This document shows positions 1 to 56,795 of a DNA stretch of 56,795 nt, in pieces. This DNA comes from Candidatus Rifleibacteriota bacterium. GTDB lineage: Bacteria; Riflebacteria; Ozemobacteria; Ozemobacterales; Ozemobacteraceae. A program made the translations under genes and the position numbers. Position 1 is the stretch's first letter. Every line of letters begins with the position of its first letter. The notes below the pieces were generated by a model. The model was not told the DNA's origin. It did no database searches and saw nothing but the letters and a program-made list of their open reading frames with translations. The stretch covers positions 1-56,795 of the forward strand of contig JAKQOH010000166.1 in assembly GCA_029565415.1 (NCBI GenBank), written 5' to 3'.

Positions 1-138
1 TGCGGCCGGTAATCGATCAGAAAGGGGACGGATGCCATGGCCACGATTGTAGCAGTCTTCCCGGGAGATGCCAACCGTCTGGTTGCCCTGCGAGAGGGGA
101 AATGGCGTGCGGTGCGGCGGTTGTGGTATCGTTGAACC
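1..138 (+). other. Upstream region of the first response regulator
   Basis: No established gene is visible. A 33-codon reading frame runs from ATG 37 to TGA 133-135, with a GA-rich stretch (AAGGGGA) before it. It shows no recognisable motif and may be chance. The end of the region holds the promoter-like motif listed separately. Confidence 0.4.
124..132 (+). promoter_or_regulatory. Extended -10 promoter, possibly giving a leaderless message
   Basis: TG-G-TATCGT matches an extended -10 element (TGnTAnnnT). Its expected start point lies at about 138-139, on the ATG of the response regulator. No Shine-Dalgarno sequence lies between this motif and the ATG, so translation may be leaderless. No convincing -35 is seen. 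Confidence 0.35.
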
Positions 139-537
139 ATGGCACGGATTCTGGTGATCGAAGACGAAGCGAACATCGCGCGTGCGGTGCGCGACAGGCT
201 GACCCGTGACGGGCATGCCGTCGACACGGTGCTGTCGGGCCCGGCGGCCCTCGAATACCTGCGCGATCACCGCCCCGAGCTGATCATCCTCGACGTGCTG
301 ATGCCCGACATGGATGGCTTCGAGGTCGTGAAACACCTCAAAGCCGACGAAGCGACCCGGAGTGTGCCGGTCATGCTGCTGACCGTGCTGACCGAGGATG
401 ACCGCCTGAAACAGCAGGGCATCGATGCCGTTCTCAGCAAGCCCTACAGCGGCGCCGATCTGAGCCGAACCGTGAGCGGGATTCTCACCCGCACTGCAGG
501 AGGAACCCATGGATCCGAGAACAATCCTCGTCGCTGA
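139..537 (+). CDS. Single-domain response regulator (receiver)
   Basis: A 132-residue CheY-like receiver. The N-terminal acidic pocket is in RILVIEDE, the phospho-acceptor Asp is in LIILDVLMPDMDG, the conserved Thr in MLLTVLT and the Lys in VLSKPY. There is no output domain after about residue 120, so it probably acts by protein-protein contact. Its 3' end overlaps the next receiver gene by 29 bp in another frame, so the two are co-transcribed and probably coupled. The likely partner is the GAF-HD-GYP protein two genes down, giving a phosphorelay into cyclic-di-GMP turnover. The family call is secure; the partner is inferred from gene order. Confidence 0.85.
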   Translation: MARILVIEDEANIARAVRDRLTRDGHAVDTVLSGPAALEYLRDHRPELIILDVLMPDMDGFEVVKHLKADEATRSVPVMLLTVLTEDDRLKQQGIDAVLSKPYSGADLSRTVSGILTRTAGGTHGSENNPRR

Positions 538-892
538 CGACGAACCGCATATCCTGCGGGTCGTCAAGGACAAGCTCGCCAACGCCGGCTTCACGGTCGT
601 CACCGCGACCAACGGTGAAGAGGCTCTGGAAGCGGCTCGGCGCGAGAAGCCCGTGCTCATCCTGCTCGATGTCATGATGCCGAAGATGAACGGCTTCGAT
701 GTGTGCCGCTCGCTGCGAGCCGAAAATGGATTCGCCGGCGTGCCGATTCTTCTGCTGACCGCCCGCGGCCAGGAAGTCGACCGCCAGATGGGCCTCGAAG
801 CCGGTGCTTCCGAATACATCACCAAGCCCTTCAGCCCCCGGGAGCTCCTGGCGACCGTCCAGAGCCATCTCGAAGCCGCGAAGACGGTCTGA
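509..892 (+). CDS. Single-domain response regulator (receiver)
   Basis: A 127-residue stand-alone receiver with all expected residues: the acidic pair in ILVADDEP, the acceptor Asp in LILLDVMMPKMNG, the Thr in LLLTARG and the Lys in YITKPFSPREL. A strong ribosome site (GCAGGAGGAA) precedes ATG 509, inside the end of the upstream receiver gene. The stop at 890-892 is 4 nt before the GTG of the GAF-HD-GYP gene. Two tandem receivers before one HD-GYP output suggest either two inputs or a phosphate sink. The inputs are not in this window. Confidence 0.87.
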   Translation: MDPRTILVADDEPHILRVVKDKLANAGFTVVTATNGEEALEAARREKPVLILLDVMMPKMNGFDVCRSLRAENGFAGVPILLLTARGQEVDRQMGLEAGASEYITKPFSPRELLATVQSHLEAAKTV

Positions 893-896
893 AGAC

Positions 897-2291
897 GTGG
901 CGTCCGCAAGCTTTCCCCTCGCATACCGGCTGATCGGGTCGGATCGCGCCCGCTCCGTGCTCGGGGCCATCGTGGCCGGCGGCGGATCGTGGAGAGCGGC
1001 GGAGCTGCGCGGCGGTCATCCGCCCGATGCCCCCGCCGACATCGGCGTGAAGCTTCCCGATGGGGTCGAACTCGACGCCTGGCTGCCGGAGCCCTGGCGT
1101 GCCGCGGCCCCGGTGCTCGAGAAGGCGCTGGACCAGATCCTGGCGGCGGAATACGAAAATATCGATCTGACGCGCGAGCTCTCGCTGATCTACGAGGAAC
1201 TGACGCTGCTCTACCGCCTCAGTGCCTCGTTTGCCGGAACCCTTCAGCTCGACGAGCTGCAGAAGCGCGCTGTGGCAGAAGTTGCGGCAACCCTCGAGGT
1301 CAAGCGGGCCTCGGTGCTGATGATCAGCGAGGATGGCGAGAGCCTCATGCTGACGGCCGGCCTGGGCGTGTCACCGGATGACGTCGGCAGGCGGCGGTTC
1401 GCCCGCGGGCACGGGCTGGCCTGGTCCGTCATCGCGTCGGGCCGGCCCCTGATCGTGAACGAGCCGGCGCAGCACCCGGACTACGAGCCCGGCCTGATTC
1501 CCGACGAGAGCCTGCTGCTGGTTCCGCTGCCGTCGAAAACCGGCTGGATCGGTGTGTTGGCCGTTTCCAGCAAACTCGACGGCGGGGAGTTCACCTCGAA
1601 GGACGAGAAGCTGCTCACCACGATCGCCCAGCAGATGGGCGCCGTCTGGGAGAACGCCCGGCTGTACCGCGAAACCCGCGAGCTGTTCCTGAACACCGTC
1701 GAGGCGCTGGCCGCCGCGATCGATGCGAAAGACCCCTACACGCACGGCCACTCCCGGCGCGTGACCGACTTTTCCGTCGCGACCGCGGCCCGGATGGGCG
1801 TCGCCGGCGATGATCTCGAGACGATCCGGGTGTCGGCGCTGCTTCACGACATCGGCAAACTGGGCGTTTCCGAGGCCGTTCTGCGCAAGCCCGACCGGCT
1901 GACGAACGATGAATACTCCGAGATCAAGCGGCATCCCGTGATCGGCGCCGAGATCATGCAGCACATCAAAAAGCTGTCGAAATTCATCCCCGGCATGATC
2001 GATCACCACGAACGGTTCGACGGAAGCGGCTATCCCGAAGGGCGGAAAGGCGATGCCATCTCACTCGCCGGCCGCATCATCGCCGTCGCCGACACGTTCG
2101 ACGCGATCACCTCGAGCCGCCCCTACCACCCCGACCGCCGCGGCCGGCCCGCCGAAACCGCCGTCGCCGAGATCCGCCGCTGCTCCGGAACCCATTTCGA
2201 CCCCGCCATCGTCGAGGGCTTTCTTCGCGCCTGGGAAGCCGGCGAAATCCGCCCCGAAGACGCCGCTCCCATCGCCCCGCAGGCTGTTTGA
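897..2291 (+). CDS. GAF-HD-GYP cyclic-di-GMP phosphodiesterase
   Basis: About 464 residues from GTG 897, chosen because it follows the previous stop directly; longer frames overlap the receiver gene. The N-terminal ~85 residues are unassigned. A GAF-like domain (about 105-255) follows a short helical stretch, then an HD-GYP domain (about 265-440). Catalytic motifs are visible: HDIGK (His ~317), the downstream HHERFDGSGYP signature and the metal-site region IIAVADTFDAIT. The family hydrolyses cyclic-di-GMP to pGpG or GMP. With the two upstream receivers it forms a signalling unit that may control attachment or motility. Activity is inferred from intact motifs; the GAF ligand is unknown. Confidence 0.85.
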   Translation: MASASFPLAYRLIGSDRARSVLGAIVAGGGSWRAAELRGGHPPDAPADIGVKLPDGVELDAWLPEPWRAAAPVLEKALDQILAAEYENIDLTRELSLIYEELTLLYRLSASFAGTLQLDELQKRAVAEVAATLEVKRASVLMISEDGESLMLTAGLGVSPDDVGRRRFARGHGLAWSVIASGRPLIVNEPAQHPDYEPGLIPDESLLLVPLPSKTGWIGVLAVSSKLDGGEFTSKDEKLLTTIAQQMGAVWENARLYRETRELFLNTVEALAAAIDAKDPYTHGHSRRVTDFSVATAARMGVAGDDLETIRVSALLHDIGKLGVSEAVLRKPDRLTNDEYSEIKRHPVIGAEIMQHIKKLSKFIPGMIDHHERFDGSGYPEGRKGDAISLAGRIIAVADTFDAITSSRPYHPDRRGRPAETAVAEIRRCSGTHFDPAIVEGFLRAWEAGEIRPEDAAPIAPQAV

Positions 2292-2818
2292 CGGGAACCC
2301 CGACGGTGCCCTCCATCAGGCCGAGAGCTTCCTCCGTTGCGCCGGGCATCGATTACGACCTGTTCCAGCGGCTCGTCCGGCTCGAGGTCGAGCGGATGCC
2401 GGCACGATTTCTGCGCGGGTTGTGCGGGGTGTTCGTCGAGCGGAAGGCGTTTCGTGAGACGGGAAGCCTGACCGGGCTGTATGTGCTCGGTCATTATATT
2501 CCTCACTATCATATGGCGGGCGGGCCGGCCGTCGTCATCTACTACGGCTCGTTCCGCCGCGTGTTCCGCGGCGCCGACGACAGAAAGATCCGGCGCGAGC
2601 TGTCACGGACCGTCGCGCACGAGCTGCTCCACCACTGGGAGTTCCAGTCCGGCATCGACGATCTCGGTGACGAGGACCGCGCCTGGCTCGAACGGTGGCG
2701 CCGCTCGACCGGCCGCCCCGCCCCCTCGAGTTTCGGCCGCGACTGGCGTGAGGCTCTGTTGTTTCTCCTGCTGCTGATGGCCGGCATCACCCTCACCGCC
2801 TGGCTCGTCAGCCCTTGA
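2288..2818 (+). CDS. Zincin-like metallopeptidase with C-terminal membrane helix
   Basis: About 176 residues if started at TTG 2288, which overlaps the HD-GYP stop; GTG 2306 is an alternative. AHELLHHWE holds an HExxH zinc motif (His111, Glu112, His115), the hallmark of zincins. The second half of the domain holds DEDRAW, where a third ligand could lie. A hydrophobic helix at about 154-172 (LLFLLLLMAGITLTAWLV) ends the protein, so it is probably tail-anchored with the peptidase domain in the cytoplasm. It resembles minimal MMP-like domain proteins of unknown substrate. The start codon is uncertain, the zinc motif is clear. Confidence 0.7.
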   Translation: MTGTPTVPSIRPRASSVAPGIDYDLFQRLVRLEVERMPARFLRGLCGVFVERKAFRETGSLTGLYVLGHYIPHYHMAGGPAVVIYYGSFRRVFRGADDRKIRRELSRTVAHELLHHWEFQSGIDDLGDEDRAWLERWRRSTGRPAPSSFGRDWREALLFLLLLMAGITLTAWLVSP

Positions 2819-2838
2819 CGCCGTGTGGCTAAAATGAA

Positions 2839-2866
2839 ACCGGGGCGTCCTTGCGGACGCCCCGGT
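2839..2866 (-). terminator. Hairpin terminator between convergent genes
   Basis: Twelve-base arms (ACCGGGGCGTCC / GGACGCCCCGGT) flank a 4-base loop. Read on the minus strand the stem is followed by TTCATTTTAG, so it fits as the terminator of the cold-shock gene and may also stop the zincin transcript. Confidence 0.75.
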
Positions 2867-2881
2867 GGGTTCAGCTAGCTA

Positions 2882-3088
2882 TTAGGACAGCTTGCGAACG
2901 TTGATCGCCTGGGGACCCTTGGGGCCGGCCTCAACCTCGAACTCGACCTGCTGGCCTTCGTTGAGGGACTTGTAGCCCGAACCCTGGATCGACCGATGAT
3001 GCACGAAGGCATCCTTCTCGCCGTTCTCACGCTGAATGAAACCGTAACCCTTATCGTTGTTGAACCACTTAACAGTACCGCGCTCCAT
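2882..3088 (-). CDS. csp: Cold-shock domain protein (CspA family)
   Basis: A 68-residue single cold-shock domain starting [22 protein letters not shown]1 (KGYGFIQ) and RNP2 (DAFVHH) are intact, and the C-terminus ends in the usual GPQAINV. Such proteins bind single-stranded RNA and DNA and melt secondary structure. ATG 3088 follows AGGAGG on the minus strand; the longer open frame upstream is leader. Distance to the predicted promoter implies a leader of about 137 nt, a usual feature of temperature-regulated csp messages, so post-transcriptional control is likely. The gene is monocistronic, with its own terminator. Confidence 0.95.
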
Positions 3089-3232
3089 TAGTTGGAGACC
3101 TCCTAGTATTTTCTCCGAAGCTAGAACAACATTCCCGCTTGCCACCAACTTGGTTCTTGTCCGTGCCGGCCCAAGACCTGTACCGTAACTTAAACCGCAT
3201 CGGAGTCGGGGACGCCCCTCGGAAGTTTCATC

Positions 3233-3261
3233 ATCTTACCACGTTGCGCATGTCTTGGCAA
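3233..3261 (-). promoter_or_regulatory. Promoter of the cold-shock gene
   Basis: On the minus strand TTGCCA (3261-3256), a 17-bp spacer and TAAGAT (3238-3233) match sigma-70 elements, with an extended TGG just before the -10. The predicted start near 3226 gives a ~137-nt untranslated leader before ATG 3088. Confidence 0.65.
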
Positions 3262-3406
3262 TAAGATTCGCAGAAATCTGGTCTCCAGATACGTCAAAAT
3301 ACGTTGTACACCGGAGTTCCGGGGAAAAGAATTTTTCGGACGGCCCACCGGCGCATGCGTGGCAGGTCTGGCGCACGGGGGCGTCCTGGTGTACAGTGGC
3401 CTGGAC

Positions 3407-4141
3407 ATGAAAAATACAGCTCAAGCGGCTCCAGCCACCAACCTCGCCAGGTCATACCTTCGTTTCATGACCGCTTCGGGGCTGGTGGCTGCGTCACTCG
3501 TGCTGTTCCTGATTCTTCCCCGGGAGGATCTCCCCGGTCGAATCGGAGCGATATTCACCGGAACCGGGCTTCTGGGCCCTCTGTATTACACGGCGCTGTA
3601 CATCATTGGCAGCGTTCTGATGCAGCCATGCTTCCCTCTGACGCTCGGAGCCGGCCTGTTGTTCGGCTTCACGAGGGGATTCGGTATCGCGCTCGCCGCC
3701 TCGACCGCCGGTGCCGCAGCGGCATTCCTGGTTGCCCGATACATCGCCCGCGACTGGCTCCGGGAAAAAACCGCCGCCGATGCGCGATTTGCCGCCGTCG
3801 ACCGGGCCATCGCCCGCGACGGGCTGCGGGTGGTCCTGCTGCTGCGGCTCGCATCGATCCTGCCGTATAACCTGGTGAACTACACCATCGGAGTGAGTGG
3901 AATCGGCCTCGGTCCTTTCGTCCTGGCGACGCTCGTGGGGCGGATCCCGATCACCGCATTGCATGCCTACCTCGGCTCGATCTCGCCGCGGATCGTCTCG
4001 CTCTCGACGGCGGCGTCCTCCATTTCCCCGGTCGAAATGGCCGTCTACGCCCTGGGCTGGATCGCCACCTTCGCTGCAACGATGTACATCAGCAGACTGG
4101 CCCGCCGCGCCTTCGAGACGGTGGCATCCGGGCGGGTTTGA
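3407..4141 (+). CDS. TVP38/TMEM64 (SNARE-associated/DedA-like) membrane protein
   Basis: A 244-residue polytopic membrane protein. Hydrophobic segments lie at about 20-38, 50-70, 75-110, 145-165, 172-195 and 210-230. The stretch around LPYNLVNYTIGVSG after a basic loop, with an amphipathic GAGLLFGFTRGFG segment before it, is typical of the TVP38/DedA (VTT) domain. Members are linked to lipid scrambling or membrane homeostasis; the substrate here is unknown. ATG 3407 has no clear ribosome site, but a -10-like TACAGT ends 9 nt upstream, so the message could be nearly leaderless. The last codons and the stop lie inside a GC-rich palindrome (4130-4150), so the repeat contributes the C-terminus. 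Confidence 0.8.
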   Translation: MKNTAQAAPATNLARSYLRFMTASGLVAASLVLFLILPREDLPGRIGAIFTGTGLLGPLYYTALYIIGSVLMQPCFPLTLGAGLLFGFTRGFGIALAASTAGAAAAFLVARYIARDWLREKTAADARFAAVDRAIARDGLRVVLLLRLASILPYNLVNYTIGVSGIGLGPFVLATLVGRIPITALHAYLGSISPRIVSLSTAASSISPVEMAVYALGWIATFAATMYISRLARRAFETVASGRV

Positions 4142-4150
4142 AACCCGCCC
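4130..4150. repeat. REP-like palindrome overlapping a stop codon
   Basis: GGGCGGGTTT and AAACCCGCCC flank one central G, followed by CCTACA. The TGA of the upstream membrane-protein gene (4139-4141) is the centre of the palindrome. The same GGGCGGGT...ACCCGCCCCTACA family recurs after phoU (29084-29147). Confidence 0.75.
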
Positions 4151-4194
4151 CTACAGGTGGGGGTACTCGCAATGACCTCTGTGCCAGGGATGGA

Positions 4195-4250
4195 GAATTC
4201 GTTACTAGAACCGATCCGCAGATGACGCAGATGGCACAGATGAAAACCTG
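4195..4250. repeat. Dispersed repeat (CAGATGAC/CAGATGGC family), copy 1
   Basis: AGAACCGATCCGCAGATGAC followed by near-repeats of a CAGATG unit and CCTGA..TCTTCA. A second copy at about 44774-44830 keeps the same order with scattered transitions. Neither copy codes for protein. Within each copy CAGATGnC repeats about every 10 bp. Confidence 0.6.
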
Positions 4251-4307
4251 AACCTCTTCATTTTATGGGATTTCCGCAGGGCAAACGGGGGCCTTGATAC
4301 CTATTCC

Positions 4308-4562
4308 GGGAGGGACTGGAAGAGGATCGAATGAGCCCGACTGTCGAGCGCTGCCGAGACCGGTCCGTCGTTCGCATCGAGGGAGATCCGCTGGCAGGCG
4401 TGGGCGCATACGAGGTGCGCCCACCCGGACCCGGAGGCAGGATGCCGACTGGTCCGGGTTTCGCCTCGACAGCGCGATCTTCCGAGGAGAACGCGAACGA
4501 CGGCAACCGGTCCGGCACGCGAGAGCTGGAGGGCGAATCGATCCTCTGGAAGTCCCTCCCCC
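4308..4562. repeat. Foldback (MITE-like or structured-RNA) element, full copy
   Basis: About 255 bp with imperfect terminal inverted repeats: the left end reads GGGAGGGACTGGAAGAGGAT, and the right end read on the minus strand begins GGGAGGGACTTCCAGAGGAT. Inner arms also pair (ACCGGTCCGTCGTTCGC near 4359-4375 with its near-complement near 4493-4510). Central hairpins are GTGGGCGCA/TGCGCCCAC (4400-4408/4416-4424) and CCCGGACC/GGTCCGGG (4424-4431/4451-4458). The right half recurs in opposite orientation at 47637-47780. No coding content is supported. Confidence 0.7.
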
Positions 4563-4627
4563 CAGCTCAACGATCATCCGTTTGCTCTGGGCTTGCAAGG
4601 CGGGTTTCCCGGGGGCCGGGGGGGACG

Positions 4628-4636
4628 TGGTATACT
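4628..4636 (+). promoter_or_regulatory. Extended -10 promoter of the lipase gene
   Basis: TG-G-TATACT, an extended -10, lies 20 bp before the lipase ATG. A start near 4643 would leave a leader of about 14 nt holding the GGAGGA ribosome site (4645-4650). No -35 is obvious at 17 bp. Confidence 0.55.
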
Positions 4637-4656
4637 GAAATGCTTGGAGGAACACC

Positions 4657-5715
4657 ATGGCATCTTCGGTCAAACGTTTTTTCAGACTCATCCCCCTCGC
4701 CATCGTCGCCGGCATGCTCGCTTTCACTCCGGCCGCGTCCGCCACCCCCTGGGAAAACTCCTATGAGAAGGCGTTCCAGCCGGCCGCCGTCGGCCACAAC
4801 CCGGTCAATGCCTATCTGATGATGCTGGCCTGCTATTACAACTACGAAAACCGCATCATGACGGCCAACTTCGAAGAGTTCAAGAAGAAATACGTCGAGT
4901 TGTTCACCCCCTGGGGCATGACCGAGTTCGATTTCATCAACATCCGCCGCCGCAGCGCCGACACGCAGGTGGTCGTGATGTCGAACCGCGTGATGACCCT
5001 GGTCGTGTTCCGCGGCTCCGAGGCGAGTTCCGGGGCTTCGTTCAAGCCCGTGAAGTTCGTCTATGACTGGCTTCTGACGGATTTCAACTTCTTCAAGCAC
5101 AAGGTGCCGGAGTGGGGCGACGACGTGAAGGTGCATCGCGGCTTCTATAACGCCGTCGATGTCGCTTATCCCGAGCTGAAGCGGCTGTGCGAGAAGCATC
5201 TCGCGGTGAGCGGCCGCCGCCTCTGGATCACGGGCCACAGTCTCGGCGCCGGGCTCGTGCCGATCGCGGCGATGCGGCTCGCCCTGGATGGCATTCCCGT
5301 TCATGGACTCACGAGTTTCGCCGGCCCCCGCGTCGGGAACGTGGCATTCGCGACCGCCTTCGCCGCGCGATTCCCCCGGTTCCAGCGGTGGGTGAACGAC
5401 AAGGATCTCGTCACGATGGTTCCCTATGCTTGGATGAAATTCCGCCATGTTGCCAAGCCGAACAACCTGTATGCCGACGGCAAGGCCGTCATCGGCGACG
5501 CTCCGTTCAAGGGGCTTGGCAAAGTATCGGCTCACGCGCCCGGCATCTATCTGCAGCGGCTGTATGCGCAGGTTCCCCCCGAGCTCCGGGAAAGCGTGCC
5601 GATGCCGCCCGCCTTCGAAAGCGGCAAGGGGCCCGAAGATGCTGATCTCGAGCGTGAATTCTCGAAGAAGCGCATCTCGATTCTCGATTTCGGCAGGCCT
5701 GACCCCGAAGACTGA
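4657..5715 (+). CDS. Secreted class-3 (alpha/beta hydrolase) lipase
   Basis: A 352-residue exported protein. Residues 1-29 form a Sec signal (basic start, hydrophobic core, AASA/T junction). The lipase_3 core has the nucleophile elbow ITGHSLGAGL (Ser195), an oxyanion strand in LVVFRGSE, and candidate acid and base in WVNDKDLVTMVPY and AHAPGIYL. HRGFYNAVDVAYPEL before the elbow is typical of the family. The substrate is probably a lipid ester; specificity cannot be read. GGAGGA precedes ATG 4657, and a strong terminator follows the stop, so it is monocistronic. It sits directly downstream of the foldback element. Confidence 0.88.
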   Translation: MASSVKRFFRLIPLAIVAGMLAFTPAASATPWENSYEKAFQPAAVGHNPVNAYLMMLACYYNYENRIMTANFEEFKKKYVELFTPWGMTEFDFINIRRRSADTQVVVMSNRVMTLVVFRGSEASSGASFKPVKFVYDWLLTDFNFFKHKVPEWGDDVKVHRGFYNAVDVAYPELKRLCEKHLAVSGRRLWITGHSLGAGLVPIAAMRLALDGIPVHGLTSFAGPRVGNVAFATAFAARFPRFQRWVNDKDLVTMVPYAWMKFRHVAKPNNLYADGKAVIGDAPFKGLGKVSAHAPGIYLQRLYAQVPPELRESVPMPPAFESGKGPEDADLEREFSKKRISILDFGRPDPED

Positions 5716-5730
5716 CGTTTGAAGCAGACC

Positions 5731-5765
5731 CGGGCCGCGCGTATACTGGCGCGGCCCGTTTTTTT
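5731..5765 (+). terminator. Rho-independent terminator of the lipase gene
   Basis: CGGGCCGCGC and GCGCGGCCCG form a strong stem around a short loop, followed by seven T residues. It starts 15 bp after the lipase stop. Confidence 0.9.
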
Positions 5766-5791
5766 CGGGCCGATTTCGCGTCAGGAGGCCT

Positions 5792-6421
5792 GTGGTGCTG
5801 GATAGCGCGTCATTGTTCGGATTCTTGGGGGTTTCGATGCTGCTGACCATAGCGCCGGGGCCGGATAACCTGTTCGTGATCACGCAGGGGCTGACGCGCG
5901 GCCGGAAGGCGGCCGTCGTGACGGCGATGGGGATGTGCTGCGGAAACAGCGTCCATACCCTGGCGGCAGCCCTGGGCATCTCGGCGGTGATCTATGCGTC
6001 GGCGTTCGCCTTCGCGCTGGTCAAGTATGCCGGCGCGGCATATCTGCTGTACATGGCCGTCACGACGCTGACTGACAAGCCGGGCGGGGCCGGGAAGACC
6101 GTGGCCGGCGAGATGAGCGCGTTCGCGATGTTCCGGCGCGGTTTCATCATGAATGTGCTGAATCCGAAAGTGGCGATCTTCTTCCTGGCCTTCCTGCCGC
6201 AGTTCGTGCAGAAAGGCGATCCGCATCCCGTCCTCACGATGATCTTTCTCGGCTTCATCTTCGCCGCCCAGGCCGTCCTCATCTTCGGCCTGATCGGCCT
6301 CTTCTCGGGAACGATCGGGGGCTGCGTCCTCGGAAATCCCCGCCTGTCACGCCTCTTTTCCTGGCTGACGGCCGGCATCCTCGCCGCCCTCGCCATCCGC
6401 CTCGCCCTCGCCGACCGCTGA
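5792..6421 (+). CDS. LysE/RhtB family amino-acid exporter
   Basis: A 209-residue inner-membrane protein with about six hydrophobic segments. It carries the family N-terminal signature LLTIAPGPDNLFVITQGLTRG and the NVLNPKVAIFFLAFLPQF segment in the middle. LysE-type proteins export amino acids or related small molecules; the substrate is not predictable. The GTG start at 5792 is set by AGGAGG 6 nt upstream. The gene stands alone between the lipase terminator and the promoter of the giant secreted protein. Confidence 0.9.
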   Translation: MVLDSASLFGFLGVSMLLTIAPGPDNLFVITQGLTRGRKAAVVTAMGMCCGNSVHTLAAALGISAVIYASAFAFALVKYAGAAYLLYMAVTTLTDKPGGAGKTVAGEMSAFAMFRRGFIMNVLNPKVAIFFLAFLPQFVQKGDPHPVLTMIFLGFIFAAQAVLIFGLIGLFSGTIGGCVLGNPRLSRLFSWLTAGILAALAIRLALADR

Positions 6422-6502
6422 TGGAATCGTGGAAAATCCCGAACCCCAGAGATCCTCCGTTGAAACGCAATCGTTTGTGTATTTCTATTGCGAAGAGTTT
6501 TG

Positions 6503-6532
6503 TTGTCCCAATCCGTTCGGCGATGGTAAAAT
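6503..6532 (+). promoter_or_regulatory. Promoter of the giant secreted protein gene
   Basis: TTGTCC (6503-6508), an 18-bp spacer and TAAAAT (6527-6532), with an extended TGG before the -10. The expected start is near 6539, with an AGAGGAA ribosome site before ATG 6568. Confidence 0.6.
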
Positions 6533-6567
6533 ACACTTCAATATAGCTTGTTTTCAGAGGAACTGCC

Positions 6568-9500
6568 ATGAGACGGCTTTTTGGCGGCTACCTTTTCTGC
6601 TTTTACGCCATTGCGGCTTTGTTGCTCGTTTGCGCGCCGCTTGCCGCCGAACCGGGCGTTTCCGCGGCGGTCTCGGCGTTGCTCTCGGATGCCCGGACCG
6701 ATCTGGCCAAAGCGGTTTCCGAGCTTGACGAGCGCGATATTCCGGCGGCTTTGGGCGCGATCGAAGCGCTGAAGTTTCGCTCCCTTCACGGCGATGTCGC
6801 TCAGAAGCTCGAATCGATCGAAGCGGCGAAAAGCAGTTTGTTGAAACGACTTTCAGAATCCACAGGCATTTCCCTGACGAAAACCGAGCGCTGTAAGATA
6901 GCGGTTCCGGCCAGAACGGTGCGACTCGGCGATCTCGAGATCGCGATTCCGGCTCACTACGCGTCGGCTCAGCCTCTTCAGATTCTCGAATACGGCCCCG
7001 TCGGCGAAGCGGGCTCTCTGTTTCCCGATGTCTGGGCGACTTTTTCGTCGGACGGCAAACCGGTTTCGGCGCGCCTTCTCGTTGACGGAAAGCAGGTTTC
7101 GCAGCCTGAAATCAAGGGACGAACGGTTTTCTGGCGGCCGGCGATCACTGCCGAAACCATGTTCGCGATCGGCACGCATACCTTCGAACTGCATCTTACC
7201 GACGTCTCGCGAAAAACCGTTTCAGCCGCCTGGAAATGCACGGTCGGTATCGGCGCCCCGGCCAGGAACATCCCGATCGAAGAAGGCGTCGAGCGATCGC
7301 AACTCGTGCTCGATATGAAAGTGATTCTGCCAGGCGCGCCGGACGGATATCGCGTGGCGATCGTCGCCTGCGAAACCGCGAAGGGCGAGCGTTTCTTCCT
7401 ATATCGCATCTACAAGCCCGGCCGCATGAGCGCACCGTATCTTGAGGGCCGCACGCTGGCATGGCTGCGCTGGTTCGACGGTTCGCGAAAGCAAAACAGA
7501 ATCAGCATTTCGCCCAAAACCCAAGCCGCATTTCCGGGAAACGAGTTGCAGTTTTCCGCTTCTTACTCGATTGACGGCACCATTACGGAACCCCTGAAAT
7601 GGCAGGTTTCGCAAAACGGTCAAACCTGGGGCACGTCTGAGCCTACCGTTACCCTGATCCTCGGCATGACCTCAATCGAGGTGATCGCCTATCTGTCGTT
7701 CACCAATGACGGCAGCACCTGGAATCTCTCCGAATCGAGATGCGTCGGTCCGATCCTGCCCCAAACGCAGTGCCACCCTGATCGGAGCGGTTTGGCGACG
7801 CCCGAAAAAAACGGTTCGGTAAAGATTTCAGGCCATCGAACGATCTCGAACGCTGGGAAGGAGATCGAGCTTGTCGAAGGCCGATCGATTCCAATCTACG
7901 GCGGCGTTCTCACCGTCGTCAAATCTCGATGGAAGATCGCGGGCGGCTCGGTGGCTCCGCGCATCGAAGAACCTACGGCGTCTGAAACTCGCCTCCTGTT
8001 TTCCGAGCCGGGCTATGCCGAGCTGGTTCACGACATCGCTCTTTCGTTTCAATTCGGCGATGAAACGTATCCTGGTAACTCGTTCGCTCCGAAATGCTCC
8101 GGTCTGTTCGGCCTTTTTCAGACGCGATGCCAGACCGAATACGACGCGTTTCCGGCGGGAGTTCTTCTCGGCACGTCTCGAAACATCGCGTTGAAAAAGC
8201 TGGTGATGCATGTCAACGGCTCCAAGCGCGAGATTTCCCCGGGACAGCCCCTCGATTTTTCTTGGGAACTCGGCTCTTCCGCGCTGTTTCCACAATCTCC
8301 GCCCCTTGCGTTCACCGGTGTTCGCCTCTCGATCGCGCAAAAAGAGCCTGACCTCACGGTTCAAATTACCGGCGACGCTTTTCAGTATCAATTGACGCAT
8401 GATTCTCCTTTTTCCTCCGGCATGTACGTTCGCCCTGTGGCGAAGATTCATTCCGAATTCATCGATCAGGTCGACGAAGGTTTTCCAGCCGACTCTTGGA
8501 AGTGGATACCTTTTTTCGGAGCATTCCCATCGCTCGTTCGCGTCGAGATCGATCCGGCGCAGCCTCCGCCGATACGAGAGGGCGAAACGATCGCGTTCTC
8601 GGGTACGATACTGCCTCTCGAAGGAATGGGAACGGGCAAAATCGATGCGCACGAGAATACGATCGATCTTCTCGACGGGTATGAGGTTGTCGGGGTAAAC
8701 GAAGTCTCGTGGTTCGGGTCTCTTTCCGAACGGCGGAAGAAGCCCGTATCGAGCAATCGGGTCGACTGGAACTTCGGCTTCACGCCGCAGACCGGATCAG
8801 GCAGCTACGTCGTCGGCGCTGAAGCGGACATGACGGCTCGCGAGAAAAACACGGGTACTGAAGCGCCGGTTCGGGGATCGGGCGACGTTTCTCTGCTCGT
8901 CAAGCCCGGCTTGACGATCGTTTCGCCGTTCGACGGGTTCGGGTATCCGCTCGGTGCCGAGATCGAAGTCGTCACCGGCCTGGACGGAACGCCGGAAGAG
9001 TGGCGAAATATCTCGTGGAAACTCAACGGCAAGCCTTGGAAGCCCGACTCTGAATCGACGCCGCACCGGTTGCTGCTCGACAAGAAAGGCAAAAACGTGC
9101 TCGAAGCCGAGCTGCGGGTACCGTCGAGCACCGAGCCGAACGCCGAAGTGACGCTTTCGGCTTTGGCGACGTTCACCGTCGTTCCCGTCGAAGTCGTTTT
9201 GACCCCGACGCGGCAATTGAATGCGTTTGCGCCGGATCTCGAACAGCACGTGCAGCTCAATGTCACGCTCGGAACGACGCCGATTCACGAGATCAACAAG
9301 CCGGTGCCGTGGTTTGAAGAGGGGTTCGTCGCCGAACTTGCCGGAATCGAGTGGCGATCGGGGTTCGAGCCCGACCAGAACGGGGAGTTCATGCTCGATG
9401 AGAACGAGTTCGGCGGCACGGCGCGATTTCACTCACCCGGAGCATGTTCGGCGCTTGCGACGATTACCTTGCGCATCCGTTGTACCGACTCGAAGCGGGA

Positions 9501-11268
9501 GGATTCCGAAGAGCTGATTTTCCGCATCGCGGCCGCTCGCGCCGATCTCTGGGCATTTCCGCCGCCCGTCTGGAAAAGCGGTATCGAAGAGAATCTGCCG
9601 AGTCGCGCCGTAGCGAAGGCAAAGCGAACGTTCACCACGCGCTCGGGAACATTCTCATTCGTCGGCCGTACGTTCGGCTGGTCGAGTTCGGGCATCGAAC
9701 CGAGCGTCGTTCTTCAGCCGGCTCTTCCGGGCACCTTGCCGCTTCGGGCGAAAAGCATCGGTTTTGCCTGGAAAGGCCCCGAGGAAAACGCCGGCACGGG
9801 CCCGAAATACGCGCCCGTGATGGGCGCAGACCCTCGTCAGATCGTAATCTGCCAGGCCAGGCTCGGCTTTGCGTCCGGCGTTGAAATCATGTTCGAGCCG
9901 GTTTCAAAGGAAGTCGACGTCGAGCAGCTTGAAGATCTGCTCTCGGTCGGCGTCGAGCCGAGAGCGTTCACGATCGTCGCCGGCGGCAAGCAGGAACTTG
10001 TCTGTAAGCTCTACAAGCCCGGCTCAACGGACGGCGCCCTCGCCATGGAGCTGCTCGGCGGGGCTTTCAGAGGCGAACTGCGCGATCTCTCCTGGACGCA
10101 GCAGGGGCATGCGCTCGGCAGCGGCAATCCGTTCACGTATCGACCAGTGGCGACGGAAGATTCCGCGAATGCGATTACCGCGAAAGCTGTCGTCAGTCTC
10201 TTCGAGCGTGAGCCCGAAGCCTCCGACGACCCCGACCTCTTCGAGTTTTCGGGCATTTCGCAGCCTACGATTCTCGCGCCGAAAATAGAGTTATCGATCA
10301 CCGACCTGTTCGGCCCGGTTCCCAATGAAAACAAGAAGAACCCCGGCGCCTACGTTCATTTCAATATCGACAACGATAATTTCAATGTCAAACCCGGCGA
10401 AGACGAGTTCACGGGAAAGCCGATGCCCGATTACACCGAGACCGACCATGTCGAGGGCGAAAACGATCTTTGCACGGCGAAGATCGTGTTTCCGAATCTG
10501 AACGTCGGCGTGGTGAGCTTGAGGCGCGACAACGCTCAGCTCCGCGTCTGGAGTTCCCCGACGAAAGAAGCGTCTTCGGCGATTCTGGTGACCGACGACG
10601 AACGCCATTGGAACCTGGCGATCGACACCGAGCGCGAGCAGTTCGAAGAGATCAAGGATCGGCTGTGGGTGGAAGGCTGCGGGCCCGACTCATCGGGCCT
10701 GGGCGTGACCTACACATATCGAGCCGAGAAGTATTCAACCGCCGACTGGGTCAAATACACATTCCTCTCCGCCGCCTGCGGCCGCCAGCCGACGCCGCTT
10801 GAAGAAAGAGTATTAAAAGACGGCATGGGCCTCAGAATAGTCGGATGCGAATACTCCATTACGGGCGGCCCGGACAAGCGATACAACTGCATTGCATGGT
10901 CCGTCGGCGAAGACACGGTTTTTTATGAAGGTGTCATTAAGGATCCACCGTCAGGAACGGTCAGTATAGATGCCGAATACGGCAACAAAGACGATAAATT
11001 TACGTATGATGACGACTTGGACCCGTTCTACAAACAAAAGGGGTTTGAACGAATAACGAGTGCTGAAGAGCAAGATGCCGAACATGCCGATGTTGTCTAC
11101 TTTTCCGGTAATCATGCGGCCCGAAAGAAGAACTGCTCCGACGGCAAGAAAAAATGGATCATTTTTGAAAGCAAGCTCGGATCCAACATGCGAATAGAAC
11201 ATATTCTAGACCAGATTTCTCATGGTAACTACGGAGAGCCGTGTAGATATTACAGAAAATCGAGGTAA
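6568..11268 (+). CDS. Giant secreted Ig-like protein with polymorphic toxin-like C-terminal tip
   Basis: 1566 residues. A Sec signal occupies 1-27. The body (about 30-1400) is a series of beta-rich, Ig-like segments with repeated calls such as EIEVVTGLDGTPEEWRNISW and GELRDLSWTQQGHALGSGNP, so it is probably an extended surface stalk. From about residue 1408 (base ~10800) the base composition becomes visibly A/T-richer and a new domain begins: YNCIAW (Cys1441), HAAR (His1516), SKLG and RIEH (His1545). From memory, this NCIAW-HAAR-SKLG-IEH order is that of a C-terminal domain family of unknown function (DUF7689) in polymorphic toxins; Cys and His could form a papain/NlpC-like site. The next gene, 5 bp away, looks like the immunity protein. 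Pieces of the body recur downstream as pseudogene fragments. Toxin activity is inference. Confidence 0.7.
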   Translation: MRRLFGGYLFCFYAIAALLLVCAPLAAEPGVSAAVSALLSDARTDLAKAVSELDERDIPAALGAIEALKFRSLHGDVAQKLESIEAAKSSLLKRLSESTGISLTKTERCKIAVPARTVRLGDLEIAIPAHYASAQPLQILEYGPVGEAGSLFPDVWATFSSDGKPVSARLLVDGKQVSQPEIKGRTVFWRPAITAETMFAIGTHTFELHLTDVSRKTVSAAWKCTVGIGAPARNIPIEEGVERSQLVLDMKVILPGAPDGYRVAIVACETAKGERFFLYRIYKPGRMSAPYLEGRTLAWLRWFDGSRKQNRISISPKTQAAFPGNELQFSASYSIDGTITEPLKWQVSQNGQTWGTSEPTVTLILGMTSIEVIAYLSFTNDGSTWNLSESRCVGPILPQTQCHPDRSGLATPEKNGSVKISGHRTISNAGKEIELVEGRSIPIYGGVLTVVKSRWKIAGGSVAPRIEEPTASETRLLFSEPGYAELVHDIALSFQFGDETYPGNSFAPKCSGLFGLFQTRCQTEYDAFPAGVLLGTSRNIALKKLVMHVNGSKREISPGQPLDFSWELGSSALFPQSPPLAFTGVRLSIAQKEPDLTVQITGDAFQYQLTHDSPFSSGMYVRPVAKIHSEFIDQVDEGFPADSWKWIPFFGAFPSLVRVEIDPAQPPPIREGETIAFSGTILPLEGMGTGKIDAHENTIDLLDGYEVVGVNEVSWFGSLSERRKKPVSSNRVDWNFGFTPQTGSGSYVVGAEADMTAREKNTGTEAPVRGSGDVSLLVKPGLTIVSPFDGFGYPLGAEIEVVTGLDGTPEEWRNISWKLNGKPWKPDSESTPHRLLLDKKGKNVLEAELRVPSSTEPNAEVTLSALATFTVVPVEVVLTPTRQLNAFAPDLEQHVQLNVTLGTTPIHEINKPVPWFEEGFVAELAGIEWRSGFEPDQNGEFMLDENEFGGTARFHSPGACSALATITLRIRCTDSKREDSEELIFRIAAARADLWAFPPPVWKSGIEENLPSRAVAKAKRTFTTRSGTFSFVGRTFGWSSSGIEPSVVLQPALPGTLPLRAKSIGFAWKGPEENAGTGPKYAPVMGADPRQIVICQARLGFASGVEIMFEPVSKEVDVEQLEDLLSVGVEPRAFTIVAGGKQELVCKLYKPGSTDGALAMELLGGAFRGELRDLSWTQQGHALGSGNPFTYRPVATEDSANAITAKAVVSLFEREPEASDDPDLFEFSGISQPTILAPKIELSITDLFGPVPNENKKNPGAYVHFNIDNDNFNVKPGEDEFTGKPMPDYTETDHVEGENDLCTAKIVFPNLNVGVVSLRRDNAQLRVWSSPTKEASSAILVTDDERHWNLAIDTEREQFEEIKDRLWVEGCGPDSSGLGVTYTYRAEKYSTADWVKYTFLSAACGRQPTPLEERVLKDGMGLRIVGCEYSITGGPDKRYNCIAWSVGEDTVFYEGVIKDPPSGTVSIDAEYGNKDDKFTYDDDLDPFYKQKGFERITSAEEQDAEHADVVYFSGNHAARKKNCSDGKKKWIIFESKLGSNMRIEHILDQISHGNYGEPCRYYRKSR

Positions 11269-11273
11269 AACAG

Positions 11274-11942
11274 ATGAAAGAGAAAATATTTCTTGTTTTA
11301 TTATTCATGACAATATCAATAATGTCCTACGGAGAAATTCCTGACGCAGAAACGAGAAGACTCTTCGAGGTCAGATATAAGATATGGAATGATGAATATA
11401 ATAGAGTAAAAGAGTTTTTAACCTTTCGCAGCGGCGAGTCTATGAAGGAATTCAAAGAAGGAATTGTCGGCATGGGAGTGAAAATTCTCCCGATTCTTAT
11501 CAAAAGAATGTATCAAGACGACAGATTGATATATGCAGTCATTGATGTTTCAGGCTGGCGGCTTATACCGGGTGAAATGCAGTTGCGTTCTCAACGCGGA
11601 ATATCTTGGGAGGATTACTATGCCCAATGGTGGAAAGCCGGCCAGTCAGGAGTCAAAAAACTTTTTGAGGATCGATATAAACAGTGGAAAGAAGTAAAGC
11701 CAACATCAAAAAAAGATGCTGATCAGGCACTTATTAATATAAGATCTCTCGGCGTGGCATGTTTGCCGTATCTTTTTGAAAAGATAGAAAACAACGAGAC
11801 GATTTTCCTTCCTCTTGTCGCTAGTTTAACTCAAAACATTGTCCGATCGGACATGACTGCTTCCGAAAGCATCAATTGGTGGAAGAAAAACAAAAACGAT
11901 TGGCTGATTCCGTTCCCCGACCAAAATCTATATGATAGATAA
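11274..11942 (+). CDS. Predicted exported immunity protein for the upstream toxin tip
   Basis: 222 residues, A/T-rich like the adjacent tip and unlike the GC-rich surroundings. Residues 1-20 are a signal peptide (MKEKIFLVLLFMTISIMSYG), placing it in the periplasm. The mature part looks internally duplicated: each half has F-E-x-R-Y-K-x-W, then a helix ending GVxxLPxL, then a WWK segment (near 118-121 and 206-208). This suggests a pair of HEAT-like repeats. It starts 5 bp after the stop of the giant gene, so it is co-transcribed. Position, small size, shared base composition and export fit an immunity protein against a toxin acting in the periplasm or at the envelope. I recognise no named family with confidence. 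Confidence 0.6.
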   Translation: MKEKIFLVLLFMTISIMSYGEIPDAETRRLFEVRYKIWNDEYNRVKEFLTFRSGESMKEFKEGIVGMGVKILPILIKRMYQDDRLIYAVIDVSGWRLIPGEMQLRSQRGISWEDYYAQWWKAGQSGVKKLFEDRYKQWKEVKPTSKKDADQALINIRSLGVACLPYLFEKIENNETIFLPLVASLTQNIVRSDMTASESINWWKKNKNDWLIPFPDQNLYDR

Positions 11943-11956
11943 CAATATATGGAGTT

Positions 11957-12098
11957 GACCATGTCGAGGGCGAAAACGATCTTTGCTCGGCGAAGATCGT
12001 GTTTCCGAATCTGAACGTCGGCGTGGTGAGCTTGAGGCGCGACAACGCTCAGCTCCGCGTCTGGAGTTCTCCGACGACGAACACTGCCAAGCCATGGT
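11957..12098 (+). pseudogene. Scaffold fragment duplicated from the giant secreted protein
   Basis: Bases 11957 to about 12083 nearly copy 10444-10562 of the giant gene (the segment some 240-360 bp upstream of the toxin tip), with a deletion joining it to the GACGACGAAC copy near 10599. In the scaffold frame it stops at TAG near 12096-12098. No start, signal or upstream domain is present. It has the layout of an orphan toxin cassette: shared pre-tip sequence followed by unrelated sequence. Confidence 0.7.
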
Positions 12099-12228
12099 AG
12101 GTTTTGTTGTTATCCACAACAGAAGCGGGATCCTGGAAAAGGACGGATACGCTGCCCGGGCGAAAATGCGGGCGGCACATCAAATCAACATCCCAGCGCG
12201 ATATCTTGTCGAATTGGTGTCCAAATAA
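12084..12228 (+). other. Short unassigned reading frame after the scaffold fragment
   Basis: A frame running through to TAA 12226-12228 encodes about 48 residues ending AAHQINIPARYLVELVSK, in a frame different from the scaffold fragment. It reads like the tail of a real protein (charged, helical) but I recognise no family. It could be a displaced toxin or immunity tail; a functional gene is not supported. Confidence 0.3.
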
Positions 12229-12260
12229 CCGGGTGCGGTACGATCGAAAGGAAGTCATTC

Positions 12261-12764
12261 ATGAAGCTTGCCACTCTTTGTTACGTTCGCCGGGACGGGC
12301 GGACGCTGATGCTCCACCGCAACAAACGACCCGATGACACGCATTTCGGCAAATGGAACGGCCTCGGCGGCAAGTTCGACCAGGGGGAAACCCCGGAAGA
12401 GTGCGCCCGCCGCGAGATCCGCGAGGAGAGCGGCCTCGAGGCGCACATGCTCGATCTGAAGGGCGTCATCACCTTCCCGAAGTTCGCGAAGAACGAAGAC
12501 TGGTATGTCTTCCTGTTCGTCGCCCAGGCCGACGGCGAGCCGATCGCCGAGTGCCCCGAAGGCGAGCTCGTCTGGATCGACGATGCGAACCTGCTCTCGC
12601 TCAACCTGTGGGAGGGCGACGAGATCTTCATCCCCTGGCTCGACCGCCCCGACTTCTTCTCGGCCCGCTTCGCCTACGAAAACGGCCGCCTGAAATCCCA
12701 TGAGGCCCGCTTTTATCCCGCTTCGCCATGCCTCGAATCGGGCGCTTCTTCCCGGCGGCCATGA
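12261..12764 (+). CDS. Nudix hydrolase (MutT-like)
   Basis: A 167-residue protein whose Nudix box, G-x5-E-x7-REIREESG, begins at GGKFDQGETPEE; all metal-binding Glu residues are present. The order (CYVRRDGRTLMLHR, then GKWNGLGGK) matches 8-oxo-dGTP diphosphatase-type Nudix enzymes that clean the nucleotide pool. GAAAGGAAG precedes ATG 12261. The C-terminus runs about 20 residues past the point where a second, truncated copy of this gene end (14410-14493) stops, so this copy may have lost its original stop. It lies between scaffold fragments of the giant gene, which marks a rearranged region. Exact substrate is unproven. Confidence 0.85.
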   Translation: MKLATLCYVRRDGRTLMLHRNKRPDDTHFGKWNGLGGKFDQGETPEECARREIREESGLEAHMLDLKGVITFPKFAKNEDWYVFLFVAQADGEPIAECPEGELVWIDDANLLSLNLWEGDEIFIPWLDRPDFFSARFAYENGRLKSHEARFYPASPCLESGASSRRP

Positions 12765-12766
12765 TA

Positions 12767-12922
12767 TCCATGGAAGAACGCAGGGCCGAAGGTGCTGCCG
12801 CTCGTTGGCTGTCTTCCGCAACGGTGCCACAAGGCTGACGAAGAACGGGGCGCCTGCGACGAACAGACCGCTTTCCCGAACAGCTTGATCGAAACGTTCC
12901 AATGGAGTGGTGAATCCTTGCC
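12767..12922. other. Intergenic sequence between Nudix and EamA genes
   Basis: About 155 bp with no recognisable gene, hairpin or promoter. Given the duplications on both sides it may be decayed coding sequence. Confidence 0.3.
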
Positions 12923-13966
12923 ATGAAGATCCCGATGGGAGTTTCCTACGCAATTCTGGCTGCCATGCTCTTCGGCAGCACGACGCCGGTCGCCAAATTC
13001 ATCATCCGGGATATCCATCCGGTGATTCTGGCGGCAATTCTGTATCTCGGCTCGGGGGTCGGGCTTTTCCTCACTCGCTGGATCACCGGTTCGCGCTCCA
13101 GGGAAGCCGCCCTGCAACGAAGCAGTATGCCCTGGCTGCTCGGCGCGATCCTGTTCGGAGGAATTCTCGCCCCCGTCCTGCTGATGGCCGGCTTGAAGCT
13201 CACGCCTGCGTCGTCGGCCTCGCTTCTGCTGAATCTTGAAGGCGTATTCACCGCTCTGATCGCATGGGTGACTTTCCGGGAAAACTTCGATCGAAGAATA
13301 GCTATTGGTATGGCATTCATCGTCGTCGGCGGAATCGTCCTGACATGCCAGGGAGAGGCCCGGATGGAGCTTTCCTGGGGGGCCGTTCTCATCGTTCTCG
13401 CCTGTATCTGCTGGGGGCTGGATAACAACTTCACCCAGAAGGTCTCCTCGAGCGATCCTTACCAGGTCGCATCGATCAAGGGCCTGGTGGCCGGGATCTT
13501 CAACCTCGCGGTTTCCGCATCCCTGGGAGCGGCTCACTGTCCGCTTGCGCACGCCCTCTGGGGGCTGCTCCTCGGGTTTTTCGGGTATGGCCTGAGCCTG
13601 GCCTTTTTCGTCATCTCCCTGCGGCACATCGGAACCGCCAGGACCGGCGCCTACTTTTCCTTCGCCCCGTTTTGGGGAACGATCCTGTCCATCCTTATCC
13701 TGAATGAACCCATCACCGGAAATCTCCTTACCGCCGGCATCCTGATGGCCATCGGTCTTTGGCTCCATCTCACCGAGTCACATGCCCACCAGCATCTCCA
13801 TGACGAGTTCGTCCATGATCACAAGCACGAGCACGATGAGCATCATCAGCACGCCCATGATGGGAGCGGGGAGGCATCCGATACCCATTCCCATCCTCAT
13901 CGGCATGAGAAGATCAACCACAGTCATGTGCATTTCCCCGATATCCATCACCGGCATAGTCATTGA
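12923..13966 (+). CDS. EamA/DMT family transporter with histidine-rich tail
   Basis: 347 residues. Ten hydrophobic segments in two EamA repeats fill residues 1-285: the first begins MGVSYAILAAMLFGSTTPVAK, the second WGAVLIVLACICWGLDNNFTQK. The last ~60 residues are almost a third His (HEHDEHHQHAHD, HSHPHRHE, HHRHSH), a metal-binding cytoplasmic or periplasmic tail. From memory a related DMT subgroup ends in HSHPHYPDIHHRH, close to HSHVHFPDIHHRH here, so the tail is a family trait. Divalent metal (Ni, Co or Zn) export or sensing is plausible but not shown. The gene is bracketed by fragments of the giant gene and of the Nudix gene, so it may have been inserted there. Confidence 0.82.
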   Translation: MKIPMGVSYAILAAMLFGSTTPVAKFIIRDIHPVILAAILYLGSGVGLFLTRWITGSRSREAALQRSSMPWLLGAILFGGILAPVLLMAGLKLTPASSASLLLNLEGVFTALIAWVTFRENFDRRIAIGMAFIVVGGIVLTCQGEARMELSWGAVLIVLACICWGLDNNFTQKVSSSDPYQVASIKGLVAGIFNLAVSASLGAAHCPLAHALWGLLLGFFGYGLSLAFFVISLRHIGTARTGAYFSFAPFWGTILSILILNEPITGNLLTAGILMAIGLWLHLTESHAHQHLHDEFVHDHKHEHDEHHQHAHDGSGEASDTHSHPHRHEKINHSHVHFPDIHHRHSH

Positions 13967-14018
13967 TATATAAACCAGCATGCATGGCTGGAAGATGAGG
14001 GCGTTCCAGAAGAACCAT

Positions 14019-14409
14019 TCGGTGCCGAGATCGAAGTCGTCACCGGCCTTGACGGAACGCCGGAAGAGTGGCGAAATATCTCGTGGAAACTCAACGGCAA
14101 GCCGTGGAAGCCTGACTCTGAATCGCCGCCGCACCGATTGCTGCTCGACAAAAAGGGCAAAAACGTGCTCGAAGCCGAGCTGCGGGTACCGTCGAGCACC
14201 GAGCCGAGAGCGTTCACGATCGTCGCCGGCGGCAAGCAGGAACTTGTCTGTAAGCTCTACAAGCCCGACTCAACGGACGGCGCCCTCGCCATGGAGCTGC
14301 TCGACGGGGCTTTCAAAGCCGAACTGCGCGATCTCTCCTGGACGCAGCAGGGGCATGTGCTCGGCAGCGGCAATCCGTTCACGTATCGACCTGTGGCGAC
14401 GGAAGATTC
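14019..14409 (+). pseudogene. Mosaic scaffold fragment of the giant secreted protein
   Basis: Two separated parts of the giant gene are fused in frame. Bases 14019 to ~14207 copy 8951-9138, and ~14201-14410 copy 9955-10164; the joint is at the shared GAGCCGA. The fused frame reads ...RVPSSTEP-RAFTIVAGG... and stays open. It has no start, signal or N-terminal domains. By eye the second block differs from the source at about six positions in 200, mostly amino-acid changing. It is a remnant of a paralogue or of a recombined cassette. Confidence 0.8.
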
Positions 14410-14493
14410 CTCGACCGCTCCGACTTCATCTCGGCCCGCTTCACCTACGAAAACGGCCGCCTGGCATCGCATGAGGTGTTCAGATATCCCTGA
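14410..14493 (+). pseudogene. Truncated Nudix gene end
   Basis: 27 codons (LDRSDFISARFTYENGRLAS..., ending FRYP and stop) match the C-terminal part of the intact Nudix hydrolase (LDRPDFFSARFAYENGRLKS). It is joined directly to the end of the scaffold mosaic and lies in a different frame from it. It shows that a scaffold-plus-Nudix unit once existed in at least two copies. Confidence 0.75.
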
Positions 14494-14607
14494 CGACGCA
14501 CAAGACAGGGCTTGCGGCTGTCGAAACTCATTCTGGCCTGACCGCCGAGAGAGTGATATCTTGTCGGGGTCGCCACATCAAACTTTGCACGGGATCAGGA
14601 TCACGAC

Positions 14608-16908
14608 ATGGATCAGGTTCATCACAACAAGATCGTTTCCTTCATCTGGGGCATTGCCGACGACGTTCTGCGCGATCTGTTCAAACGCGGCAAATACCCC
14701 GACGTCATTTTGCCGATGTTCGTGCTGCGGCGCCTCGACGCCGTGCTCGAGCCGACCAAAAAAGAGGTTCTCGAACAGAAGGCCATGCTCGACGACGCCG
14801 GTATCACCGAGCAGCATGTGGCCCTCTGCAGCGCCTCCGGCCAGGCGTTTTACAATACGTCGAAGTTCACCCTGCGCGACCTCAAATCCCGGGGAAACCG
14901 GCAGCAGCTTCTTGCCGATTTTATCGCCTATCTCGACGGATTTTCCCAGAACGTGCAGGAGATCCTCGAAAACTTCAAATTCCGGAATCAGATTCCCACG
15001 CTTTCCAAGGCCGACGCGCTGGGAACGCTGATCGAGAAATTCCTCGACCCCGACGTCGATCTGAGTCCCCAAGCCATGGACAACCACGCCATGGGAACGG
15101 TGTTCGAGGAGCTGGTGCGCAAGTTCAACGAGGAGAACAACGAAGAGGCCGGTGAACACTGGACGCCGCGCGATGCCGTGAAACTGATGGCCGATCTCAT
15201 AATCATACCTATAGCAGAAGCTATCGAATCAGGCTCGTATCTGCTCTACGACGGGGCTTGCGGCACAGGCGGCATGCTGACCGTCGCCGAGGAGCGCCTG
15301 CGCGGGCTGGCGCAGGCGAAGGGAAAACAGGTCGTCACGCATTTGTACGGCCAGGAGATCAACCCCGAGACGTTCGCGATCTGCAAGGCCGACATGCTTC
15401 TCAAGGGCGAAGGCGAGAATGCCGAGCACATCAAGGGCGGCGCCGAGTGGAGCACGCTTTCCCACGATGCCTTCACCGCCGGCGCCTTCGACTTCATGCT
15501 CTCGAATCCCCCCTACGGGAAGAGCTGGAAGAAAGACCTCGAAGCCATGGGCGGCAAGGACGGCATGCGGGATCCCCGGTTCCGGGTCATGCACCGGGGC
15601 GAGGAGCTTTCGCTCGTGCCGCGTTCGAGCGACGGCCAGATGCTGTTTCTCGCCAATATGGTCCACAAGATGAATGGCAAGACGAAGCTCGGAAGCCGCA
15701 TCGCCGAGGTTCATAACGGCTCGTCCCTGTTCACGGGCGACGCCGGCCAGGGTGAGAGCAACATCCGTCGCTGGATCATCGAAAACGACTGGCTCGAGGC
15801 CATCGTGGCCCTGCCGCTGAACATGTTCTACAACACCGGCATCGCGACCTACATCTGGGTTCTCACCAACCGCAAGCCCGAGCACCGCAAAGGGAAGGTG
15901 CAGCTCATCGACGCGTCCCAGTGGTTCCGGCCCCTCCGCAAGAATCTCGGGAAGAAGAACTGCGAGTTCTCGGAAGAGGATATCCGGCGCATCTGCGAAA
16001 GCTATCTGACGTTCGAGGAAACCGAACGGTCGAAGATCTTCCCGAACGAGGGGCTCGGCTACTGGAAAGTGACGCTGGAACGGCCGCTGCGCCTTCACAG
16101 CCGTCTGACGCCCCCGGCGATCGAGGCGCTCCGGTTCGCTTCCGGTGACGAGGAACTGCGCCGCGAGTTGTACGACCGGTTCGGCGACGCGCTGTTCGGG
16201 GATTTCGCCGGAATCAGGAAAGAGCTCGAAACCGCGCTCGATGCGTGGGGCGCCGCCGATACGGGCGACGAGGAGGGCGAGGACGAGCCGGAAAAGAAGG
16301 GGCTTCCCGAGAAGCGGAAGAAGAAGCTGCTCGATCCGAAGACCTGGGAACGGGACGGCCGGCTCGTCGGCACCGCCGAAACGCTGCGTGCCGAGCTCGG
16401 TGACGCCCTGTTCGAGGATTTCAACGCATTTCGCGACGAGGCCGACGCCGTTTTCGAGAATCACGGCGTTCGCCTGACCGCTGCGGATAAAAAGCTCCTG
16501 CTGAGATCCGTGAGCAGGCGCGAGGAATCGGCCCCGCCCGTCATCGCGAAAATTCACAAGCCCGGCAAGGCGAAGCCGGACCCCCTGCGCGGCCTGTATG
16601 AAACCCGCATCGACGGGAAGCACGCCGTCGTCGAATACGAGCCCGATACGGACCTGCGGGATACCGAGCAGATTCCCCTTCTCGAGGAGGGCGGGATCGA
16701 GGCGTTCCTCCGGCGTGAGGTCTTACCCTACACCCCCGATGCCTGGCTCGACGAAAGCAAAACCCAGATCGGCTACGAGATCAGCTTCACCCGCCACTTT
16801 TACCAAGCCCAGCCCCTCCGCTCCCTCGATGATATTCGCCGTGATATCATAGCCCTTCAGAAGGAGTCCGAGGGTCTCCTCGCGGAAATCATCGGAAATG
16901 AGATATGA
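14608..16908 (+). CDS. hsdM: Type I restriction-modification DNA methyltransferase subunit
   Basis: 766 residues, longer than the usual ~500. An N-terminal helical HsdM domain (1-150) is followed by the N6-adenine methylase core: SAM motif DGACGTGG near 215 and catalytic NPPY near 302. Beyond about 480 a C-terminal extension holds charged helices and ends in a conserved region (TPDAWLDESKTQIGYEISFTR) that many long HsdM proteins share. It methylates adenine in the site chosen by HsdS to protect host DNA. It begins the operon hsdM-hsdS-AlbA_2 gene-hsdR. ATG 14608 has a modest CAGGA upstream. A run of A/T-ending codons sits at 15198-15240, next to the SAM motif. Confidence 0.93.
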   Translation: MDQVHHNKIVSFIWGIADDVLRDLFKRGKYPDVILPMFVLRRLDAVLEPTKKEVLEQKAMLDDAGITEQHVALCSASGQAFYNTSKFTLRDLKSRGNRQQLLADFIAYLDGFSQNVQEILENFKFRNQIPTLSKADALGTLIEKFLDPDVDLSPQAMDNHAMGTVFEELVRKFNEENNEEAGEHWTPRDAVKLMADLIIIPIAEAIESGSYLLYDGACGTGGMLTVAEERLRGLAQAKGKQVVTHLYGQEINPETFAICKADMLLKGEGENAEHIKGGAEWSTLSHDAFTAGAFDFMLSNPPYGKSWKKDLEAMGGKDGMRDPRFRVMHRGEELSLVPRSSDGQMLFLANMVHKMNGKTKLGSRIAEVHNGSSLFTGDAGQGESNIRRWIIENDWLEAIVALPLNMFYNTGIATYIWVLTNRKPEHRKGKVQLIDASQWFRPLRKNLGKKNCEFSEEDIRRICESYLTFEETERSKIFPNEGLGYWKVTLERPLRLHSRLTPPAIEALRFASGDEELRRELYDRFGDALFGDFAGIRKELETALDAWGAADTGDEEGEDEPEKKGLPEKRKKKLLDPKTWERDGRLVGTAETLRAELGDALFEDFNAFRDEADAVFENHGVRLTAADKKLLLRSVSRREESAPPVIAKIHKPGKAKPDPLRGLYETRIDGKHAVVEYEPDTDLRDTEQIPLLEEGGIEAFLRREVLPYTPDAWLDESKTQIGYEISFTRHFYQAQPLRSLDDIRRDIIALQKESEGLLAEIIGNEI

Positions 16909-16941
16909 GAATCCCTTTCATCGACGGATGAGATTCGAGAT

Positions 16942-18342
16942 ATGATGCTCACAAGCGATATCAAGCCATATAGAAATTACAAAGAAACCGATCAGAAATG
17001 GCTGGGAGTCATTCCCAGCCATTGGGATCTATACCCAAATCGGGCGATATTTTCCGAGGTGAAGGACCGAAATCATCCCGATGAGGAGATGCTATCGGTA
17101 ACCATCAAGCAGGGGGTCATCAGGCAAAAGACTCTGCTCGAAGGTTCTTCGAAGAAAGATGCCTCGAATCTGAACAAGTCTGCCTATAAACTGGTGCAGC
17201 CGAATGATATCGCATACAATAAAATGCGTGCATGGCAGGGTGCGGTCGGTTTTTCGTCTTTCCGTGGCATCATCAGTCCTGCGTATGTCGTCATGCGATT
17301 GCGCGATGAAGCACTTCGGCCGGAATATTTTCATCATCTGTTCCGAACACCCGGTTTTGCCAAGGAGGCAGAACGATGGTCCTATGGCATCACGTCGGAT
17401 ATGTGGAGCCTGAGACCGGAACACTTCAAAATGATTTATTCGCCGATTCCACCGATTCCAGAGCAGGTTGCCATCATAAAGTTCTTGGAATGGGGCAATC
17501 AGCGGATAGATAAAGCGATTCGGGCGAAGAAGAAGCTGATCGGGCTTCTCAATGAACAGAAACAGGCCATCATCCACCGCGCCGTCACCCGTGGAATCGA
17601 TTCATCGATCCAACTCGAGGACTCGGGCATTTCCTGGCTTGGCTCTATTCCGCAGCATTGGGGTGTCGTCCGGAACATGGCATTGTTTACCCCTCGCGTT
17701 GAGCCCGGAGTTAAAGATTTGCCGATTCTACAGGTGAGCCTTCGCTCGGGAATTACCGTCGAAGAGTTCGATCAATTCGGCCGGCCGAAAAAGCTGATTG
17801 CAGATGTAACGAAATACAAACTCGTCCGAAAGGGCGACATTTCCTACAATACGATGCGCATGTGGCAGGGTGCCGTTGGAGTTGCCCCCTGTGATGGTCT
17901 TGTCAGCCCCGCATATGTCGTTTTGAAACCTCGGAACGGCGTTTTCCCTGAATACTACAACCTTCTCTTCCGGACGGAGTTCTACAAACAGGAAATCAAT
18001 CGGTATTCCACGGGCATCGTATCGGATCGAAACAGACTCTACTGGGATCAATTCAAGCAAATTCCGAACCTTGCACCACCTCTCGATGAACAATATGGTA
18101 TCGTATCATATATAAACGATGAAACGAAAGGATTGACCGCCGCTGTCGAGCGGTCAGAGCGGGAAATCGTTTTGCTGCGCGAATATCGGAACCGGCTCTT
18201 TGCCGACGTCGTCACGGGCAAGCTCGATGTTCGCGAAGCGGTGGAGGGGTTGCCGGATATCGAGGTTGCCGCCGAGGATGCGGTGTGTGATGCGAACGAG
18301 AACGGCGACGAGGCCGGAGATTCGGAGGAAGAGGGGGAGTGA
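16942..18342 (+). CDS. hsdS: Type I restriction-modification specificity subunit
   Basis: 466 residues with two target-recognition domains (about 15-175 and 225-380), each followed by a helical spacer (LLNEQKQAIIHRAVTRG; LREYRNRLFADVVTGKLDV). Each half opens with the WLG-IP-HW signature. Both domains share YKLV, then DIxYNxMRxWQGAVG, then SPAYVV, so they are paralogous and may read related half-sites. HsdS gives the HsdM2S and HsdR2M2S complexes their DNA sequence. Base composition is more A/T-rich than hsdM, common for hsdS. The stop overlaps the GTG of the next gene (GTGA). Confidence 0.92.
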   Translation: MMLTSDIKPYRNYKETDQKWLGVIPSHWDLYPNRAIFSEVKDRNHPDEEMLSVTIKQGVIRQKTLLEGSSKKDASNLNKSAYKLVQPNDIAYNKMRAWQGAVGFSSFRGIISPAYVVMRLRDEALRPEYFHHLFRTPGFAKEAERWSYGITSDMWSLRPEHFKMIYSPIPPIPEQVAIIKFLEWGNQRIDKAIRAKKKLIGLLNEQKQAIIHRAVTRGIDSSIQLEDSGISWLGSIPQHWGVVRNMALFTPRVEPGVKDLPILQVSLRSGITVEEFDQFGRPKKLIADVTKYKLVRKGDISYNTMRMWQGAVGVAPCDGLVSPAYVVLKPRNGVFPEYYNLLFRTEFYKQEINRYSTGIVSDRNRLYWDQFKQIPNLAPPLDEQYGIVSYINDETKGLTAAVERSEREIVLLREYRNRLFADVVTGKLDVREAVEGLPDIEVAAEDAVCDANENGDEAGDSEEEGE

Positions 18343-20012
18343 ACCTGCAGGAGTTGATTGCGTTGGTCGACCGGCTTCGGAGCGAGCCGGCCGAGACGGA
18401 GTGGCTGGAGTTCAAGTCCAACTACACCGATTCGCAACGGCTCGGCGAGTATCTTTCGGCGCTGGCGAACGCGGCCTGTCTGCACGGGAAGCCCCGGGGT
18501 TATATCGTCTATGGTATAGACAACGCCACCCATGCCGTGACCGGCACGACTTTCGACCCCGAGAAAACGGCGGGCAAAGGAAACCAGGCGCTCCTCCTCT
18601 GGCTCTCCCAACACCTTCAACCGCCCGTGACGTTTGAGGTGCATCCCATCACGCACCCGGGAGGGCGGGTTGTCCTGTTCGAGGTCTGGCCGGCCGAAAA
18701 CCGGCCTGTCTGTTTCCAGAATACGGCTTACATCCGCGTCGGTTCGCATTGCGTCGAGCTGAAAAAGTTCCCCGAAAAGGAACGCGCGATCTGGCACGGC
18801 CGACAGGACTGGTCCGCCATCGTCCGCGAGGGCGTCACCGTCGCAGACCTCGACCCCGAAGCGCTTCGGATGGCGCGCGAACAGTTTATCATCAAACATC
18901 CCGGCCAGGCAGGTCTCGTCGCTGAGTGGGACGACCTCACGTTCCTCAACAAAGCCCGCCTTGCTGTCCGGGGCGGCATCACCAATGCGGCGATCCTGCT
19001 GCTGGGCAGAATCGAGAGCACGTCGCTCCTGTCCCCGGCCGTCGCGAAAATCTCCTGGATCCTGAAAGATGCGGACAACCGGGAGCTCGACTACGAGCAT
19101 TTCGGCCCGCCCTTCCTCCTTGCCGGCGACCGCCTCCTGCGCCGAATCCGCAATCTCACGGTGCGAACCCTACCTGGCGGCACCCTCTTCCCGCAGGAGA
19201 TGACCCAGTATGACCCCTGGGTCATCCGTGAGGCGCTCCACAACTGCATCGCGCATCAGGATTACAGTCTGCGGGGCCGGATCTCGGTGGTCGAGACCCC
19301 CGATGCCCTGCTCCTCACGAATCCCGGCAGTTTCATTCCCGGCAGCGTCGAGAACGTGATCCGTCAGGATGCCCCGCCGGATGTCTATCGCAACCCCTTC
19401 CTGGCCGACGCCATGGTTGCCCTGAACATGATCGACACGCAGGGCGGCGGCATCAAACGCATGTTCCAGAGGCAGCGGCAGCGGTTCTTCCCGCTTCCCG
19501 ACTACGATTTAGCCGATGAAAAAAGGGTTGTCGTGCGACTGAACGGCCGAATCATGGATGAAAACTATTCCAGGCTCCTGATGGAGCGCGGGGATCTCAC
19601 CCTCGGCCAGGTCATGCTGCTCGACCGGGTCCAGAAGCGCCTGCCGATCACGCTCGAGGCGCATCAGGCGTTGAAGAAGGCCGGCCTGGTCGAAGGACGG
19701 TATCCGCTTTCGATCGTCGCCGGGGCCATCGCCCGGACGACCGGCCAGAAGGCACGACACATCCGAGAACGCGGCTTCGACACGAAATACTACCTCGATC
19801 TCATTCTGGAGCTCGTGAGAGTGCATGGTCCGGTCACCCGTGAGGATATCAACCAGCTCCTGTTCGACAAACTTCCCGAGACTCTCACACCAGAGCAGCG
19901 CAGGATCAAGATTCATAATCTCCTTGGGAGCTTGGCACGCAAGAAGCGAATCGTCAATCGAGGGAGCCGTGGTTCCCCGCAGTGGGTTTTACAGGTCGAC
20001 CCTTTGGTTTGA
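18339..20012 (+). CDS. AlbA_2/Schlafen-like and HATPase_c_4 putative regulator in the RM operon
   Basis: 557 residues. The N-terminal AlbA_2 (Schlafen AlbA-like) domain covers about 1-150 (ETEWLEFKSN; GYIVYGIDNA; AYIRVGSHC). A central HATPase_c_4-type ATP-binding region lies at about 285-385 (REALHNCIAHQDYS; LLTNPGSF; DTQGGGIKRMF), and winged-helix-like segments lie at about 400-550 (NINQLL-type region VTREDINQLLFDKLP). Proteins of this build are annotated as putative DNA-binding transcriptional regulators and are common inside type I RM loci. The GTG start overlaps the hsdS stop, so it is translationally coupled. It precedes the TATCAAA array and hsdR; control of hsdR is a reasonable inference, not shown. 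Confidence 0.8.
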   Translation: MNLQELIALVDRLRSEPAETEWLEFKSNYTDSQRLGEYLSALANAACLHGKPRGYIVYGIDNATHAVTGTTFDPEKTAGKGNQALLLWLSQHLQPPVTFEVHPITHPGGRVVLFEVWPAENRPVCFQNTAYIRVGSHCVELKKFPEKERAIWHGRQDWSAIVREGVTVADLDPEALRMAREQFIIKHPGQAGLVAEWDDLTFLNKARLAVRGGITNAAILLLGRIESTSLLSPAVAKISWILKDADNRELDYEHFGPPFLLAGDRLLRRIRNLTVRTLPGGTLFPQEMTQYDPWVIREALHNCIAHQDYSLRGRISVVETPDALLLTNPGSFIPGSVENVIRQDAPPDVYRNPFLADAMVALNMIDTQGGGIKRMFQRQRQRFFPLPDYDLADEKRVVVRLNGRIMDENYSRLLMERGDLTLGQVMLLDRVQKRLPITLEAHQALKKAGLVEGRYPLSIVAGAIARTTGQKARHIRERGFDTKYYLDLILELVRVHGPVTREDINQLLFDKLPETLTPEQRRIKIHNLLGSLARKKRIVNRGSRGSPQWVLQVDPLV

Positions 20013-20033
20013 TCGATTGGTGAACCAGAGAGG

Positions 20034-20073
20034 TATCAAAGAACTATCAAAAGAATATCAAAGAGCTATCAAA
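20034..20073. repeat. Four TATCAAA iterons at exact 11-bp spacing
   Basis: TATCAAA occurs at 20034, 20045, 20056 and 20067, each 11 bp from the next, about one helical turn, so all copies face the same side of DNA. A second pair in opposite orientation (ATTTGAT at 20341 and 20352) is also spaced 11 bp. The layout fits a cooperative operator. Confidence 0.75.
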
Positions 20074-20360
20074 GCCGAAATGGCGAAAACCCGCATCAGA
20101 AAAGGATTATGTCCTATGTTCGTCTCATTGTTTGGTGAGCATTCTATCAAAGAGCATAACAAAGGTTCTTGTTGGTTTGTGAACTTTTTATCAAACATTG
20201 AGGCAGACGGGGGTATGCACTCAAATGGGCGTTTAGACTCTGTGGAGTTCATTTGATTGCGATTGGTTTCACAAGTTATTGAGCAGGGTGGATATATCGT
20301 AAAACTGTCTCCAGATCATGGTTTGGGCATTTGGAAGTTCATTTGATGGCCATTTGATTG

Positions 20361-20369
20361 TGATAGAAT
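20361..20369 (+). promoter_or_regulatory. Candidate hsdR promoter
   Basis: TG-A-TAGAAT is an extended -10 word, with TTGATG 15 bp upstream as an imperfectly spaced -35. It overlaps the edge of the 11-bp-spaced ATTTGAT pair, so a protein bound there would block it. The expected start near 20376 leaves a ~64-nt leader. Confidence 0.4.
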
Positions 20370-20439
20370 TCACGTGGCACGGGCGGCATTGAACCATCTG
20401 ATGCCGGCGGGGTTGATACCGGAACGGGGGTGAGCAGGA

Positions 20440-23415
20440 ATGACACCGACAGACACCAGCGAAAAGGGTCTGGAGAGTCTGATCGTCACGGCCATGACCG
20501 GCAGGCCGTGGCCGGAGCCGGCAGCGCCGGATACTGCTCAACAGCAGGCTGCATCCTATGGCGGAACGGGCTGGTTGAACGGCCGGTCGCAGGAATACAG
20601 CCGTGACTGGTGTGTCGATCTGGGCCAGTTGACGGCCTTTCTGCGGGAAACCCAGCCGAAGCTCGATGCGGCCCTCGATTTGGGGAACGACTCGCCGGTC
20701 CGGCGGGCGTTCCTTTCCCGTCTCCTTCAGGAAACCCGAAAGCGTGGCGTCATCGATCTGCTCCGGCACGGTGTGAAACATGGGGCGCACGAAATCACCC
20801 TGTTCTACGGCACCCCCAGCGCCGGAAACGCGAAGGCAGCCGCCCTGCACGCGAAAAACCGGTTCATCGTGACCCGCCAGCTCAGATACAGCAACGATCA
20901 GAGGCGACGGGCGCTCGATCTCTGCCTGTTCATCAACGGCCTGCCTGTCGCCACTTTCGAGCTCAAGAACAACCTCACCAAGCAGACCGTCGCAGATGCC
21001 GTCGAGCAGTACCGGCGCGATCGGGACCCGCGAGAGCCGTTGTTCGAGTTTGGCCGCTGCATCGTCCATTTTGCTCTCGATGAAAACGAGGTGCGCATGT
21101 GCACCGCGCTGAACGGCAAAAAATCCTGGTTCCTGCCGCTGAACCAGGGCTGGAATGACGGAGCGGGGAATCCGCCCAACCCTGTCGGCATCAAAACCGA
21201 GTATCTCTGGAAGAATCTGCTCACGCCGCAGGGCTTGACGGATATCATCGAAAACTATGCGCAGATCGTCATCGAGCAGAACGCGAAGACGGGAAAAAAG
21301 AAGCCGAAGCAGATTTTCCCCCGATTCCATCAGCTCGACGTCGTTCGCCGTCTCATCGCCGATGTCGAGAAGCGCGGGGTCGGTTTCCGGTATCTCATCC
21401 AGCACTCGGCGGGCTCTGGCAAATCGAACTCCATCGCCTGGCTGGCGCACCGGCTGATCGGCGTCCGGAAGGACAACAAGCCTCTCTACGACTCGATCAT
21501 CGTGATCACCGACCGCCGGATTCTCGATCAACAGATCTGCGCCAACATCAAGCAGTTCGCCCAGGTAGGCGCGACGGTCGGCCATGCCGAGCATTCCGGC
21601 GACCTGCGCCGGTTCATCGAAACCGGAAAGAAGATCATCATCTCGACGGTGCAGAAGTTCCCCGTCATCCTCGACGAGATCGGAGACGAGCACCGGGGTC
21701 GCACGTTTGCCCTGATCATCGACGAAGCCCATTCGTCCCAGGGCGGCAAGACGTCGATTGCCGTGAACGCGGCATTGTCAGACCCCGAAGACACGGTGAA
21801 TGACGCGCTGGAGAAGCGCATGCAGGACCGGAAAATGCTCACCAACGCCAGCTACTTCGCGTTCACGGCGACACCGAAGAACAAGACCCTCGAGATGTTC
21901 GGCGTTCCCGTGCCGGCCCCGGAGGGCAAGACCGAGCATCATCCGTTTCACGTCTACACCATGAAACAGGCGATCCAGGAGGGCTTCATTCTCGACGTTC
22001 TCGCCCATTACACGCCGGTGAACAGTTACTACAAGCTGATCAAAACCGTCGAAGGCGACCCGCTGTTCGACACCCGGAAGGCCCAGAAAAAGCTGCGAAA
22101 ATACGTCGAAAGCCATGACCACGCCATCCGGCTCAAAGCCGAGATCATGGTCGACCATTTCCACGAGCAGGTGGCGGGTCTCGCAAAAATCGGCGGGGAA
22201 GCCCGCGCCATGGTCGTGACGAGCGGAATCGAACGGGCCGTCCAGTATTTTCATGCCATCCGGGAGTATCTTTCCGAGCGGAAGAGCCCGTATCGGGCGA
22301 TCGTCGCGTTCTCCGGAGAGTTCGCCTACGGAGACACGACGGTCACGGAAACCTCCCTCAACGGGTTTCCGTCGGGGGAGATCCCCGACCGGTTCCGGGA
22401 ATCGCCCTACCGGTTTCTGATCTGCGCCGAGAAGTTCCAGACCGGCTACGACGAGCCCCTGCTGCACACCATGTATGTGGACAAGATCCTCGCTGGGGTG
22501 AAGGCGGTGCAGACGCTTTCCCGGCTGAACCGGGCCTTTCCGGGAAAATACGACGTCTGCGTTCTCGATTTCATGAATGACGCCAAGACGATCCTGTCTT
22601 CCTTCCAGCCATTCTATCGTGCCACACTCCTGGCCGAAGAGACGAACCCGGACAAACTTCACGACCTCAAGAACACCCTGGACTCACATCAAGTATATAG
22701 TCAAAAATATATAGATGAGTATGCCGAAAAGTTCCTCTCCGGCGTGGGACGTGAGATCCTCGATCCGCTCCTGGAGTCGTGTGTCGACATCTACAAGACG
22801 TTGAGCGAAGACGACCAGGTCGAGTTCAAGGGAAAGGCGAAGGCGTTTTCCCGATGCTACGAGTTTCTCGCCTCTCTTCTGCCCTACGACAATGCCGCCT
22901 GGGAAAAGCTGTCGATCTTTTTGAACAACCTGATTCCCAAACTGCCTGCGCCGAAAGAGGAGGACCTTTCGAGAGGCATCCTGGAAGCCATCGACATGGA
23001 AAGTTATCACGCCGAGAAGAAAACCGCCCAGGCGATCCGGCTTGCGGACAAGAACGCCAAGATCGAGCCGTCACCCGTGGGCCCCGGAGGCAACTTGCCG
23101 GAACCTCAACTCGACCGGTTGACGAACATTCTCAAAACCTTCAACGACCAGTTCGGTACCCTGTTCAAGGATTCCGATCGGGTGATCCGGCGTATCCGGG
23201 ATGATATCGCCCCGAAAGTCGCTTCGAACGAGGCGTTTCAGAACGCCCAAAAACACACCCCCGGCACGGCCAGGATCGAGCACGACAAGGCGCTCGCCCA
23301 GGTCATGCTCACGCTCTTGCAGGACGATACCGAGGTCTACAAACAGTTCGTCCAGAATGAATCATTCAGGCGGTTCGTCACGGATCTCGTGTATCAATTG
23401 TCGATCGCTGCCTGA
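20440..23415 (+). CDS. hsdR: Type I restriction endonuclease subunit
   Basis: 991 residues. The N-terminal nuclease domain carries the PD-(D/E)xK core, with Asp in ALDLCLFINGLP and E-x-K in ATFELKN. The SF2 translocase follows: Walker A in HSAGSGKSNS, DEAH box in LIIDEAHSSQGG, motif III TATPKN and motif VI in LSRLNRAFPGK. The C-terminal helical part (about 730-990) binds HsdM. It cuts unmethylated DNA after ATP-driven translocation. The start MTPTDTSEKGLESLIV is typical of the family. It is separated from the rest of the operon by the repeat-bearing spacer, so its expression may be set apart from that of the methylase. A run of A/T-ending codons sits at 22685-22724. Confidence 0.94.
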   Translation: MTPTDTSEKGLESLIVTAMTGRPWPEPAAPDTAQQQAASYGGTGWLNGRSQEYSRDWCVDLGQLTAFLRETQPKLDAALDLGNDSPVRRAFLSRLLQETRKRGVIDLLRHGVKHGAHEITLFYGTPSAGNAKAAALHAKNRFIVTRQLRYSNDQRRRALDLCLFINGLPVATFELKNNLTKQTVADAVEQYRRDRDPREPLFEFGRCIVHFALDENEVRMCTALNGKKSWFLPLNQGWNDGAGNPPNPVGIKTEYLWKNLLTPQGLTDIIENYAQIVIEQNAKTGKKKPKQIFPRFHQLDVVRRLIADVEKRGVGFRYLIQHSAGSGKSNSIAWLAHRLIGVRKDNKPLYDSIIVITDRRILDQQICANIKQFAQVGATVGHAEHSGDLRRFIETGKKIIISTVQKFPVILDEIGDEHRGRTFALIIDEAHSSQGGKTSIAVNAALSDPEDTVNDALEKRMQDRKMLTNASYFAFTATPKNKTLEMFGVPVPAPEGKTEHHPFHVYTMKQAIQEGFILDVLAHYTPVNSYYKLIKTVEGDPLFDTRKAQKKLRKYVESHDHAIRLKAEIMVDHFHEQVAGLAKIGGEARAMVVTSGIERAVQYFHAIREYLSERKSPYRAIVAFSGEFAYGDTTVTETSLNGFPSGEIPDRFRESPYRFLICAEKFQTGYDEPLLHTMYVDKILAGVKAVQTLSRLNRAFPGKYDVCVLDFMNDAKTILSSFQPFYRATLLAEETNPDKLHDLKNTLDSHQVYSQKYIDEYAEKFLSGVGREILDPLLESCVDIYKTLSEDDQVEFKGKAKAFSRCYEFLASLLPYDNAAWEKLSIFLNNLIPKLPAPKEEDLSRGILEAIDMESYHAEKKTAQAIRLADKNAKIEPSPVGPGGNLPEPQLDRLTNILKTFNDQFGTLFKDSDRVIRRIRDDIAPKVASNEAFQNAQKHTPGTARIEHDKALAQVMLTLLQDDTEVYKQFVQNESFRRFVTDLVYQLSIAA

Positions 23416-23464
23416 TGCGCCCCGGGGGCATCTTCCCTCGTGCCGCTGAAGGGCATCTTCGAGA

Positions 23465-24133
23465 TCAGGAGACCTTGAACTTGACGATGCCTTCGACCCT
23501 GGAGACGGCGCCGATGATACGGTCGAGGTCCTGGTCGTAGAGGACTTTCGTGATCGTCTCGATCTCGATCTCGTTGTTCTGGATGTCCTTCGAGAAGTTC
23601 ACCGATTTGATCGAGATGTTGAACTGGGAAAGCAGCCCCTTGACCTCTTCGACGAACCGCGGCCGGTCGTTGCCCTTGATGTAGACCGTGCGAGTCGCGC
23701 TGCCGCGAAGATATTGTTTTTCGAATATATCAAGTCCAATTAAAACAAACAGGACGAGGACCGTTGCCCCGACACCGATATTGAAATACCCGGCGCCGAC
23801 GGCAAGCCCGATGATGGCTGTGGTCCAGAGGCTGGAAGCGGTCGTCAGGCCTTTCACGCCGGTGCCGTATCGGAAGATCGCTCCGGCCCCGAGGAACCCG
23901 ATGCCCGAAATGACCTGGGCTGCAAGCCGCTCGGGGTCGCCGTTCGTCGCCGAGGTGTGAAACTGCATCGAGAGGTTGATCGAGATGCACATGGCGATGG
24001 CGGAGCCGATCGCGAGGATGATGTGCGTTCGCAGGCCGGCCGGCTGGCTGTGCTTTTCCCGTTCGAGGCCGATCAGCCCGCCCAGGAACGCCGCGAAGAA
24101 AAGCCGGAAAATGATGTCGTATTCCGTCAGCAT
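23465..24133 (-). CDS. MgtC/SapB family membrane protein
   Basis: 222 residues from ATG 24133 (GGGGGGA ribosome site on the minus strand). Hydrophobic segments fill 1-140, with family marks GGLIGLEREKHSQPAGLRTH and GFLGAGAIFR. A C-terminal ACT-like cytoplasmic domain (about 145-222) follows. MgtC-type proteins affect Mg2+ and phosphate homeostasis and membrane ATP synthase in the species studied. It is divergent from the pst operon, with about 100 bp shared upstream, which suits linked phosphate and magnesium control. An A/T-ending codon run lies at 23710-23750, at the junction between the membrane and ACT-like parts. Confidence 0.88.
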   Translation of the reverse strand: MLTEYDIIFRLFFAAFLGGLIGLEREKHSQPAGLRTHIILAIGSAIAMCISINLSMQFHTSATNGDPERLAAQVISGIGFLGAGAIFRYGTGVKGLTTASSLWTTAIIGLAVGAGYFNIGVGATVLVLFVLIGLDIFEKQYLRGSATRTVYIKGNDRPRFVEEVKGLLSQFNISIKSVNFSKDIQNNEIEIETITKVLYDQDLDRIIGAVSRVEGIVKFKVS

Positions 24134-24201
24134 GACTCCCCCCAGATGAAACAGGTATCCCGATAATGTAACACATCTTGCGCATGGCGCATGGGCTGGA
24201 C

Positions 24202-24230
24202 TTGCCAAGAGGGCGGGGTTCTGGTACAAA
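24202..24230 (+). promoter_or_regulatory. Promoter of the pst operon, probably leaderless
   Basis: TTGCCA (24202-24207), a 17-bp spacer and TACAAA (24225-24230), with an extended TG at 24222-24223. The expected start, about 24237-24238, coincides with the GTG start codon of pstS. There is no ribosome site in between. Confidence 0.55.
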
Positions 24231-24237
24231 TGCGCCC

Positions 24238-25107
24238 GTGAAAACATTCGCCGCAGAAGCGCGAAACCGGCCGGAACGATCGGCGGGGCTGTTTGCCCGC
24301 CTCGGCCTCGTGCTGCTGGCGGGGATCTGCCTCGCGGGCCTGGCCGGCTGCAGATCCGGCGGAAGGGCGCTGATCGTGGCGGGCTCGACGTCGGTTCAGC
24401 CGGTCATGGAGAAAATCGCCGGCGCGTTCAGGAAAACGCGGCCCGACCTGCGTGTCGACATCGAGGGCGGCGGAAGCAGCGCCGGTCTCATGGCCATCCG
24501 GACGAAAACCGCGGCCCTCGCGATGTCTTCCCGGGAGCTGAAACAGAACGATCCCCAGGAAGCCGGCCTCTGGCGCCAGATCCTCGCGCTCGACGCGATC
24601 GCGATCATCGTGCATCCCGACAATCCCGTGGCGAGCCTTTCCCTGAGCCAGATCCGCGGCCTCTTCGCGGGTTCGGTGAAGTCGTGGAAAGAGGTCGGCG
24701 GCGCCGACCGCCCGGTCCATATCCTCGTCCGTGAGGAGGGTTCGGGAACCCGCAGTGCCTTCGAAGAGCTGGTGATGAAGGACGGCAAGGCCGAAACGCC
24801 GATCGACGATTACGCGCTGGTCCAGGATTCATCCGGCGGCGTGCGGGAGGTCGTGCGCGGTGACCGTGACGCGGTCGGCTTCGTCTCGATGGGAGCCCTG
24901 AACCCGCATGTGAAGGCCATCGCCGTCGACGGCACGCCCCCTACGTTCGAGACCGTGCGGGGGAAGCGGTACCGGCTCGTCAGGCCCTTCTTCCTCGCCG
25001 CCCTCCAGCCCCCGGCGGGCGATGCCGCCGATCTTGTGCGGTTTTCCCTGGGCAGCGAAGCGGCGCGTATCCTGCAGACGGAGGGCCTGGTCGGTGTCTT
25101 CGAGTAG
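24238..25107 (+). CDS. pstS: Phosphate ABC transporter substrate-binding lipoprotein
   Basis: 289 residues from GTG 24238. A lipoprotein signal ends LAGLAGC, so the protein is probably lipid-anchored. The phosphate-binding PBP-like fold shows GSTSVQPVMEKIAGAF, the phosphate loop GGGSSAGLMAI and EEGSGTRSAFEEL. It captures phosphate outside the inner membrane and passes it to PstCA. The frame is open upstream to TTG 24178, but the promoter lies within that stretch, so the GTG is preferred. It heads pstS-pstC-pstA-pstB1-pstB2-phoU on one strand with almost no gaps. Pho-regulon control is likely by family knowledge; I did not find a clear PHO box. Confidence 0.9.
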   Translation: MKTFAAEARNRPERSAGLFARLGLVLLAGICLAGLAGCRSGGRALIVAGSTSVQPVMEKIAGAFRKTRPDLRVDIEGGGSSAGLMAIRTKTAALAMSSRELKQNDPQEAGLWRQILALDAIAIIVHPDNPVASLSLSQIRGLFAGSVKSWKEVGGADRPVHILVREEGSGTRSAFEELVMKDGKAETPIDDYALVQDSSGGVREVVRGDRDAVGFVSMGALNPHVKAIAVDGTPPTFETVRGKRYRLVRPFFLAALQPPAGDAADLVRFSLGSEAARILQTEGLVGVFE

Positions 25108-25111
25108 CCCG

Positions 25112-25969
25112 ATGGCGGTCGACGACCTGCGCCGGCGCGAGGAGCGCATCCGGCTCGCGCTGCTCTGCCTGGCGTTCTCGTCGGTCCTCGTGCTCGCGCT
25201 CATCATTCTGTTCGTGTTCCGCGAAGGCGTGCCGCAGATCCTGAAAACCGGCATCCCCGCATTTCTTGCCGGAAGCCGCTGGGCGCCGACGAAAGGCGCG
25301 TTCGGCATCTTCCCGATGATCGTCGGCACCGTCCAGGTCACGCTCGGCGCGCTCCTCATCGGGGTGCCGCTTTCGCTGCTGTCGGCCATCTGCCTGTCGG
25401 AGTTCGCGAGCCGCCGCGTCCGGACCGTCATGAAGCCGCTGATCGAGCTGCTTTCGGCGATCCCGTCCGTCGTCTTCGGCTTCATCGGCGTCACGGTGAT
25501 CGTGCCGCTGGTGCGTGAAACCCTCGGCGGAAGCGGCTTTTCGGTGCTCTCTGCCGCCCTGATGCTGAGCGTGATGATCCTGCCCACCGTGACGAGCATC
25601 GCCTACGACGCCCTGCGTGCCGTGCCTGCCTCCTACCGGGAAGGGGCGCTTGCGCTTGGCGCCACCCCCTGGCAGACCGTCACCCGCGTCGTCGTGCCGG
25701 CCGCCCGCTCGGGCCTCGTGACGGCCGTCATCCTCGGCATGGGCCGGGCGATGGGGGAAACCATGGCCGTCATCATGGTCGCGGGCAACGCCGTCGTTGT
25801 GCCCACCTCGCCCCTCCACCCCTGCCGCACGCTCACGAGCAACATCGCCCTCGAGATGGCCTACGCCGCCGGCGCCCATCAGAAGGCCCTGTTCGCGACC
25901 GGCGTCGTTCTCTTCGTCATGATCTTCTGCCTCAACTCCCTGGCCACGTTCATCGTGCGCCGCCGCTGA
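25112..25969 (+). CDS. pstC: Phosphate ABC transporter permease PstC
   Basis: 285 residues from ATG 25112, 4 bp after pstS. Six membrane helices are visible. The binding-protein-dependent transport signature falls in EGALALGATPWQTVTRVVVPAA, the loop that docks on the ATPase. It forms the membrane channel with PstA. The longer open frame into pstS is disregarded because it overlaps that gene. Confidence 0.92.
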   Translation: MAVDDLRRREERIRLALLCLAFSSVLVLALIILFVFREGVPQILKTGIPAFLAGSRWAPTKGAFGIFPMIVGTVQVTLGALLIGVPLSLLSAICLSEFASRRVRTVMKPLIELLSAIPSVVFGFIGVTVIVPLVRETLGGSGFSVLSAALMLSVMILPTVTSIAYDALRAVPASYREGALALGATPWQTVTRVVVPAARSGLVTAVILGMGRAMGETMAVIMVAGNAVVVPTSPLHPCRTLTSNIALEMAYAAGAHQKALFATGVVLFVMIFCLNSLATFIVRRR

Positions 25970-25980
25970 CCGGAGGCCCC

Positions 25981-26823
25981 ATGGATCCAGCCGTCCGCAC
26001 CCGCAACGAGCGCATCAACCGCCTCGGCATCGGTCTGAGCTACCTCGTGACCGCCGCCGTCGGCCTGCTGCTCGCGGCGATCGTCGGGTATCTCCTCTGG
26101 AACGGCTGGCCGCGCCTCTCGGCTGCCTTTTTCCTCCATCATCCCGAAGATCTCGGCCGCGGCGGCGGCATTCTTCCGGTCATCCTCTCGACGGTGCTGC
26201 TCGGCGGCCTGTCGCTCCTCATCGCCGTTCCTCTCGGTGTATGCACGGCAGTATATTTGACGGAATACACAACGGAGGGGCGGTTGACGACCGCCATCCG
26301 GTTCGGGGCCGAGTGTCTGGCGGGCATCCCGTCGATCATCTTCGGCCTGTTCGGCTTCATCCTGTTCGTCGTGACGCTGGGGATGGGCTGGTCGATCCTG
26401 GCCGGCGCCCTCACCCTCGCCTGCATGGTGCTTCCGACCATCATCCGGACCGCCGAAGAGGCGATCAAGGCCGTGCCGGCCGGTCTGCGCGACGTCGGCT
26501 ACTCGCTCGGGGCGACGAAATCCCAGGTCGTCTGGCATATCGTTCTGCCCGAGGCCCGGCCCGGCATCATGACCGGCATCATCCTCGCCCTGGGCCGCGC
26601 GCTCGGCGAGACCGCCTGTGTCATCTTCACGACCGGCGTCTCGCTCGAAACCCCGATGTCCCTGCTCGATCCCGGCCGGCCCATGGCCGTTCACTTCTAC
26701 ATCCTCGCCCGCGAGGGCCTCTCGATGGAGATGGCCTACACGACGGCCCTGACCCTGGTCGGGCTGATCCTGCTCGTGAACGTCGGTGCCGCCTGGCTGC
26801 TCGCCCGGAAGAGAAGCTCATGA
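25981..26823 (+). CDS. pstA: Phosphate ABC transporter permease PstA
   Basis: 280 residues, ATG 25981 after GGAGGC. Six membrane helices, with the EAA-type coupling loop in DVGYSLGATKSQVVWHIVLPEA. It pairs with PstC. The stop overlaps the ATG of the first pstB (ATGA). A short block of A/T-ending codons lies at 26239-26274, at the second membrane helix. Confidence 0.92.
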   Translation: MDPAVRTRNERINRLGIGLSYLVTAAVGLLLAAIVGYLLWNGWPRLSAAFFLHHPEDLGRGGGILPVILSTVLLGGLSLLIAVPLGVCTAVYLTEYTTEGRLTTAIRFGAECLAGIPSIIFGLFGFILFVVTLGMGWSILAGALTLACMVLPTIIRTAEEAIKAVPAGLRDVGYSLGATKSQVVWHIVLPEARPGIMTGIILALGRALGETACVIFTTGVSLETPMSLLDPGRPMAVHFYILAREGLSMEMAYTTALTLVGLILLVNVGAAWLLARKRSS

Positions 26824-27602
26824 CGACGCCTGCGATCATCCTGAAAGCCGAGAAGGTCGGCTATACCTACGAGCCGCCGCCCGGCAAGCCCGCCGAGCCG
26901 GCGCTGGTCGATATCTCGCTCGAGGTCGAGACCGGAACCATCCTTGCCATCATCGGCCCCGGCCGCTCGGGAAAATCCACCTTTCTCCGGCTGATCAACC
27001 GTCTCCAGGAAGTAGCCCATCCCGGCGCGATGACCGGCCGGATCCTGGTGAACGGCTTCGACATCTACAGCCCCGCCTGTGATCCGTTCCGCCTCCGCCG
27101 CCAGGTCGCGTTCGCCTTCGACAAGCCCCGTGCGCTCGAGATGTCGATCTACGACAACGTCACGTTCGGCCCCCGTCTTGCCGGCATCACCGCGAAATCC
27201 GAGCTCGACGGGATCGTCGAGGAGACCCTGCGCGCCGCCTTCCTGTGGGACGAGGTGAAGGACCGCCTCTCGCTCGACGCGACCCGCCTCTCGGGCGGCC
27301 AGAAACAGCGCCTCTCGATCGCGCGATCGCTGGCCCTGAAGCCGAAGCTGCTCCTGCTCGACGAGCCCTGCTCGGCCCTCGATCCGATCTCGACGGCGGC
27401 CGTCGAGCAGGCCCTGGCCGAGCTCAAGAGCCGCACGACCTGCATCCTCGTCACGAACAACACCAAGCAGGCCGCCCGCGTCGCCGACGTGACGGCGTTT
27501 TTCCTCATGGCCCGGCTGGTCGAGATCGGCCCCACGGCCCGGATGTTCCGGAGCCCCGTCGACAAACGCACCGATGACTATCTTTCGGGGAGGTTCGGAT
27601 GA
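26820..27602 (+). CDS. pstB: Phosphate ABC transporter ATPase PstB, degenerate Q- and H-loops
   Basis: 260 residues. Walker A is GPGRSGKST (46-54), the ABC signature is intact LSGGQ (157-161) and Walker B with the catalytic Glu is LLLLDEP (Asp181, Glu182). Two key switch residues are changed: the Q-loop reads AFAFDKPRA, with Asp101 where PstB normally has Gln, and the H-loop reads VTNNTKQAARVAD, with Asn213 where His is expected. Alone, this subunit should hydrolyse ATP poorly. The next gene is a second PstB whose switch residues are intact but whose signature is lost. The pair therefore probably works as a heterodimer, with this subunit giving its LSGGQ to the partner's ATP site. Confidence 0.88.
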   Translation: MTTPAIILKAEKVGYTYEPPPGKPAEPALVDISLEVETGTILAIIGPGRSGKSTFLRLINRLQEVAHPGAMTGRILVNGFDIYSPACDPFRLRRQVAFAFDKPRALEMSIYDNVTFGPRLAGITAKSELDGIVEETLRAAFLWDEVKDRLSLDATRLSGGQKQRLSIARSLALKPKLLLLDEPCSALDPISTAAVEQALAELKSRTTCILVTNNTKQAARVADVTAFFLMARLVEIGPTARMFRSPVDKRTDDYLSGRFG

Positions 27603-28357
27603 GCGACGCCGTCGTGACGAGCCGGGGCCTCGACTTCTGGTATGGAACCTTCCATGCGCTGAAAAATATTACGATCGATATTGAACGGAGCCGCGTGACC
27701 GCGCTGATCGGCCCCTCCGGCTGCGGGAAATCGACGCTGCTGCGCGTCTTCAACCGGATGTGCGACCAGGTTCCCGGTGCCCGGCTCGCCGGCTCCCTCC
27801 AGGTGCTTGGCCGCGAACTGGCCGGGAAGAGCTGCGACGTGACCGGGCTGCGCCGCGAGGTCGGGATGGTGTTCCAACAGCCGAACCCGTTTCCGATGTC
27901 GATATTCGACAACCTCGTCTTCGGCCTGCGGCTGGCCGGGACGAACGACCGGGAGACCCTCGAACGGGCCGTCGAGACGAGCCTGGAGGCGGTCGGCCTG
28001 TGGGGCGCTCTGAAGGACCGGCTTCACGCGCCCGCGATAGGTCTCTCGGCGGATTTCCAGCAGCGGCTGTGCATCGCCCGCGCCGTCGTGATCCGGCCGA
28101 GCATCCTGCTGATGGACGAGCCCTGCTCGTCCCTCGACCCCGTCGCGACGCAGCACATCGAGGAGCTGATCCTGCGGCTCAAGCATGAATACACGATCAT
28201 CATCGTGACCCATTCGATGCAGCAGGCCGCCCGGATCTCGGACCATACCGGCTACATGCTGCTCGGGGAGCTGGTCGAGTTCGACGCGACGGCGACGATC
28301 TTCCGGCAGCCCCGCGACAAACGTACAGAAGACTATATTTCAGGAAAATTCGGCTGA
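27599..28357 (+). CDS. pstB: Second phosphate ABC transporter ATPase PstB, degenerate signature motif
   Basis: 252 residues, start overlapping the first pstB (ATGA). Walker A GPSGCGKST (38-46), Q-loop Gln93 in VGMVFQQPNPFPM, Walker B LLMDEP (Asp173, Glu174) and H-loop His205 in VTHSMQQAARISD are all canonical. The ABC signature is not: LSADFQQRLCIARA (149 on) replaces the usual LSGGQQQRLCIARA. The composite site formed by this subunit's Walker motifs and its partner's LSGGQ would be fully consensus; the other site would be degenerate. A/T-ending codon runs occur at 27661-27688 and 28321-28350. Confidence 0.88.
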   Translation: MSDAVVTSRGLDFWYGTFHALKNITIDIERSRVTALIGPSGCGKSTLLRVFNRMCDQVPGARLAGSLQVLGRELAGKSCDVTGLRREVGMVFQQPNPFPMSIFDNLVFGLRLAGTNDRETLERAVETSLEAVGLWGALKDRLHAPAIGLSADFQQRLCIARAVVIRPSILLMDEPCSSLDPVATQHIEELILRLKHEYTIIIVTHSMQQAARISDHTGYMLLGELVEFDATATIFRQPRDKRTEDYISGKFG

Positions 28358-28386
28358 GCGCCTGCGCCGGCCGTGGAGGATTTCGC

Positions 28387-29055
28387 GTGATCATCAAACG
28401 CCACATGGACATGGAAATGAACGAGCTGCGCGGCATGCTGCACGAGATGAGCCGGCGGGTGCTCGGCATGCTGGAGCGCAGCCTGAAACACGTCGGCACC
28501 GGGAATACCGAGCTGTTCGACGGGATCTTCGATGAAGAGGTGGAGGTGAACCGCCTCCAGATGCGCATCGACGACCTCGCCTGGAAGGTGATGGCCCTCT
28601 ACCAGCCGACGGCCGGGGATCTTCGCGCCCTGATCGGCTCGATCAAGGCGGCCGTCGATCTGGAGCGGGTCGGGGACGAGGTGTGCGCCCTCTGCCGCCG
28701 GTCGATGTCGCTCGCGAAAAGCTCCTGGCACGTCGATCCGCCCACGCTCATCGAGCTGGGCGTGATGGTGCAGAGCCTGTTCAAGGATGGACTCACGGCC
28801 CTGTTCGAGCCGACCGAGGAGCTGGCCGAATCGATCTTCACCGCCGACGACGCGATCGACGATGCGTTCCAGGCGCTGTTCGAGCAGATCCGCGCGCGCC
28901 TGCGCACCGAGCCGGAGCATGTCGACAGCCTGCTCGACTTCCTCTCGATGGGCCGGAGCCTCGAACGGATCGCGGACCATGCTACGAACCTCGCCGAGAT
29001 CGCCATCTTCATGCAGAAAGGCCAGGACGTCCGCCACCACGGCCTCACGTTCTGA
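28387..29055 (+). CDS. phoU: Phosphate signalling complex protein PhoU
   Basis: 222 residues in two related three-helix bundles, each with the PhoU metal-cluster type motif (AVDLERVGDEV in the first, GRSLERIADHATNLAE in the second). PhoU links the Pst transporter to the PhoR/PhoB sensor system and keeps the Pho regulon off when phosphate is plentiful. It lies 29 bp after pstB2 and ends the operon. No phoR or phoB is in the window. REP-like palindromes follow at 29084-29147. Confidence 0.93.
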   Translation: MIIKRHMDMEMNELRGMLHEMSRRVLGMLERSLKHVGTGNTELFDGIFDEEVEVNRLQMRIDDLAWKVMALYQPTAGDLRALIGSIKAAVDLERVGDEVCALCRRSMSLAKSSWHVDPPTLIELGVMVQSLFKDGLTALFEPTEELAESIFTADDAIDDAFQALFEQIRARLRTEPEHVDSLLDFLSMGRSLERIADHATNLAEIAIFMQKGQDVRHHGLTF

Positions 29056-29083
29056 AGACCTTGCGATGCGTTGTGGGGGCGGG

Positions 29084-29147
29084 TGTAGGGGCGGGTCTCA
29101 GACCCGCCCCTACAGAGACGAACGATCGGGCGGGTTTCAAACCCGCC
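29084..29147. repeat. Two REP-like palindromes after phoU
   Basis: A perfect 31-base palindrome (arms TGTAGGGGCGGGTCT / AGACCCGCCCCTACA, 29084-29114) is followed by a second (GGGCGGGTTT c AAACCCGCC, 29128-29147). They belong to the same family as 4130-4150. Such intergenic palindromes often stabilise the 3' end of an upstream message or bind DNA proteins; here they may protect or end the pst-phoU transcript. Confidence 0.8.
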
Positions 29148-29180
29148 TTTTCGAATGTGATACCGGATAACGGGGGAATC

Positions 29181-30419
29181 ATGGGCAACCGGACGGCCGA
29201 GATCGTGAGCGTGGGGACGGAACTGCTGCTGGGCGAGCTGGTCGACACGAATGCCGCCTGGATCGCGGGCGAACTGCGCCGGCTTGGATATTACGTCTAC
29301 TATAAAACGACGGTCGGGGACAACCGGGAGCGGCTTGCCGAGACGATCGGCCGGGCGTTCCTGCGGGCCGATCTCGTGGTGACGAGCGGCGGCCTCGGCC
29401 CGACCGACGACGACCTGACGAGGGAGGCGATCGCCGACGTCTGCGGCGCCGTGCCCCGCGAGGATGCGGAGCAGCTCCGCCGGCTCGAGGAGCTGTTCGC
29501 GGCGCGGAAACGTCAGATGCCGGCCGTGAACCGGAAGCAGGCATGGCTCATTCCCGGCGCCCGTCCGCTGGAAAATCCGATCGGAACCGCACCGGGCTGG
29601 TGGGTCGAGAAGGACGGCAGGACGATCGTCGCGATGCCCGGCCCGCCCCACGAGATGAAACGCATGTGGAACGAGCAGGTGAAGCCGGCGCTGCCCCGCG
29701 GAACGGCGGTCCTGTGGGATACGACGCTGCATACGGTCGGCATCGGCGAAGGCAACGTCGCCGAGCTGCTCGCCGAGTTCACGGGAAACGCGAACCCCAG
29801 TGTCGCGACCTATGCGCGGCGCCACGGAGTCGATGTACGGGTGGCTGCCGGGGCTGCCAGCCTCGATATCGCGCGGGAACTGGCCGCGCCCGTGCTGGCC
29901 GAGGTCGAGCGGCGCATCGGCCGGTTCGTGTGCAGCCGGGATGACGAAACGATCGCCCAGGCGATCGGGGCGCGTCTGCTCGCAGCCGGCCACCGGCTCG
30001 CCGTGATGGAGTCCGTCACCGGCGGGCTCGTCGCCGATCTGCTCACGGATACGCCGGGCGCGAGCGAGTGGCTGCAGGCAGGGGTGATCACCTACACGCG
30101 GCAGGCGAAGGAAGCGGCCGGCGTGTCGGCTGACCTGCTGGATGCCCACGGCTGCGTCGCCGAAGAGACGGCCCGGGCCATGGCCGAAGCCGTCCGGCGC
30201 CAGTTCGGCGTCGAGTGGGGCGTTGCCGCCACGGGGGTTGCCGGGCCGGCTCCGGCCGAGGGCAAGCCCGTCGGTCTCGCCTTCGTCGCCGTCGCGGGGC
30301 CTGCTGGCACCCGATCGATGCGCCTCGAATGGCCCGGACAGCGCCGCCAGATAAAGGAACGCACCGCCAACGCCGCCCTCGCCCTCCTTCTGCGTACCCT
30401 CCGCGGCGACCCGGAATGA
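29181..30419 (+). CDS. cinA: CinA: nicotinamide-nucleotide amidase / molybdopterin-binding-like domain protein
   Basis: 412 residues. The N-terminal MoaB/MogA-like domain (1-170) starts AEIVSVGTELLLGELVDTNA and has TSGGLGPTDDDLT. The C-terminal CinA (PncC-like) domain (about 255-412) has ESVTGGLVADLLTDTPGASEW and ATGVAGPAPAEGKPVG. Family members hydrolyse ADP-ribose or deamidate NMN in pyridine-nucleotide salvage, and are often linked to competence genes. It overlaps thpR by 4 bp, a common bacterial pairing. GGGGGAATC precedes ATG 29181. Confidence 0.93.
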   Translation: MGNRTAEIVSVGTELLLGELVDTNAAWIAGELRRLGYYVYYKTTVGDNRERLAETIGRAFLRADLVVTSGGLGPTDDDLTREAIADVCGAVPREDAEQLRRLEELFAARKRQMPAVNRKQAWLIPGARPLENPIGTAPGWWVEKDGRTIVAMPGPPHEMKRMWNEQVKPALPRGTAVLWDTTLHTVGIGEGNVAELLAEFTGNANPSVATYARRHGVDVRVAAGAASLDIARELAAPVLAEVERRIGRFVCSRDDETIAQAIGARLLAAGHRLAVMESVTGGLVADLLTDTPGASEWLQAGVITYTRQAKEAAGVSADLLDAHGCVAEETARAMAEAVRRQFGVEWGVAATGVAGPAPAEGKPVGLAFVAVAGPAGTRSMRLEWPGQRRQIKERTANAALALLLRTLRGDPE

Positions 30420-30934
30420 CGATGCGATTGTTCTATGCGGTGCAGGTGCCGGCCGAGATCCGGCGCGAGCTGCGCCAGGCGGCCGAGTCGATGGGCCGCG
30501 ACTGGCGGCCGTCGACCGAGGCGCAGCTCCACATCACCCTGGCGTTCATGGGGGAGGTGCCCGACGAGGCCCTTCCCGAGGTGATCGCCGCCGGTGAGGC
30601 GGCTGCACGTGCCGTCGCGCCTTTCACGCTCCGGTTGGGAGCGGCCGGCGGTTTCCCGAACGACCAATCGCCCCGCGTCTGGTTCATCCACGTGGAGTCC
30701 CCAGAACTGATGAAGCTCGGCGCCGCCCTGCTTCCCGGATTGAAGGCCTGGGCCGATCCCAAACCGTTCAAGGGGCATCTCACGATCGCCCGGCCCCGCG
30801 GCCCGCATGCTCCCGGACGACCGATGTCATTCAATCGGGAATGGCGCGTCGACCGTTTCCAGTTGATTCGCAGCACCCTCGGTTCCTCGGGGGCTGTCCA
30901 TGGCGTCGTCAGAGAATTTTCCTTATCTGACTGA
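30416..30934 (+). CDS. thpR: RNA 2',3'-cyclic phosphodiesterase
   Basis: 172 residues of the 2H phosphoesterase fold. The two catalytic HxT motifs are visible: HIT at 39-41 in QLHITLAFMGE and HLT in KGHLTIARP. The protein opens cyclic phosphate ends of RNA. ATG 30416 overlaps the cinA stop; ATG 30422 is a near alternative. Coupled with cinA in one transcript. Confidence 0.92.
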   Translation: MTMRLFYAVQVPAEIRRELRQAAESMGRDWRPSTEAQLHITLAFMGEVPDEALPEVIAAGEAAARAVAPFTLRLGAAGGFPNDQSPRVWFIHVESPELMKLGAALLPGLKAWADPKPFKGHLTIARPRGPHAPGRPMSFNREWRVDRFQLIRSTLGSSGAVHGVVREFSLSD

Positions 30935-31034
30935 TCCCGCCTGTTGCCGGAAGCGCGAAAATACCGTTTCCGGAAATAATGGCGCGTCGTGTGAAAATGC
31001 GAGGTCAGGGCGCTTGAAGGGACGCGGAGGCATC

Positions 31035-31184
31035 ATGCCCGTCGGGGCCGGGAGGGGGCGACCCCGATCCGGATATACGTCCGAAGAGATCGAAGACGAT
31101 GGCACAGCGATCGGTGAGGTTCTGAAATACCTGCTGACATCCGTTGGAGATTACCTGGGTACAAAGAGAGAACAAGAAGAATGA
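31035..31184 (+). CDS. Small hypothetical protein
   Basis: 49 residues, acidic and helical in the second half (SEEIEDDGTAIGEVLKYLL), with GCGGAGGC 4 nt before ATG 31035. No family is recognised. It is supported only by the ribosome site and protein-like composition, and may not be real. Confidence 0.3.
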   Translation: MPVGAGRGRPRSGYTSEEIEDDGTAIGEVLKYLLTSVGDYLGTKREQEE

Positions 31185-31867
31185 CACTGCCAGGAGAGTC
31201 GGCAGGAGAATGCGCAGTTTGCTTTCCCGGACAAGACGAACCACTTTTCTGAATATGCCGATATATTGACCAGGTCCGGGGTGAAGGGGGGAGCCCGACC
31301 CGCAGGAAGCGGGAAGTGGGTCGGCGGCGCCTGGATGGCGCAGTTCAGTCCGACCCGTATCGAGGGGACGGAAGAAGCGCAGGTTGCCGGCGCTCTTCGG
31401 GCGATGACTCTTGTATGGACCGAGATCTCTCATGTTCCTCTTCCTCCGTGGTAATGTTCCGAGCCGAGTCATGTGGCAGGTGCTTGGAGCACCATTGCGG
31501 CGATCACCGTTCGTGACGACGATGACATGCGCAGTAATATAAAACGTCGATATCCAGTGGATTCTTCCATGATACCGATCGAATGATACATCGGTATGTT
31601 TGATCTGTATGTCCGTATCATTCCTGACAGATGAAAAAAAGGACAGATGGGGTCGGGATACGCTTCGGCAAGCTCGTGGCGAACGACGGTGCTTCGCCGT
31701 GAATGATTCAACGGTTGGAACGAGCTTCGAATGTGTTTTGTCCGGTATTATACGGACATACATCGCTCTGCCTCGCTTCTAAGCTGATAAATTCAGAAAG
31801 AATCCATTCTCTCTGCGCTTTTGTTTGCTGAAAAATATATGATTCGATATGTTATATGGGGGGACGT
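31185..31867. other. Long intergenic region with a spaced inverted repeat
   Basis: About 680 bp with no convincing gene. A 13-base inverted pair, TGTATGTCCGTAT (about 31607-31619) and ATACGGACATACA (about 31749-31761), encloses ~130 bp containing GGACAGATGGGGTCGGGATA. This could be the relic of a small mobile element. The last 60 bp are A/T-rich (ATATATGATTCGATATGTTATAT) and probably hold the promoter of the protease lipoprotein. Confidence 0.4.
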
Positions 31868-32608
31868 ATGAATTCTCGGGTGATTCGGCGGGCGTCACTG
31901 TTCGGCATGGCTCTTTGCGTAATCGTCATTCTCGTTGCCGGCTGCCGTGTTTTTCAACCATTCGACAAGGACGACCCGGAAGTGCCCATGGCGCCTACCA
32001 CGCATACGCTTGATATCACGAAGACGGATATCGTGAACATCATCGCGAGCGCGACCGCTTCCGGAACTGACGTTTCCTGGAAACCCGAGACTACTGCCGT
32101 TGCTCAGGAGATTTCACAAGAACAGGTTCAAAGCGTTCTTTCCGGTGCCGCCGCCGAGGAAAAGCTCCCCGTCGAAGTGGCAGAGACTCTCAGCGGCTGC
32201 ACATTCAAAGAGGTGGCGAATGTCTCGATGAACGATCTGCCGGACGATGTTTTCAACTTTGAAAATGCCGAGAGCGATCTGGGCCTCTCGGGGCTCGATG
32301 AGAGCGGCGACATCATTCCCGGGGCGAGACGTCGCGGCTCAGCCAGAGCGTCATTTACCCTCCCCACGGCAATGAACTGGGCAAACAGAAACGGAGTGAA
32401 CTGGATTACCCCCGTGCGCGATCAGGGACCGTACGGTACCTGCGTGACATTCGCCACCGTAGCGGCTCTTGAATCCCATTACCGGATTGCCCGTAACTCT
32501 CCCACTGACGAACTCGATTTGTCGGAGTCCTATCTCTGGCATTTCGGCACTCAGATATTCCCTGGGAGCGACGGCCGACGTCCTTCTGACCCACTTGTCG
32601 GAGGATGA
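31868..32608 (+). CDS. Papain-like (C1A) protease lipoprotein, N-terminal part of an interrupted frame
   Basis: 246 residues to a premature TGA. A lipoprotein signal ends ILVAGC (Cys about 23). After a linker and pro-like region the C1A fold begins at NWANRNGVNWITPVRDQGPYG, with the nucleophile Cys192 in GTCVTFATVAALE. The His and Asn of the triad lie in the next open frame (32636-36670). Between ~32565 and ~32620 the expected sequence (ADVLLTHLSEDDGIPV) is found one frame over, so a frame gain and a frame loss nearly cancel. Either the gene is disrupted or the sequence has two indel errors. GGGGGGACGT precedes ATG 31868. Confidence 0.75.
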   Translation: MNSRVIRRASLFGMALCVIVILVAGCRVFQPFDKDDPEVPMAPTTHTLDITKTDIVNIIASATASGTDVSWKPETTAVAQEISQEQVQSVLSGAAAEEKLPVEVAETLSGCTFKEVANVSMNDLPDDVFNFENAESDLGLSGLDESGDIIPGARRRGSARASFTLPTAMNWANRNGVNWITPVRDQGPYGTCVTFATVAALESHYRIARNSPTDELDLSESYLWHFGTQIFPGSDGRRPSDPLVGG

Positions 32609-32635
32609 TGGAATTCCCGTGCGGCAACGCTTCTT

Positions 32636-35600
32636 TTGCCTCGATACGGTGGGATTGTCGATGAGTTCACGGCACCGTATGCCCTGCTGAAACAGTATCC
32701 CTACTTCGGACAGGTTCCGTCCGATGCAGTGAAATATGGAATCAACGGGATTTTCCGCCTTGGAAGCCCGACGGCAATCAAGCTGGCTCTTCAGAAAGGG
32801 CCGGTCATCGGAGGAATGAAAACCAACATCCTTCTTTGTTTTTACGGAGCAAACAGCGGCATCTACTCACATGTCCCGATTTATAACGATAAAGGCGTTG
32901 AAATATTCGAGCCCGGCAAACCCAATTCCCAGCCTGGCGGACACGCCATTCTGATCGTTGGCTATGACGACGCACAGGGCTGCTGGATCTGTAAGAATTC
33001 CTGGGGCACCGGGTGGGGGGAGAGCGGCTTCTTTCGGGTGAAATACGGCAACACGATTCGAGAAACATACGATGCCTATCTCATTTCCGTGCCGGTCATG
33101 ATAACAGGCCAGAGTCCGAGATCTGGTCAGAAAAACGTTGCTCTCGAGTCGGCTGTCAGAATCACCTTCGGTGAGCCGCTCAAGGCTGATACCGTTTCCC
33201 CGACGTCATTTGTATTGAATAATATAGTTACCGGGCAAGCCGTCGCCGGGGCGCTCTCTCTGGAAAATGAAAACCGAAGCGCCGTCTTCACCCCTGCCGA
33301 GCCGCTGGCTTCGGGAACGGCTTATTCGTTTCGGGTGACGACGGATGTGAAGTCGACCGATGGGGATACGATTGCGAAGAATGAAAACTGGGCATTCTAT
33401 ACTGTAGGCTATCTCGGTGACGTTCCTCCCGTGGCTGCATTCGTCGAAAAACCAGACAATCCGACCAGCCAGACAACCGGCTACTTCGAGATCGGTGGGA
33501 TCGACCTGTCGCATTTCAAATACAGCCTCGACGGGAAGGCGTTCACCTCGGAGATGCCGATCAGCCAACCCCTCGAACTCACAGGCTTGGCCGATGGAAA
33601 ACATACGCTGCGCGTCATCGGTCGAAAGACGAATGGCATCTGGCAGGCGGAAAGCGATGCGGCGAGTTATTCCTGGGTTATCAGCACCAAGCCGTCCTAC
33701 GTCAGTTTCACCCTTGGCCCGTTGAGTCCGACAACGGACCGGAAACCGGTGTTCTCGGTTCGCGGAAATGACGTCACGGCCATCAGGCTGAATCGCGATA
33801 ACAACGGCTGGTCAGGCTGGTTTGCCGTTTCGAACAATGCCTACGAAGAGTTTGTTTTCAATGCAGAGTTCGCCCCCGGCACTCATACCCTGAAAGTCGT
33901 GGGAAGAAATTCGCTCAACGTCGAACAGCCCCTGTCTGAGGCTGCCGTCTACACCTGGGTTATCGACGACGTCTACCTGCCCAATGCCATCCTTTTCGAT
34001 GTTCCGCCGCAGATCGCAACGGAAACGAGCGTTAACGCAACCGTTGGAGGCGCAGGAATAGTCAAATATCGCTACCGTCTCGATACCGATGCGTATTCCA
34101 GCGAGATTCAATCTTCTCAGGCCATTTCCTTGAGTGGACTCGGCATTGGAACCCACACTCTCAGCGTGCTCGGAATGACGGCGAACGGATACTGGCAATC
34201 GGCGGCTGCACCGACAAAATATTCCTGGAGAATCTCTCCTCCTGTCGTGGCTGAGTTCGTTGCAATGCCCATGAATCCATCATCGGTGGCGCAAGCGGAA
34301 TTCGTATTCGGCGGAACTGGTATTGCCGATTTCCGGTACAAACGAGACCAAGGTAGCTGGAAAGAAAGCGGCTCGAAATTGAATCTCGTTCTTCCGAATG
34401 ATGCATCTCTTGTTGGCACACATACTCTTGCGGTCATTGGAAAGAATTCGGACGGGTTCTGGCAGGATGCAAACACGGCTCGATCGTATTCATGGTTTGT
34501 GAATCCGAACATGCCAGTAACGGCGCAGATCAAAAACGCTCCGCCGAAAATCACCTCACAATGTTCAGTATCATTGAGCGTTGGGGGCGAACGGATTTCC
34601 GCATACAAATACAAGCTGGATTCCGCGGAGTATTCAGCGATTGTGCCGGCCAGTGCAACCATTGATATAACGAATCTGCCGCCGGGAGGGCATACGCTTC
34701 AGATTCTCGGAATCGATGTCTGTGGGAAACTTCAGCCTGAGGATGCCCCTACAGTGTTCACCTGGGTCATCGACATCGAGCCGAACACTGCCGTTCTTAT
34801 GAACCTGCCGCCAGCGCTGACGAATGCGAACGTTGCTTCGATCACGGTTGGCGGCGCCGGAGTCATTGCCTTCAAATACCAATTGGATGGCAACGCCTGG
34901 AGCGTAGAGCAAGCCGTTTCCCAGCCGATCACGCTGACGGGATTATCCGTTGGCTCTCACACACTGAGGGTGCTCGCAAAGGACGACGCCAGCAACTGGC
35001 AGGCGAGCAGTTCCGCCACGCTCTTCACCTGGATGATCGACACCATCGCCAAGATGGCCGTGTTGAGCAACACGCCGCCGGCCCTGACGAATCAGACCAC
35101 GGCCAGCATCACGGTCGGCGGAACGGGCGTCGTGGGCTATATGTATCAGCTCGATACCGGCGCTTACAGCTCCGAAATGCCCGTAACGAGCACGATTCAG
35201 CTCGCCGATCTGACGGTCGGCTCGCACACGCTGCGCGTCATCGCCCGAGATGCCGTCGGCAACTGGCAGGCGAGCAGTTCCGCCACGCTCTTTACCTGGA
35301 TGATAGATACGGTTGCACCCGTTGCATTGTTGACCACAAAACCGGCTGATCCGACAAATCTCACAACGACGGATATCACCATCTATGGAAACGGTGTCAC
35401 GGCATATCAATACCAATTAGATGGAGGCGGATATGCGACCGAAACCGCTATTGCCTCTCATATTCAACTATCTGCGCTCGGCGAAGGCGCTCACACGATC
35501 AACGTCATCGCCAGGGATGAGGCGGGAAACTGGCAATTACCCGCGAGCTCGACGAACGTTACCTGGACGATCGACACGGTGGCCCCAACGGCTGTTATCA

Positions 35601-36670
35601 GCGGTCCGCCGGCTTCTGTGACGTATGAGACATATACTCCTCCAGAGTTCAAAATCGAGGGGGTGGATGTCGTTTCGTATAAAGCACGAGTGGATGCCGA
35701 AGCCTGGAGCGCAGAAACTCAGGTTTCGCAAGGACCCGGATACTTGAACCTGGCTTATGGCAGCCACATCTTCGAAGTCATCGGAAAAGATGCGGCGGGA
35801 AACTGGCAGGCATCGGCCACCACCTATAGCTGGACCATTCAGAGTTACTATGACAGTCAGTGGGGTTCTGCTGGAACGGAAAACGGGCAATTCAACTTGC
35901 CCACGGCAATTGCCACGGATTCGGCAAACAATATCTACGTCGCGGATGGGGGAAACAACCGTATCCAGAAGTTCGACGCCGCGGGTGCCTATCTGGGGCA
36001 ATGGGGAAGTGAAGGATCTGACGTTGGATCCTTCAGTCATCCCGTCGGAATCGCCATCGACGCCGCAGACAACAAGTATGTTCTGGATTTTGGCAATCGC
36101 CGAATCCAGAAATTCGATGCAAGCGATGCCTATGTAACGCAATGGGCGCTGGGAGCATCGGCTCAAGGGTGGGGATTAGCGGTTGCCTCATCCGGAAATG
36201 TCCTCGTATCGGATACTTATAACAATATCGTTACGGTCTATGACGCGACGGGAACGCAACTGTTCGAGATAGGCTCGGGGTTGTTGCTCGCTCCCGCGGG
36301 AATTGCCATAACTTCCGCCGGCCATATTCTTGTGGCGGATTCAGGGAACAAATGCATCAAAGAATTCGATAGTTCCGGCAATTTCATTCAACAGATCAAA
36401 AACGATATGGGGGTGAACGGATTCGGGAAGTTCGACAATCCGAATGGTATCGCCGTCCTTCCCAACGGCAACCTTCTTGTCGCCGACGCTTCGCATAACT
36501 CTGTCCACCCCCTTCAGGAGCTGACTGCTACCGGAACATTCATTCGCGCCATTGCTAGACCAGGTACCGGCCTTGGTGAATTGAACGGACCATTGGCCGT
36601 ATTGGTTGGTGCGGGCAACAAGATTTACGTGGTCGACACCGAAAACCACCGTATCCAGATATTCAACTGA
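32636..36670 (+). CDS. Papain-like protease C-terminal half with Ig-like repeats and NHL propeller
   Basis: About 1344 residues in the same base frame as the upstream part, so the two are one gene interrupted. The rest of the C1A domain is at 1-155: His103 in GGHAILIVGYDD and Asn121 in CKNSWGTGWGESGFF. A Big_5-like Ig domain follows (~155-260). Then come about nine repeats of some 90 residues with GSHTLRVxxxDxxxNWQASSxATxFTWxID, and a C-terminal NHL beta-propeller (about 1070-1344) with NNIYVADGGNNRIQKF repeats. It would be a large outer-surface or extracellular protease tethered by lipid. The true start is upstream at 31868; ATG 32636 is only the first usable codon of this frame. Confidence 0.8.
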   Translation: MPRYGGIVDEFTAPYALLKQYPYFGQVPSDAVKYGINGIFRLGSPTAIKLALQKGPVIGGMKTNILLCFYGANSGIYSHVPIYNDKGVEIFEPGKPNSQPGGHAILIVGYDDAQGCWICKNSWGTGWGESGFFRVKYGNTIRETYDAYLISVPVMITGQSPRSGQKNVALESAVRITFGEPLKADTVSPTSFVLNNIVTGQAVAGALSLENENRSAVFTPAEPLASGTAYSFRVTTDVKSTDGDTIAKNENWAFYTVGYLGDVPPVAAFVEKPDNPTSQTTGYFEIGGIDLSHFKYSLDGKAFTSEMPISQPLELTGLADGKHTLRVIGRKTNGIWQAESDAASYSWVISTKPSYVSFTLGPLSPTTDRKPVFSVRGNDVTAIRLNRDNNGWSGWFAVSNNAYEEFVFNAEFAPGTHTLKVVGRNSLNVEQPLSEAAVYTWVIDDVYLPNAILFDVPPQIATETSVNATVGGAGIVKYRYRLDTDAYSSEIQSSQAISLSGLGIGTHTLSVLGMTANGYWQSAAAPTKYSWRISPPVVAEFVAMPMNPSSVAQAEFVFGGTGIADFRYKRDQGSWKESGSKLNLVLPNDASLVGTHTLAVIGKNSDGFWQDANTARSYSWFVNPNMPVTAQIKNAPPKITSQCSVSLSVGGERISAYKYKLDSAEYSAIVPASATIDITNLPPGGHTLQILGIDVCGKLQPEDAPTVFTWVIDIEPNTAVLMNLPPALTNANVASITVGGAGVIAFKYQLDGNAWSVEQAVSQPITLTGLSVGSHTLRVLAKDDASNWQASSSATLFTWMIDTIAKMAVLSNTPPALTNQTTASITVGGTGVVGYMYQLDTGAYSSEMPVTSTIQLADLTVGSHTLRVIARDAVGNWQASSSATLFTWMIDTVAPVALLTTKPADPTNLTTTDITIYGNGVTAYQYQLDGGGYATETAIASHIQLSALGEGAHTINVIARDEAGNWQLPASSTNVTWTIDTVAPTAVISGPPASVTYETYTPPEFKIEGVDVVSYKARVDAEAWSAETQVSQGPGYLNLAYGSHIFEVIGKDAAGNWQASATTYSWTIQSYYDSQWGSAGTENGQFNLPTAIATDSANNIYVADGGNNRIQKFDAAGAYLGQWGSEGSDVGSFSHPVGIAIDAADNKYVLDFGNRRIQKFDASDAYVTQWALGASAQGWGLAVASSGNVLVSDTYNNIVTVYDATGTQLFEIGSGLLLAPAGIAITSAGHILVADSGNKCIKEFDSSGNFIQQIKNDMGVNGFGKFDNPNGIAVLPNGNLLVADASHNSVHPLQELTATGTFIRAIARPGTGLGELNGPLAVLVGAGNKIYVVDTENHRIQIFN

Positions 36671-36822
36671 GGCATCGGATTCGGCTGTTTAGGCAAAGAG
36701 GCGGCGGGGGCATTTTCGATCTCGGCAAAAATTGTACGTATTTTTCCCGACATACGTGGGCGTTGATATACGTTACAGTTTTGTAGCCTTGGGTATATCA
36801 ATACAGTCTGAAAGGATTATTT

Positions 36823-38451
36823 GTGAGAACGGTTTGTAAAGGCTTTCTTGCACTTGCGTTCGCGGCTCTGCCGCTGTTCATGCTCGGCTGCGGCGGCGGT
36901 GGTGGCGGCGGGGATGGGATTTTGAGCGGGGCTCTCCATCTGAAGGCCAAGGCCTCGGCGGGGAACGGCGCATTCGCCGCCTCGGTTCGGTCGGGCTCGG
37001 CTGCGGTGCGGGCCGCGGCCGCTGCGAAATACGCTGCTCGCATAAAGCGGATTGGGTATCCACCCATGATTGTCACGGTAGATATTTCTTCAGACCGCAA
37101 GGAGCTGACCCTCGACAAGACGATCGACAACGTTCCGGCCGGGAAGCAACAGGTCGGGATCGAAATCATCGCTTCGGGTTCGCCCGATACCAGCAATCCG
37201 ATCCTCAAAACTTATGTGACCGCCGAAGTGGCCGGCGGACAGACGAGCACGCCCTCCGAGGCCCCGATCAATGCCGAAACAACGGCGAAGGCCCTCTGCT
37301 TCGACGCCTGGACGGCCAGCACCTCGAAGACGATCGACGACTTCGCTCCTCCCGTGGCTTCGATCACGGCCATGGCCGCCTCGATCACCAATGTTCTCGG
37401 CAACGGCGATTTACCTTACACGGATGATTTCGCCTTCCCTGCCGACGTCACAAACGGCGCCAAAACCATCGCCCAAACCGTTTCGATCGTCGACGACGTG
37501 CCGCCGGCGACGGAAAAGCGGCTGAGCGGGTCTTACCGTTATTATGAGTATAGCGCTAGTCCCACGTTTCGCTGGGCAAATATTTCTGATGTTACGATAT
37601 CGGCAAATACTTGGTCCTCGAAAACGATCTACGACCCGACCGGCGAAGACACTGGAACGTCATACTCCACGACCGTTACCGAGACGAGCGGTGCGCTCGC
37701 CTTCGCGAACAACTCTTCCTCTCGTGGTGCCGTATCTCCTTCGGGAAATGTGTTCGTGACCCACAACTGGCAGTCGGACGACCCCTACATCGGCTTCGGC
37801 GTGAAACTGCCGACGAATGCCACGAAAGCCCTCATGAAGGGGACTTGGCGTTTCTACGGCTTCAATGAAACCATCGACGCGAAGAGGGTTCCTTCGGCTC
37901 CGAAGATCCGTGTCGAAACCTGGGTGTTCGATGGAAGCAACAACGTTGCGGTCAGTTTCGTAGGGGGTGACCTCAGCCAACAGGGTGGAACGGTGCCGTA
38001 TTTCGTCACGTCGGACGGAAAATTGACTTTGGGTGATTCGACAATCGTCGAAGCGTCTGATTATTACCAGGTTTGCGCCAATGGGGAGATCTTCGTCGGG
38101 GCCAGCCCCGCGGGTTTCTATCTTGGCGTCAAGCAGGGCTCGGGCATGTCGACGGCCGATCTGGCCGGCGACTTCACCAACGCAGGCTTGGGTGCGGGTC
38201 GAAACGATGGGTATTCCGCCTCCTGGAGCGGCCTGGTGACGATCACCGGCAATGGTTTTGGTACCTACACCAACGGAATGACGGAAACCGGACCGGAGGG
38301 AGATGAGACGTTTATCAATACGGTTTCATCGGCCGGTCTCATGGACAAGGATGGGACCTACGGCAGTCTGTCGCCGTCGGGAGAAGTCATGGTGAGTTTC
38401 GTCCTCGATGACATCTCAGCCAGGGACATCAACTTCGCCGTCCGAAGATAA
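36823..38451 (+). CDS. Hypothetical lipoprotein
   Basis: 542 residues from GTG 36823, with AAAGGA 6 nt upstream. The signal peptide ends LFMLGC followed by a poly-Gly run, a clear lipobox. Residues 40-110 are Ala-rich and basic. The rest is beta-rich, with a repeated pattern of a short motif followed by SPSGxVxV (GAVSPSGNVFVTHNW; GSLSPSGEVMVSFVL) that suggests several similar beta units. I recognise no family. It stands alone between the NHL protease and the sensor kinase genes; its last codons are followed by a hairpin. Confidence 0.7.
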   Translation: MRTVCKGFLALAFAALPLFMLGCGGGGGGGDGILSGALHLKAKASAGNGAFAASVRSGSAAVRAAAAAKYAARIKRIGYPPMIVTVDISSDRKELTLDKTIDNVPAGKQQVGIEIIASGSPDTSNPILKTYVTAEVAGGQTSTPSEAPINAETTAKALCFDAWTASTSKTIDDFAPPVASITAMAASITNVLGNGDLPYTDDFAFPADVTNGAKTIAQTVSIVDDVPPATEKRLSGSYRYYEYSASPTFRWANISDVTISANTWSSKTIYDPTGEDTGTSYSTTVTETSGALAFANNSSSRGAVSPSGNVFVTHNWQSDDPYIGFGVKLPTNATKALMKGTWRFYGFNETIDAKRVPSAPKIRVETWVFDGSNNVAVSFVGGDLSQQGGTVPYFVTSDGKLTLGDSTIVEASDYYQVCANGEIFVGASPAGFYLGVKQGSGMSTADLAGDFTNAGLGAGRNDGYSASWSGLVTITGNGFGTYTNGMTETGPEGDETFINTVSSAGLMDKDGTYGSLSPSGEVMVSFVLDDISARDINFAVRR

Positions 38452-38479
38452 TCACGCTTACCCTCCTGTTCTCGATCTC

Positions 38480-38513
38480 GCGGGGCCGTGAAGCATTCGC
38501 ATCACGGCCCCGC
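38480..38513 (+). terminator. Hairpin after the hypothetical lipoprotein gene
   Basis: Twelve-base perfect arms GCGGGGCCGTGA / TCACGGCCCCGC around a 10-base loop. There is no T run after it, so factor-independent stopping is uncertain. Confidence 0.55.
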
Positions 38514-38589
38514 TTCCCGAAAACGGTCATTCCGGCGATGTTGCCCCATTGCGGAAGATAGGGAACATTCGCGACGCCGAGATGGAATC

Positions 38590-38621
38590 TTGCCAAACTT
38601 CTAAAAGCAAGAATATATAAT
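38590..38621 (+). promoter_or_regulatory. Promoter of the sensor kinase gene
   Basis: TTGCCA at 38590-38595 and TATATAAT at 38614-38621 resemble sigma-70 elements, with 18-20 bp between depending on the hexamer chosen. A start near 38628 leaves a leader of about 70 nt. Confidence 0.45.
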
Positions 38622-38699
38622 ATACGTTGTGTCTTTCGCCCGGATGAGGGGTATCATCGGGTTCTTGCCGAAAAAAATGCCCAAGACAGAGGAGAAAAT

Positions 38700-40301
38700 A
38701 TGGTGAGTGGCGTGGCCGAGCAGGAAGAGTTTCTCGGGGAGATCGGTGAAGAGAGGGTGCGGGCGTTGTTGCCGTATGCGGCGTTCAGGCTCGACCTGGA
38801 GACGATGATGTTCACGTTCGACGAGCGGTTCGGGCCGATGCTCGGGCTGCCGCCTACGGCTCGGTTGAGCATGAGTGAGTTCTGCGCGAGACTGCCCCTA
38901 GGCGACCAAAACCATATCGAATTGAATGTATTGACAAATCAAGAGGGGCTTACCGAAGCGATACATAAAAAGTTTCGGATGATCGACGAGGCGGGGCAGG
39001 TGGTGTGGTTTGAATGGCTATCCCGACTCCTGCCCGCGGACGAGGCCGGGAGCGGTCATGGGCGTGTCATCGAGGGAATCCTGCTGGACGTTTCGAGACA
39101 GCAGGATGAGCGCTCCGATCTCTCGGAAAGCGAACGATGGTTCATGGAAGTCATGGAGGAGTCCCCTCACGCCCTGTATCGGGTCAACTATTCGAACAAT
39201 CGGTTCGATTACGTCAGCAAGGGCTTCGCGAATGCCCTCGGAATGACCCGAGAAGAGGTCTTGAACATGCCGTATTCCGAATTCATTTCTCGCCTCCATC
39301 CCGAGGATTTAGAGAGCGTTTCACGAATGAGAGACGATATGCTCAGGGAATACAAAGGCGGCCGACTCACCATCGCCATCGATTTCCGATTCCGATTGAA
39401 TAATGATAAGTATGTGTGGCTCGACGACACGTTCACCATCGTTCCCGGGCCGGACGGACAGTTTGCCTACCAGGTCGGTTTCGGCTCGGTCATCGAAGAG
39501 CGGAAGCGGCTCGAGGAGGAACTGCGGCGGTCGAACGAACTCCTCGAAGAGCGCGTCCGGCAACGCACGGCGGAACTCCAGGCTGCGAACGATCGGCTTC
39601 GCGTCCTGATGAACGATCGCCGGGAGCTCGAACGGAAGCTGCTCGAGATCTCGGAGCGTGAGCGGCGATTCATCGGCCGGGAGCTGCACGACGGGCTCTG
39701 CCAGCAGATCGTAGGCCTGATGTGCATGTCCGATGCGGTCCGGCGCAGGCTGGGAGCGAAGGGAGTCGCCGAAGAGACGGAACTCGAGATGATGCGGAAT
39801 TTCCTTCACGATGCCGTCCAGCAGACGAGAACCCTGGCCCGCGGCCTTTGCCCGATGGCCCTCGAACCAAAAGCCGTCGGGGAAGCCCTGTCGACGCTCG
39901 CCGCTCAGACCTCGCTGCTCTACAAGATCGAGTGCCGGTATGACGGGGAAACGGCGTTCGCGGTTCCGAATTCCGAAACGGCCCTGCATCTGTATCGCAT
40001 CACGCAGGAGGCGATACAGAACGCCATCCGTCACGGCGGCGCCAAGCGTGTCCGGATCGAACTGGCGACCGCCGACAACGGGATTCAGATGTATATCGAT
40101 AACGATGGAAAACCTCTTCCCCGTGCCGGTGAACCGGACGGAAGGAAGGAAGACGTAAGTCGAAGTCACGGACTCGGCCTGAAGCTGATCGATTATCGCG
40201 TGGACATGCTGGGGGGTGAGTGGCACATCGGGAACGTAGCCCCGTCCGGCGGTGTGCGCCTGGCGATCCGCATTCCCACGAACGGAGAGGGTCTGCAATG
40301 A
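38700..40301 (+). CDS. PAS-containing NarL-type sensor histidine kinase
   Basis: 533 residues with no obvious membrane helices, so cytoplasmic. PAS-like domains cover about 15-130 and 148-265, then a coiled coil (about 265-315, RQRTAELQAANDRL) leads to a HisKA_3 domain. The phospho-acceptor is His330 in ELHDGLCQQI. The HATPase_c domain (about 415-530) has the N-box RITQEAIQNAIRHG and G-box SHGLGLKLIDYR. It overlaps its response regulator by ATGA, so they form a pair. The signal is unknown. GAGGAGA precedes ATG 38700. Confidence 0.9.
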   Translation: MVSGVAEQEEFLGEIGEERVRALLPYAAFRLDLETMMFTFDERFGPMLGLPPTARLSMSEFCARLPLGDQNHIELNVLTNQEGLTEAIHKKFRMIDEAGQVVWFEWLSRLLPADEAGSGHGRVIEGILLDVSRQQDERSDLSESERWFMEVMEESPHALYRVNYSNNRFDYVSKGFANALGMTREEVLNMPYSEFISRLHPEDLESVSRMRDDMLREYKGGRLTIAIDFRFRLNNDKYVWLDDTFTIVPGPDGQFAYQVGFGSVIEERKRLEEELRRSNELLEERVRQRTAELQAANDRLRVLMNDRRELERKLLEISERERRFIGRELHDGLCQQIVGLMCMSDAVRRRLGAKGVAEETELEMMRNFLHDAVQQTRTLARGLCPMALEPKAVGEALSTLAAQTSLLYKIECRYDGETAFAVPNSETALHLYRITQEAIQNAIRHGGAKRVRIELATADNGIQMYIDNDGKPLPRAGEPDGRKEDVSRSHGLGLKLIDYRVDMLGGEWHIGNVAPSGGVRLAIRIPTNGEGLQ

Positions 40302-40951
40302 GAAATGGAACGACGACATCCCTGCGGGTGTTCCTGGTGGAGGATCATCCGGTCATGCGGCTGGGACTCAAGATGATGCTCCGCGTGCGCGGCTTCGATG
40401 TGTGCGGGGAGGCCGGCTCGGCCCAGGAGCTGGTCGAGGCATTGGCAGATATCGATGCGGATATAGCGATTTTCGACCTGTCGCTGAACGGGGAGACGGC
40501 GTTCGAGCTCCTGGGGCAGGTGCGAGCGCGCTACCCCAGGCTCGGAATGATCGTGTATTCGATGCACGATGCCCAGATGTTCGTCGAGAAGGCCCTCCGG
40601 GTGGGAGTGAACGGCTACGTGACGAAAGCCGACCCCGTCGAAACCCTGATCGAAGCGATCGAAGCCGTGCGCAACGGCAAGCGCTATCTCGGGCCGGCCT
40701 TGACGAAAACTCTCGAAGAGCGTGTCTCCAACCAGGGCGGGGCCGGTGTCGCCCTCGATGAGTTATCCGATCGCGAGATGGAAGTGCTGACGTTTCTCGG
40801 ACAGGGGTTCGGCCGCGGGGAGATCGCCGAGCGACTTTCCCTGAGCGCGCGCACCATCGAGACCTTCTTCGACCGTCTGAAAGCGAAGCTGGGCGTCAGG
40901 AACAATCGCGAGCTGGTCCGCGAAGCGATCCGGATCATCCACCCCGGCTGA
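40298..40951 (+). CDS. NarL/FixJ family response regulator
   Basis: 217 residues. Receiver with acidic pocket VEDH (15-18), acceptor Asp60 in IFDLS and Lys in YVTKADP; then a LuxR-type HTH (about 145-210) with LSDREMEVLTFLGQG and the recognition helix LSARTIETFFDRLKAKL. It is coupled to the HisKA_3 kinase. Its targets are unknown. It ends in a 17-bp convergent overlap with the radical SAM gene on the other strand. A/T-ending codons cluster at 40441-40472. Confidence 0.92.
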   Translation: MRNGTTTSLRVFLVEDHPVMRLGLKMMLRVRGFDVCGEAGSAQELVEALADIDADIAIFDLSLNGETAFELLGQVRARYPRLGMIVYSMHDAQMFVEKALRVGVNGYVTKADPVETLIEAIEAVRNGKRYLGPALTKTLEERVSNQGGAGVALDELSDREMEVLTFLGQGFGRGEIAERLSLSARTIETFFDRLKAKLGVRNNRELVREAIRIIHPG

Positions 40952-41915
40952 CCCGGCATCGGCAGGTGAGCGTCCGGAGCGGGGCCGGGTCGCCGGTGCG
41001 GTTGAAGGCGCGGAGGGCATCACGGATCGACGCGTCGCAGCGGCCGCAGCCGGCGGGGACGCGTTTCGGTTCGAGGCCCTCGTCGCTCAGGCCGACGGTC
41101 GTTTCGCCCAGGCCGGCGAGCGCGGCGACCGCCTCTACGACGGCCCAGAGCGAGACGGGGCGGTACCGGCCGGCGAGAAACTCCCGCTCGAGCGGCGTGC
41201 CCGGCGCGACGAATACCGGTTGAAGGGCGACCCGTGCCGACAGGGAGAGTCTGCGCGCGAGATCGAATATATAGTTGCCGGTATTCACAGCATCCGCAAC
41301 GGCCGCGGCGTCGTCTGCCGCGCCCAGGGGTTTGAGCAGCACGTTCACGAGAAGCCCGGCGCCGGCCTCGGCGAGAACCCGGGCAGCGCGCTCGAACTCG
41401 GGAAGACCGAATCCTTTGTTGATGAACCGTTCGCGGATGACCTCGTCGGCGCTCTCGAGACCGATGCCGACCTCGAGAAAGCTCTTCGGAAGCAGCGCCC
41501 GTGACGCCGCGATTCGTTCCGGCGTGATGAACTCCGGCCGCGACTCGACGAGAATGCGCGGCACGCCGGCCGCGCCGAGCAGACCGAGCACGTGGGAACG
41601 GACTTCCGGCGGGAGCTCGGCGTCGGCATAGAATGAGCCGGAGTTGTACAGATCGACTTCCCCGACGCCGTCGAGTACCCCCGGGATACCGAACACCGCT
41701 TCCGCCTGGGCCATGAGATCGGCCGGGGTCCAGGGAGTGTCTTCGAACGTCATCGGACCGAAGCCGCAGTTCGTGCAGCCCCCGCCCGGCCTGCGGGCGT
41801 AGGCGCAGCCCGGCGCCCGGAAGATGAAGATCAGCCGCGTCGAGGGCTTTCCGGCGACCCGGGTCGGCACGCGCTCGACCCAGGCCGGCTTGCGCGGATC
41901 GATCCCCTCGCTCAC
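40935..41915 (-). CDS. Radical SAM protein with CX9CX2C cluster motif
   Basis: About 326 residues from GTG 41915, which overlaps the carbamoyltransferase stop. The [4Fe-4S] motif is C-x9-C-x2-C in APGCAYARRPGGGCTNCG, unlike the common CX3CX2C. This spacing occurs in Elp3-like and archaeosine-synthase (RaSEA/TIGR01210-like) radical SAM proteins. A C-terminal CGRCD motif (RVPAGCGRCDASI) could bind another metal. The reaction is not predictable; tRNA base change or small-molecule tailoring are both possible. It is the last gene of a minus-strand set with carbamoyltransferase and C26 hydrolase. Confidence 0.78.
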   Translation of the reverse strand: MSEGIDPRKPAWVERVPTRVAGKPSTRLIFIFRAPGCAYARRPGGGCTNCGFGPMTFEDTPWTPADLMAQAEAVFGIPGVLDGVGEVDLYNSGSFYADAELPPEVRSHVLGLLGAAGVPRILVESRPEFITPERIAASRALLPKSFLEVGIGLESADEVIRERFINKGFGLPEFERAARVLAEAGAGLLVNVLLKPLGAADDAAAVADAVNTGNYIFDLARRLSLSARVALQPVFVAPGTPLEREFLAGRYRPVSLWAVVEAVAALAGLGETTVGLSDEGLEPKRVPAGCGRCDASIRDALRAFNRTGDPAPLRTLTCRCRVSRGG

Positions 41916-43642
41916 CGTTTGACCAGGAAGGGGCCGATGGCGAGCGCGTCCATCTTCGAACGCTTGAAACAACTGATGGCATCCGCCGGGGAGCAGACGA
42001 TCGGCTCGCTGATGTTGAACGAGGTGTTCAGGATCATCCCGAGCCCCGAAAGGCTTCTCATCTCCTGGAGCAGCCGCGCGTAGATCGGATTGACCTCGGG
42101 CCGCACCACATGCGCCCGCGAGGTGGCGACACGCGTGATCCCGTTTTCCTGGACAACGGCCGGAATGCGCTGCCCGTCCCGCGGCTCCTTCACGGGCAGC
42201 GCGAGAAGCATGTACTCCGCCGCGTCGAGATCCGCCGGCACCCGCAGATGCCGCCAGACATCCTCTGCCAGCACGCTCGGGGCGAAGGGACGGAAGCTTT
42301 CCCGCTCCTTCACCTTTGCGTTCAGCCGGCTGCGGATGTCGAACCGACTCGGATCGGCCAGGATCGAGCGGTTTCCCAAGGCGCGCGGGCCGAACTCGAG
42401 CCGGCCCTGGAACCAGGCGACGACGCCGCCATCGTAGACCATCCGTGCCACGCGGGCCGGCAGGTTATCGCACTTCTCGCCGACGAGGCCGGCCGCGTCG
42501 AGCGCCGTCTTGATCTCCTGCTCGGAATACTCGGGGCCGAGATACGTGTGCTCGAGCACCGGCCGTTTTGTATTTCCAAGAATATGGCACCACAGATGGC
42601 ATGCCGCCCCGATTGCCGTGCCGGCATCGTTTGCGGCCGGCTGCACGTGCAGATGCCGGATCGGCGTTTCGGCGAGGATCCGGGCGTTCGCGACGCAGTT
42701 GAGCGCCACGCCGCCGGCCATGCACAGCGTGTCGAGGCCGGTCTTCTTGTGGAGCAGCTTCGCGAGATGGACGAACACCTCTTCGGTGACGGTCTGGAGC
42801 CCGGCGGCGATGCTCGCCTCCTCGAACCGGTCGACGATCGTGCGACGACGGGGACCGAACAGCTTCTCGAGGCCGCTGAAGTCCGGGGTGCGGAACTTCA
42901 TGATCGCGTTATCGACGGTGAATCCGGTGTCGGTCAGCTTTATGACCTGGCGGAACCGCTCGGCATAATCGACGCCGGTATCCTCGCCGACCGGGTCGGA
43001 AATACAGGCGTAGCCCATCAGCTTGCCGGGGCCGCCGTAGATGTCGAAACCGAGGTGCTCCGACATCTTCTCCCAGACGAAGCCGAGCGAGTTAGGATAG
43101 GGGATCTCGAGGACCGGCGTCAGTTTGTTCCCTTCGCCGATACCCAGCCAGGTGGTCGTGAACTCGCCGATCCCGTCGATCGTCAGGACGGCGGCCTTCT
43201 CGTGTTTCGAGGGGTAGAACGCGCTGCCGGCATGGCAGATGTGATGGGGCAGGAAGTGGAACTGCGCCCGGGGGAAGCGGCGCTTCAGCTCGTCCGCCGC
43301 CAGGTGAAGATGCCGATGGAATGTGGCTTCCCCTTCCGGCGTTCCGTAATCGCCTGCCGGAATCCCCGTCGTGTCGAGGTTGCTGTTGGCCGCGAGCCGG
43401 GCCTCGGGGTCGAAGGAAAAGGCGATGTGGTCGACCTGGTCGGGCGTGATTCCGGCATGCCGCAGCGCCCATTCGAGCGCTTTGTCGGGCAGCACGTCGG
43501 GATTGTCGACCCGGGCGCATTTGGCGTGCTTGATCCGGTTGAACCGCTCCTCCTCGACGGCGCCGACGATCACCCCGTCGCGCAGCAGGCAGACCGAAGA
43601 TTCGTGATAGGCCGAGTTGACGCCGAGGATGACCGTTCCCAT
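41912..43642 (-). CDS. NodU/CmcH/TobZ-type carbamoyltransferase
   Basis: 576 residues, typical length. The N-terminal Kae1/YrdC-like ATP domain starts VILGVNSAYHESSVCLLRDG and has metal-binding histidines in HHICHAGSAFYPS. DGIGEFTTTWLG, MAGGVALNCVANARI and GPRALGNRSILADP are family hallmarks. Such enzymes move carbamoyl from carbamoyl phosphate, through carbamoyl-AMP, to hydroxyls of sugars or antibiotics. AAGGAGAG precedes ATG 43642. The usual glycosyltransferase neighbours are absent; the partners here are a radical SAM protein and an exported C26 amidohydrolase. Confidence 0.92.
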   Translation of the reverse strand: MGTVILGVNSAYHESSVCLLRDGVIVGAVEEERFNRIKHAKCARVDNPDVLPDKALEWALRHAGITPDQVDHIAFSFDPEARLAANSNLDTTGIPAGDYGTPEGEATFHRHLHLAADELKRRFPRAQFHFLPHHICHAGSAFYPSKHEKAAVLTIDGIGEFTTTWLGIGEGNKLTPVLEIPYPNSLGFVWEKMSEHLGFDIYGGPGKLMGYACISDPVGEDTGVDYAERFRQVIKLTDTGFTVDNAIMKFRTPDFSGLEKLFGPRRRTIVDRFEEASIAAGLQTVTEEVFVHLAKLLHKKTGLDTLCMAGGVALNCVANARILAETPIRHLHVQPAANDAGTAIGAACHLWCHILGNTKRPVLEHTYLGPEYSEQEIKTALDAAGLVGEKCDNLPARVARMVYDGGVVAWFQGRLEFGPRALGNRSILADPSRFDIRSRLNAKVKERESFRPFAPSVLAEDVWRHLRVPADLDAAEYMLLALPVKEPRDGQRIPAVVQENGITRVATSRAHVVRPEVNPIYARLLQEMRSLSGLGMILNTSFNISEPIVCSPADAISCFKRSKMDALAIGPFLVKR

Positions 43643-43670
43643 GCGATGCTCTCCTTCGCAGTAATATATA

Positions 43671-44561
43671 TTATTTCATATCCTTCATCATCATGCGATA
43701 CCGGCGGGCGGCGTCGACGAACGCCTCGAACAGGCGACCGAACTCGGCCCGCTCCGGCAGCATCTTTTCGGGATGGAACTGGACCCCGACGAAGAACGGG
43801 CCGGTCGTCGATTCCATCGCTTCGACGATATCATCCGCCGCGCGGGCCGTTATCCGCAGATCGCGGCCCGGTTCCCGGACGGCCTGGTGGTGATACGAGT
43901 TCACGTCGATGGTGGGGGACGAGAGCAGATCGCCGACCAGGGTTTCGGGTTCGATGGCGATCGAGTGCGAACAGGGGGCTGAACGGCCGTCGATCCGGAT
44001 GCGGTGTGCCAGTCGGCTGTCCGAGGCATTCATGCTGGGAATGTCCTGCCACAGGGTGCCGCCGCGAAACACGTTCATGAGCTGGTGCCCGCGGCAGATG
44101 CCGAGGACGGGAATGCCGCGATCGGTCACGCTTTTCAGGGCAGCCAGTTCGAACTCGTCGAAGGCGCGATGCACGGTTTCGAGCTTGGGATGCGGTCGTT
44201 CGCCATACAGCATCGGATCGACGTCATCCCCGCCGGGAATCAGCAGGCCGTCGAGGCTGGTCAGAACAGCGGCCGAGACGGAGGCGGGATCTTTCAATGC
44301 AACCGGGACGACAACGGCGCCCCAGCTTGCAACCGCCTCACGATAGGGGCGAAGTCGGTCGGGCGCGTGGATGGCCGGTGTTCCCGTGGCGCTCGCCGAG
44401 TCGACCACGAGAATGCCGATGCGAGGCCGGACATGGCCGGCTCCCGTGCCGGAGGAAGCGATTCCAATCGGATCCTGGCCGCAGAAAAATGCCGCGATGA
44501 TCAACAGGGCGAAGACCTTGAGGAACCCGCCTCCCGAACTTCCGATTCCGTTTCTGTGCAT
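43671..44561 (-). CDS. Exported gamma-glutamyl (class I GATase-like, peptidase C26) hydrolase
   Basis: 296 residues from ATG 44561. Residues 1-38 look like a signal peptide or anchor (VFALLIIAAFFCG), unusual for this mostly cytoplasmic family. The GATase-like fold has PGGDDVDPMLYGE, the nucleophile Cys in GICRGHQLMNV and the His/Glu in GVQFHPEKM. Relatives (PuuD and others) cleave gamma-glutamyl bonds. It lies 28 bp upstream of the carbamoyltransferase on the same strand, so is probably co-transcribed. Substrate unknown. Confidence 0.85.
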   Translation of the reverse strand: MHRNGIGSSGGGFLKVFALLIIAAFFCGQDPIGIASSGTGAGHVRPRIGILVVDSASATGTPAIHAPDRLRPYREAVASWGAVVVPVALKDPASVSAAVLTSLDGLLIPGGDDVDPMLYGERPHPKLETVHRAFDEFELAALKSVTDRGIPVLGICRGHQLMNVFRGGTLWQDIPSMNASDSRLAHRIRIDGRSAPCSHSIAIEPETLVGDLLSSPTIDVNSYHHQAVREPGRDLRITARAADDIVEAMESTTGPFFVGVQFHPEKMLPERAEFGRLFEAFVDAARRYRMMMKDMK

Positions 44562-44993
44562 GTGATCCCCACTCAGCGATGAATGATTGAACGGCTTTGT
44601 CAAAGGTGTATCACAATCCGCAGCGATGTACAACCCGCCAGATATTCGAGGTTCACCACGAAAGACACGAGAACACGAAAGGAGAAGAACGTTTCACCAC
44701 CGAGACACAGAGGCACAGAGTTTAAAAAGAGGTTTCCTCTGTGTCTCTGTGCCTGTGTATGTGGGTTTCATGAAAAGAACCGATCCACAGATGACACAGA
44801 TGGCGCAGATGAAATCCTGAGCGTCTTCAACCATGGAGATTGCGGAGCATGCTGGAAACAAGGGGGGCCAGGCGTTCGTTCCTCTCTGGTTTTTCATCTG
44901 CCCTCCATCTGCGGATGCGTTCTTGAATCCGAGGGACATTTCAACGGAGGATCTCTGTGGGAAAGCTGGTTTCGGATTTTGCCCCCGAAAGGA
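44562..44993. other. Noncoding region built of dispersed repeats
   Basis: No gene. Bases ~44655-44745 hold the simple repeat-like strings TTCACCACGAAAGACACGAG and CACCGAGACACAGAGGCACAGAG, seen widely between genes in environmental bacteria. Bases 44774-44830 hold the second CAGATGAC/CAGATGGC repeat. Nothing else is recognised up to the terminator. Confidence 0.5.
44774..44830. repeat. Dispersed repeat (CAGATGAC/CAGATGGC family), copy 2
   Basis: AGAACCGATCCACAGATGAC then the CAGATGGC and CAGATGAAA units and CCTGAGC.TCTTCA, matching 4195-4250 in order and spacing with a few substitutions. Noncoding. Confidence 0.6.
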
Positions 44994-45020
44994 AACACCC
45001 CGGCGGTGGGCCGGGGTGTT
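44994..45020 (-). terminator. Terminator of the exported coiled-coil protein gene
   Basis: Perfect 11-base arms AACACCCCGGC / GCCGGGGTGTT around a 5-base loop. On the minus strand the stem is followed by TTCCTTTC and lies 17 bp after the stop. Confidence 0.75.
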
Positions 45021-45037
45021 CGAGAGGCGGTGCGAGA

Positions 45038-46366
45038 TTACTGGAGGCCGTAGGTGGCCTGGTGGAGGTTGGTGATGGTGTCGAGCCGCTTGCGGGCCGC
45101 CTCGACCTGGCGTTTATAGGGAGCGATATACTCTTCGATGATCTCGGTCCGGCGGCGCATGATGTCTTCGTATTTGTCCTGCGCCCGCTCCATCTCGCGC
45201 TTGTAGGGGGCGACGTAGTCGTCGATGAACCACATCCGGTTGTTGCGCAGGTGATCATACTCGCGGCGGGCCTGGTCGACCCGCTGACGGGCCTGGGCGA
45301 CCTGTTCGGGCACCTGGGGGTTCTGGGCCTCGGCGGTGCGCAGTTCGGCTTCGGCGCGCTCCACCTGGCGGCGGGTGTGGTCGAGGCGGTTGTTGTATTC
45401 GCGGTCGGCGTCGTCCTGTGCCCGGCGGTACCGGTATTGGGCGTCGTCATACTCGCTCCGGGCCTCGCGCAGCTTGTTCTCGTAGTTGCGTTCCGCCGCT
45501 TCCCGTTGTTGCGAGAGCATGTCCAGCGCGGCCTGATACTGGCCCTGGGTGCGGGTGACGATGCCGAGGCTCGTCGCCTTCTGGTCGCCGTTGCCGGCGA
45601 GGAGCATGACGGCCTTGGTGTAGTCGGCTTTGGCGGTGGCGTAGTCGGCCTGCGCATTCAGGACGGCCTTCGACAGATACACATCCGAAAGGCGCTGGTT
45701 GAAGTCGGGGTAGTCGACCGCCTTCTGCGGGTAGTTCCAGGTTTCCAGCTGGGTGAGGGCGGTGAGCTCGGCCGCGTTCCCGTCGATGGGCTCGACGATC
45801 TGGAACAGCCAGTAGATCGCATCCTTCATCCGGTCGTCGAGGCGGTAGCAGTCGGCCACCTCGAGGAGGGTGGCGTCGGTGCGCGCCATGCGCAGCAGCC
45901 ACTGGATCGCCTGCTGATACTCCTTCAGGGCCTTGAAACACCCGGCGAGGCGCGCCTTGACGCTGTCGTCCTGGCGGTCGATCTTGAGGTAATACTCGAT
46001 GGCCTTGCGATACTCGCCTTTCTTCTCGAAAGAATAGGCGACGTTATATACCATCTCCTGTACCCGCTTCTGCAGGGTGACCATCTCGCCATACATCGTC
46101 TTGATGGTCGCGCTCGTCTCGTCGATCTGTTTCTCGAGCGCCTTCTTCTTGCTGCCCTGGAAGATGCCGCCGAAGCCGTCGAGCTTGCTGCGCTCGATGA
46201 ACAGCTTGTCGAGCTTGAGCTCCGGCTCGAGCAGCTCGGTTTCTTTCTGGATCAGCGTCTTTTCGAGCGCCTCGATATCGGCCGGTTCGGCCGCGAAGGC
46301 GTTGAGGGGGATCAGCAGACAGCCGGCAGCCAGGACATTCAGGACCAGGTTCTTGACGTTCTTCAT
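45038..46366 (-). CDS. Exported TPR-like and coiled-coil protein
   Basis: 442 residues from ATG 46366. Signal peptide 1-25 (LVLNVLAAGCLLIPLNAFAA). Helical repeats at about 85-250 resemble TPRs (EYRKAIEYYLKI, EYQQAIQWLLRM, DYATAKADYTKAVML). The C-terminal half (about 270-430) is a long charged coiled coil with near-duplicates YVAPYKREMERAQDKYEDI and YIAPYKRQVEAARKRL. It probably acts as a periplasmic scaffold. Function unknown. It is 31 bp downstream of another exported gene on the same strand and probably shares its transcript. One A/T-codon patch lies at 46041-46056. Confidence 0.7.
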   Translation of the reverse strand: MKNVKNLVLNVLAAGCLLIPLNAFAAEPADIEALEKTLIQKETELLEPELKLDKLFIERSKLDGFGGIFQGSKKKALEKQIDETSATIKTMYGEMVTLQKRVQEMVYNVAYSFEKKGEYRKAIEYYLKIDRQDDSVKARLAGCFKALKEYQQAIQWLLRMARTDATLLEVADCYRLDDRMKDAIYWLFQIVEPIDGNAAELTALTQLETWNYPQKAVDYPDFNQRLSDVYLSKAVLNAQADYATAKADYTKAVMLLAGNGDQKATSLGIVTRTQGQYQAALDMLSQQREAAERNYENKLREARSEYDDAQYRYRRAQDDADREYNNRLDHTRRQVERAEAELRTAEAQNPQVPEQVAQARQRVDQARREYDHLRNNRMWFIDDYVAPYKREMERAQDKYEDIMRRRTEIIEEYIAPYKRQVEAARKRLDTITNLHQATYGLQ

Positions 46367-46397
46367 CGTGAATTCCTCTCTTTCTCGCTGCCTGCGC

Positions 46398-47435
46398 TCA
46401 GTGAGCGGCCACATACAGGTCGCCGTACTCGCTGCTGTTGACGTAGACCGCATCGCGGCGGGTCCCGCCGGCGGGAACGACCCACATGTCCATCTTGGCG
46501 TTCTTCAGGAGCAGCTTCTGCTCGCCCCCGACCGTCTCGACCTTGCCCAGGAATGCAAGCGCACCGTAGTCGTTTTCGGCCATCCAGGCGTAGGGGTCCT
46601 TCTCGAGAACCGCCTGATACCAGGCCAGCGAGCCCTTCTCGGCCGCGTCGCGCTTGGGCTCGACGACGACCTCGATGCTTTTCTTGCCCCAGAAGCCGCC
46701 GGTCGTGAGCACCAGAATCGCCTTCAGATCGTTCGCCACGGTGACGCCCTTGTAGTTGCGCATCAGCGCCTCGATGACATACTTGCGGCCCGACACGTAG
46801 AAGTTGGTCATCGGCTTGTCACCGCTCTCGTCGACGTTGGAGGCCATCACCTTGCACTCGTGGCGGTTGAAGATCTCCTTCAGGTGTTCGAGCCGGCGGT
46901 TTTCCTTGTTGTCGTCGACCGAGATCACGGCTTCGACGATCGGCATCTGGATCACGACGAGGCCACGCTGCCGGGAAGAGAGCAGCTGTCCGGAAGCGGC
47001 CGCGCGGTCGATCTCGGCCGACGCGACTTCGGTGGCCGCGCGCTGCATCTCGGCATCGGCGTTGAAATCAGCCACGTTCAGGAACGCCGCGCGCTCTTTC
47101 AGCATCTCGAGAGCCACGCCGCTCGTCTGGGCTTCGAGGGCGCCCTTCCCCGAGGAAAAGTCCCGGGCGGCTTCGAGGGCCGTGCGCAGGTCATCCGAGG
47201 ATTCGATTCCGCCGATCATGCTGCGCAGCGCCTGTTCCCGGCGCTCGGTCTGGGCGGCGACGGTGTTGTAGGCTTCGCGGGAGGCGGCATCCGTCTCGTT
47301 CATCGTGTAGGCGGACTGGGCGATGCCCTGGGAAAGCTCGTCGAGAGCGGTTTTCATGGCGTCGCGATCGAACGCGGACACCGGGGCGGCGACGAACAGG
47401 GCGATCGCCATGATGGCGGACAGTCGTCGGAACAT
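46398..47435 (-). CDS. Exported hypothetical protein
   Basis: 345 residues from ATG 47435, chosen because GAGGAGG lies 7 nt upstream; ATG 47441 is too close to it. Signal peptide 1-21 (LSAIMAIALFVAAPVSA). A helical N-terminal region (25-160) precedes a more mixed alpha/beta part. It has no motif I recognise. A segment near VVIQMPIVEAVISVDDN could be a nucleoside or metal pocket, but that is a guess. First gene of a two-gene exported set with the coiled-coil protein. Confidence 0.65.
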   Translation of the reverse strand: MFRRLSAIMAIALFVAAPVSAFDRDAMKTALDELSQGIAQSAYTMNETDAASREAYNTVAAQTERREQALRSMIGGIESSDDLRTALEAARDFSSGKGALEAQTSGVALEMLKERAAFLNVADFNADAEMQRAATEVASAEIDRAAASGQLLSSRQRGLVVIQMPIVEAVISVDDNKENRRLEHLKEIFNRHECKVMASNVDESGDKPMTNFYVSGRKYVIEALMRNYKGVTVANDLKAILVLTTGGFWGKKSIEVVVEPKRDAAEKGSLAWYQAVLEKDPYAWMAENDYGALAFLGKVETVGGEQKLLLKNAKMDMWVVPAGGTRRDAVYVNSSEYGDLYVAAH

Positions 47436-47636
47436 GCGCATCCTCCTCAACTCCGGACAGAATTCTGATCGAATGGTTTGAATGAAGCAATTACCATGCC
47501 GTCCATGGAGAGGGCTTGGACGGCTCTGCCCCGGGAAAACGTGCGGCGGGATGGCGAATTTTCGTCATTCCGGATGCCGGAAAATTTGCGATTGGTCCGC
47601 TGCGATAGGACATTACAAGCATTTCATGCGACTGTC

Positions 47637-47780
47637 GGGAGGGCCTTCCAGAGAATCGATTCACCCTCCAGTCTCGCGTGCCGGACTCGTTGCCGTCGTT
47701 CTCGTTCTTCTCGGGAGATCTCGCTGCCGAGGCGAAACCCGGACCAGTCGGCCTGCTGCCACCGGGTCCGGGTGGGGGCA
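47637..47780. repeat. Foldback element, half copy in opposite orientation
   Basis: Matches the right half of the 4308-4562 element on the opposite strand, beginning GGGAGGGCCTTCCAGAGAAT and continuing to the CCGGGTCCGGGTGGG hairpin arm. The left arm is missing; at that side a sigma-70 promoter begins two bases later. Substitutions are spread over all codon positions, so it is not coding. Confidence 0.75.
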
Positions 47781-47781
47781 C

Positions 47782-47810
47782 TTGCATTGTGAGAAGGCGG
47801 GGGGTATGAT
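47782..47810 (+). promoter_or_regulatory. Promoter of the TPR-like exported protein gene
   Basis: TTGCAT (47782-47787), a 17-bp spacer and TATGAT (47805-47810) fit sigma-70 well. The -35 abuts the end of the foldback repeat, so insertion or decay of that element may have set this promoter. Confidence 0.65.
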
Positions 47811-47844
47811 TCGGGCCTACCGAACGATGAAAGGACCCGCACAG

Positions 47845-48816
47845 ATGCGCCACGAACTTCGTTTTCTGATTGTTGCCGCGGCCTGCGCCGCGTGCTCCGC
47901 CCTCCATGCCGCGCCGCCCGCGAAAACGCCGGCTCCAGCCGCCCCGGCCGCGACTCCGGCCTCGGCTTCCCAGCCCGTCAACCCGATCGTCCTCTCGAAC
48001 CAGATGATGATCACCGTCATGGAGCGGATCAAGGGAGGAAACTACGCCGAAGCCCGCACCGTGGCGAAAGACATGACGTTCGGCAGCGAGAAGCTCGTCG
48101 ACACCCCGACCTCCGAGACGCGCAGCTTTTCGAGCCTGATGGGCAAGAAACTGTATGAGCACCAGCTGAAGAAGCAGGGCCGCGGCAACGTCCAGGTGAA
48201 CTGGACCCAGCAGCCGATCGCCGACGGATACTACTTCCAGGCCATGATCAGCTTCCAGGAAGGCAAGCCGGACGAGGCGCTCGATCTGCTCCAGAAGGCC
48301 ATCTTCTGGGATCCGGTCCGGGCCGCGTTCCACGTCGAACGCGGGTTCATGCTGCATCACCAGAAGACTCCCGTCGAGGCGGCGCAGATTTTCGTCACGT
48401 ATCTCAAGGCGCTCGAACTGGCCGACAATCCCGTCGACTTCGCCGCCGCGCTTCGCGGGGTCGGGTATCTCTTCGTCGACCGCCGCAACCTGCGTTCCGG
48501 CCTGGCCTGCTACCTGCTCTCCCGCCGGCTCGATCCTGAAGAGAAAACGGCCGTCCGCCAGATTGACTACATCCGCGCCCAGGCTCCCCGGCTCGTGAAA
48601 GAGATGGACGAGACCAAGGCCGCCGCACTGCTGCGCGAAGAGAACGTGCCGGTCACCTTCGATCCGGCCCATGTGGAGATCCGGCTCGAGATCGCGAACG
48701 AGCTCTCCAGGGATCCCAAGAAGACGAAAGAGCTCGAAGCGATCCTGACCGAAGCCCTCCGGCTCGATCCGAACAATCCCGAGATCATCCGGCGGCTTTC
48801 CGCTCTGAAGAAATGA
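47845..48816 (+). CDS. Exported TPR-like protein
   Basis: 323 residues from ATG 47845, with AAAGGA 9 nt upstream. A signal peptide (1-22) is followed by a Pro/Ala linker (23-50). Helix-turn-helix repeats fill 55-220 (GGNYAEARTVAKDM; EGKPDEALDLLQKAIFWDP; GLACYLLSRRLDPEEKTAV), typical of TPRs. It ends in a helical domain with LTEALRLDPNNPEIIRRLSAL. TPRs mediate protein contacts; the partner is unknown. It converges on the Pro/Ala-rich gene, with a shared terminator between. Confidence 0.75.
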   Translation: MRHELRFLIVAAACAACSALHAAPPAKTPAPAAPAATPASASQPVNPIVLSNQMMITVMERIKGGNYAEARTVAKDMTFGSEKLVDTPTSETRSFSSLMGKKLYEHQLKKQGRGNVQVNWTQQPIADGYYFQAMISFQEGKPDEALDLLQKAIFWDPVRAAFHVERGFMLHHQKTPVEAAQIFVTYLKALELADNPVDFAAALRGVGYLFVDRRNLRSGLACYLLSRRLDPEEKTAVRQIDYIRAQAPRLVKEMDETKAAALLREENVPVTFDPAHVEIRLEIANELSRDPKKTKELEAILTEALRLDPNNPEIIRRLSALKK

Positions 48817-48839
48817 TCTGACGGTTCTCCCGAAATGAT

Positions 48840-48872
48840 CGGGGGCGGGTTCCCATCAGGAACCCGCCCCCG
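48840..48872. terminator. Bidirectional terminator
   Basis: CGGGGGCGGGTTCC / GGAACCCGCCCCCG arms with a 5-base loop, followed by GTTTCTTGTT on the plus strand. It sits between two convergent genes and may serve both. Confidence 0.75.
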
Positions 48873-48899
48873 GTTTCTTGTTCCGGATCGACGCGCCGG

Positions 48900-49841
48900 T
48901 TATCTGACCGCTTTCTGAACGACGACGGACGGGGCTTTTGCGGAAGCGGCGGCCGGGTTTTTGGTGCCGGTCGCGGCTTTGGCCGGGCCGGCGGCGGGCT
49001 TCTTCGAGCCGGCCTTGGAAGGGGCGGCTTTGTCTGATTTGCCATCCTTGGACTTTTTCTTGGACTTGGCCGAAGGGGTGACGGGGGGATTGTGCTTCCG
49101 GGATTTTTCGGAGCTCCAGACATGCTCGTGGGCATACTGGATCAGCTCGGCATCGGTCAGCTCGCCGAACTGGCGGGCGGTACCGGCAGCGGGTTGCCGC
49201 GGCTCCTGGACGGCCGGTTCGGCGGCGGTGGGGGCGGCGGCAGGGGCTTCGAGCACGGCCGGAGCGGGCGGTTCAGGGGCTTTGGGAGCTTTCGGCGCTT
49301 TGGGCGGGGCTTTCAGGGTCGAGGTGCTGTCGGATTTGCCGGCATCGGCCGGGGTTTTCTTTGACCGGTTTTTGGGGGAGCCCTGCTCGAGCCGCTTTCG
49401 GAGGGTTTCGAGTTTTTCGAGGACGTCCTGCATGTTCGGCGCAGCGGCGGTATCGGTTGTTTCTTCCCGGACGGCGGGCGGTTTTCCCAGCAGGCTGCCG
49501 GCGCCGGCGGCCTGGGTCGAAGCGGTATCGGCCTTGGGTGCCGGTTCGGTCTTTTTCGGGCGGGGGTTTGGCTCGGGGGCCGGCGATTCATCGGCGGCGG
49601 GCTCGGGCACGATCACGCCGGGCTCGAAGCCGGTTTCGGGCGCGGACGGTGTCTGGAAGGTCACGACCGGCTTCGCGGGCGTTTCCGGGGTGGGCGGCTG
49701 GGGGGTGTTCGTGTCGACTTTCGAGCGGAGCGACTCCAGGAGGCTGGAGCCGCTCTTCGAGAGGGCCGAGGCGGGCGCGACGAGGGCGAGGCCGAGCACA
49801 CCCGTCAGAAGAAGGCCATGGATGGGAAGACGTGTCTTCAT
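48900..49841 (-). CDS. Exported Pro/Ala/Lys-rich hypothetical protein
   Basis: 313 residues with a signal peptide (about 1-26, LLLTGVLGLALVAPASA). The mature part is low-complexity, rich in Pro, Ala, Lys and Ser. One more ordered stretch lies in the middle (EDVLEKLETLRKRLEQG-like helix) and another near 220-240 (GELTDAELIQYAHEHVWSSEK). The Lys/Ala-rich end could bind DNA or acidic polymers. No family is recognised. It is last in a minus-strand run after the NTF2-like and RlpA-like genes. Confidence 0.6.
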   Translation of the reverse strand: MKTRLPIHGLLLTGVLGLALVAPASALSKSGSSLLESLRSKVDTNTPQPPTPETPAKPVVTFQTPSAPETGFEPGVIVPEPAADESPAPEPNPRPKKTEPAPKADTASTQAAGAGSLLGKPPAVREETTDTAAAPNMQDVLEKLETLRKRLEQGSPKNRSKKTPADAGKSDSTSTLKAPPKAPKAPKAPEPPAPAVLEAPAAAPTAAEPAVQEPRQPAAGTARQFGELTDAELIQYAHEHVWSSEKSRKHNPPVTPSAKSKKKSKDGKSDKAAPSKAGSKKPAAGPAKAATGTKNPAAASAKAPSVVVQKAVR

Positions 49842-49918
49842 GCGGTGTCCTTTCCTGCGGCGGCACGGGCATGAGCCCTGCTGGGCCCTGTCCGGCCGGG
49901 TGTGGCAGGGAGTGCGAG

Positions 49919-50392
49919 TCAGCGCGCCAGGGCGAGCTGGTTGTAATCCACTTTGTAGATTTTCGTGATGACCTTGCCGACGCCGCTGATACCGAGGGCC
50001 TTTGCGCCGTGCTGGTCGAGGTCGATGATCCGGCCGGCAATGAACGGGCCGCGATCGATGACCCGGGTCAGGATCTTCTTCCCGTTGGCCGGGTTGATCA
50101 CCTTCACCAGCGTGCCGAACGGCAGCGTCTTGTGGGCGATCGGGTAAATCGCATCACGGATGCCGAGTTTCGGGTTGTCGATCTGCTCGGGCTTTGTCGG
50201 GCAGTGATACCACGAGGCAATGCCGAACTCGACCATGACCTGGACGGCGGGGGTTTTCTGGTAGACGGTTCCGGCGTCGAGGGGCTTCTGGAGCTTCACT
50301 GCGATCTCGGTGATCGGGATCGGGGCGGCCGCGGCACTGGCGGCGAGCGAGAACATGAACACGATGGCCGTTGCGATGGAGCGTACGGTCAA
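49919..50392 (-). CDS. RlpA-like double-psi beta-barrel protein
   Basis: 157 residues from TTG 50392, set by GGAGGT 6 nt upstream on the minus strand. Signal peptide 1-23. The DPBB/RlpA fold shows FGIASWYH, THKTLPFGTLVKVINPANGK-like strands and VIDRGPFIAGRIIDLDQHGAKALG, with the Asp used by RlpA lytic transglycosylases. RlpA proteins cut or bind peptidoglycan at division sites, but no SPOR domain is present. A 25-residue insertion with two Cys-adjacent segments (CPTKPEQIDNPKLG) follows the first strand. Envelope remodelling is likely; catalytic activity is unproven. Confidence 0.8.
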   Translation of the reverse strand: MTVRSIATAIVFMFSLAASAAAAPIPITEIAVKLQKPLDAGTVYQKTPAVQVMVEFGIASWYHCPTKPEQIDNPKLGIRDAIYPIAHKTLPFGTLVKVINPANGKKILTRVIDRGPFIAGRIIDLDQHGAKALGISGVGKVITKIYKVDYNQLALAR

Positions 50393-50500
50393 CTTCCTAC
50401 CTCCGTTGTCGGATCGAATCAAGAGCGGGAATTTCCCAAGCATAAGGAAATCGATCCGACCTGTCAACCCGACGCCGGTGAGACTCGCCTGAAATCAGGG

Positions 50501-51958
50501 CTAACGGATGTTCGTCGGGTGGGAGAACCGGTAGGGGAGATTGCGCGCGAGTTTCCACACGCCGCTTTCGCGCCGCCATTCGACGACGGCGTCGATCGGC
50601 CCCGAGTCGACGTCGATGCCGGGCAGCAGCCGGATGACCCGGACCTCGGCGGAGCAGTGGACCCGGGCGAGGTCGGGGCCGTTGAACTCGATCATGCCGA
50701 TGCTGTAGGTCGCAATCTTCACGTCGCAGGCATCGAAGCGGGCTTTCGCCGTTTCCATCAGGTCGGTCCAGGTGCTGTTGAGATCCCAGTCGTTGCCGAA
50801 ATTCGGCGAGACGAGCGACTCGAGAACCGCCATGTTCTCGCTCCCGAGCGCCGCCTGGAGCTCGGCGTGGGCGGCGGCGATCTGACCCCAGCGGGCGTCG
50901 GCGCCGGCCTGGCGCGGGTCGGTCGGTTTGTAGGGGAAGTTGCGGAGGATTTTCCAGAACGTCCCTTCTTTCTGCCAGAGAATGTCGGACACGAACACCC
51001 CGGTCGTGCCGTCGGTGCCCGAGAAAAAGTGACTCCACCGGGCTTCCATCGCAAGCCGGATGCGGGCCTTCGAGCCGGGCAGAAGCTCCATGTCGAGCAT
51101 CGTCCAGGACGCGACCGGGATGTCATACCCGTCGAAATACGTGCCGGTCCGGTCGAGCAGATCCATCCAGGAGGCGGACGAATCCCAGTCGTTTTCGAAC
51201 GATGTGGAGACATAGTTGGCGATCAGATCGTGGTTTTCCCGCAATACGGCGTTTTCGAGCACCCGCAGGGCTTCGCGCAGCGTCGATTCCCTCGGCTCGA
51301 TCATCGACGCGGCGTCGAGTACCGGCGTTTCGACCATCTCCAGGCCGAGAATCGTGCCCGACACGTTGGCCGGCGCCATCTGCAGCGCGAACCGGATCGC
51401 GCGGGTCACGCTCGCGACCGCGGGCTGATACTCGCGGGCCGCGATGTCCCATTCGGTCAGCTCTTTGCCCATCTTGTGCGCGCGTTCCCAGATCAGGGCG
51501 ACGGCGGTCGATTCGACCGTGAGGCGCAGCTTCGACACGTCGGTTTCGCGCAGATCGCGGGGAAACAGCCGCCGGCGCAGGGCGATCTTGCCGGCCCGGG
51601 CTTCGAGCACGGTCTCGGCGGAGAACGGCACCTTGGTCAGGGTGAACGTGCCGTCCCGGGCGGCCCAGGAGGTGCGATCGCCGGAAACGAGCTGGAATTT
51701 CGAAAAGTCGCTCATCGTCATCAGCGACGGGCGGATTGTCGGGGAAGCCGTGACGAGATCGCCTTCGACGGGGTCGGTGAGGCTGATCGAACCGGCAAGC
51801 GTGTAATACTCCCCGGCCGGCAGCGGGTTGAACTGAAGCCCCGCGTTGCACCCGGCCGAAACGAGCATCACGAGCGCGGCGAACACCACCGCGAGAAGCC
51901 GGTGCTGGCGGAACGCGGTGGGGGGATTGCCGGATGCGGGGTGATTCGATGGGTGCAT
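50501..51958 (-). CDS. Lipoprotein with tandem NTF2-like domains
   Basis: 485 residues. A lipobox lies at MLVSAGC after a hydrophobic helix (about 20-37). Residues 45-210 are a mixed domain with a carboxypeptidase-regulatory feel. Two related halves follow: each begins near ...ENDWDSSASWMDLL / NDWDLNSTWTDLM, runs through a beta-sheet, and ends FWKILRNFPYK / VWKLARNLPYR. Length and pattern fit SnoaL/NTF2-like alpha+beta barrels (about 225-345 and 365-480). Ligand unknown. It is the first gene of a minus-strand exported set with the RlpA-like and Pro/Ala-rich genes. Confidence 0.7.
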   Translation of the reverse strand: MHPSNHPASGNPPTAFRQHRLLAVVFAALVMLVSAGCNAGLQFNPLPAGEYYTLAGSISLTDPVEGDLVTASPTIRPSLMTMSDFSKFQLVSGDRTSWAARDGTFTLTKVPFSAETVLEARAGKIALRRRLFPRDLRETDVSKLRLTVESTAVALIWERAHKMGKELTEWDIAAREYQPAVASVTRAIRFALQMAPANVSGTILGLEMVETPVLDAASMIEPRESTLREALRVLENAVLRENHDLIANYVSTSFENDWDSSASWMDLLDRTGTYFDGYDIPVASWTMLDMELLPGSKARIRLAMEARWSHFFSGTDGTTGVFVSDILWQKEGTFWKILRNFPYKPTDPRQAGADARWGQIAAAHAELQAALGSENMAVLESLVSPNFGNDWDLNSTWTDLMETAKARFDACDVKIATYSIGMIEFNGPDLARVHCSAEVRVIRLLPGIDVDSGPIDAVVEWRRESGVWKLARNLPYRFSHPTNIR

Positions 51959-52161
51959 TCAGATCCTATCTTCGGCGTTCCGGGGGGAATCCCGAAGGCT
52001 GGGCCGCGTGCTTGGATAGGCAGGGAAGAACGCGGAATATCGAAGAAGCTCTTCCAGAGCGCTGGAAATGATGCACCCTTTCCCCGAGAACCGGATTCGG
52101 CGTATCATTCCATCCGAGCGATACGTTCTCTGAACCCTTGCAGGTGTAACGGAGGCATACG

Positions 52162-55100
52162 ATGGATCCTGTGCAACCCGCTGTTTCCCCCGAGCAACCC
52201 TCTCACGAAGCGGAAGAAAAGCCCCGCTCGACCCGGGCGCGGCTGATCGGCATCGGCCTGGGCGCCATGGCGCTGTTGGCGTTGGCAGCGGTGGGCGTGG
52301 TGTATTACGCCTACGTGAATTATCTCGATCCTGTAGCCCTCAAACGCCAGCTCGAGGAAAAGGCCGGTCAGGCTCTCGGAATGCCGGTCTCGGTCGCGGA
52401 AGTCGGCCTGAAGTGGCCGGCGATCACGGTCTCGGGGCTGCGGATCGGCGATCCCGCCTCGGGTGCGATGCCGCTCGTCGAGATCGGGATGGCTGCCGCC
52501 ACGCCGGACATGTTCGAGCTGTTGTCGGGCAGGGTGATGCTCGAAAGCGTCTACGTCTCGTCCATCACCGGGCGGCTGACCCGCGAAGCGGACGGCAGGC
52601 TCGTGCTGCCCGGCCGGCCCTCGACGACGCCCGCCCCTTCCGGCCAGGATGCGGTTGTCGCGTTCGACGTGAAGGATCTGCCCCTGCGTCAGATCGAGAT
52701 CGACCAGGTGCGATTCTCGCTCGATGACCGGGCGAGCGGGAAGGTCTACGCGGCGGCCATGCCGCGCCTGGCGATGAAAAAATCGCTCCTGGGCACCTCG
52801 CTGCCGATCGACACCGTGGTCACCGTGGAGGAGCTGGGCACGATCGCCGTCAAGGGCGAACTGGAGCCGCCCGAGAAGCTCGAGGTGCATGTGAAGCTCG
52901 ACAACGTCGAGATCGCGAAGCTGCGGGGGCTTTTGCCGCCGTCAGTCGAGCTGCCGGCCGGCCTGGGCGCGGCGAATCTCTCGGCGGATGTGGCGTTTGC
53001 CCGCTCCGGGGCTCTTTCGGTGCGGAACATCGCGCTCGCCTGCGCCCCCGACATTGCGCTGAAGGGGAGTTTCGAGGCCTCTTCCCTGTCGCCGCTGAAC
53101 GGTTCGGCCGCGATCGCGCTCGAGCCGCTGCCGGTGAAGCGCCTGATGGAACTGGCCGGCAAGTATCTGCCCCCGATGCCCGACGTGAAGATCGACGACG
53201 GGAGGCTGGGGGGCGAGGTCCGGCTTTCCCTCGTCGATGGAACGGCCCGGGATGTGACGGCCTGGGCCAAACCCCAGGGCCTCGTGGTGCGGCACGCCAG
53301 CCTGCCCGCCCCGCTGAAACTGGCCCAGGGCGCGGTGCGGTATGACGACGGCCGGGTCGAGTGGGAGAAGCTGTCGGCCGAGATCCGGGGCATCGGCCTC
53401 ACCTCCGACGCCGGGAAGGTCACGCTCGGGAAAAAAGCCGCCGGCTCGGGGAGTATTTCTATACGCATGGATATATCTTCCGTGCTGTCGGATTTCCGGA
53501 AGTTCCTGCCGAAGACGGTTCTCGACGCAAAGCCTGAGGGCACCGCCGCGTTTTCGGGAACGGTCGGCATCGACGGCACGGATGTCGTGCTGTCGGGTGA
53601 CCTGCAGGGCGAGAAGATCCGGGCGATTCCGGCGCCGGGGATGGCTCCCGTGAAGCTCGATCGGGTGCGGCTCGGCCTGACGAATGTGAACGCGACGGGC
53701 GGCACGATCCAGATCCACGAGTGTCGGGCCGACGCGCTCGGCATGTCGGTGCATCTTTCCGGCTCGGTGAAGAACGGGGCCGATCCGGCTTTCGACCTCC
53801 GGGCTTCGGCGACGGCGGATCTGGCCACGGTCAAGGAGGCGCTGCCGATCGAGAACGAACTGTTCAAGAAACAAGCCCGTCTGGCAGGCCGTGTGGCCTT
53901 CGATGCCAGTATCGGCGGTACGCTGAAGAAGCCCCGGCCTGCGGGGCGGCTCGAACTGAAGAACGTCGATCTCGAGATTCCCTCGCGGGGCGTCAAGGCG
54001 ACCGACATGACGGGCGTAGCCGAGATCGACCCGGCGCGCATTTCGATCAAGGACCTGAAAGCCGGCCTCATCGGCGGAACCATCGCGATCTCGGGCTCGC
54101 TGAGTGATTATCTGGCCAAACCCCGGGTGGATGCCTCGGGGGTGGTGCAGGGCGTCGATCTCGGAGAGATCCGGAGCCTGATCGCGCGCAATGTGCCGGC
54201 GTTTCCCGCCGATCTGGTCTTCACCGGGCGCGCCGATCTCGATGTGGCCGTGAAGGGCCCGGCCGATGAACCGGATGTGTCCGGCAACGCCGTGATCGCG
54301 GGGGGCGGTCTCGTCCATCCGGCGATCCTGCGCCCCCTGACCGGCATCGTCGGCCCCGTGAAGTTCGATCGCAAGGGGCTGAAGACGGAAGGCCTGCAGA
54401 TGAGCTGGGGAAGCTCGACGGTGCGACTTGCCGGCAGCATCGACGACTGGGCCGGGTTCAAACTCGCGTTCCAGTATGACGTGCAGCCGCTCGACCTGAC
54501 CGATATCGGGGCCTACTTCCTCGCCGGCACCGGGTATCGCGCCGAAGGCTCGGGAACGGCCTCGGGCAAGGTCACGGGGCCGATCGCGAAGGTCGTCGTC
54601 GACGGCACGGCGAAACTCCCCTCGGGGACGTTCGACGCCCCGGTCTCGAAGGGCGGTTCGATGTTCAAATTCCCGTTCACGAACCTGTCCGCGCCCTTCC
54701 GGTTCACCGACGGCGTGCTGACGGTGAGCGGTGCGAAGGCCACGCTGTTCAGCGGCGAGATGACCGCTTCGGGCAAGGTGTTCGTGAAGGAGACGCCGAT
54801 CCGGTTCGGCTTCGACACCCGCGTGAAATCGCTCCAGACCCAGGAGTTCCTAGGCCTGAACACGACGATGAAGAACGTGCTGCAGGGCGGGCTCGACATG
54901 AGCTTCGTGGCCACGGGCACGACGGTCGGCCTCAACTCGCTCAACGGAGACTCGGCGATGAACATGGCGAGCGGCAGCTACAAGGCCCCGCCGGTCGCGG
55001 CGCAGATCTTCAACGCCCTCAGCACGCCCCAGCTCACGAGCGGCGTGATCAAGAGCCTGCAGGGACATTTCGAGTTCAAGAACGGCCGCATGAACTCGGA

Positions 55101-55701
55101 CGATCTGCTGTTCAAGAGCCCCTACGGCCAGCTCGGATACAAAGGCTCGGTCGGCCTCGACACCACGCTCGACGGCACGGCGAACCTGGTGTTGCCGCGC
55201 GAGATATGCCAGTCCAGCAAGGTGCTTCGAGACCTGGTCGGGAACCAGCCGACGCTCGAGATTCCCGTTGGCGTGCGCGGCAGTCTGCTCTCGCCCGGCA
55301 TCGATCTGCGGCTCGACAAGCTGCTGAAGAAAGCCGCCGAAAACAAGGCGAAGGATGCCCTGATGGACGTTTTGACCGGGGGGAAGAAGCCGCAGACCCA
55401 GGAAACCGCGTCGGGAACAGCCGCTCCGGCTCCTCAGAAGAAGCCGTCGATCGGAGATCTGCTCGGAGGCGATCTCGGCAAGATTCTCGGCGGGAAGAAA
55501 CAGCCTGAGCCGTCCCCCGCACCGACTCCTGCTCCTGCGCCGGCACCCGTCAGCCCGTCGGTGGCGACGGCAGCGGCCCCGGTTCCGGCCCCGACCCCGC
55601 CGCCGGCACCGGCGTCCGCGCCGGTGTCTCCGCAGAAGCAGATCAAACAGGAACTCAAAACGCTCGAAAAGGATCTCAAAAAGCTGTTCAAATTCAAGTG
55701 A
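52162..55701 (+). CDS. AsmA-like envelope protein
   Basis: 1179 residues, CGGAGGC before ATG 52162. One membrane helix (about 28-54, LGAMALLALAAVGVVYYAYV) leaves the rest in the periplasm. The N-terminus after it (LKRQLEEKAGQALGMPVSVAEVGLKWPAITVSGLRIGDP) and the repeating beta strands match AsmA/TamB/YhdP proteins, thought to form lipid-conducting grooves between membranes. The C-terminal AsmA_2-like region lies at about 880-1060. The end is a Pro/Ala linker and a short Lys-rich helix (QELKTLEKDLKKLFKFK). Role in phospholipid traffic is inferred from the family. One A/T-codon patch lies at 53451-53483. Confidence 0.85.
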   Translation: MDPVQPAVSPEQPSHEAEEKPRSTRARLIGIGLGAMALLALAAVGVVYYAYVNYLDPVALKRQLEEKAGQALGMPVSVAEVGLKWPAITVSGLRIGDPASGAMPLVEIGMAAATPDMFELLSGRVMLESVYVSSITGRLTREADGRLVLPGRPSTTPAPSGQDAVVAFDVKDLPLRQIEIDQVRFSLDDRASGKVYAAAMPRLAMKKSLLGTSLPIDTVVTVEELGTIAVKGELEPPEKLEVHVKLDNVEIAKLRGLLPPSVELPAGLGAANLSADVAFARSGALSVRNIALACAPDIALKGSFEASSLSPLNGSAAIALEPLPVKRLMELAGKYLPPMPDVKIDDGRLGGEVRLSLVDGTARDVTAWAKPQGLVVRHASLPAPLKLAQGAVRYDDGRVEWEKLSAEIRGIGLTSDAGKVTLGKKAAGSGSISIRMDISSVLSDFRKFLPKTVLDAKPEGTAAFSGTVGIDGTDVVLSGDLQGEKIRAIPAPGMAPVKLDRVRLGLTNVNATGGTIQIHECRADALGMSVHLSGSVKNGADPAFDLRASATADLATVKEALPIENELFKKQARLAGRVAFDASIGGTLKKPRPAGRLELKNVDLEIPSRGVKATDMTGVAEIDPARISIKDLKAGLIGGTIAISGSLSDYLAKPRVDASGVVQGVDLGEIRSLIARNVPAFPADLVFTGRADLDVAVKGPADEPDVSGNAVIAGGGLVHPAILRPLTGIVGPVKFDRKGLKTEGLQMSWGSSTVRLAGSIDDWAGFKLAFQYDVQPLDLTDIGAYFLAGTGYRAEGSGTASGKVTGPIAKVVVDGTAKLPSGTFDAPVSKGGSMFKFPFTNLSAPFRFTDGVLTVSGAKATLFSGEMTASGKVFVKETPIRFGFDTRVKSLQTQEFLGLNTTMKNVLQGGLDMSFVATGTTVGLNSLNGDSAMNMASGSYKAPPVAAQIFNALSTPQLTSGVIKSLQGHFEFKNGRMNSDDLLFKSPYGQLGYKGSVGLDTTLDGTANLVLPREICQSSKVLRDLVGNQPTLEIPVGVRGSLLSPGIDLRLDKLLKKAAENKAKDALMDVLTGGKKPQTQETASGTAAPAPQKKPSIGDLLGGDLGKILGGKKQPEPSPAPTPAPAPAPVSPSVATAAAPVPAPTPPPAPASAPVSPQKQIKQELKTLEKDLKKLFKFK

Positions 55702-55730
55702 CGGCCTTGGATGGTCCGATGGCGAGCCTG

Positions 55731-55767
55731 GCCGCCGGGGCGGATTTCGCATCCATTCCCCGGCGGC
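55731..55767 (+). terminator. Hairpin after the AsmA-like gene
   Basis: GCCGCCGGGG / CCCCGGCGGC arms around a 17-base loop, 30 bp after the stop. No T run follows, so the call is tentative. Confidence 0.45.
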
Positions 55768-55854
55768 GCAGGTGCCCGGAACGCCGGATACTCGTCGAAC
55801 CGTGCGGGCGGTTCCTCTCTGGTGAAAATTCCGGGTGACGGAATGAAGGGAATC

Positions 55855-55863
55855 TGATACACT
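55855..55863 (+). promoter_or_regulatory. Extended -10 promoter of the STAS gene
   Basis: TG-A-TACACT lies 21 bp before ATG 55884. The expected start near 55870 leaves a short leader with AAAGAGGA as ribosome site. No clear -35. Confidence 0.45.
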
Positions 55864-55883
55864 TCGCGGGAAAGAGGATCGCG

Positions 55884-56240
55884 ATGAACATCGAAGCATT
55901 TTCCATCCAGACCGAACAGCGCGGGGAAGTGACGATCATTTCCCTGCGTGGCCCCCTCAATGAAGATGCCGGCCGGCAGCTCGTCGGCCAGGTTGTCGAG
56001 CAGCTGGGGACGGGGCGCACCCGGTTCGTCGTGGATTTCGGAAACGCTGTCGCCATCACCAGCCCCTGTGTCGCTTCGGTGCTCGAGATTGCCGAGAAGA
56101 TCGTCGACGAGAAGGGTGGTCGCCTGATCGTCTCTGGACTGACCGACCTGAACGTCAAGGTGTTCGAGATGGTCGGGATCCTGTTATACGCCGAATCCTG
56201 CCGCACCCTGCAGGACGCCGAGATCCAGGCTTCGGCCTGA
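55884..56240 (+). CDS. STAS-domain anti-sigma factor antagonist
   Basis: 118 residues, a single STAS domain (VTIISLRGPLNEDAGRQL, then VVDFGNAVAITSPCVASVLEI, then KGGRLIVSGLTDLNVKVFEMVG). Classical members (SpoIIAA/RsbV) carry a Ser that a partner kinase phosphorylates in the DxxSxxxID motif; here the loop reads ITSPCV, with a candidate Ser. It would free a sigma factor by binding its anti-sigma factor. No anti-sigma kinase gene is adjacent, so the partner is elsewhere. Confidence 0.85.
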   Translation: MNIEAFSIQTEQRGEVTIISLRGPLNEDAGRQLVGQVVEQLGTGRTRFVVDFGNAVAITSPCVASVLEIAEKIVDEKGGRLIVSGLTDLNVKVFEMVGILLYAESCRTLQDAEIQASA

Positions 56241-56377
56241 CGTCGCACCGGATCTCTCTTTTTCCCATTTTCTGCTGGTCAGCAAGGGATGCCGAATTTT
56301 TCTGAGGCATTGCCGGATTTCTGACAGAATTTCCCTGCTTTCTCGCTCTTTTCCTTTCGCCACACGTTTTTTTGATG

Positions 56378-56392
56378 TGGTACGGATGTTGC
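56378..56392 (+). promoter_or_regulatory. Candidate sigma-54 promoter
   Basis: TGGTACGgatgTTGC followed by TTGC. GG at 56379-56380 and GC at 56391-56392 are exactly 10 bp apart, as the -24/-12 elements of RpoN promoters need. The predicted start near 56404 lies ~50 bp before ATG 56453. If correct, an enhancer-binding activator must control the gene. Confidence 0.55.
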
Positions 56393-56452
56393 TTGCATCA
56401 TGGTGACCCGAAGGATGATGAGAAGCTTTCAAGAGATTCGAGGAGGACGGAA

Positions 56453-56795
56453 ATGAAATCGGGATTCCTGAACAAGATTCTGGCCCTGGTGCTGATGTTC
56501 GGTCTGTTCACGGCCGCCGAAGTGTCGGCCGGCAAGCCGGGCCACTGCCACAAGAAGAAAAAGGTCGGTTTCTTCCAGAAGATCGGCCGTGCCTTCGTGA
56601 AGGTCGGCGACAAGATCAAGAACAAGATCATGGACACCCATGTGAACGTGAAGAAGGCCGTTACCGGCCGCAAGAACCGCGTCTGGGTGTGCGGCCACTA
56701 TAACAAGAACGGCAAGCATGTGAAGGGCCACTGGCGCTACGTCAAGGGCCATTGCGGCAATCATCCCGGCCAGGGCAACAATCCCGGTCAGGGCA
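56453..56795 (+). CDS. Small exported basic protein with YxxGHW-type repeats, partial
   Basis: At least 114 residues, cut by the window end. GAGGAGGACGG precedes ATG 56453. Signal peptide 1-26 (LALVLMFGLFTAAEVSA). The mature part is strongly basic (HCHKKKKVG, GDKIKNKIM). It then has VWVCGHYNKNGKHVKGHWRY, of the YxxxGHW kind found in small bacterial exported proteins, and ends in a GNHPGQGNNPGQG tail. Function unknown; an envelope or extracellular polymer-binding role is possible. Control by sigma-54 is suggested by the upstream sequence. Confidence 0.7.
   Translation, partial: MKSGFLNKILALVLMFGLFTAAEVSAGKPGHCHKKKKVGFFQKIGRAFVKVGDKIKNKIMDTHVNVKKAVTGRKNRVWVCGHYNKNGKHVKGHWRYVKGHCGNHPGQGNNPGQG

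Follow-up and report, generated by a model that had tools for sequence, protein, structure and literature searches.

The operon described here very probably encodes a Pst phosphate importer in which the permease PstC–PstA works with a heterodimeric ATPase, PstB1–PstB2, that has one ATP-hydrolysing and one ATP-holding site. The Pst system, the standard importer for high-affinity phosphate uptake, also feeds PhoU signalling, and its ATPase is usually pictured as a PstB homodimer. In the window, a contig of 56,795 nucleotides from Candidatus Rifleibacteriota bacterium (JAKQOH010000166.1), two adjacent pstB genes instead show complementary motif loss. Reading of both frames confirmed the residues named in the first-pass annotation, i.e. 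Asp101 and Asn213 beside an intact LSGGQ in PstB1 (260 aa) and Gln93, Glu174 and His205 beside LSADF in PstB2 (252 aa), as well as the back-to-back ATGA overlap of the two genes at 27599-27602, which leaves both frames intact (Table 1). The deviation of the PstB1 Walker A from the canonical GPSGCGKST had been absent from that annotation.

Table 1. Genes of the pst operon and motifs of its two ATPases (positions in the window).
Feature	Positions	Strand	Remarks
pstS, phosphate-binding protein	24238..25107	+	GTG start picked by eye; TIGR02136 (best NCBIfam) 179.3 bits, under cut-off 206.6; PF12849 119.8 bits, over its cut-off
pstC, permease subunit	25112..25969	+	ATG start picked by eye; TIGR02138 297.4 bits, cut-off 196.45
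pstA, permease subunit	25981..26823	+	TIGR00974 259.6 bits, cut-off 193.45
pstB1, ATPase	26820..27602	+	signature intact, without Q-loop Gln and H-loop His; TIGR00972 287.3 bits, under cut-off 343.2
PstB1 Walker A	26955..26981	+	GPGRSGKST, variant, Lys retained
PstB1 Asp101	27120..27122	+	FDKP, in place of Q-loop Gln
PstB1 signature	27288..27302	+	LSGGQ, intact
PstB1 Walker B Asp-Glu	27360..27365	+	DEPCSALDP, retained
PstB1 Asn213	27456..27458	+	VTNN, in place of H-loop His
pstB2, ATPase	27599..28357	+	Walker A/B, Q-loop and H-loop kept, signature degenerate; TIGR00972 349.7 bits, just over cut-off 343.2
PstB2 Walker A	27710..27736	+	GPSGCGKST, canonical
PstB2 Gln93	27875..27877	+	FQQP, Q-loop
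PstB2 signature	28043..28057	+	LSADF, degenerate
PstB2 Glu174	28118..28120	+	DEPCSSLDP, Walker B
PstB2 His205	28211..28213	+	VTHS, H-loop
phoU	28387..29055	+	TIGR02135 152.7 bits, cut-off 130.25

The operon brings together PstC, PstA, PhoU and a PstS-like protein, the last scoring under its NCBIfam cut-off and over that of Pfam PBP_like_2. By the curated cut-off PstB2 is a member of the PstB equivalog TIGR00972, and PstB1 is a PstB homologue yet a non-member. The end of pstA and the start of pstB1 also overlap in an ATGA (26820-26823), and no Rfam match was found in positions 20000-40000 of the window. An ATP site of an ABC transporter consists of the Walker A and B motifs and the Q- and H-loops of one subunit together with the signature of the other (excerpts of PMC7756269). 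With the signature altered in PstB2 and catalytic residues altered in PstB1, one composite site is consensus. Accordingly composed, site 1 (Walker, Q- and H-loop motifs of PstB2 with LSGGQ of PstB1) would be complete and hydrolyse ATP. Site 2 (Walker motifs, Asp101 and Asn213 of PstB1 with LSADF of PstB2) keeps Lys, Asp and Glu and would bind ATP with little or no hydrolysis, so that this nucleotide may serve as a hinge or structural ATP. We infer that PstB1 and PstB2 dimerise, that one ATP is hydrolysed per cycle and that phosphate is the substrate; the heterodimer may also be obligate, as proposed in the first-pass annotation.

The split of motifs is conserved among relatives. All of the best 120 of about 8000 scored matches to PstB1 (query counted) lack Gln and His and carry LSGGQ; among the best 120 of about 8000 for PstB2 (query counted), 102 pair an intact Gln and His with a degenerate signature, the other 18 show the canonical form of each of the three motifs, and neither list of 120 holds a further motif combination. 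A wider count comprised 406 distinct PstB with readable motifs, reduced from 475 by merging identical cores. Frames scoring <180 with the HMM were excluded, as were those whose Q, signature, Walker B or H stretch was gapped, contained X or differed from the expected length. Of the 406, 152 have neither the Q-loop Gln nor the H-loop His, and all 152 combine an H-loop Asn with [LI]SGGQ; loci L001-L116 had been gathered by searching DNA for sequences encoding VTNNTKQA, a step that selects for the H-loop Asn and leaves the partner signature unselected. In the phylum samples, the best candidates per genome were scored and tandem pairs were chosen by eye from their position among the matches listed, blind to the motifs. 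A downstream PstB on the same strand accompanies the Asn-type PstB1 in 144 of 152 cases, a count inflated by common descent since there is one PstB1 clade, and the remaining eight end at a locus edge. The signature of the partner is degenerate in every readable case (141 of the 144). Viewed from the other gene, 143 PstB2 have E, D or Y at the second signature Gly, with an Asn-type PstB1 upstream in 141 and a locus edge in two. Lone PstB1 or PstB2 in related genomes, which the first-pass annotation had regarded as a finding that would speak against it, thus did not occur among the 152 and 143 wherever the DNA reaches far enough for a partner. The pairing is in fact broader than had been claimed there, since asymmetric pairs occur under many phylum labels, with a single PstB1 clade (support 99 with 273 rows, and 100 with 91 rows and the trait columns removed) and one natural fusion. 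In a BLASTP survey with the proteins of the window (E 1e-4), the gene order is exactly pstS-pstC-pstA-pstB1-pstB2-phoU in 51 of 144 pair loci, and most of the others have shorter runs of this order or additional pst/pho genes. Six of ten pair-bearing Riflebacteria genomes, whose assemblies may be incomplete, contain no third PstB at E 1e-65.

A scan of the columns with a conservation of 93% or more among 97 canonical PstB, with loss defined as under 50% in PstB1 or PstB2, gave two complementary sets. Columns lost in PstB1 sit in or near Walker A, the Q-loop, the D-loop and the H-loop; PstB2 has lost both Gly of the signature and two further residues lying 11-12 positions ahead of it. This is what a heterodimer predicts, and together with the consistent pairing and the lack of lone members it supports the logic of one consensus and one degenerate site put forward in the first-pass annotation. 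Both proteins retain the Walker A Lys and the Walker B Asp and Glu in 100% of cases, and an aromatic A-loop residue is present in about 94% of 148 PstB1.

A frozen accident, in which the heterodimer is real and the asymmetry is an ancient event without meaning beyond one active site, is an unlikely account, although it overlaps with the preferred one on structure, and the probabilities we assign to all readings therefore sum to more than one. It fits the single PstB1 clade and the correlation of PstB1 and PstB2 distances (mirror-tree r 0.82 over 130 pairs), which shared descent predicts; for the same reason we rejected this correlation as evidence of contact. On the other hand, the residues at the degenerate positions vary by lineage (A, D, P or T for Gln; E, D or Y for Gly) and the asymmetry is constant, with Gln or His in 0/152 PstB1 and the second Gly in 0/143 PstB2, zeros that follow from the class definition. 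Moreover, a third class of mixed state was seen among L001-L313 only in L312, and one lineage that has been altered further (DEFSIA, 16 pairs) still keeps the split.

Tandem pstB genes are not always asymmetric. All motifs are present in both copies of five Chloroflexota pairs and of one pair from the phylum of G017, and likewise in each copy of the E. faecalis tandem (excerpts of PMC12096839), where PstB1 can be replaced by an excess of PstB2. These cases would suit a model of two alternative importers, in which homodimers of PstB1 and of PstB2 serve the same PstCA under different conditions. For the operon studied here we regard such a model as improbable, because either homodimer would have two defective sites, PstB1 lacking Gln and His and PstB2 a normal signature, and because the complementary losses are paired in all readable cases. 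PstB1-like proteins from seven Chloroflexota genomes have lost the Gln and in six of the seven kept the His (VPHS), and their partners carry [LF][SA]LGQ with the second Gly retained, so the losses are not always coupled. The linkage of marker residues suggested in the first-pass annotation therefore holds within the Asn-type class, where they show no independent variation, but does not extend to these relatives. Lone PstB with LSxGQ also exist (six in the set of 406, plus L329 and L332), and a change of the first signature Gly alone is thus not diagnostic.

Slightly less probable still is that PstB1 is a regulatory subunit without ATPase function, acting for example toward PhoU, while a PstB2 homodimer powers transport. 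Its catalytic residues are indeed more altered than those of PstB2 and its score falls below the PstB cut-off, but the invariant [LI]SGGQ and the fully retained Lys, Asp and Glu of PstB1 argue against this role, and PstB2, having lost its own signature, would supply neither of the two signature halves in a homodimer. Relaxed selection on decaying duplicates, which the substituted motif residues might suggest, has a negligible probability, as pstB1 and pstB2 are both under purifying selection (dN/dS 0.12 and 0.18 against the relative in L134) and the asymmetry is maintained under many phylum labels with substitutes that differ by lineage.

The natural PstB1–PstB2 fusion (P0242, 507 aa; one protein cluster on one contig) has an identical split of motifs. 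In a 90-row alignment prepared for modelling it, 43 of 44 PstB1-type rows fell on the second half, the 44th being P0242 itself, and modelling therefore relied on a 5-row alignment restricted to two-PstB fusions. In the resulting AlphaFold model (mean pLDDT 84.5, pTM 0.67) each half is predicted to fold as an ABC domain, and the PstB2 half superimposes on E. coli PstB with 1.3 A over 244 residues. Among the 50 matches listed, none has a TM over 0.51 and those to both halves have an rmsd over 10 A; as the placement of the halves resembles no known NBD pair among them, we draw no conclusion on the heterodimer arrangement from the model. The permease differs as well: at the Ala position of the PstA EAA motif, 68% of asymmetric systems carry Val and 10% Ile (n=140), compared with Ala in 74% and Gly in 22% of canonical ones (n=82), where Val is not among the four residues listed. 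At the sequence level this difference in the coupling helix is suggestive of a contact with PstB1.

Beyond the single operon, we tentatively consider that PstB1–PstB2 systems might form an ancient second class of Pst across many phyla, the sole Pst found in some genomes, using one ATP per cycle, with a dead site that always carries ATP and serves as a hinge or senses ATP or PhoU; split pairs such as those of Chloroflexota could then represent an earlier, less degenerate stage. If conserved, an asymmetric Pst would offer a test of one versus two ATP per phosphate, of permease–ATPase contacts and of a site-wise separation of transport from PhoU signalling, questions that could be asked directly because a different gene tags each ATP site.

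An asymmetric Pst of this type was not found in the open-access literature searched. The operon shares PstS, PstC, PstA and PhoU with E. coli PstSCAB (PDB 9k3x, 9k3s), whose structure contains one PstB sequence rather than two genes with complementary losses. It shares the adjacent pstB pair within a pst-phoU operon with E. faecalis (excerpts of PMC12096839), and a Pst complex with two NBDs has been modelled for B. subtilis PstBA/PstBB (accessible part of PMC11466899). Among importers with one degenerate site in their NBD pair, RbsA and NupO of B. subtilis are Type II, carry both NBDs in a single chain and have lost the second Walker A Lys, according to the same part of that source, unlike PstB1/PstB2. 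The resemblance to TM287/288-type exporters noted in the first-pass annotation is partial. TM287/288, Pdr5 and the present system have in common that one composite site is consensus and the other degenerate, and the Pdr5 signature LNVEQ is similar to the LSLEQ of many PstB2 (excerpts of PMC7756269). However, the system described here is an importer with separate NBD genes that keeps the Walker A Lys and Walker B Glu and has lost the Q-loop Gln and H-loop His instead. Replacement of the Walker B Glu is common but not universal in degenerate sites, Glu to Asp being the second most frequent change in those of human transporters in the same excerpts, and it is absent from all 152 PstB1. For the question of degenerate sites, which the accessible part of PMC7756269 treats for exporters, the asymmetric Pst would provide a counterpart among importers, with each NBD encoded by its own gene.

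The pst operon of the window encodes two unequal PstB ATPases that share 45% identity over 234 columns. On re-reading the sequence, we found all of the residues from which the first-pass annotation had proposed a heterodimer: Asp101 and Asn213 in PstB1, which keeps LSGGQ and lacks the Q-loop Gln and H-loop His, and, in PstB2, Gln93, Glu174 and His205 together with LSADF as the degenerate signature. Among the matches listed by protein search, the nearest named relatives were Candidatus Ozemobacteraceae assemblies and bacterium ADurb.Bin374, and further named relatives were Riflebacteria.

Features of the pst operon and further genes noted in the window
Feature	Coordinates	Strand	Remark
MgtC-family gene (PF02308)	23465-24247	-	divergent from pstS
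pstS	24238-25107	+	
pstC	25112-25969	+	
pstA	25981-26823	+	
pstB1	26820-27602	+	start within stop of pstA (ATGA)
pstB2	27599-28357	+	start within stop of pstB1 (ATGA)
phoU	28387-29055	+	
papain-like peptidase start	31856-32608		by eye; TGA at 32606-32608
long ORF with repeats	32636-36670		in frame with the peptidase start, past its TGA

Motif states were read in the best 120 of about 8000 scored matches per ATPase, the query counted. All 120 PstB1 relatives had Ala (81) or Asp (39) in place of the Q-loop Gln, carried Asn for the H-loop His and kept an intact LSGGQ. The PstB2 relatives combined Gln and His with a degenerate signature (102/120) or were canonical at all three motifs (18/120), and no other combination was seen within these best 120 of either protein. 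Protein search also returned P0241 and P0243, two fused double PstB proteins with LSGGQ in both halves and Arg at the H-loop His of the second (VTRSMQQA), which is another unequal arrangement.

The sampled loci (L001-L313) provided 475 PstB frames with readable motifs, 406 of them distinct: 152 without Gln and His but with [LI]SGGQ, 149 with Gln, His and a degenerate signature, 104 with Gln, His and SGGQ, and a single odd one (L312: Gln absent, His kept, LPEGM). The H-loop residue was Asn in 152/152 PstB1, and the Q-loop residue was Ala in 128, Pro in 16, Asp in 7 and Thr in 1. A PstB followed downstream of 144 PstB1, the other eight lying at locus edges; its signature was degenerate in all 141 readable cases and cut off in three. 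Conversely, in 143 of the 149 degenerate-signature proteins the second signature Gly was replaced by E, D or Y, and 141 of these had an Asn-type PstB1 upstream, the other two being at locus edges. The remaining six have LSxGQ and no PstB upstream, and were treated as a class apart; such PstB-like ATPases with LS[ILV]GQ occur in L272, L300-L303 and L154. Thus, locus edges aside (8 and 2), we found no lone Asn-type PstB1 or E/D/Y-type PstB2, the observation that would have spoken against the obligate pairing initially suggested.

In 7/7 pairs with Asp at the Gln position the partner has LS[AMP]D[FY], a pattern into which the proposed Asp/Asn with ADF falls. PstB1 with Ala or Pro mostly have partners with E/D signatures such as LSLEQ, LPLDQ, LTGEQ or LSLEE, and Riflebacteria-phylum genomes also combine Ala with LQADE (L150, L151) or LSPEQ (L149). 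Since other Gln replacements pair with other degenerate signatures, Asp/Asn with ADF represents the Riflebacteria form of a wider rule. A more divergent pair lineage was noted in Myxococcota, Planctomycetota and Melioribacter-phylum samples (L274-L278, L284, L285, L287-L290, L293, L294, L299, L306, L313); its PstB1 has DEFSIA[IV]DP at Walker B/D-loop, Pro for the Q-loop Gln and VTNL, and its partner has signatures such as LSLEE, LSLEA or LQLEQ, followed by QK.

We scored retention in 152 PstB1 and 143 PstB2 at columns whose conservation among 97 canonical PstB is 93% or higher (PstB2 numbering, canonical consensus residues). In PstB1, retention fell below 50% at Walker A Ser40, Gly41, Cys42 and Ser45, Met54, Q-loop Gln93, Asn96 and Phe98, D-loop Ala178, Leu190, Ile202, H-loop His205, Met207 and Gln208, and Ser214, with no such column within the signature. 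In PstB2 it did so at Glu137, Val138 and signature Gly151 and Gly152, whereas Walker A, Q-loop and H-loop had no such column; the His and Gly positions are given by class definition, and the other columns are independent of it. According to a review of degenerate-site ABC transporters (PMC7756269), a composite site combines the Walker A/B and A-, Q- and H-loops of one subunit with the signature and X-loop of the other. Because the losses fall in opposite halves, each subunit keeps the half needed for a single consensus site. Moreover, retention is 100% in both proteins for the Walker A Lys and for the Walker B Asp and Glu, and about 94% of 148 PstB1 have an aromatic A-loop residue, so the dead site appears built to bind ATP.

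PstB1 formed a single clade in a 273-row FastTree (support 99), in a 91-row tree with trait columns removed (100) and in an 83-row tree with Chloroflexota rows (95). PstB2 was not monophyletic in free trees, but the tree constraining PstB2 together was better (p-AU 0.996). Across the trees, many inner branches are weakly supported. The exact order pstS-pstC-pstA-pstB1-pstB2-phoU was found in 51/144 pair loci; the others mostly have shorter runs of it or extra pst/pho genes, and in six (L274-L278, L313) pstC comes after pstA-pstB1-pstB2, then in some cases pstS, and phoU. As each operon encodes a single PstC, a single PstA and a pair of unequal PstB, its content would fit a 1:1:1:1 complex. In the PstA coupling-helix EAA motif, Ala is mostly replaced by Val or Ile in asymmetric loci and is Ala or Gly in canonical ones.

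The surprising part is the breadth across phyla. The VTNNTKQA DNA pattern, run on one-genome-per-species contigs, returned at least 116 stretches (L001-L116), with an Asn-type PstB1 readable in 111 of 116. L006, L021 and L031 showed no PstB and were taken as chance matches; in L029 and L074 PstB1 is truncated by the locus edge, with a degenerate-signature PstB2 downstream of it. By record title, the 111 loci are labelled Omnitrophota (24), Planctomycetota (15), Caldifarciminota (8), Hydrogenedentota, Acidobacteriota and Aminicenantota (5 each), Spirochaetota (4), Verrucomicrobiota and Ignavibacteriota (3 each) and nine more labels at 1 or 2, and 27 lack a phylum rank. Single labels may be mis-binned, as nearly all records are MAGs or uncultured; the Asn-type locus of Sorangium cellulosum So0157-2 (L016) is from a complete sequence.

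Independently of the motif, whole-genome samples, their phyla named after the titles of centre loci, were searched with the PstB profile TIGR00972: Riflebacteria (39), Omnitrophota (145, results among the matches listed), Myxococcota (112), Spirochaetota (100), Planctomycetota (99), the phylum of a Melioribacter genome (99), Chloroflexota (81) and the phylum of G017, titled Actinomycetes (80). From the Omnitrophota, Myxococcota, Spirochaetota, Planctomycetota and Melioribacter-phylum samples we took 60 places, comprising tandem pairs chosen by eye and lower-scoring lone matches. A pair was present at 47, asymmetric in 47/47 (in L273 the PstB2 signature lies beyond the contig end), and none of the 13 lone PstB was Asn-type. 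Ten of the 39 Riflebacteria genomes carry the asymmetric pair; six of these have no further match at E 1e-65 or better, G029 and G030 add a canonical PstB (L147, L148), and G055 and G056 a third match of 227-232 bits. A canonical single PstB was also seen a few kb from the pair on the same strand and locus in L005, L047, L053, L270 and L295.

Tandem PstB need not mean asymmetry: both copies retain Gln, His and LSGGQ in five pairs from Chloroflexota (L314, L315, L317-L319) and in L323, from the phylum of G017, and the tandem PstB of Enterococcus faecalis (PMC12096839) likewise have every motif in each copy. Furthermore, a half-way form was read in 7 of the 81 Chloroflexota genomes. Its PstB1-like protein has Ala for Gln, an altered Walker A and LSGGQ, with His kept in 6/7 (VPHS; VPQS in L322), and the partner, its second Gly intact, has LSLGQ (5), LALGQ or FSLGQ. 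The two genes are tandem in L316; in L320, L321, L322 and L324 the partner is divergent, upstream of pstS-pstC-pstA-pstB1-like, and two genomes have the genes on separate contigs (L325/L326, L327/L328). PstB1-like and PstB1 proteins made up one side of a branch with support 98, and the partner did not join PstB2. This form lost Gln yet mostly kept His, which speaks against an all-or-none rule; it could represent an earlier stage or else a parallel case. Chloroflexota also have lone PstB with LSTGQ or LSLGQ (L329, L332).

Judged from the motifs, the complete site is the one in which nucleotide held by PstB2 faces the PstB1 signature. Most likely, ATP binding would close both sites, hydrolysis would be restricted to this nucleotide, and the PstB1 site would open less and retain its ATP, in line with what PMC7756269 proposes for exporters that have a degenerate site. 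In the E. faecalis study (PMC12096839), PstB1 could be replaced by excess PstB2; for the asymmetric class, we predict that excess PstB2 would not replace PstB1. Searches of an open-access library listed no publication that describes a PstB pair as degenerate or asymmetric. Asymmetric ABC pairs as such are already well known.
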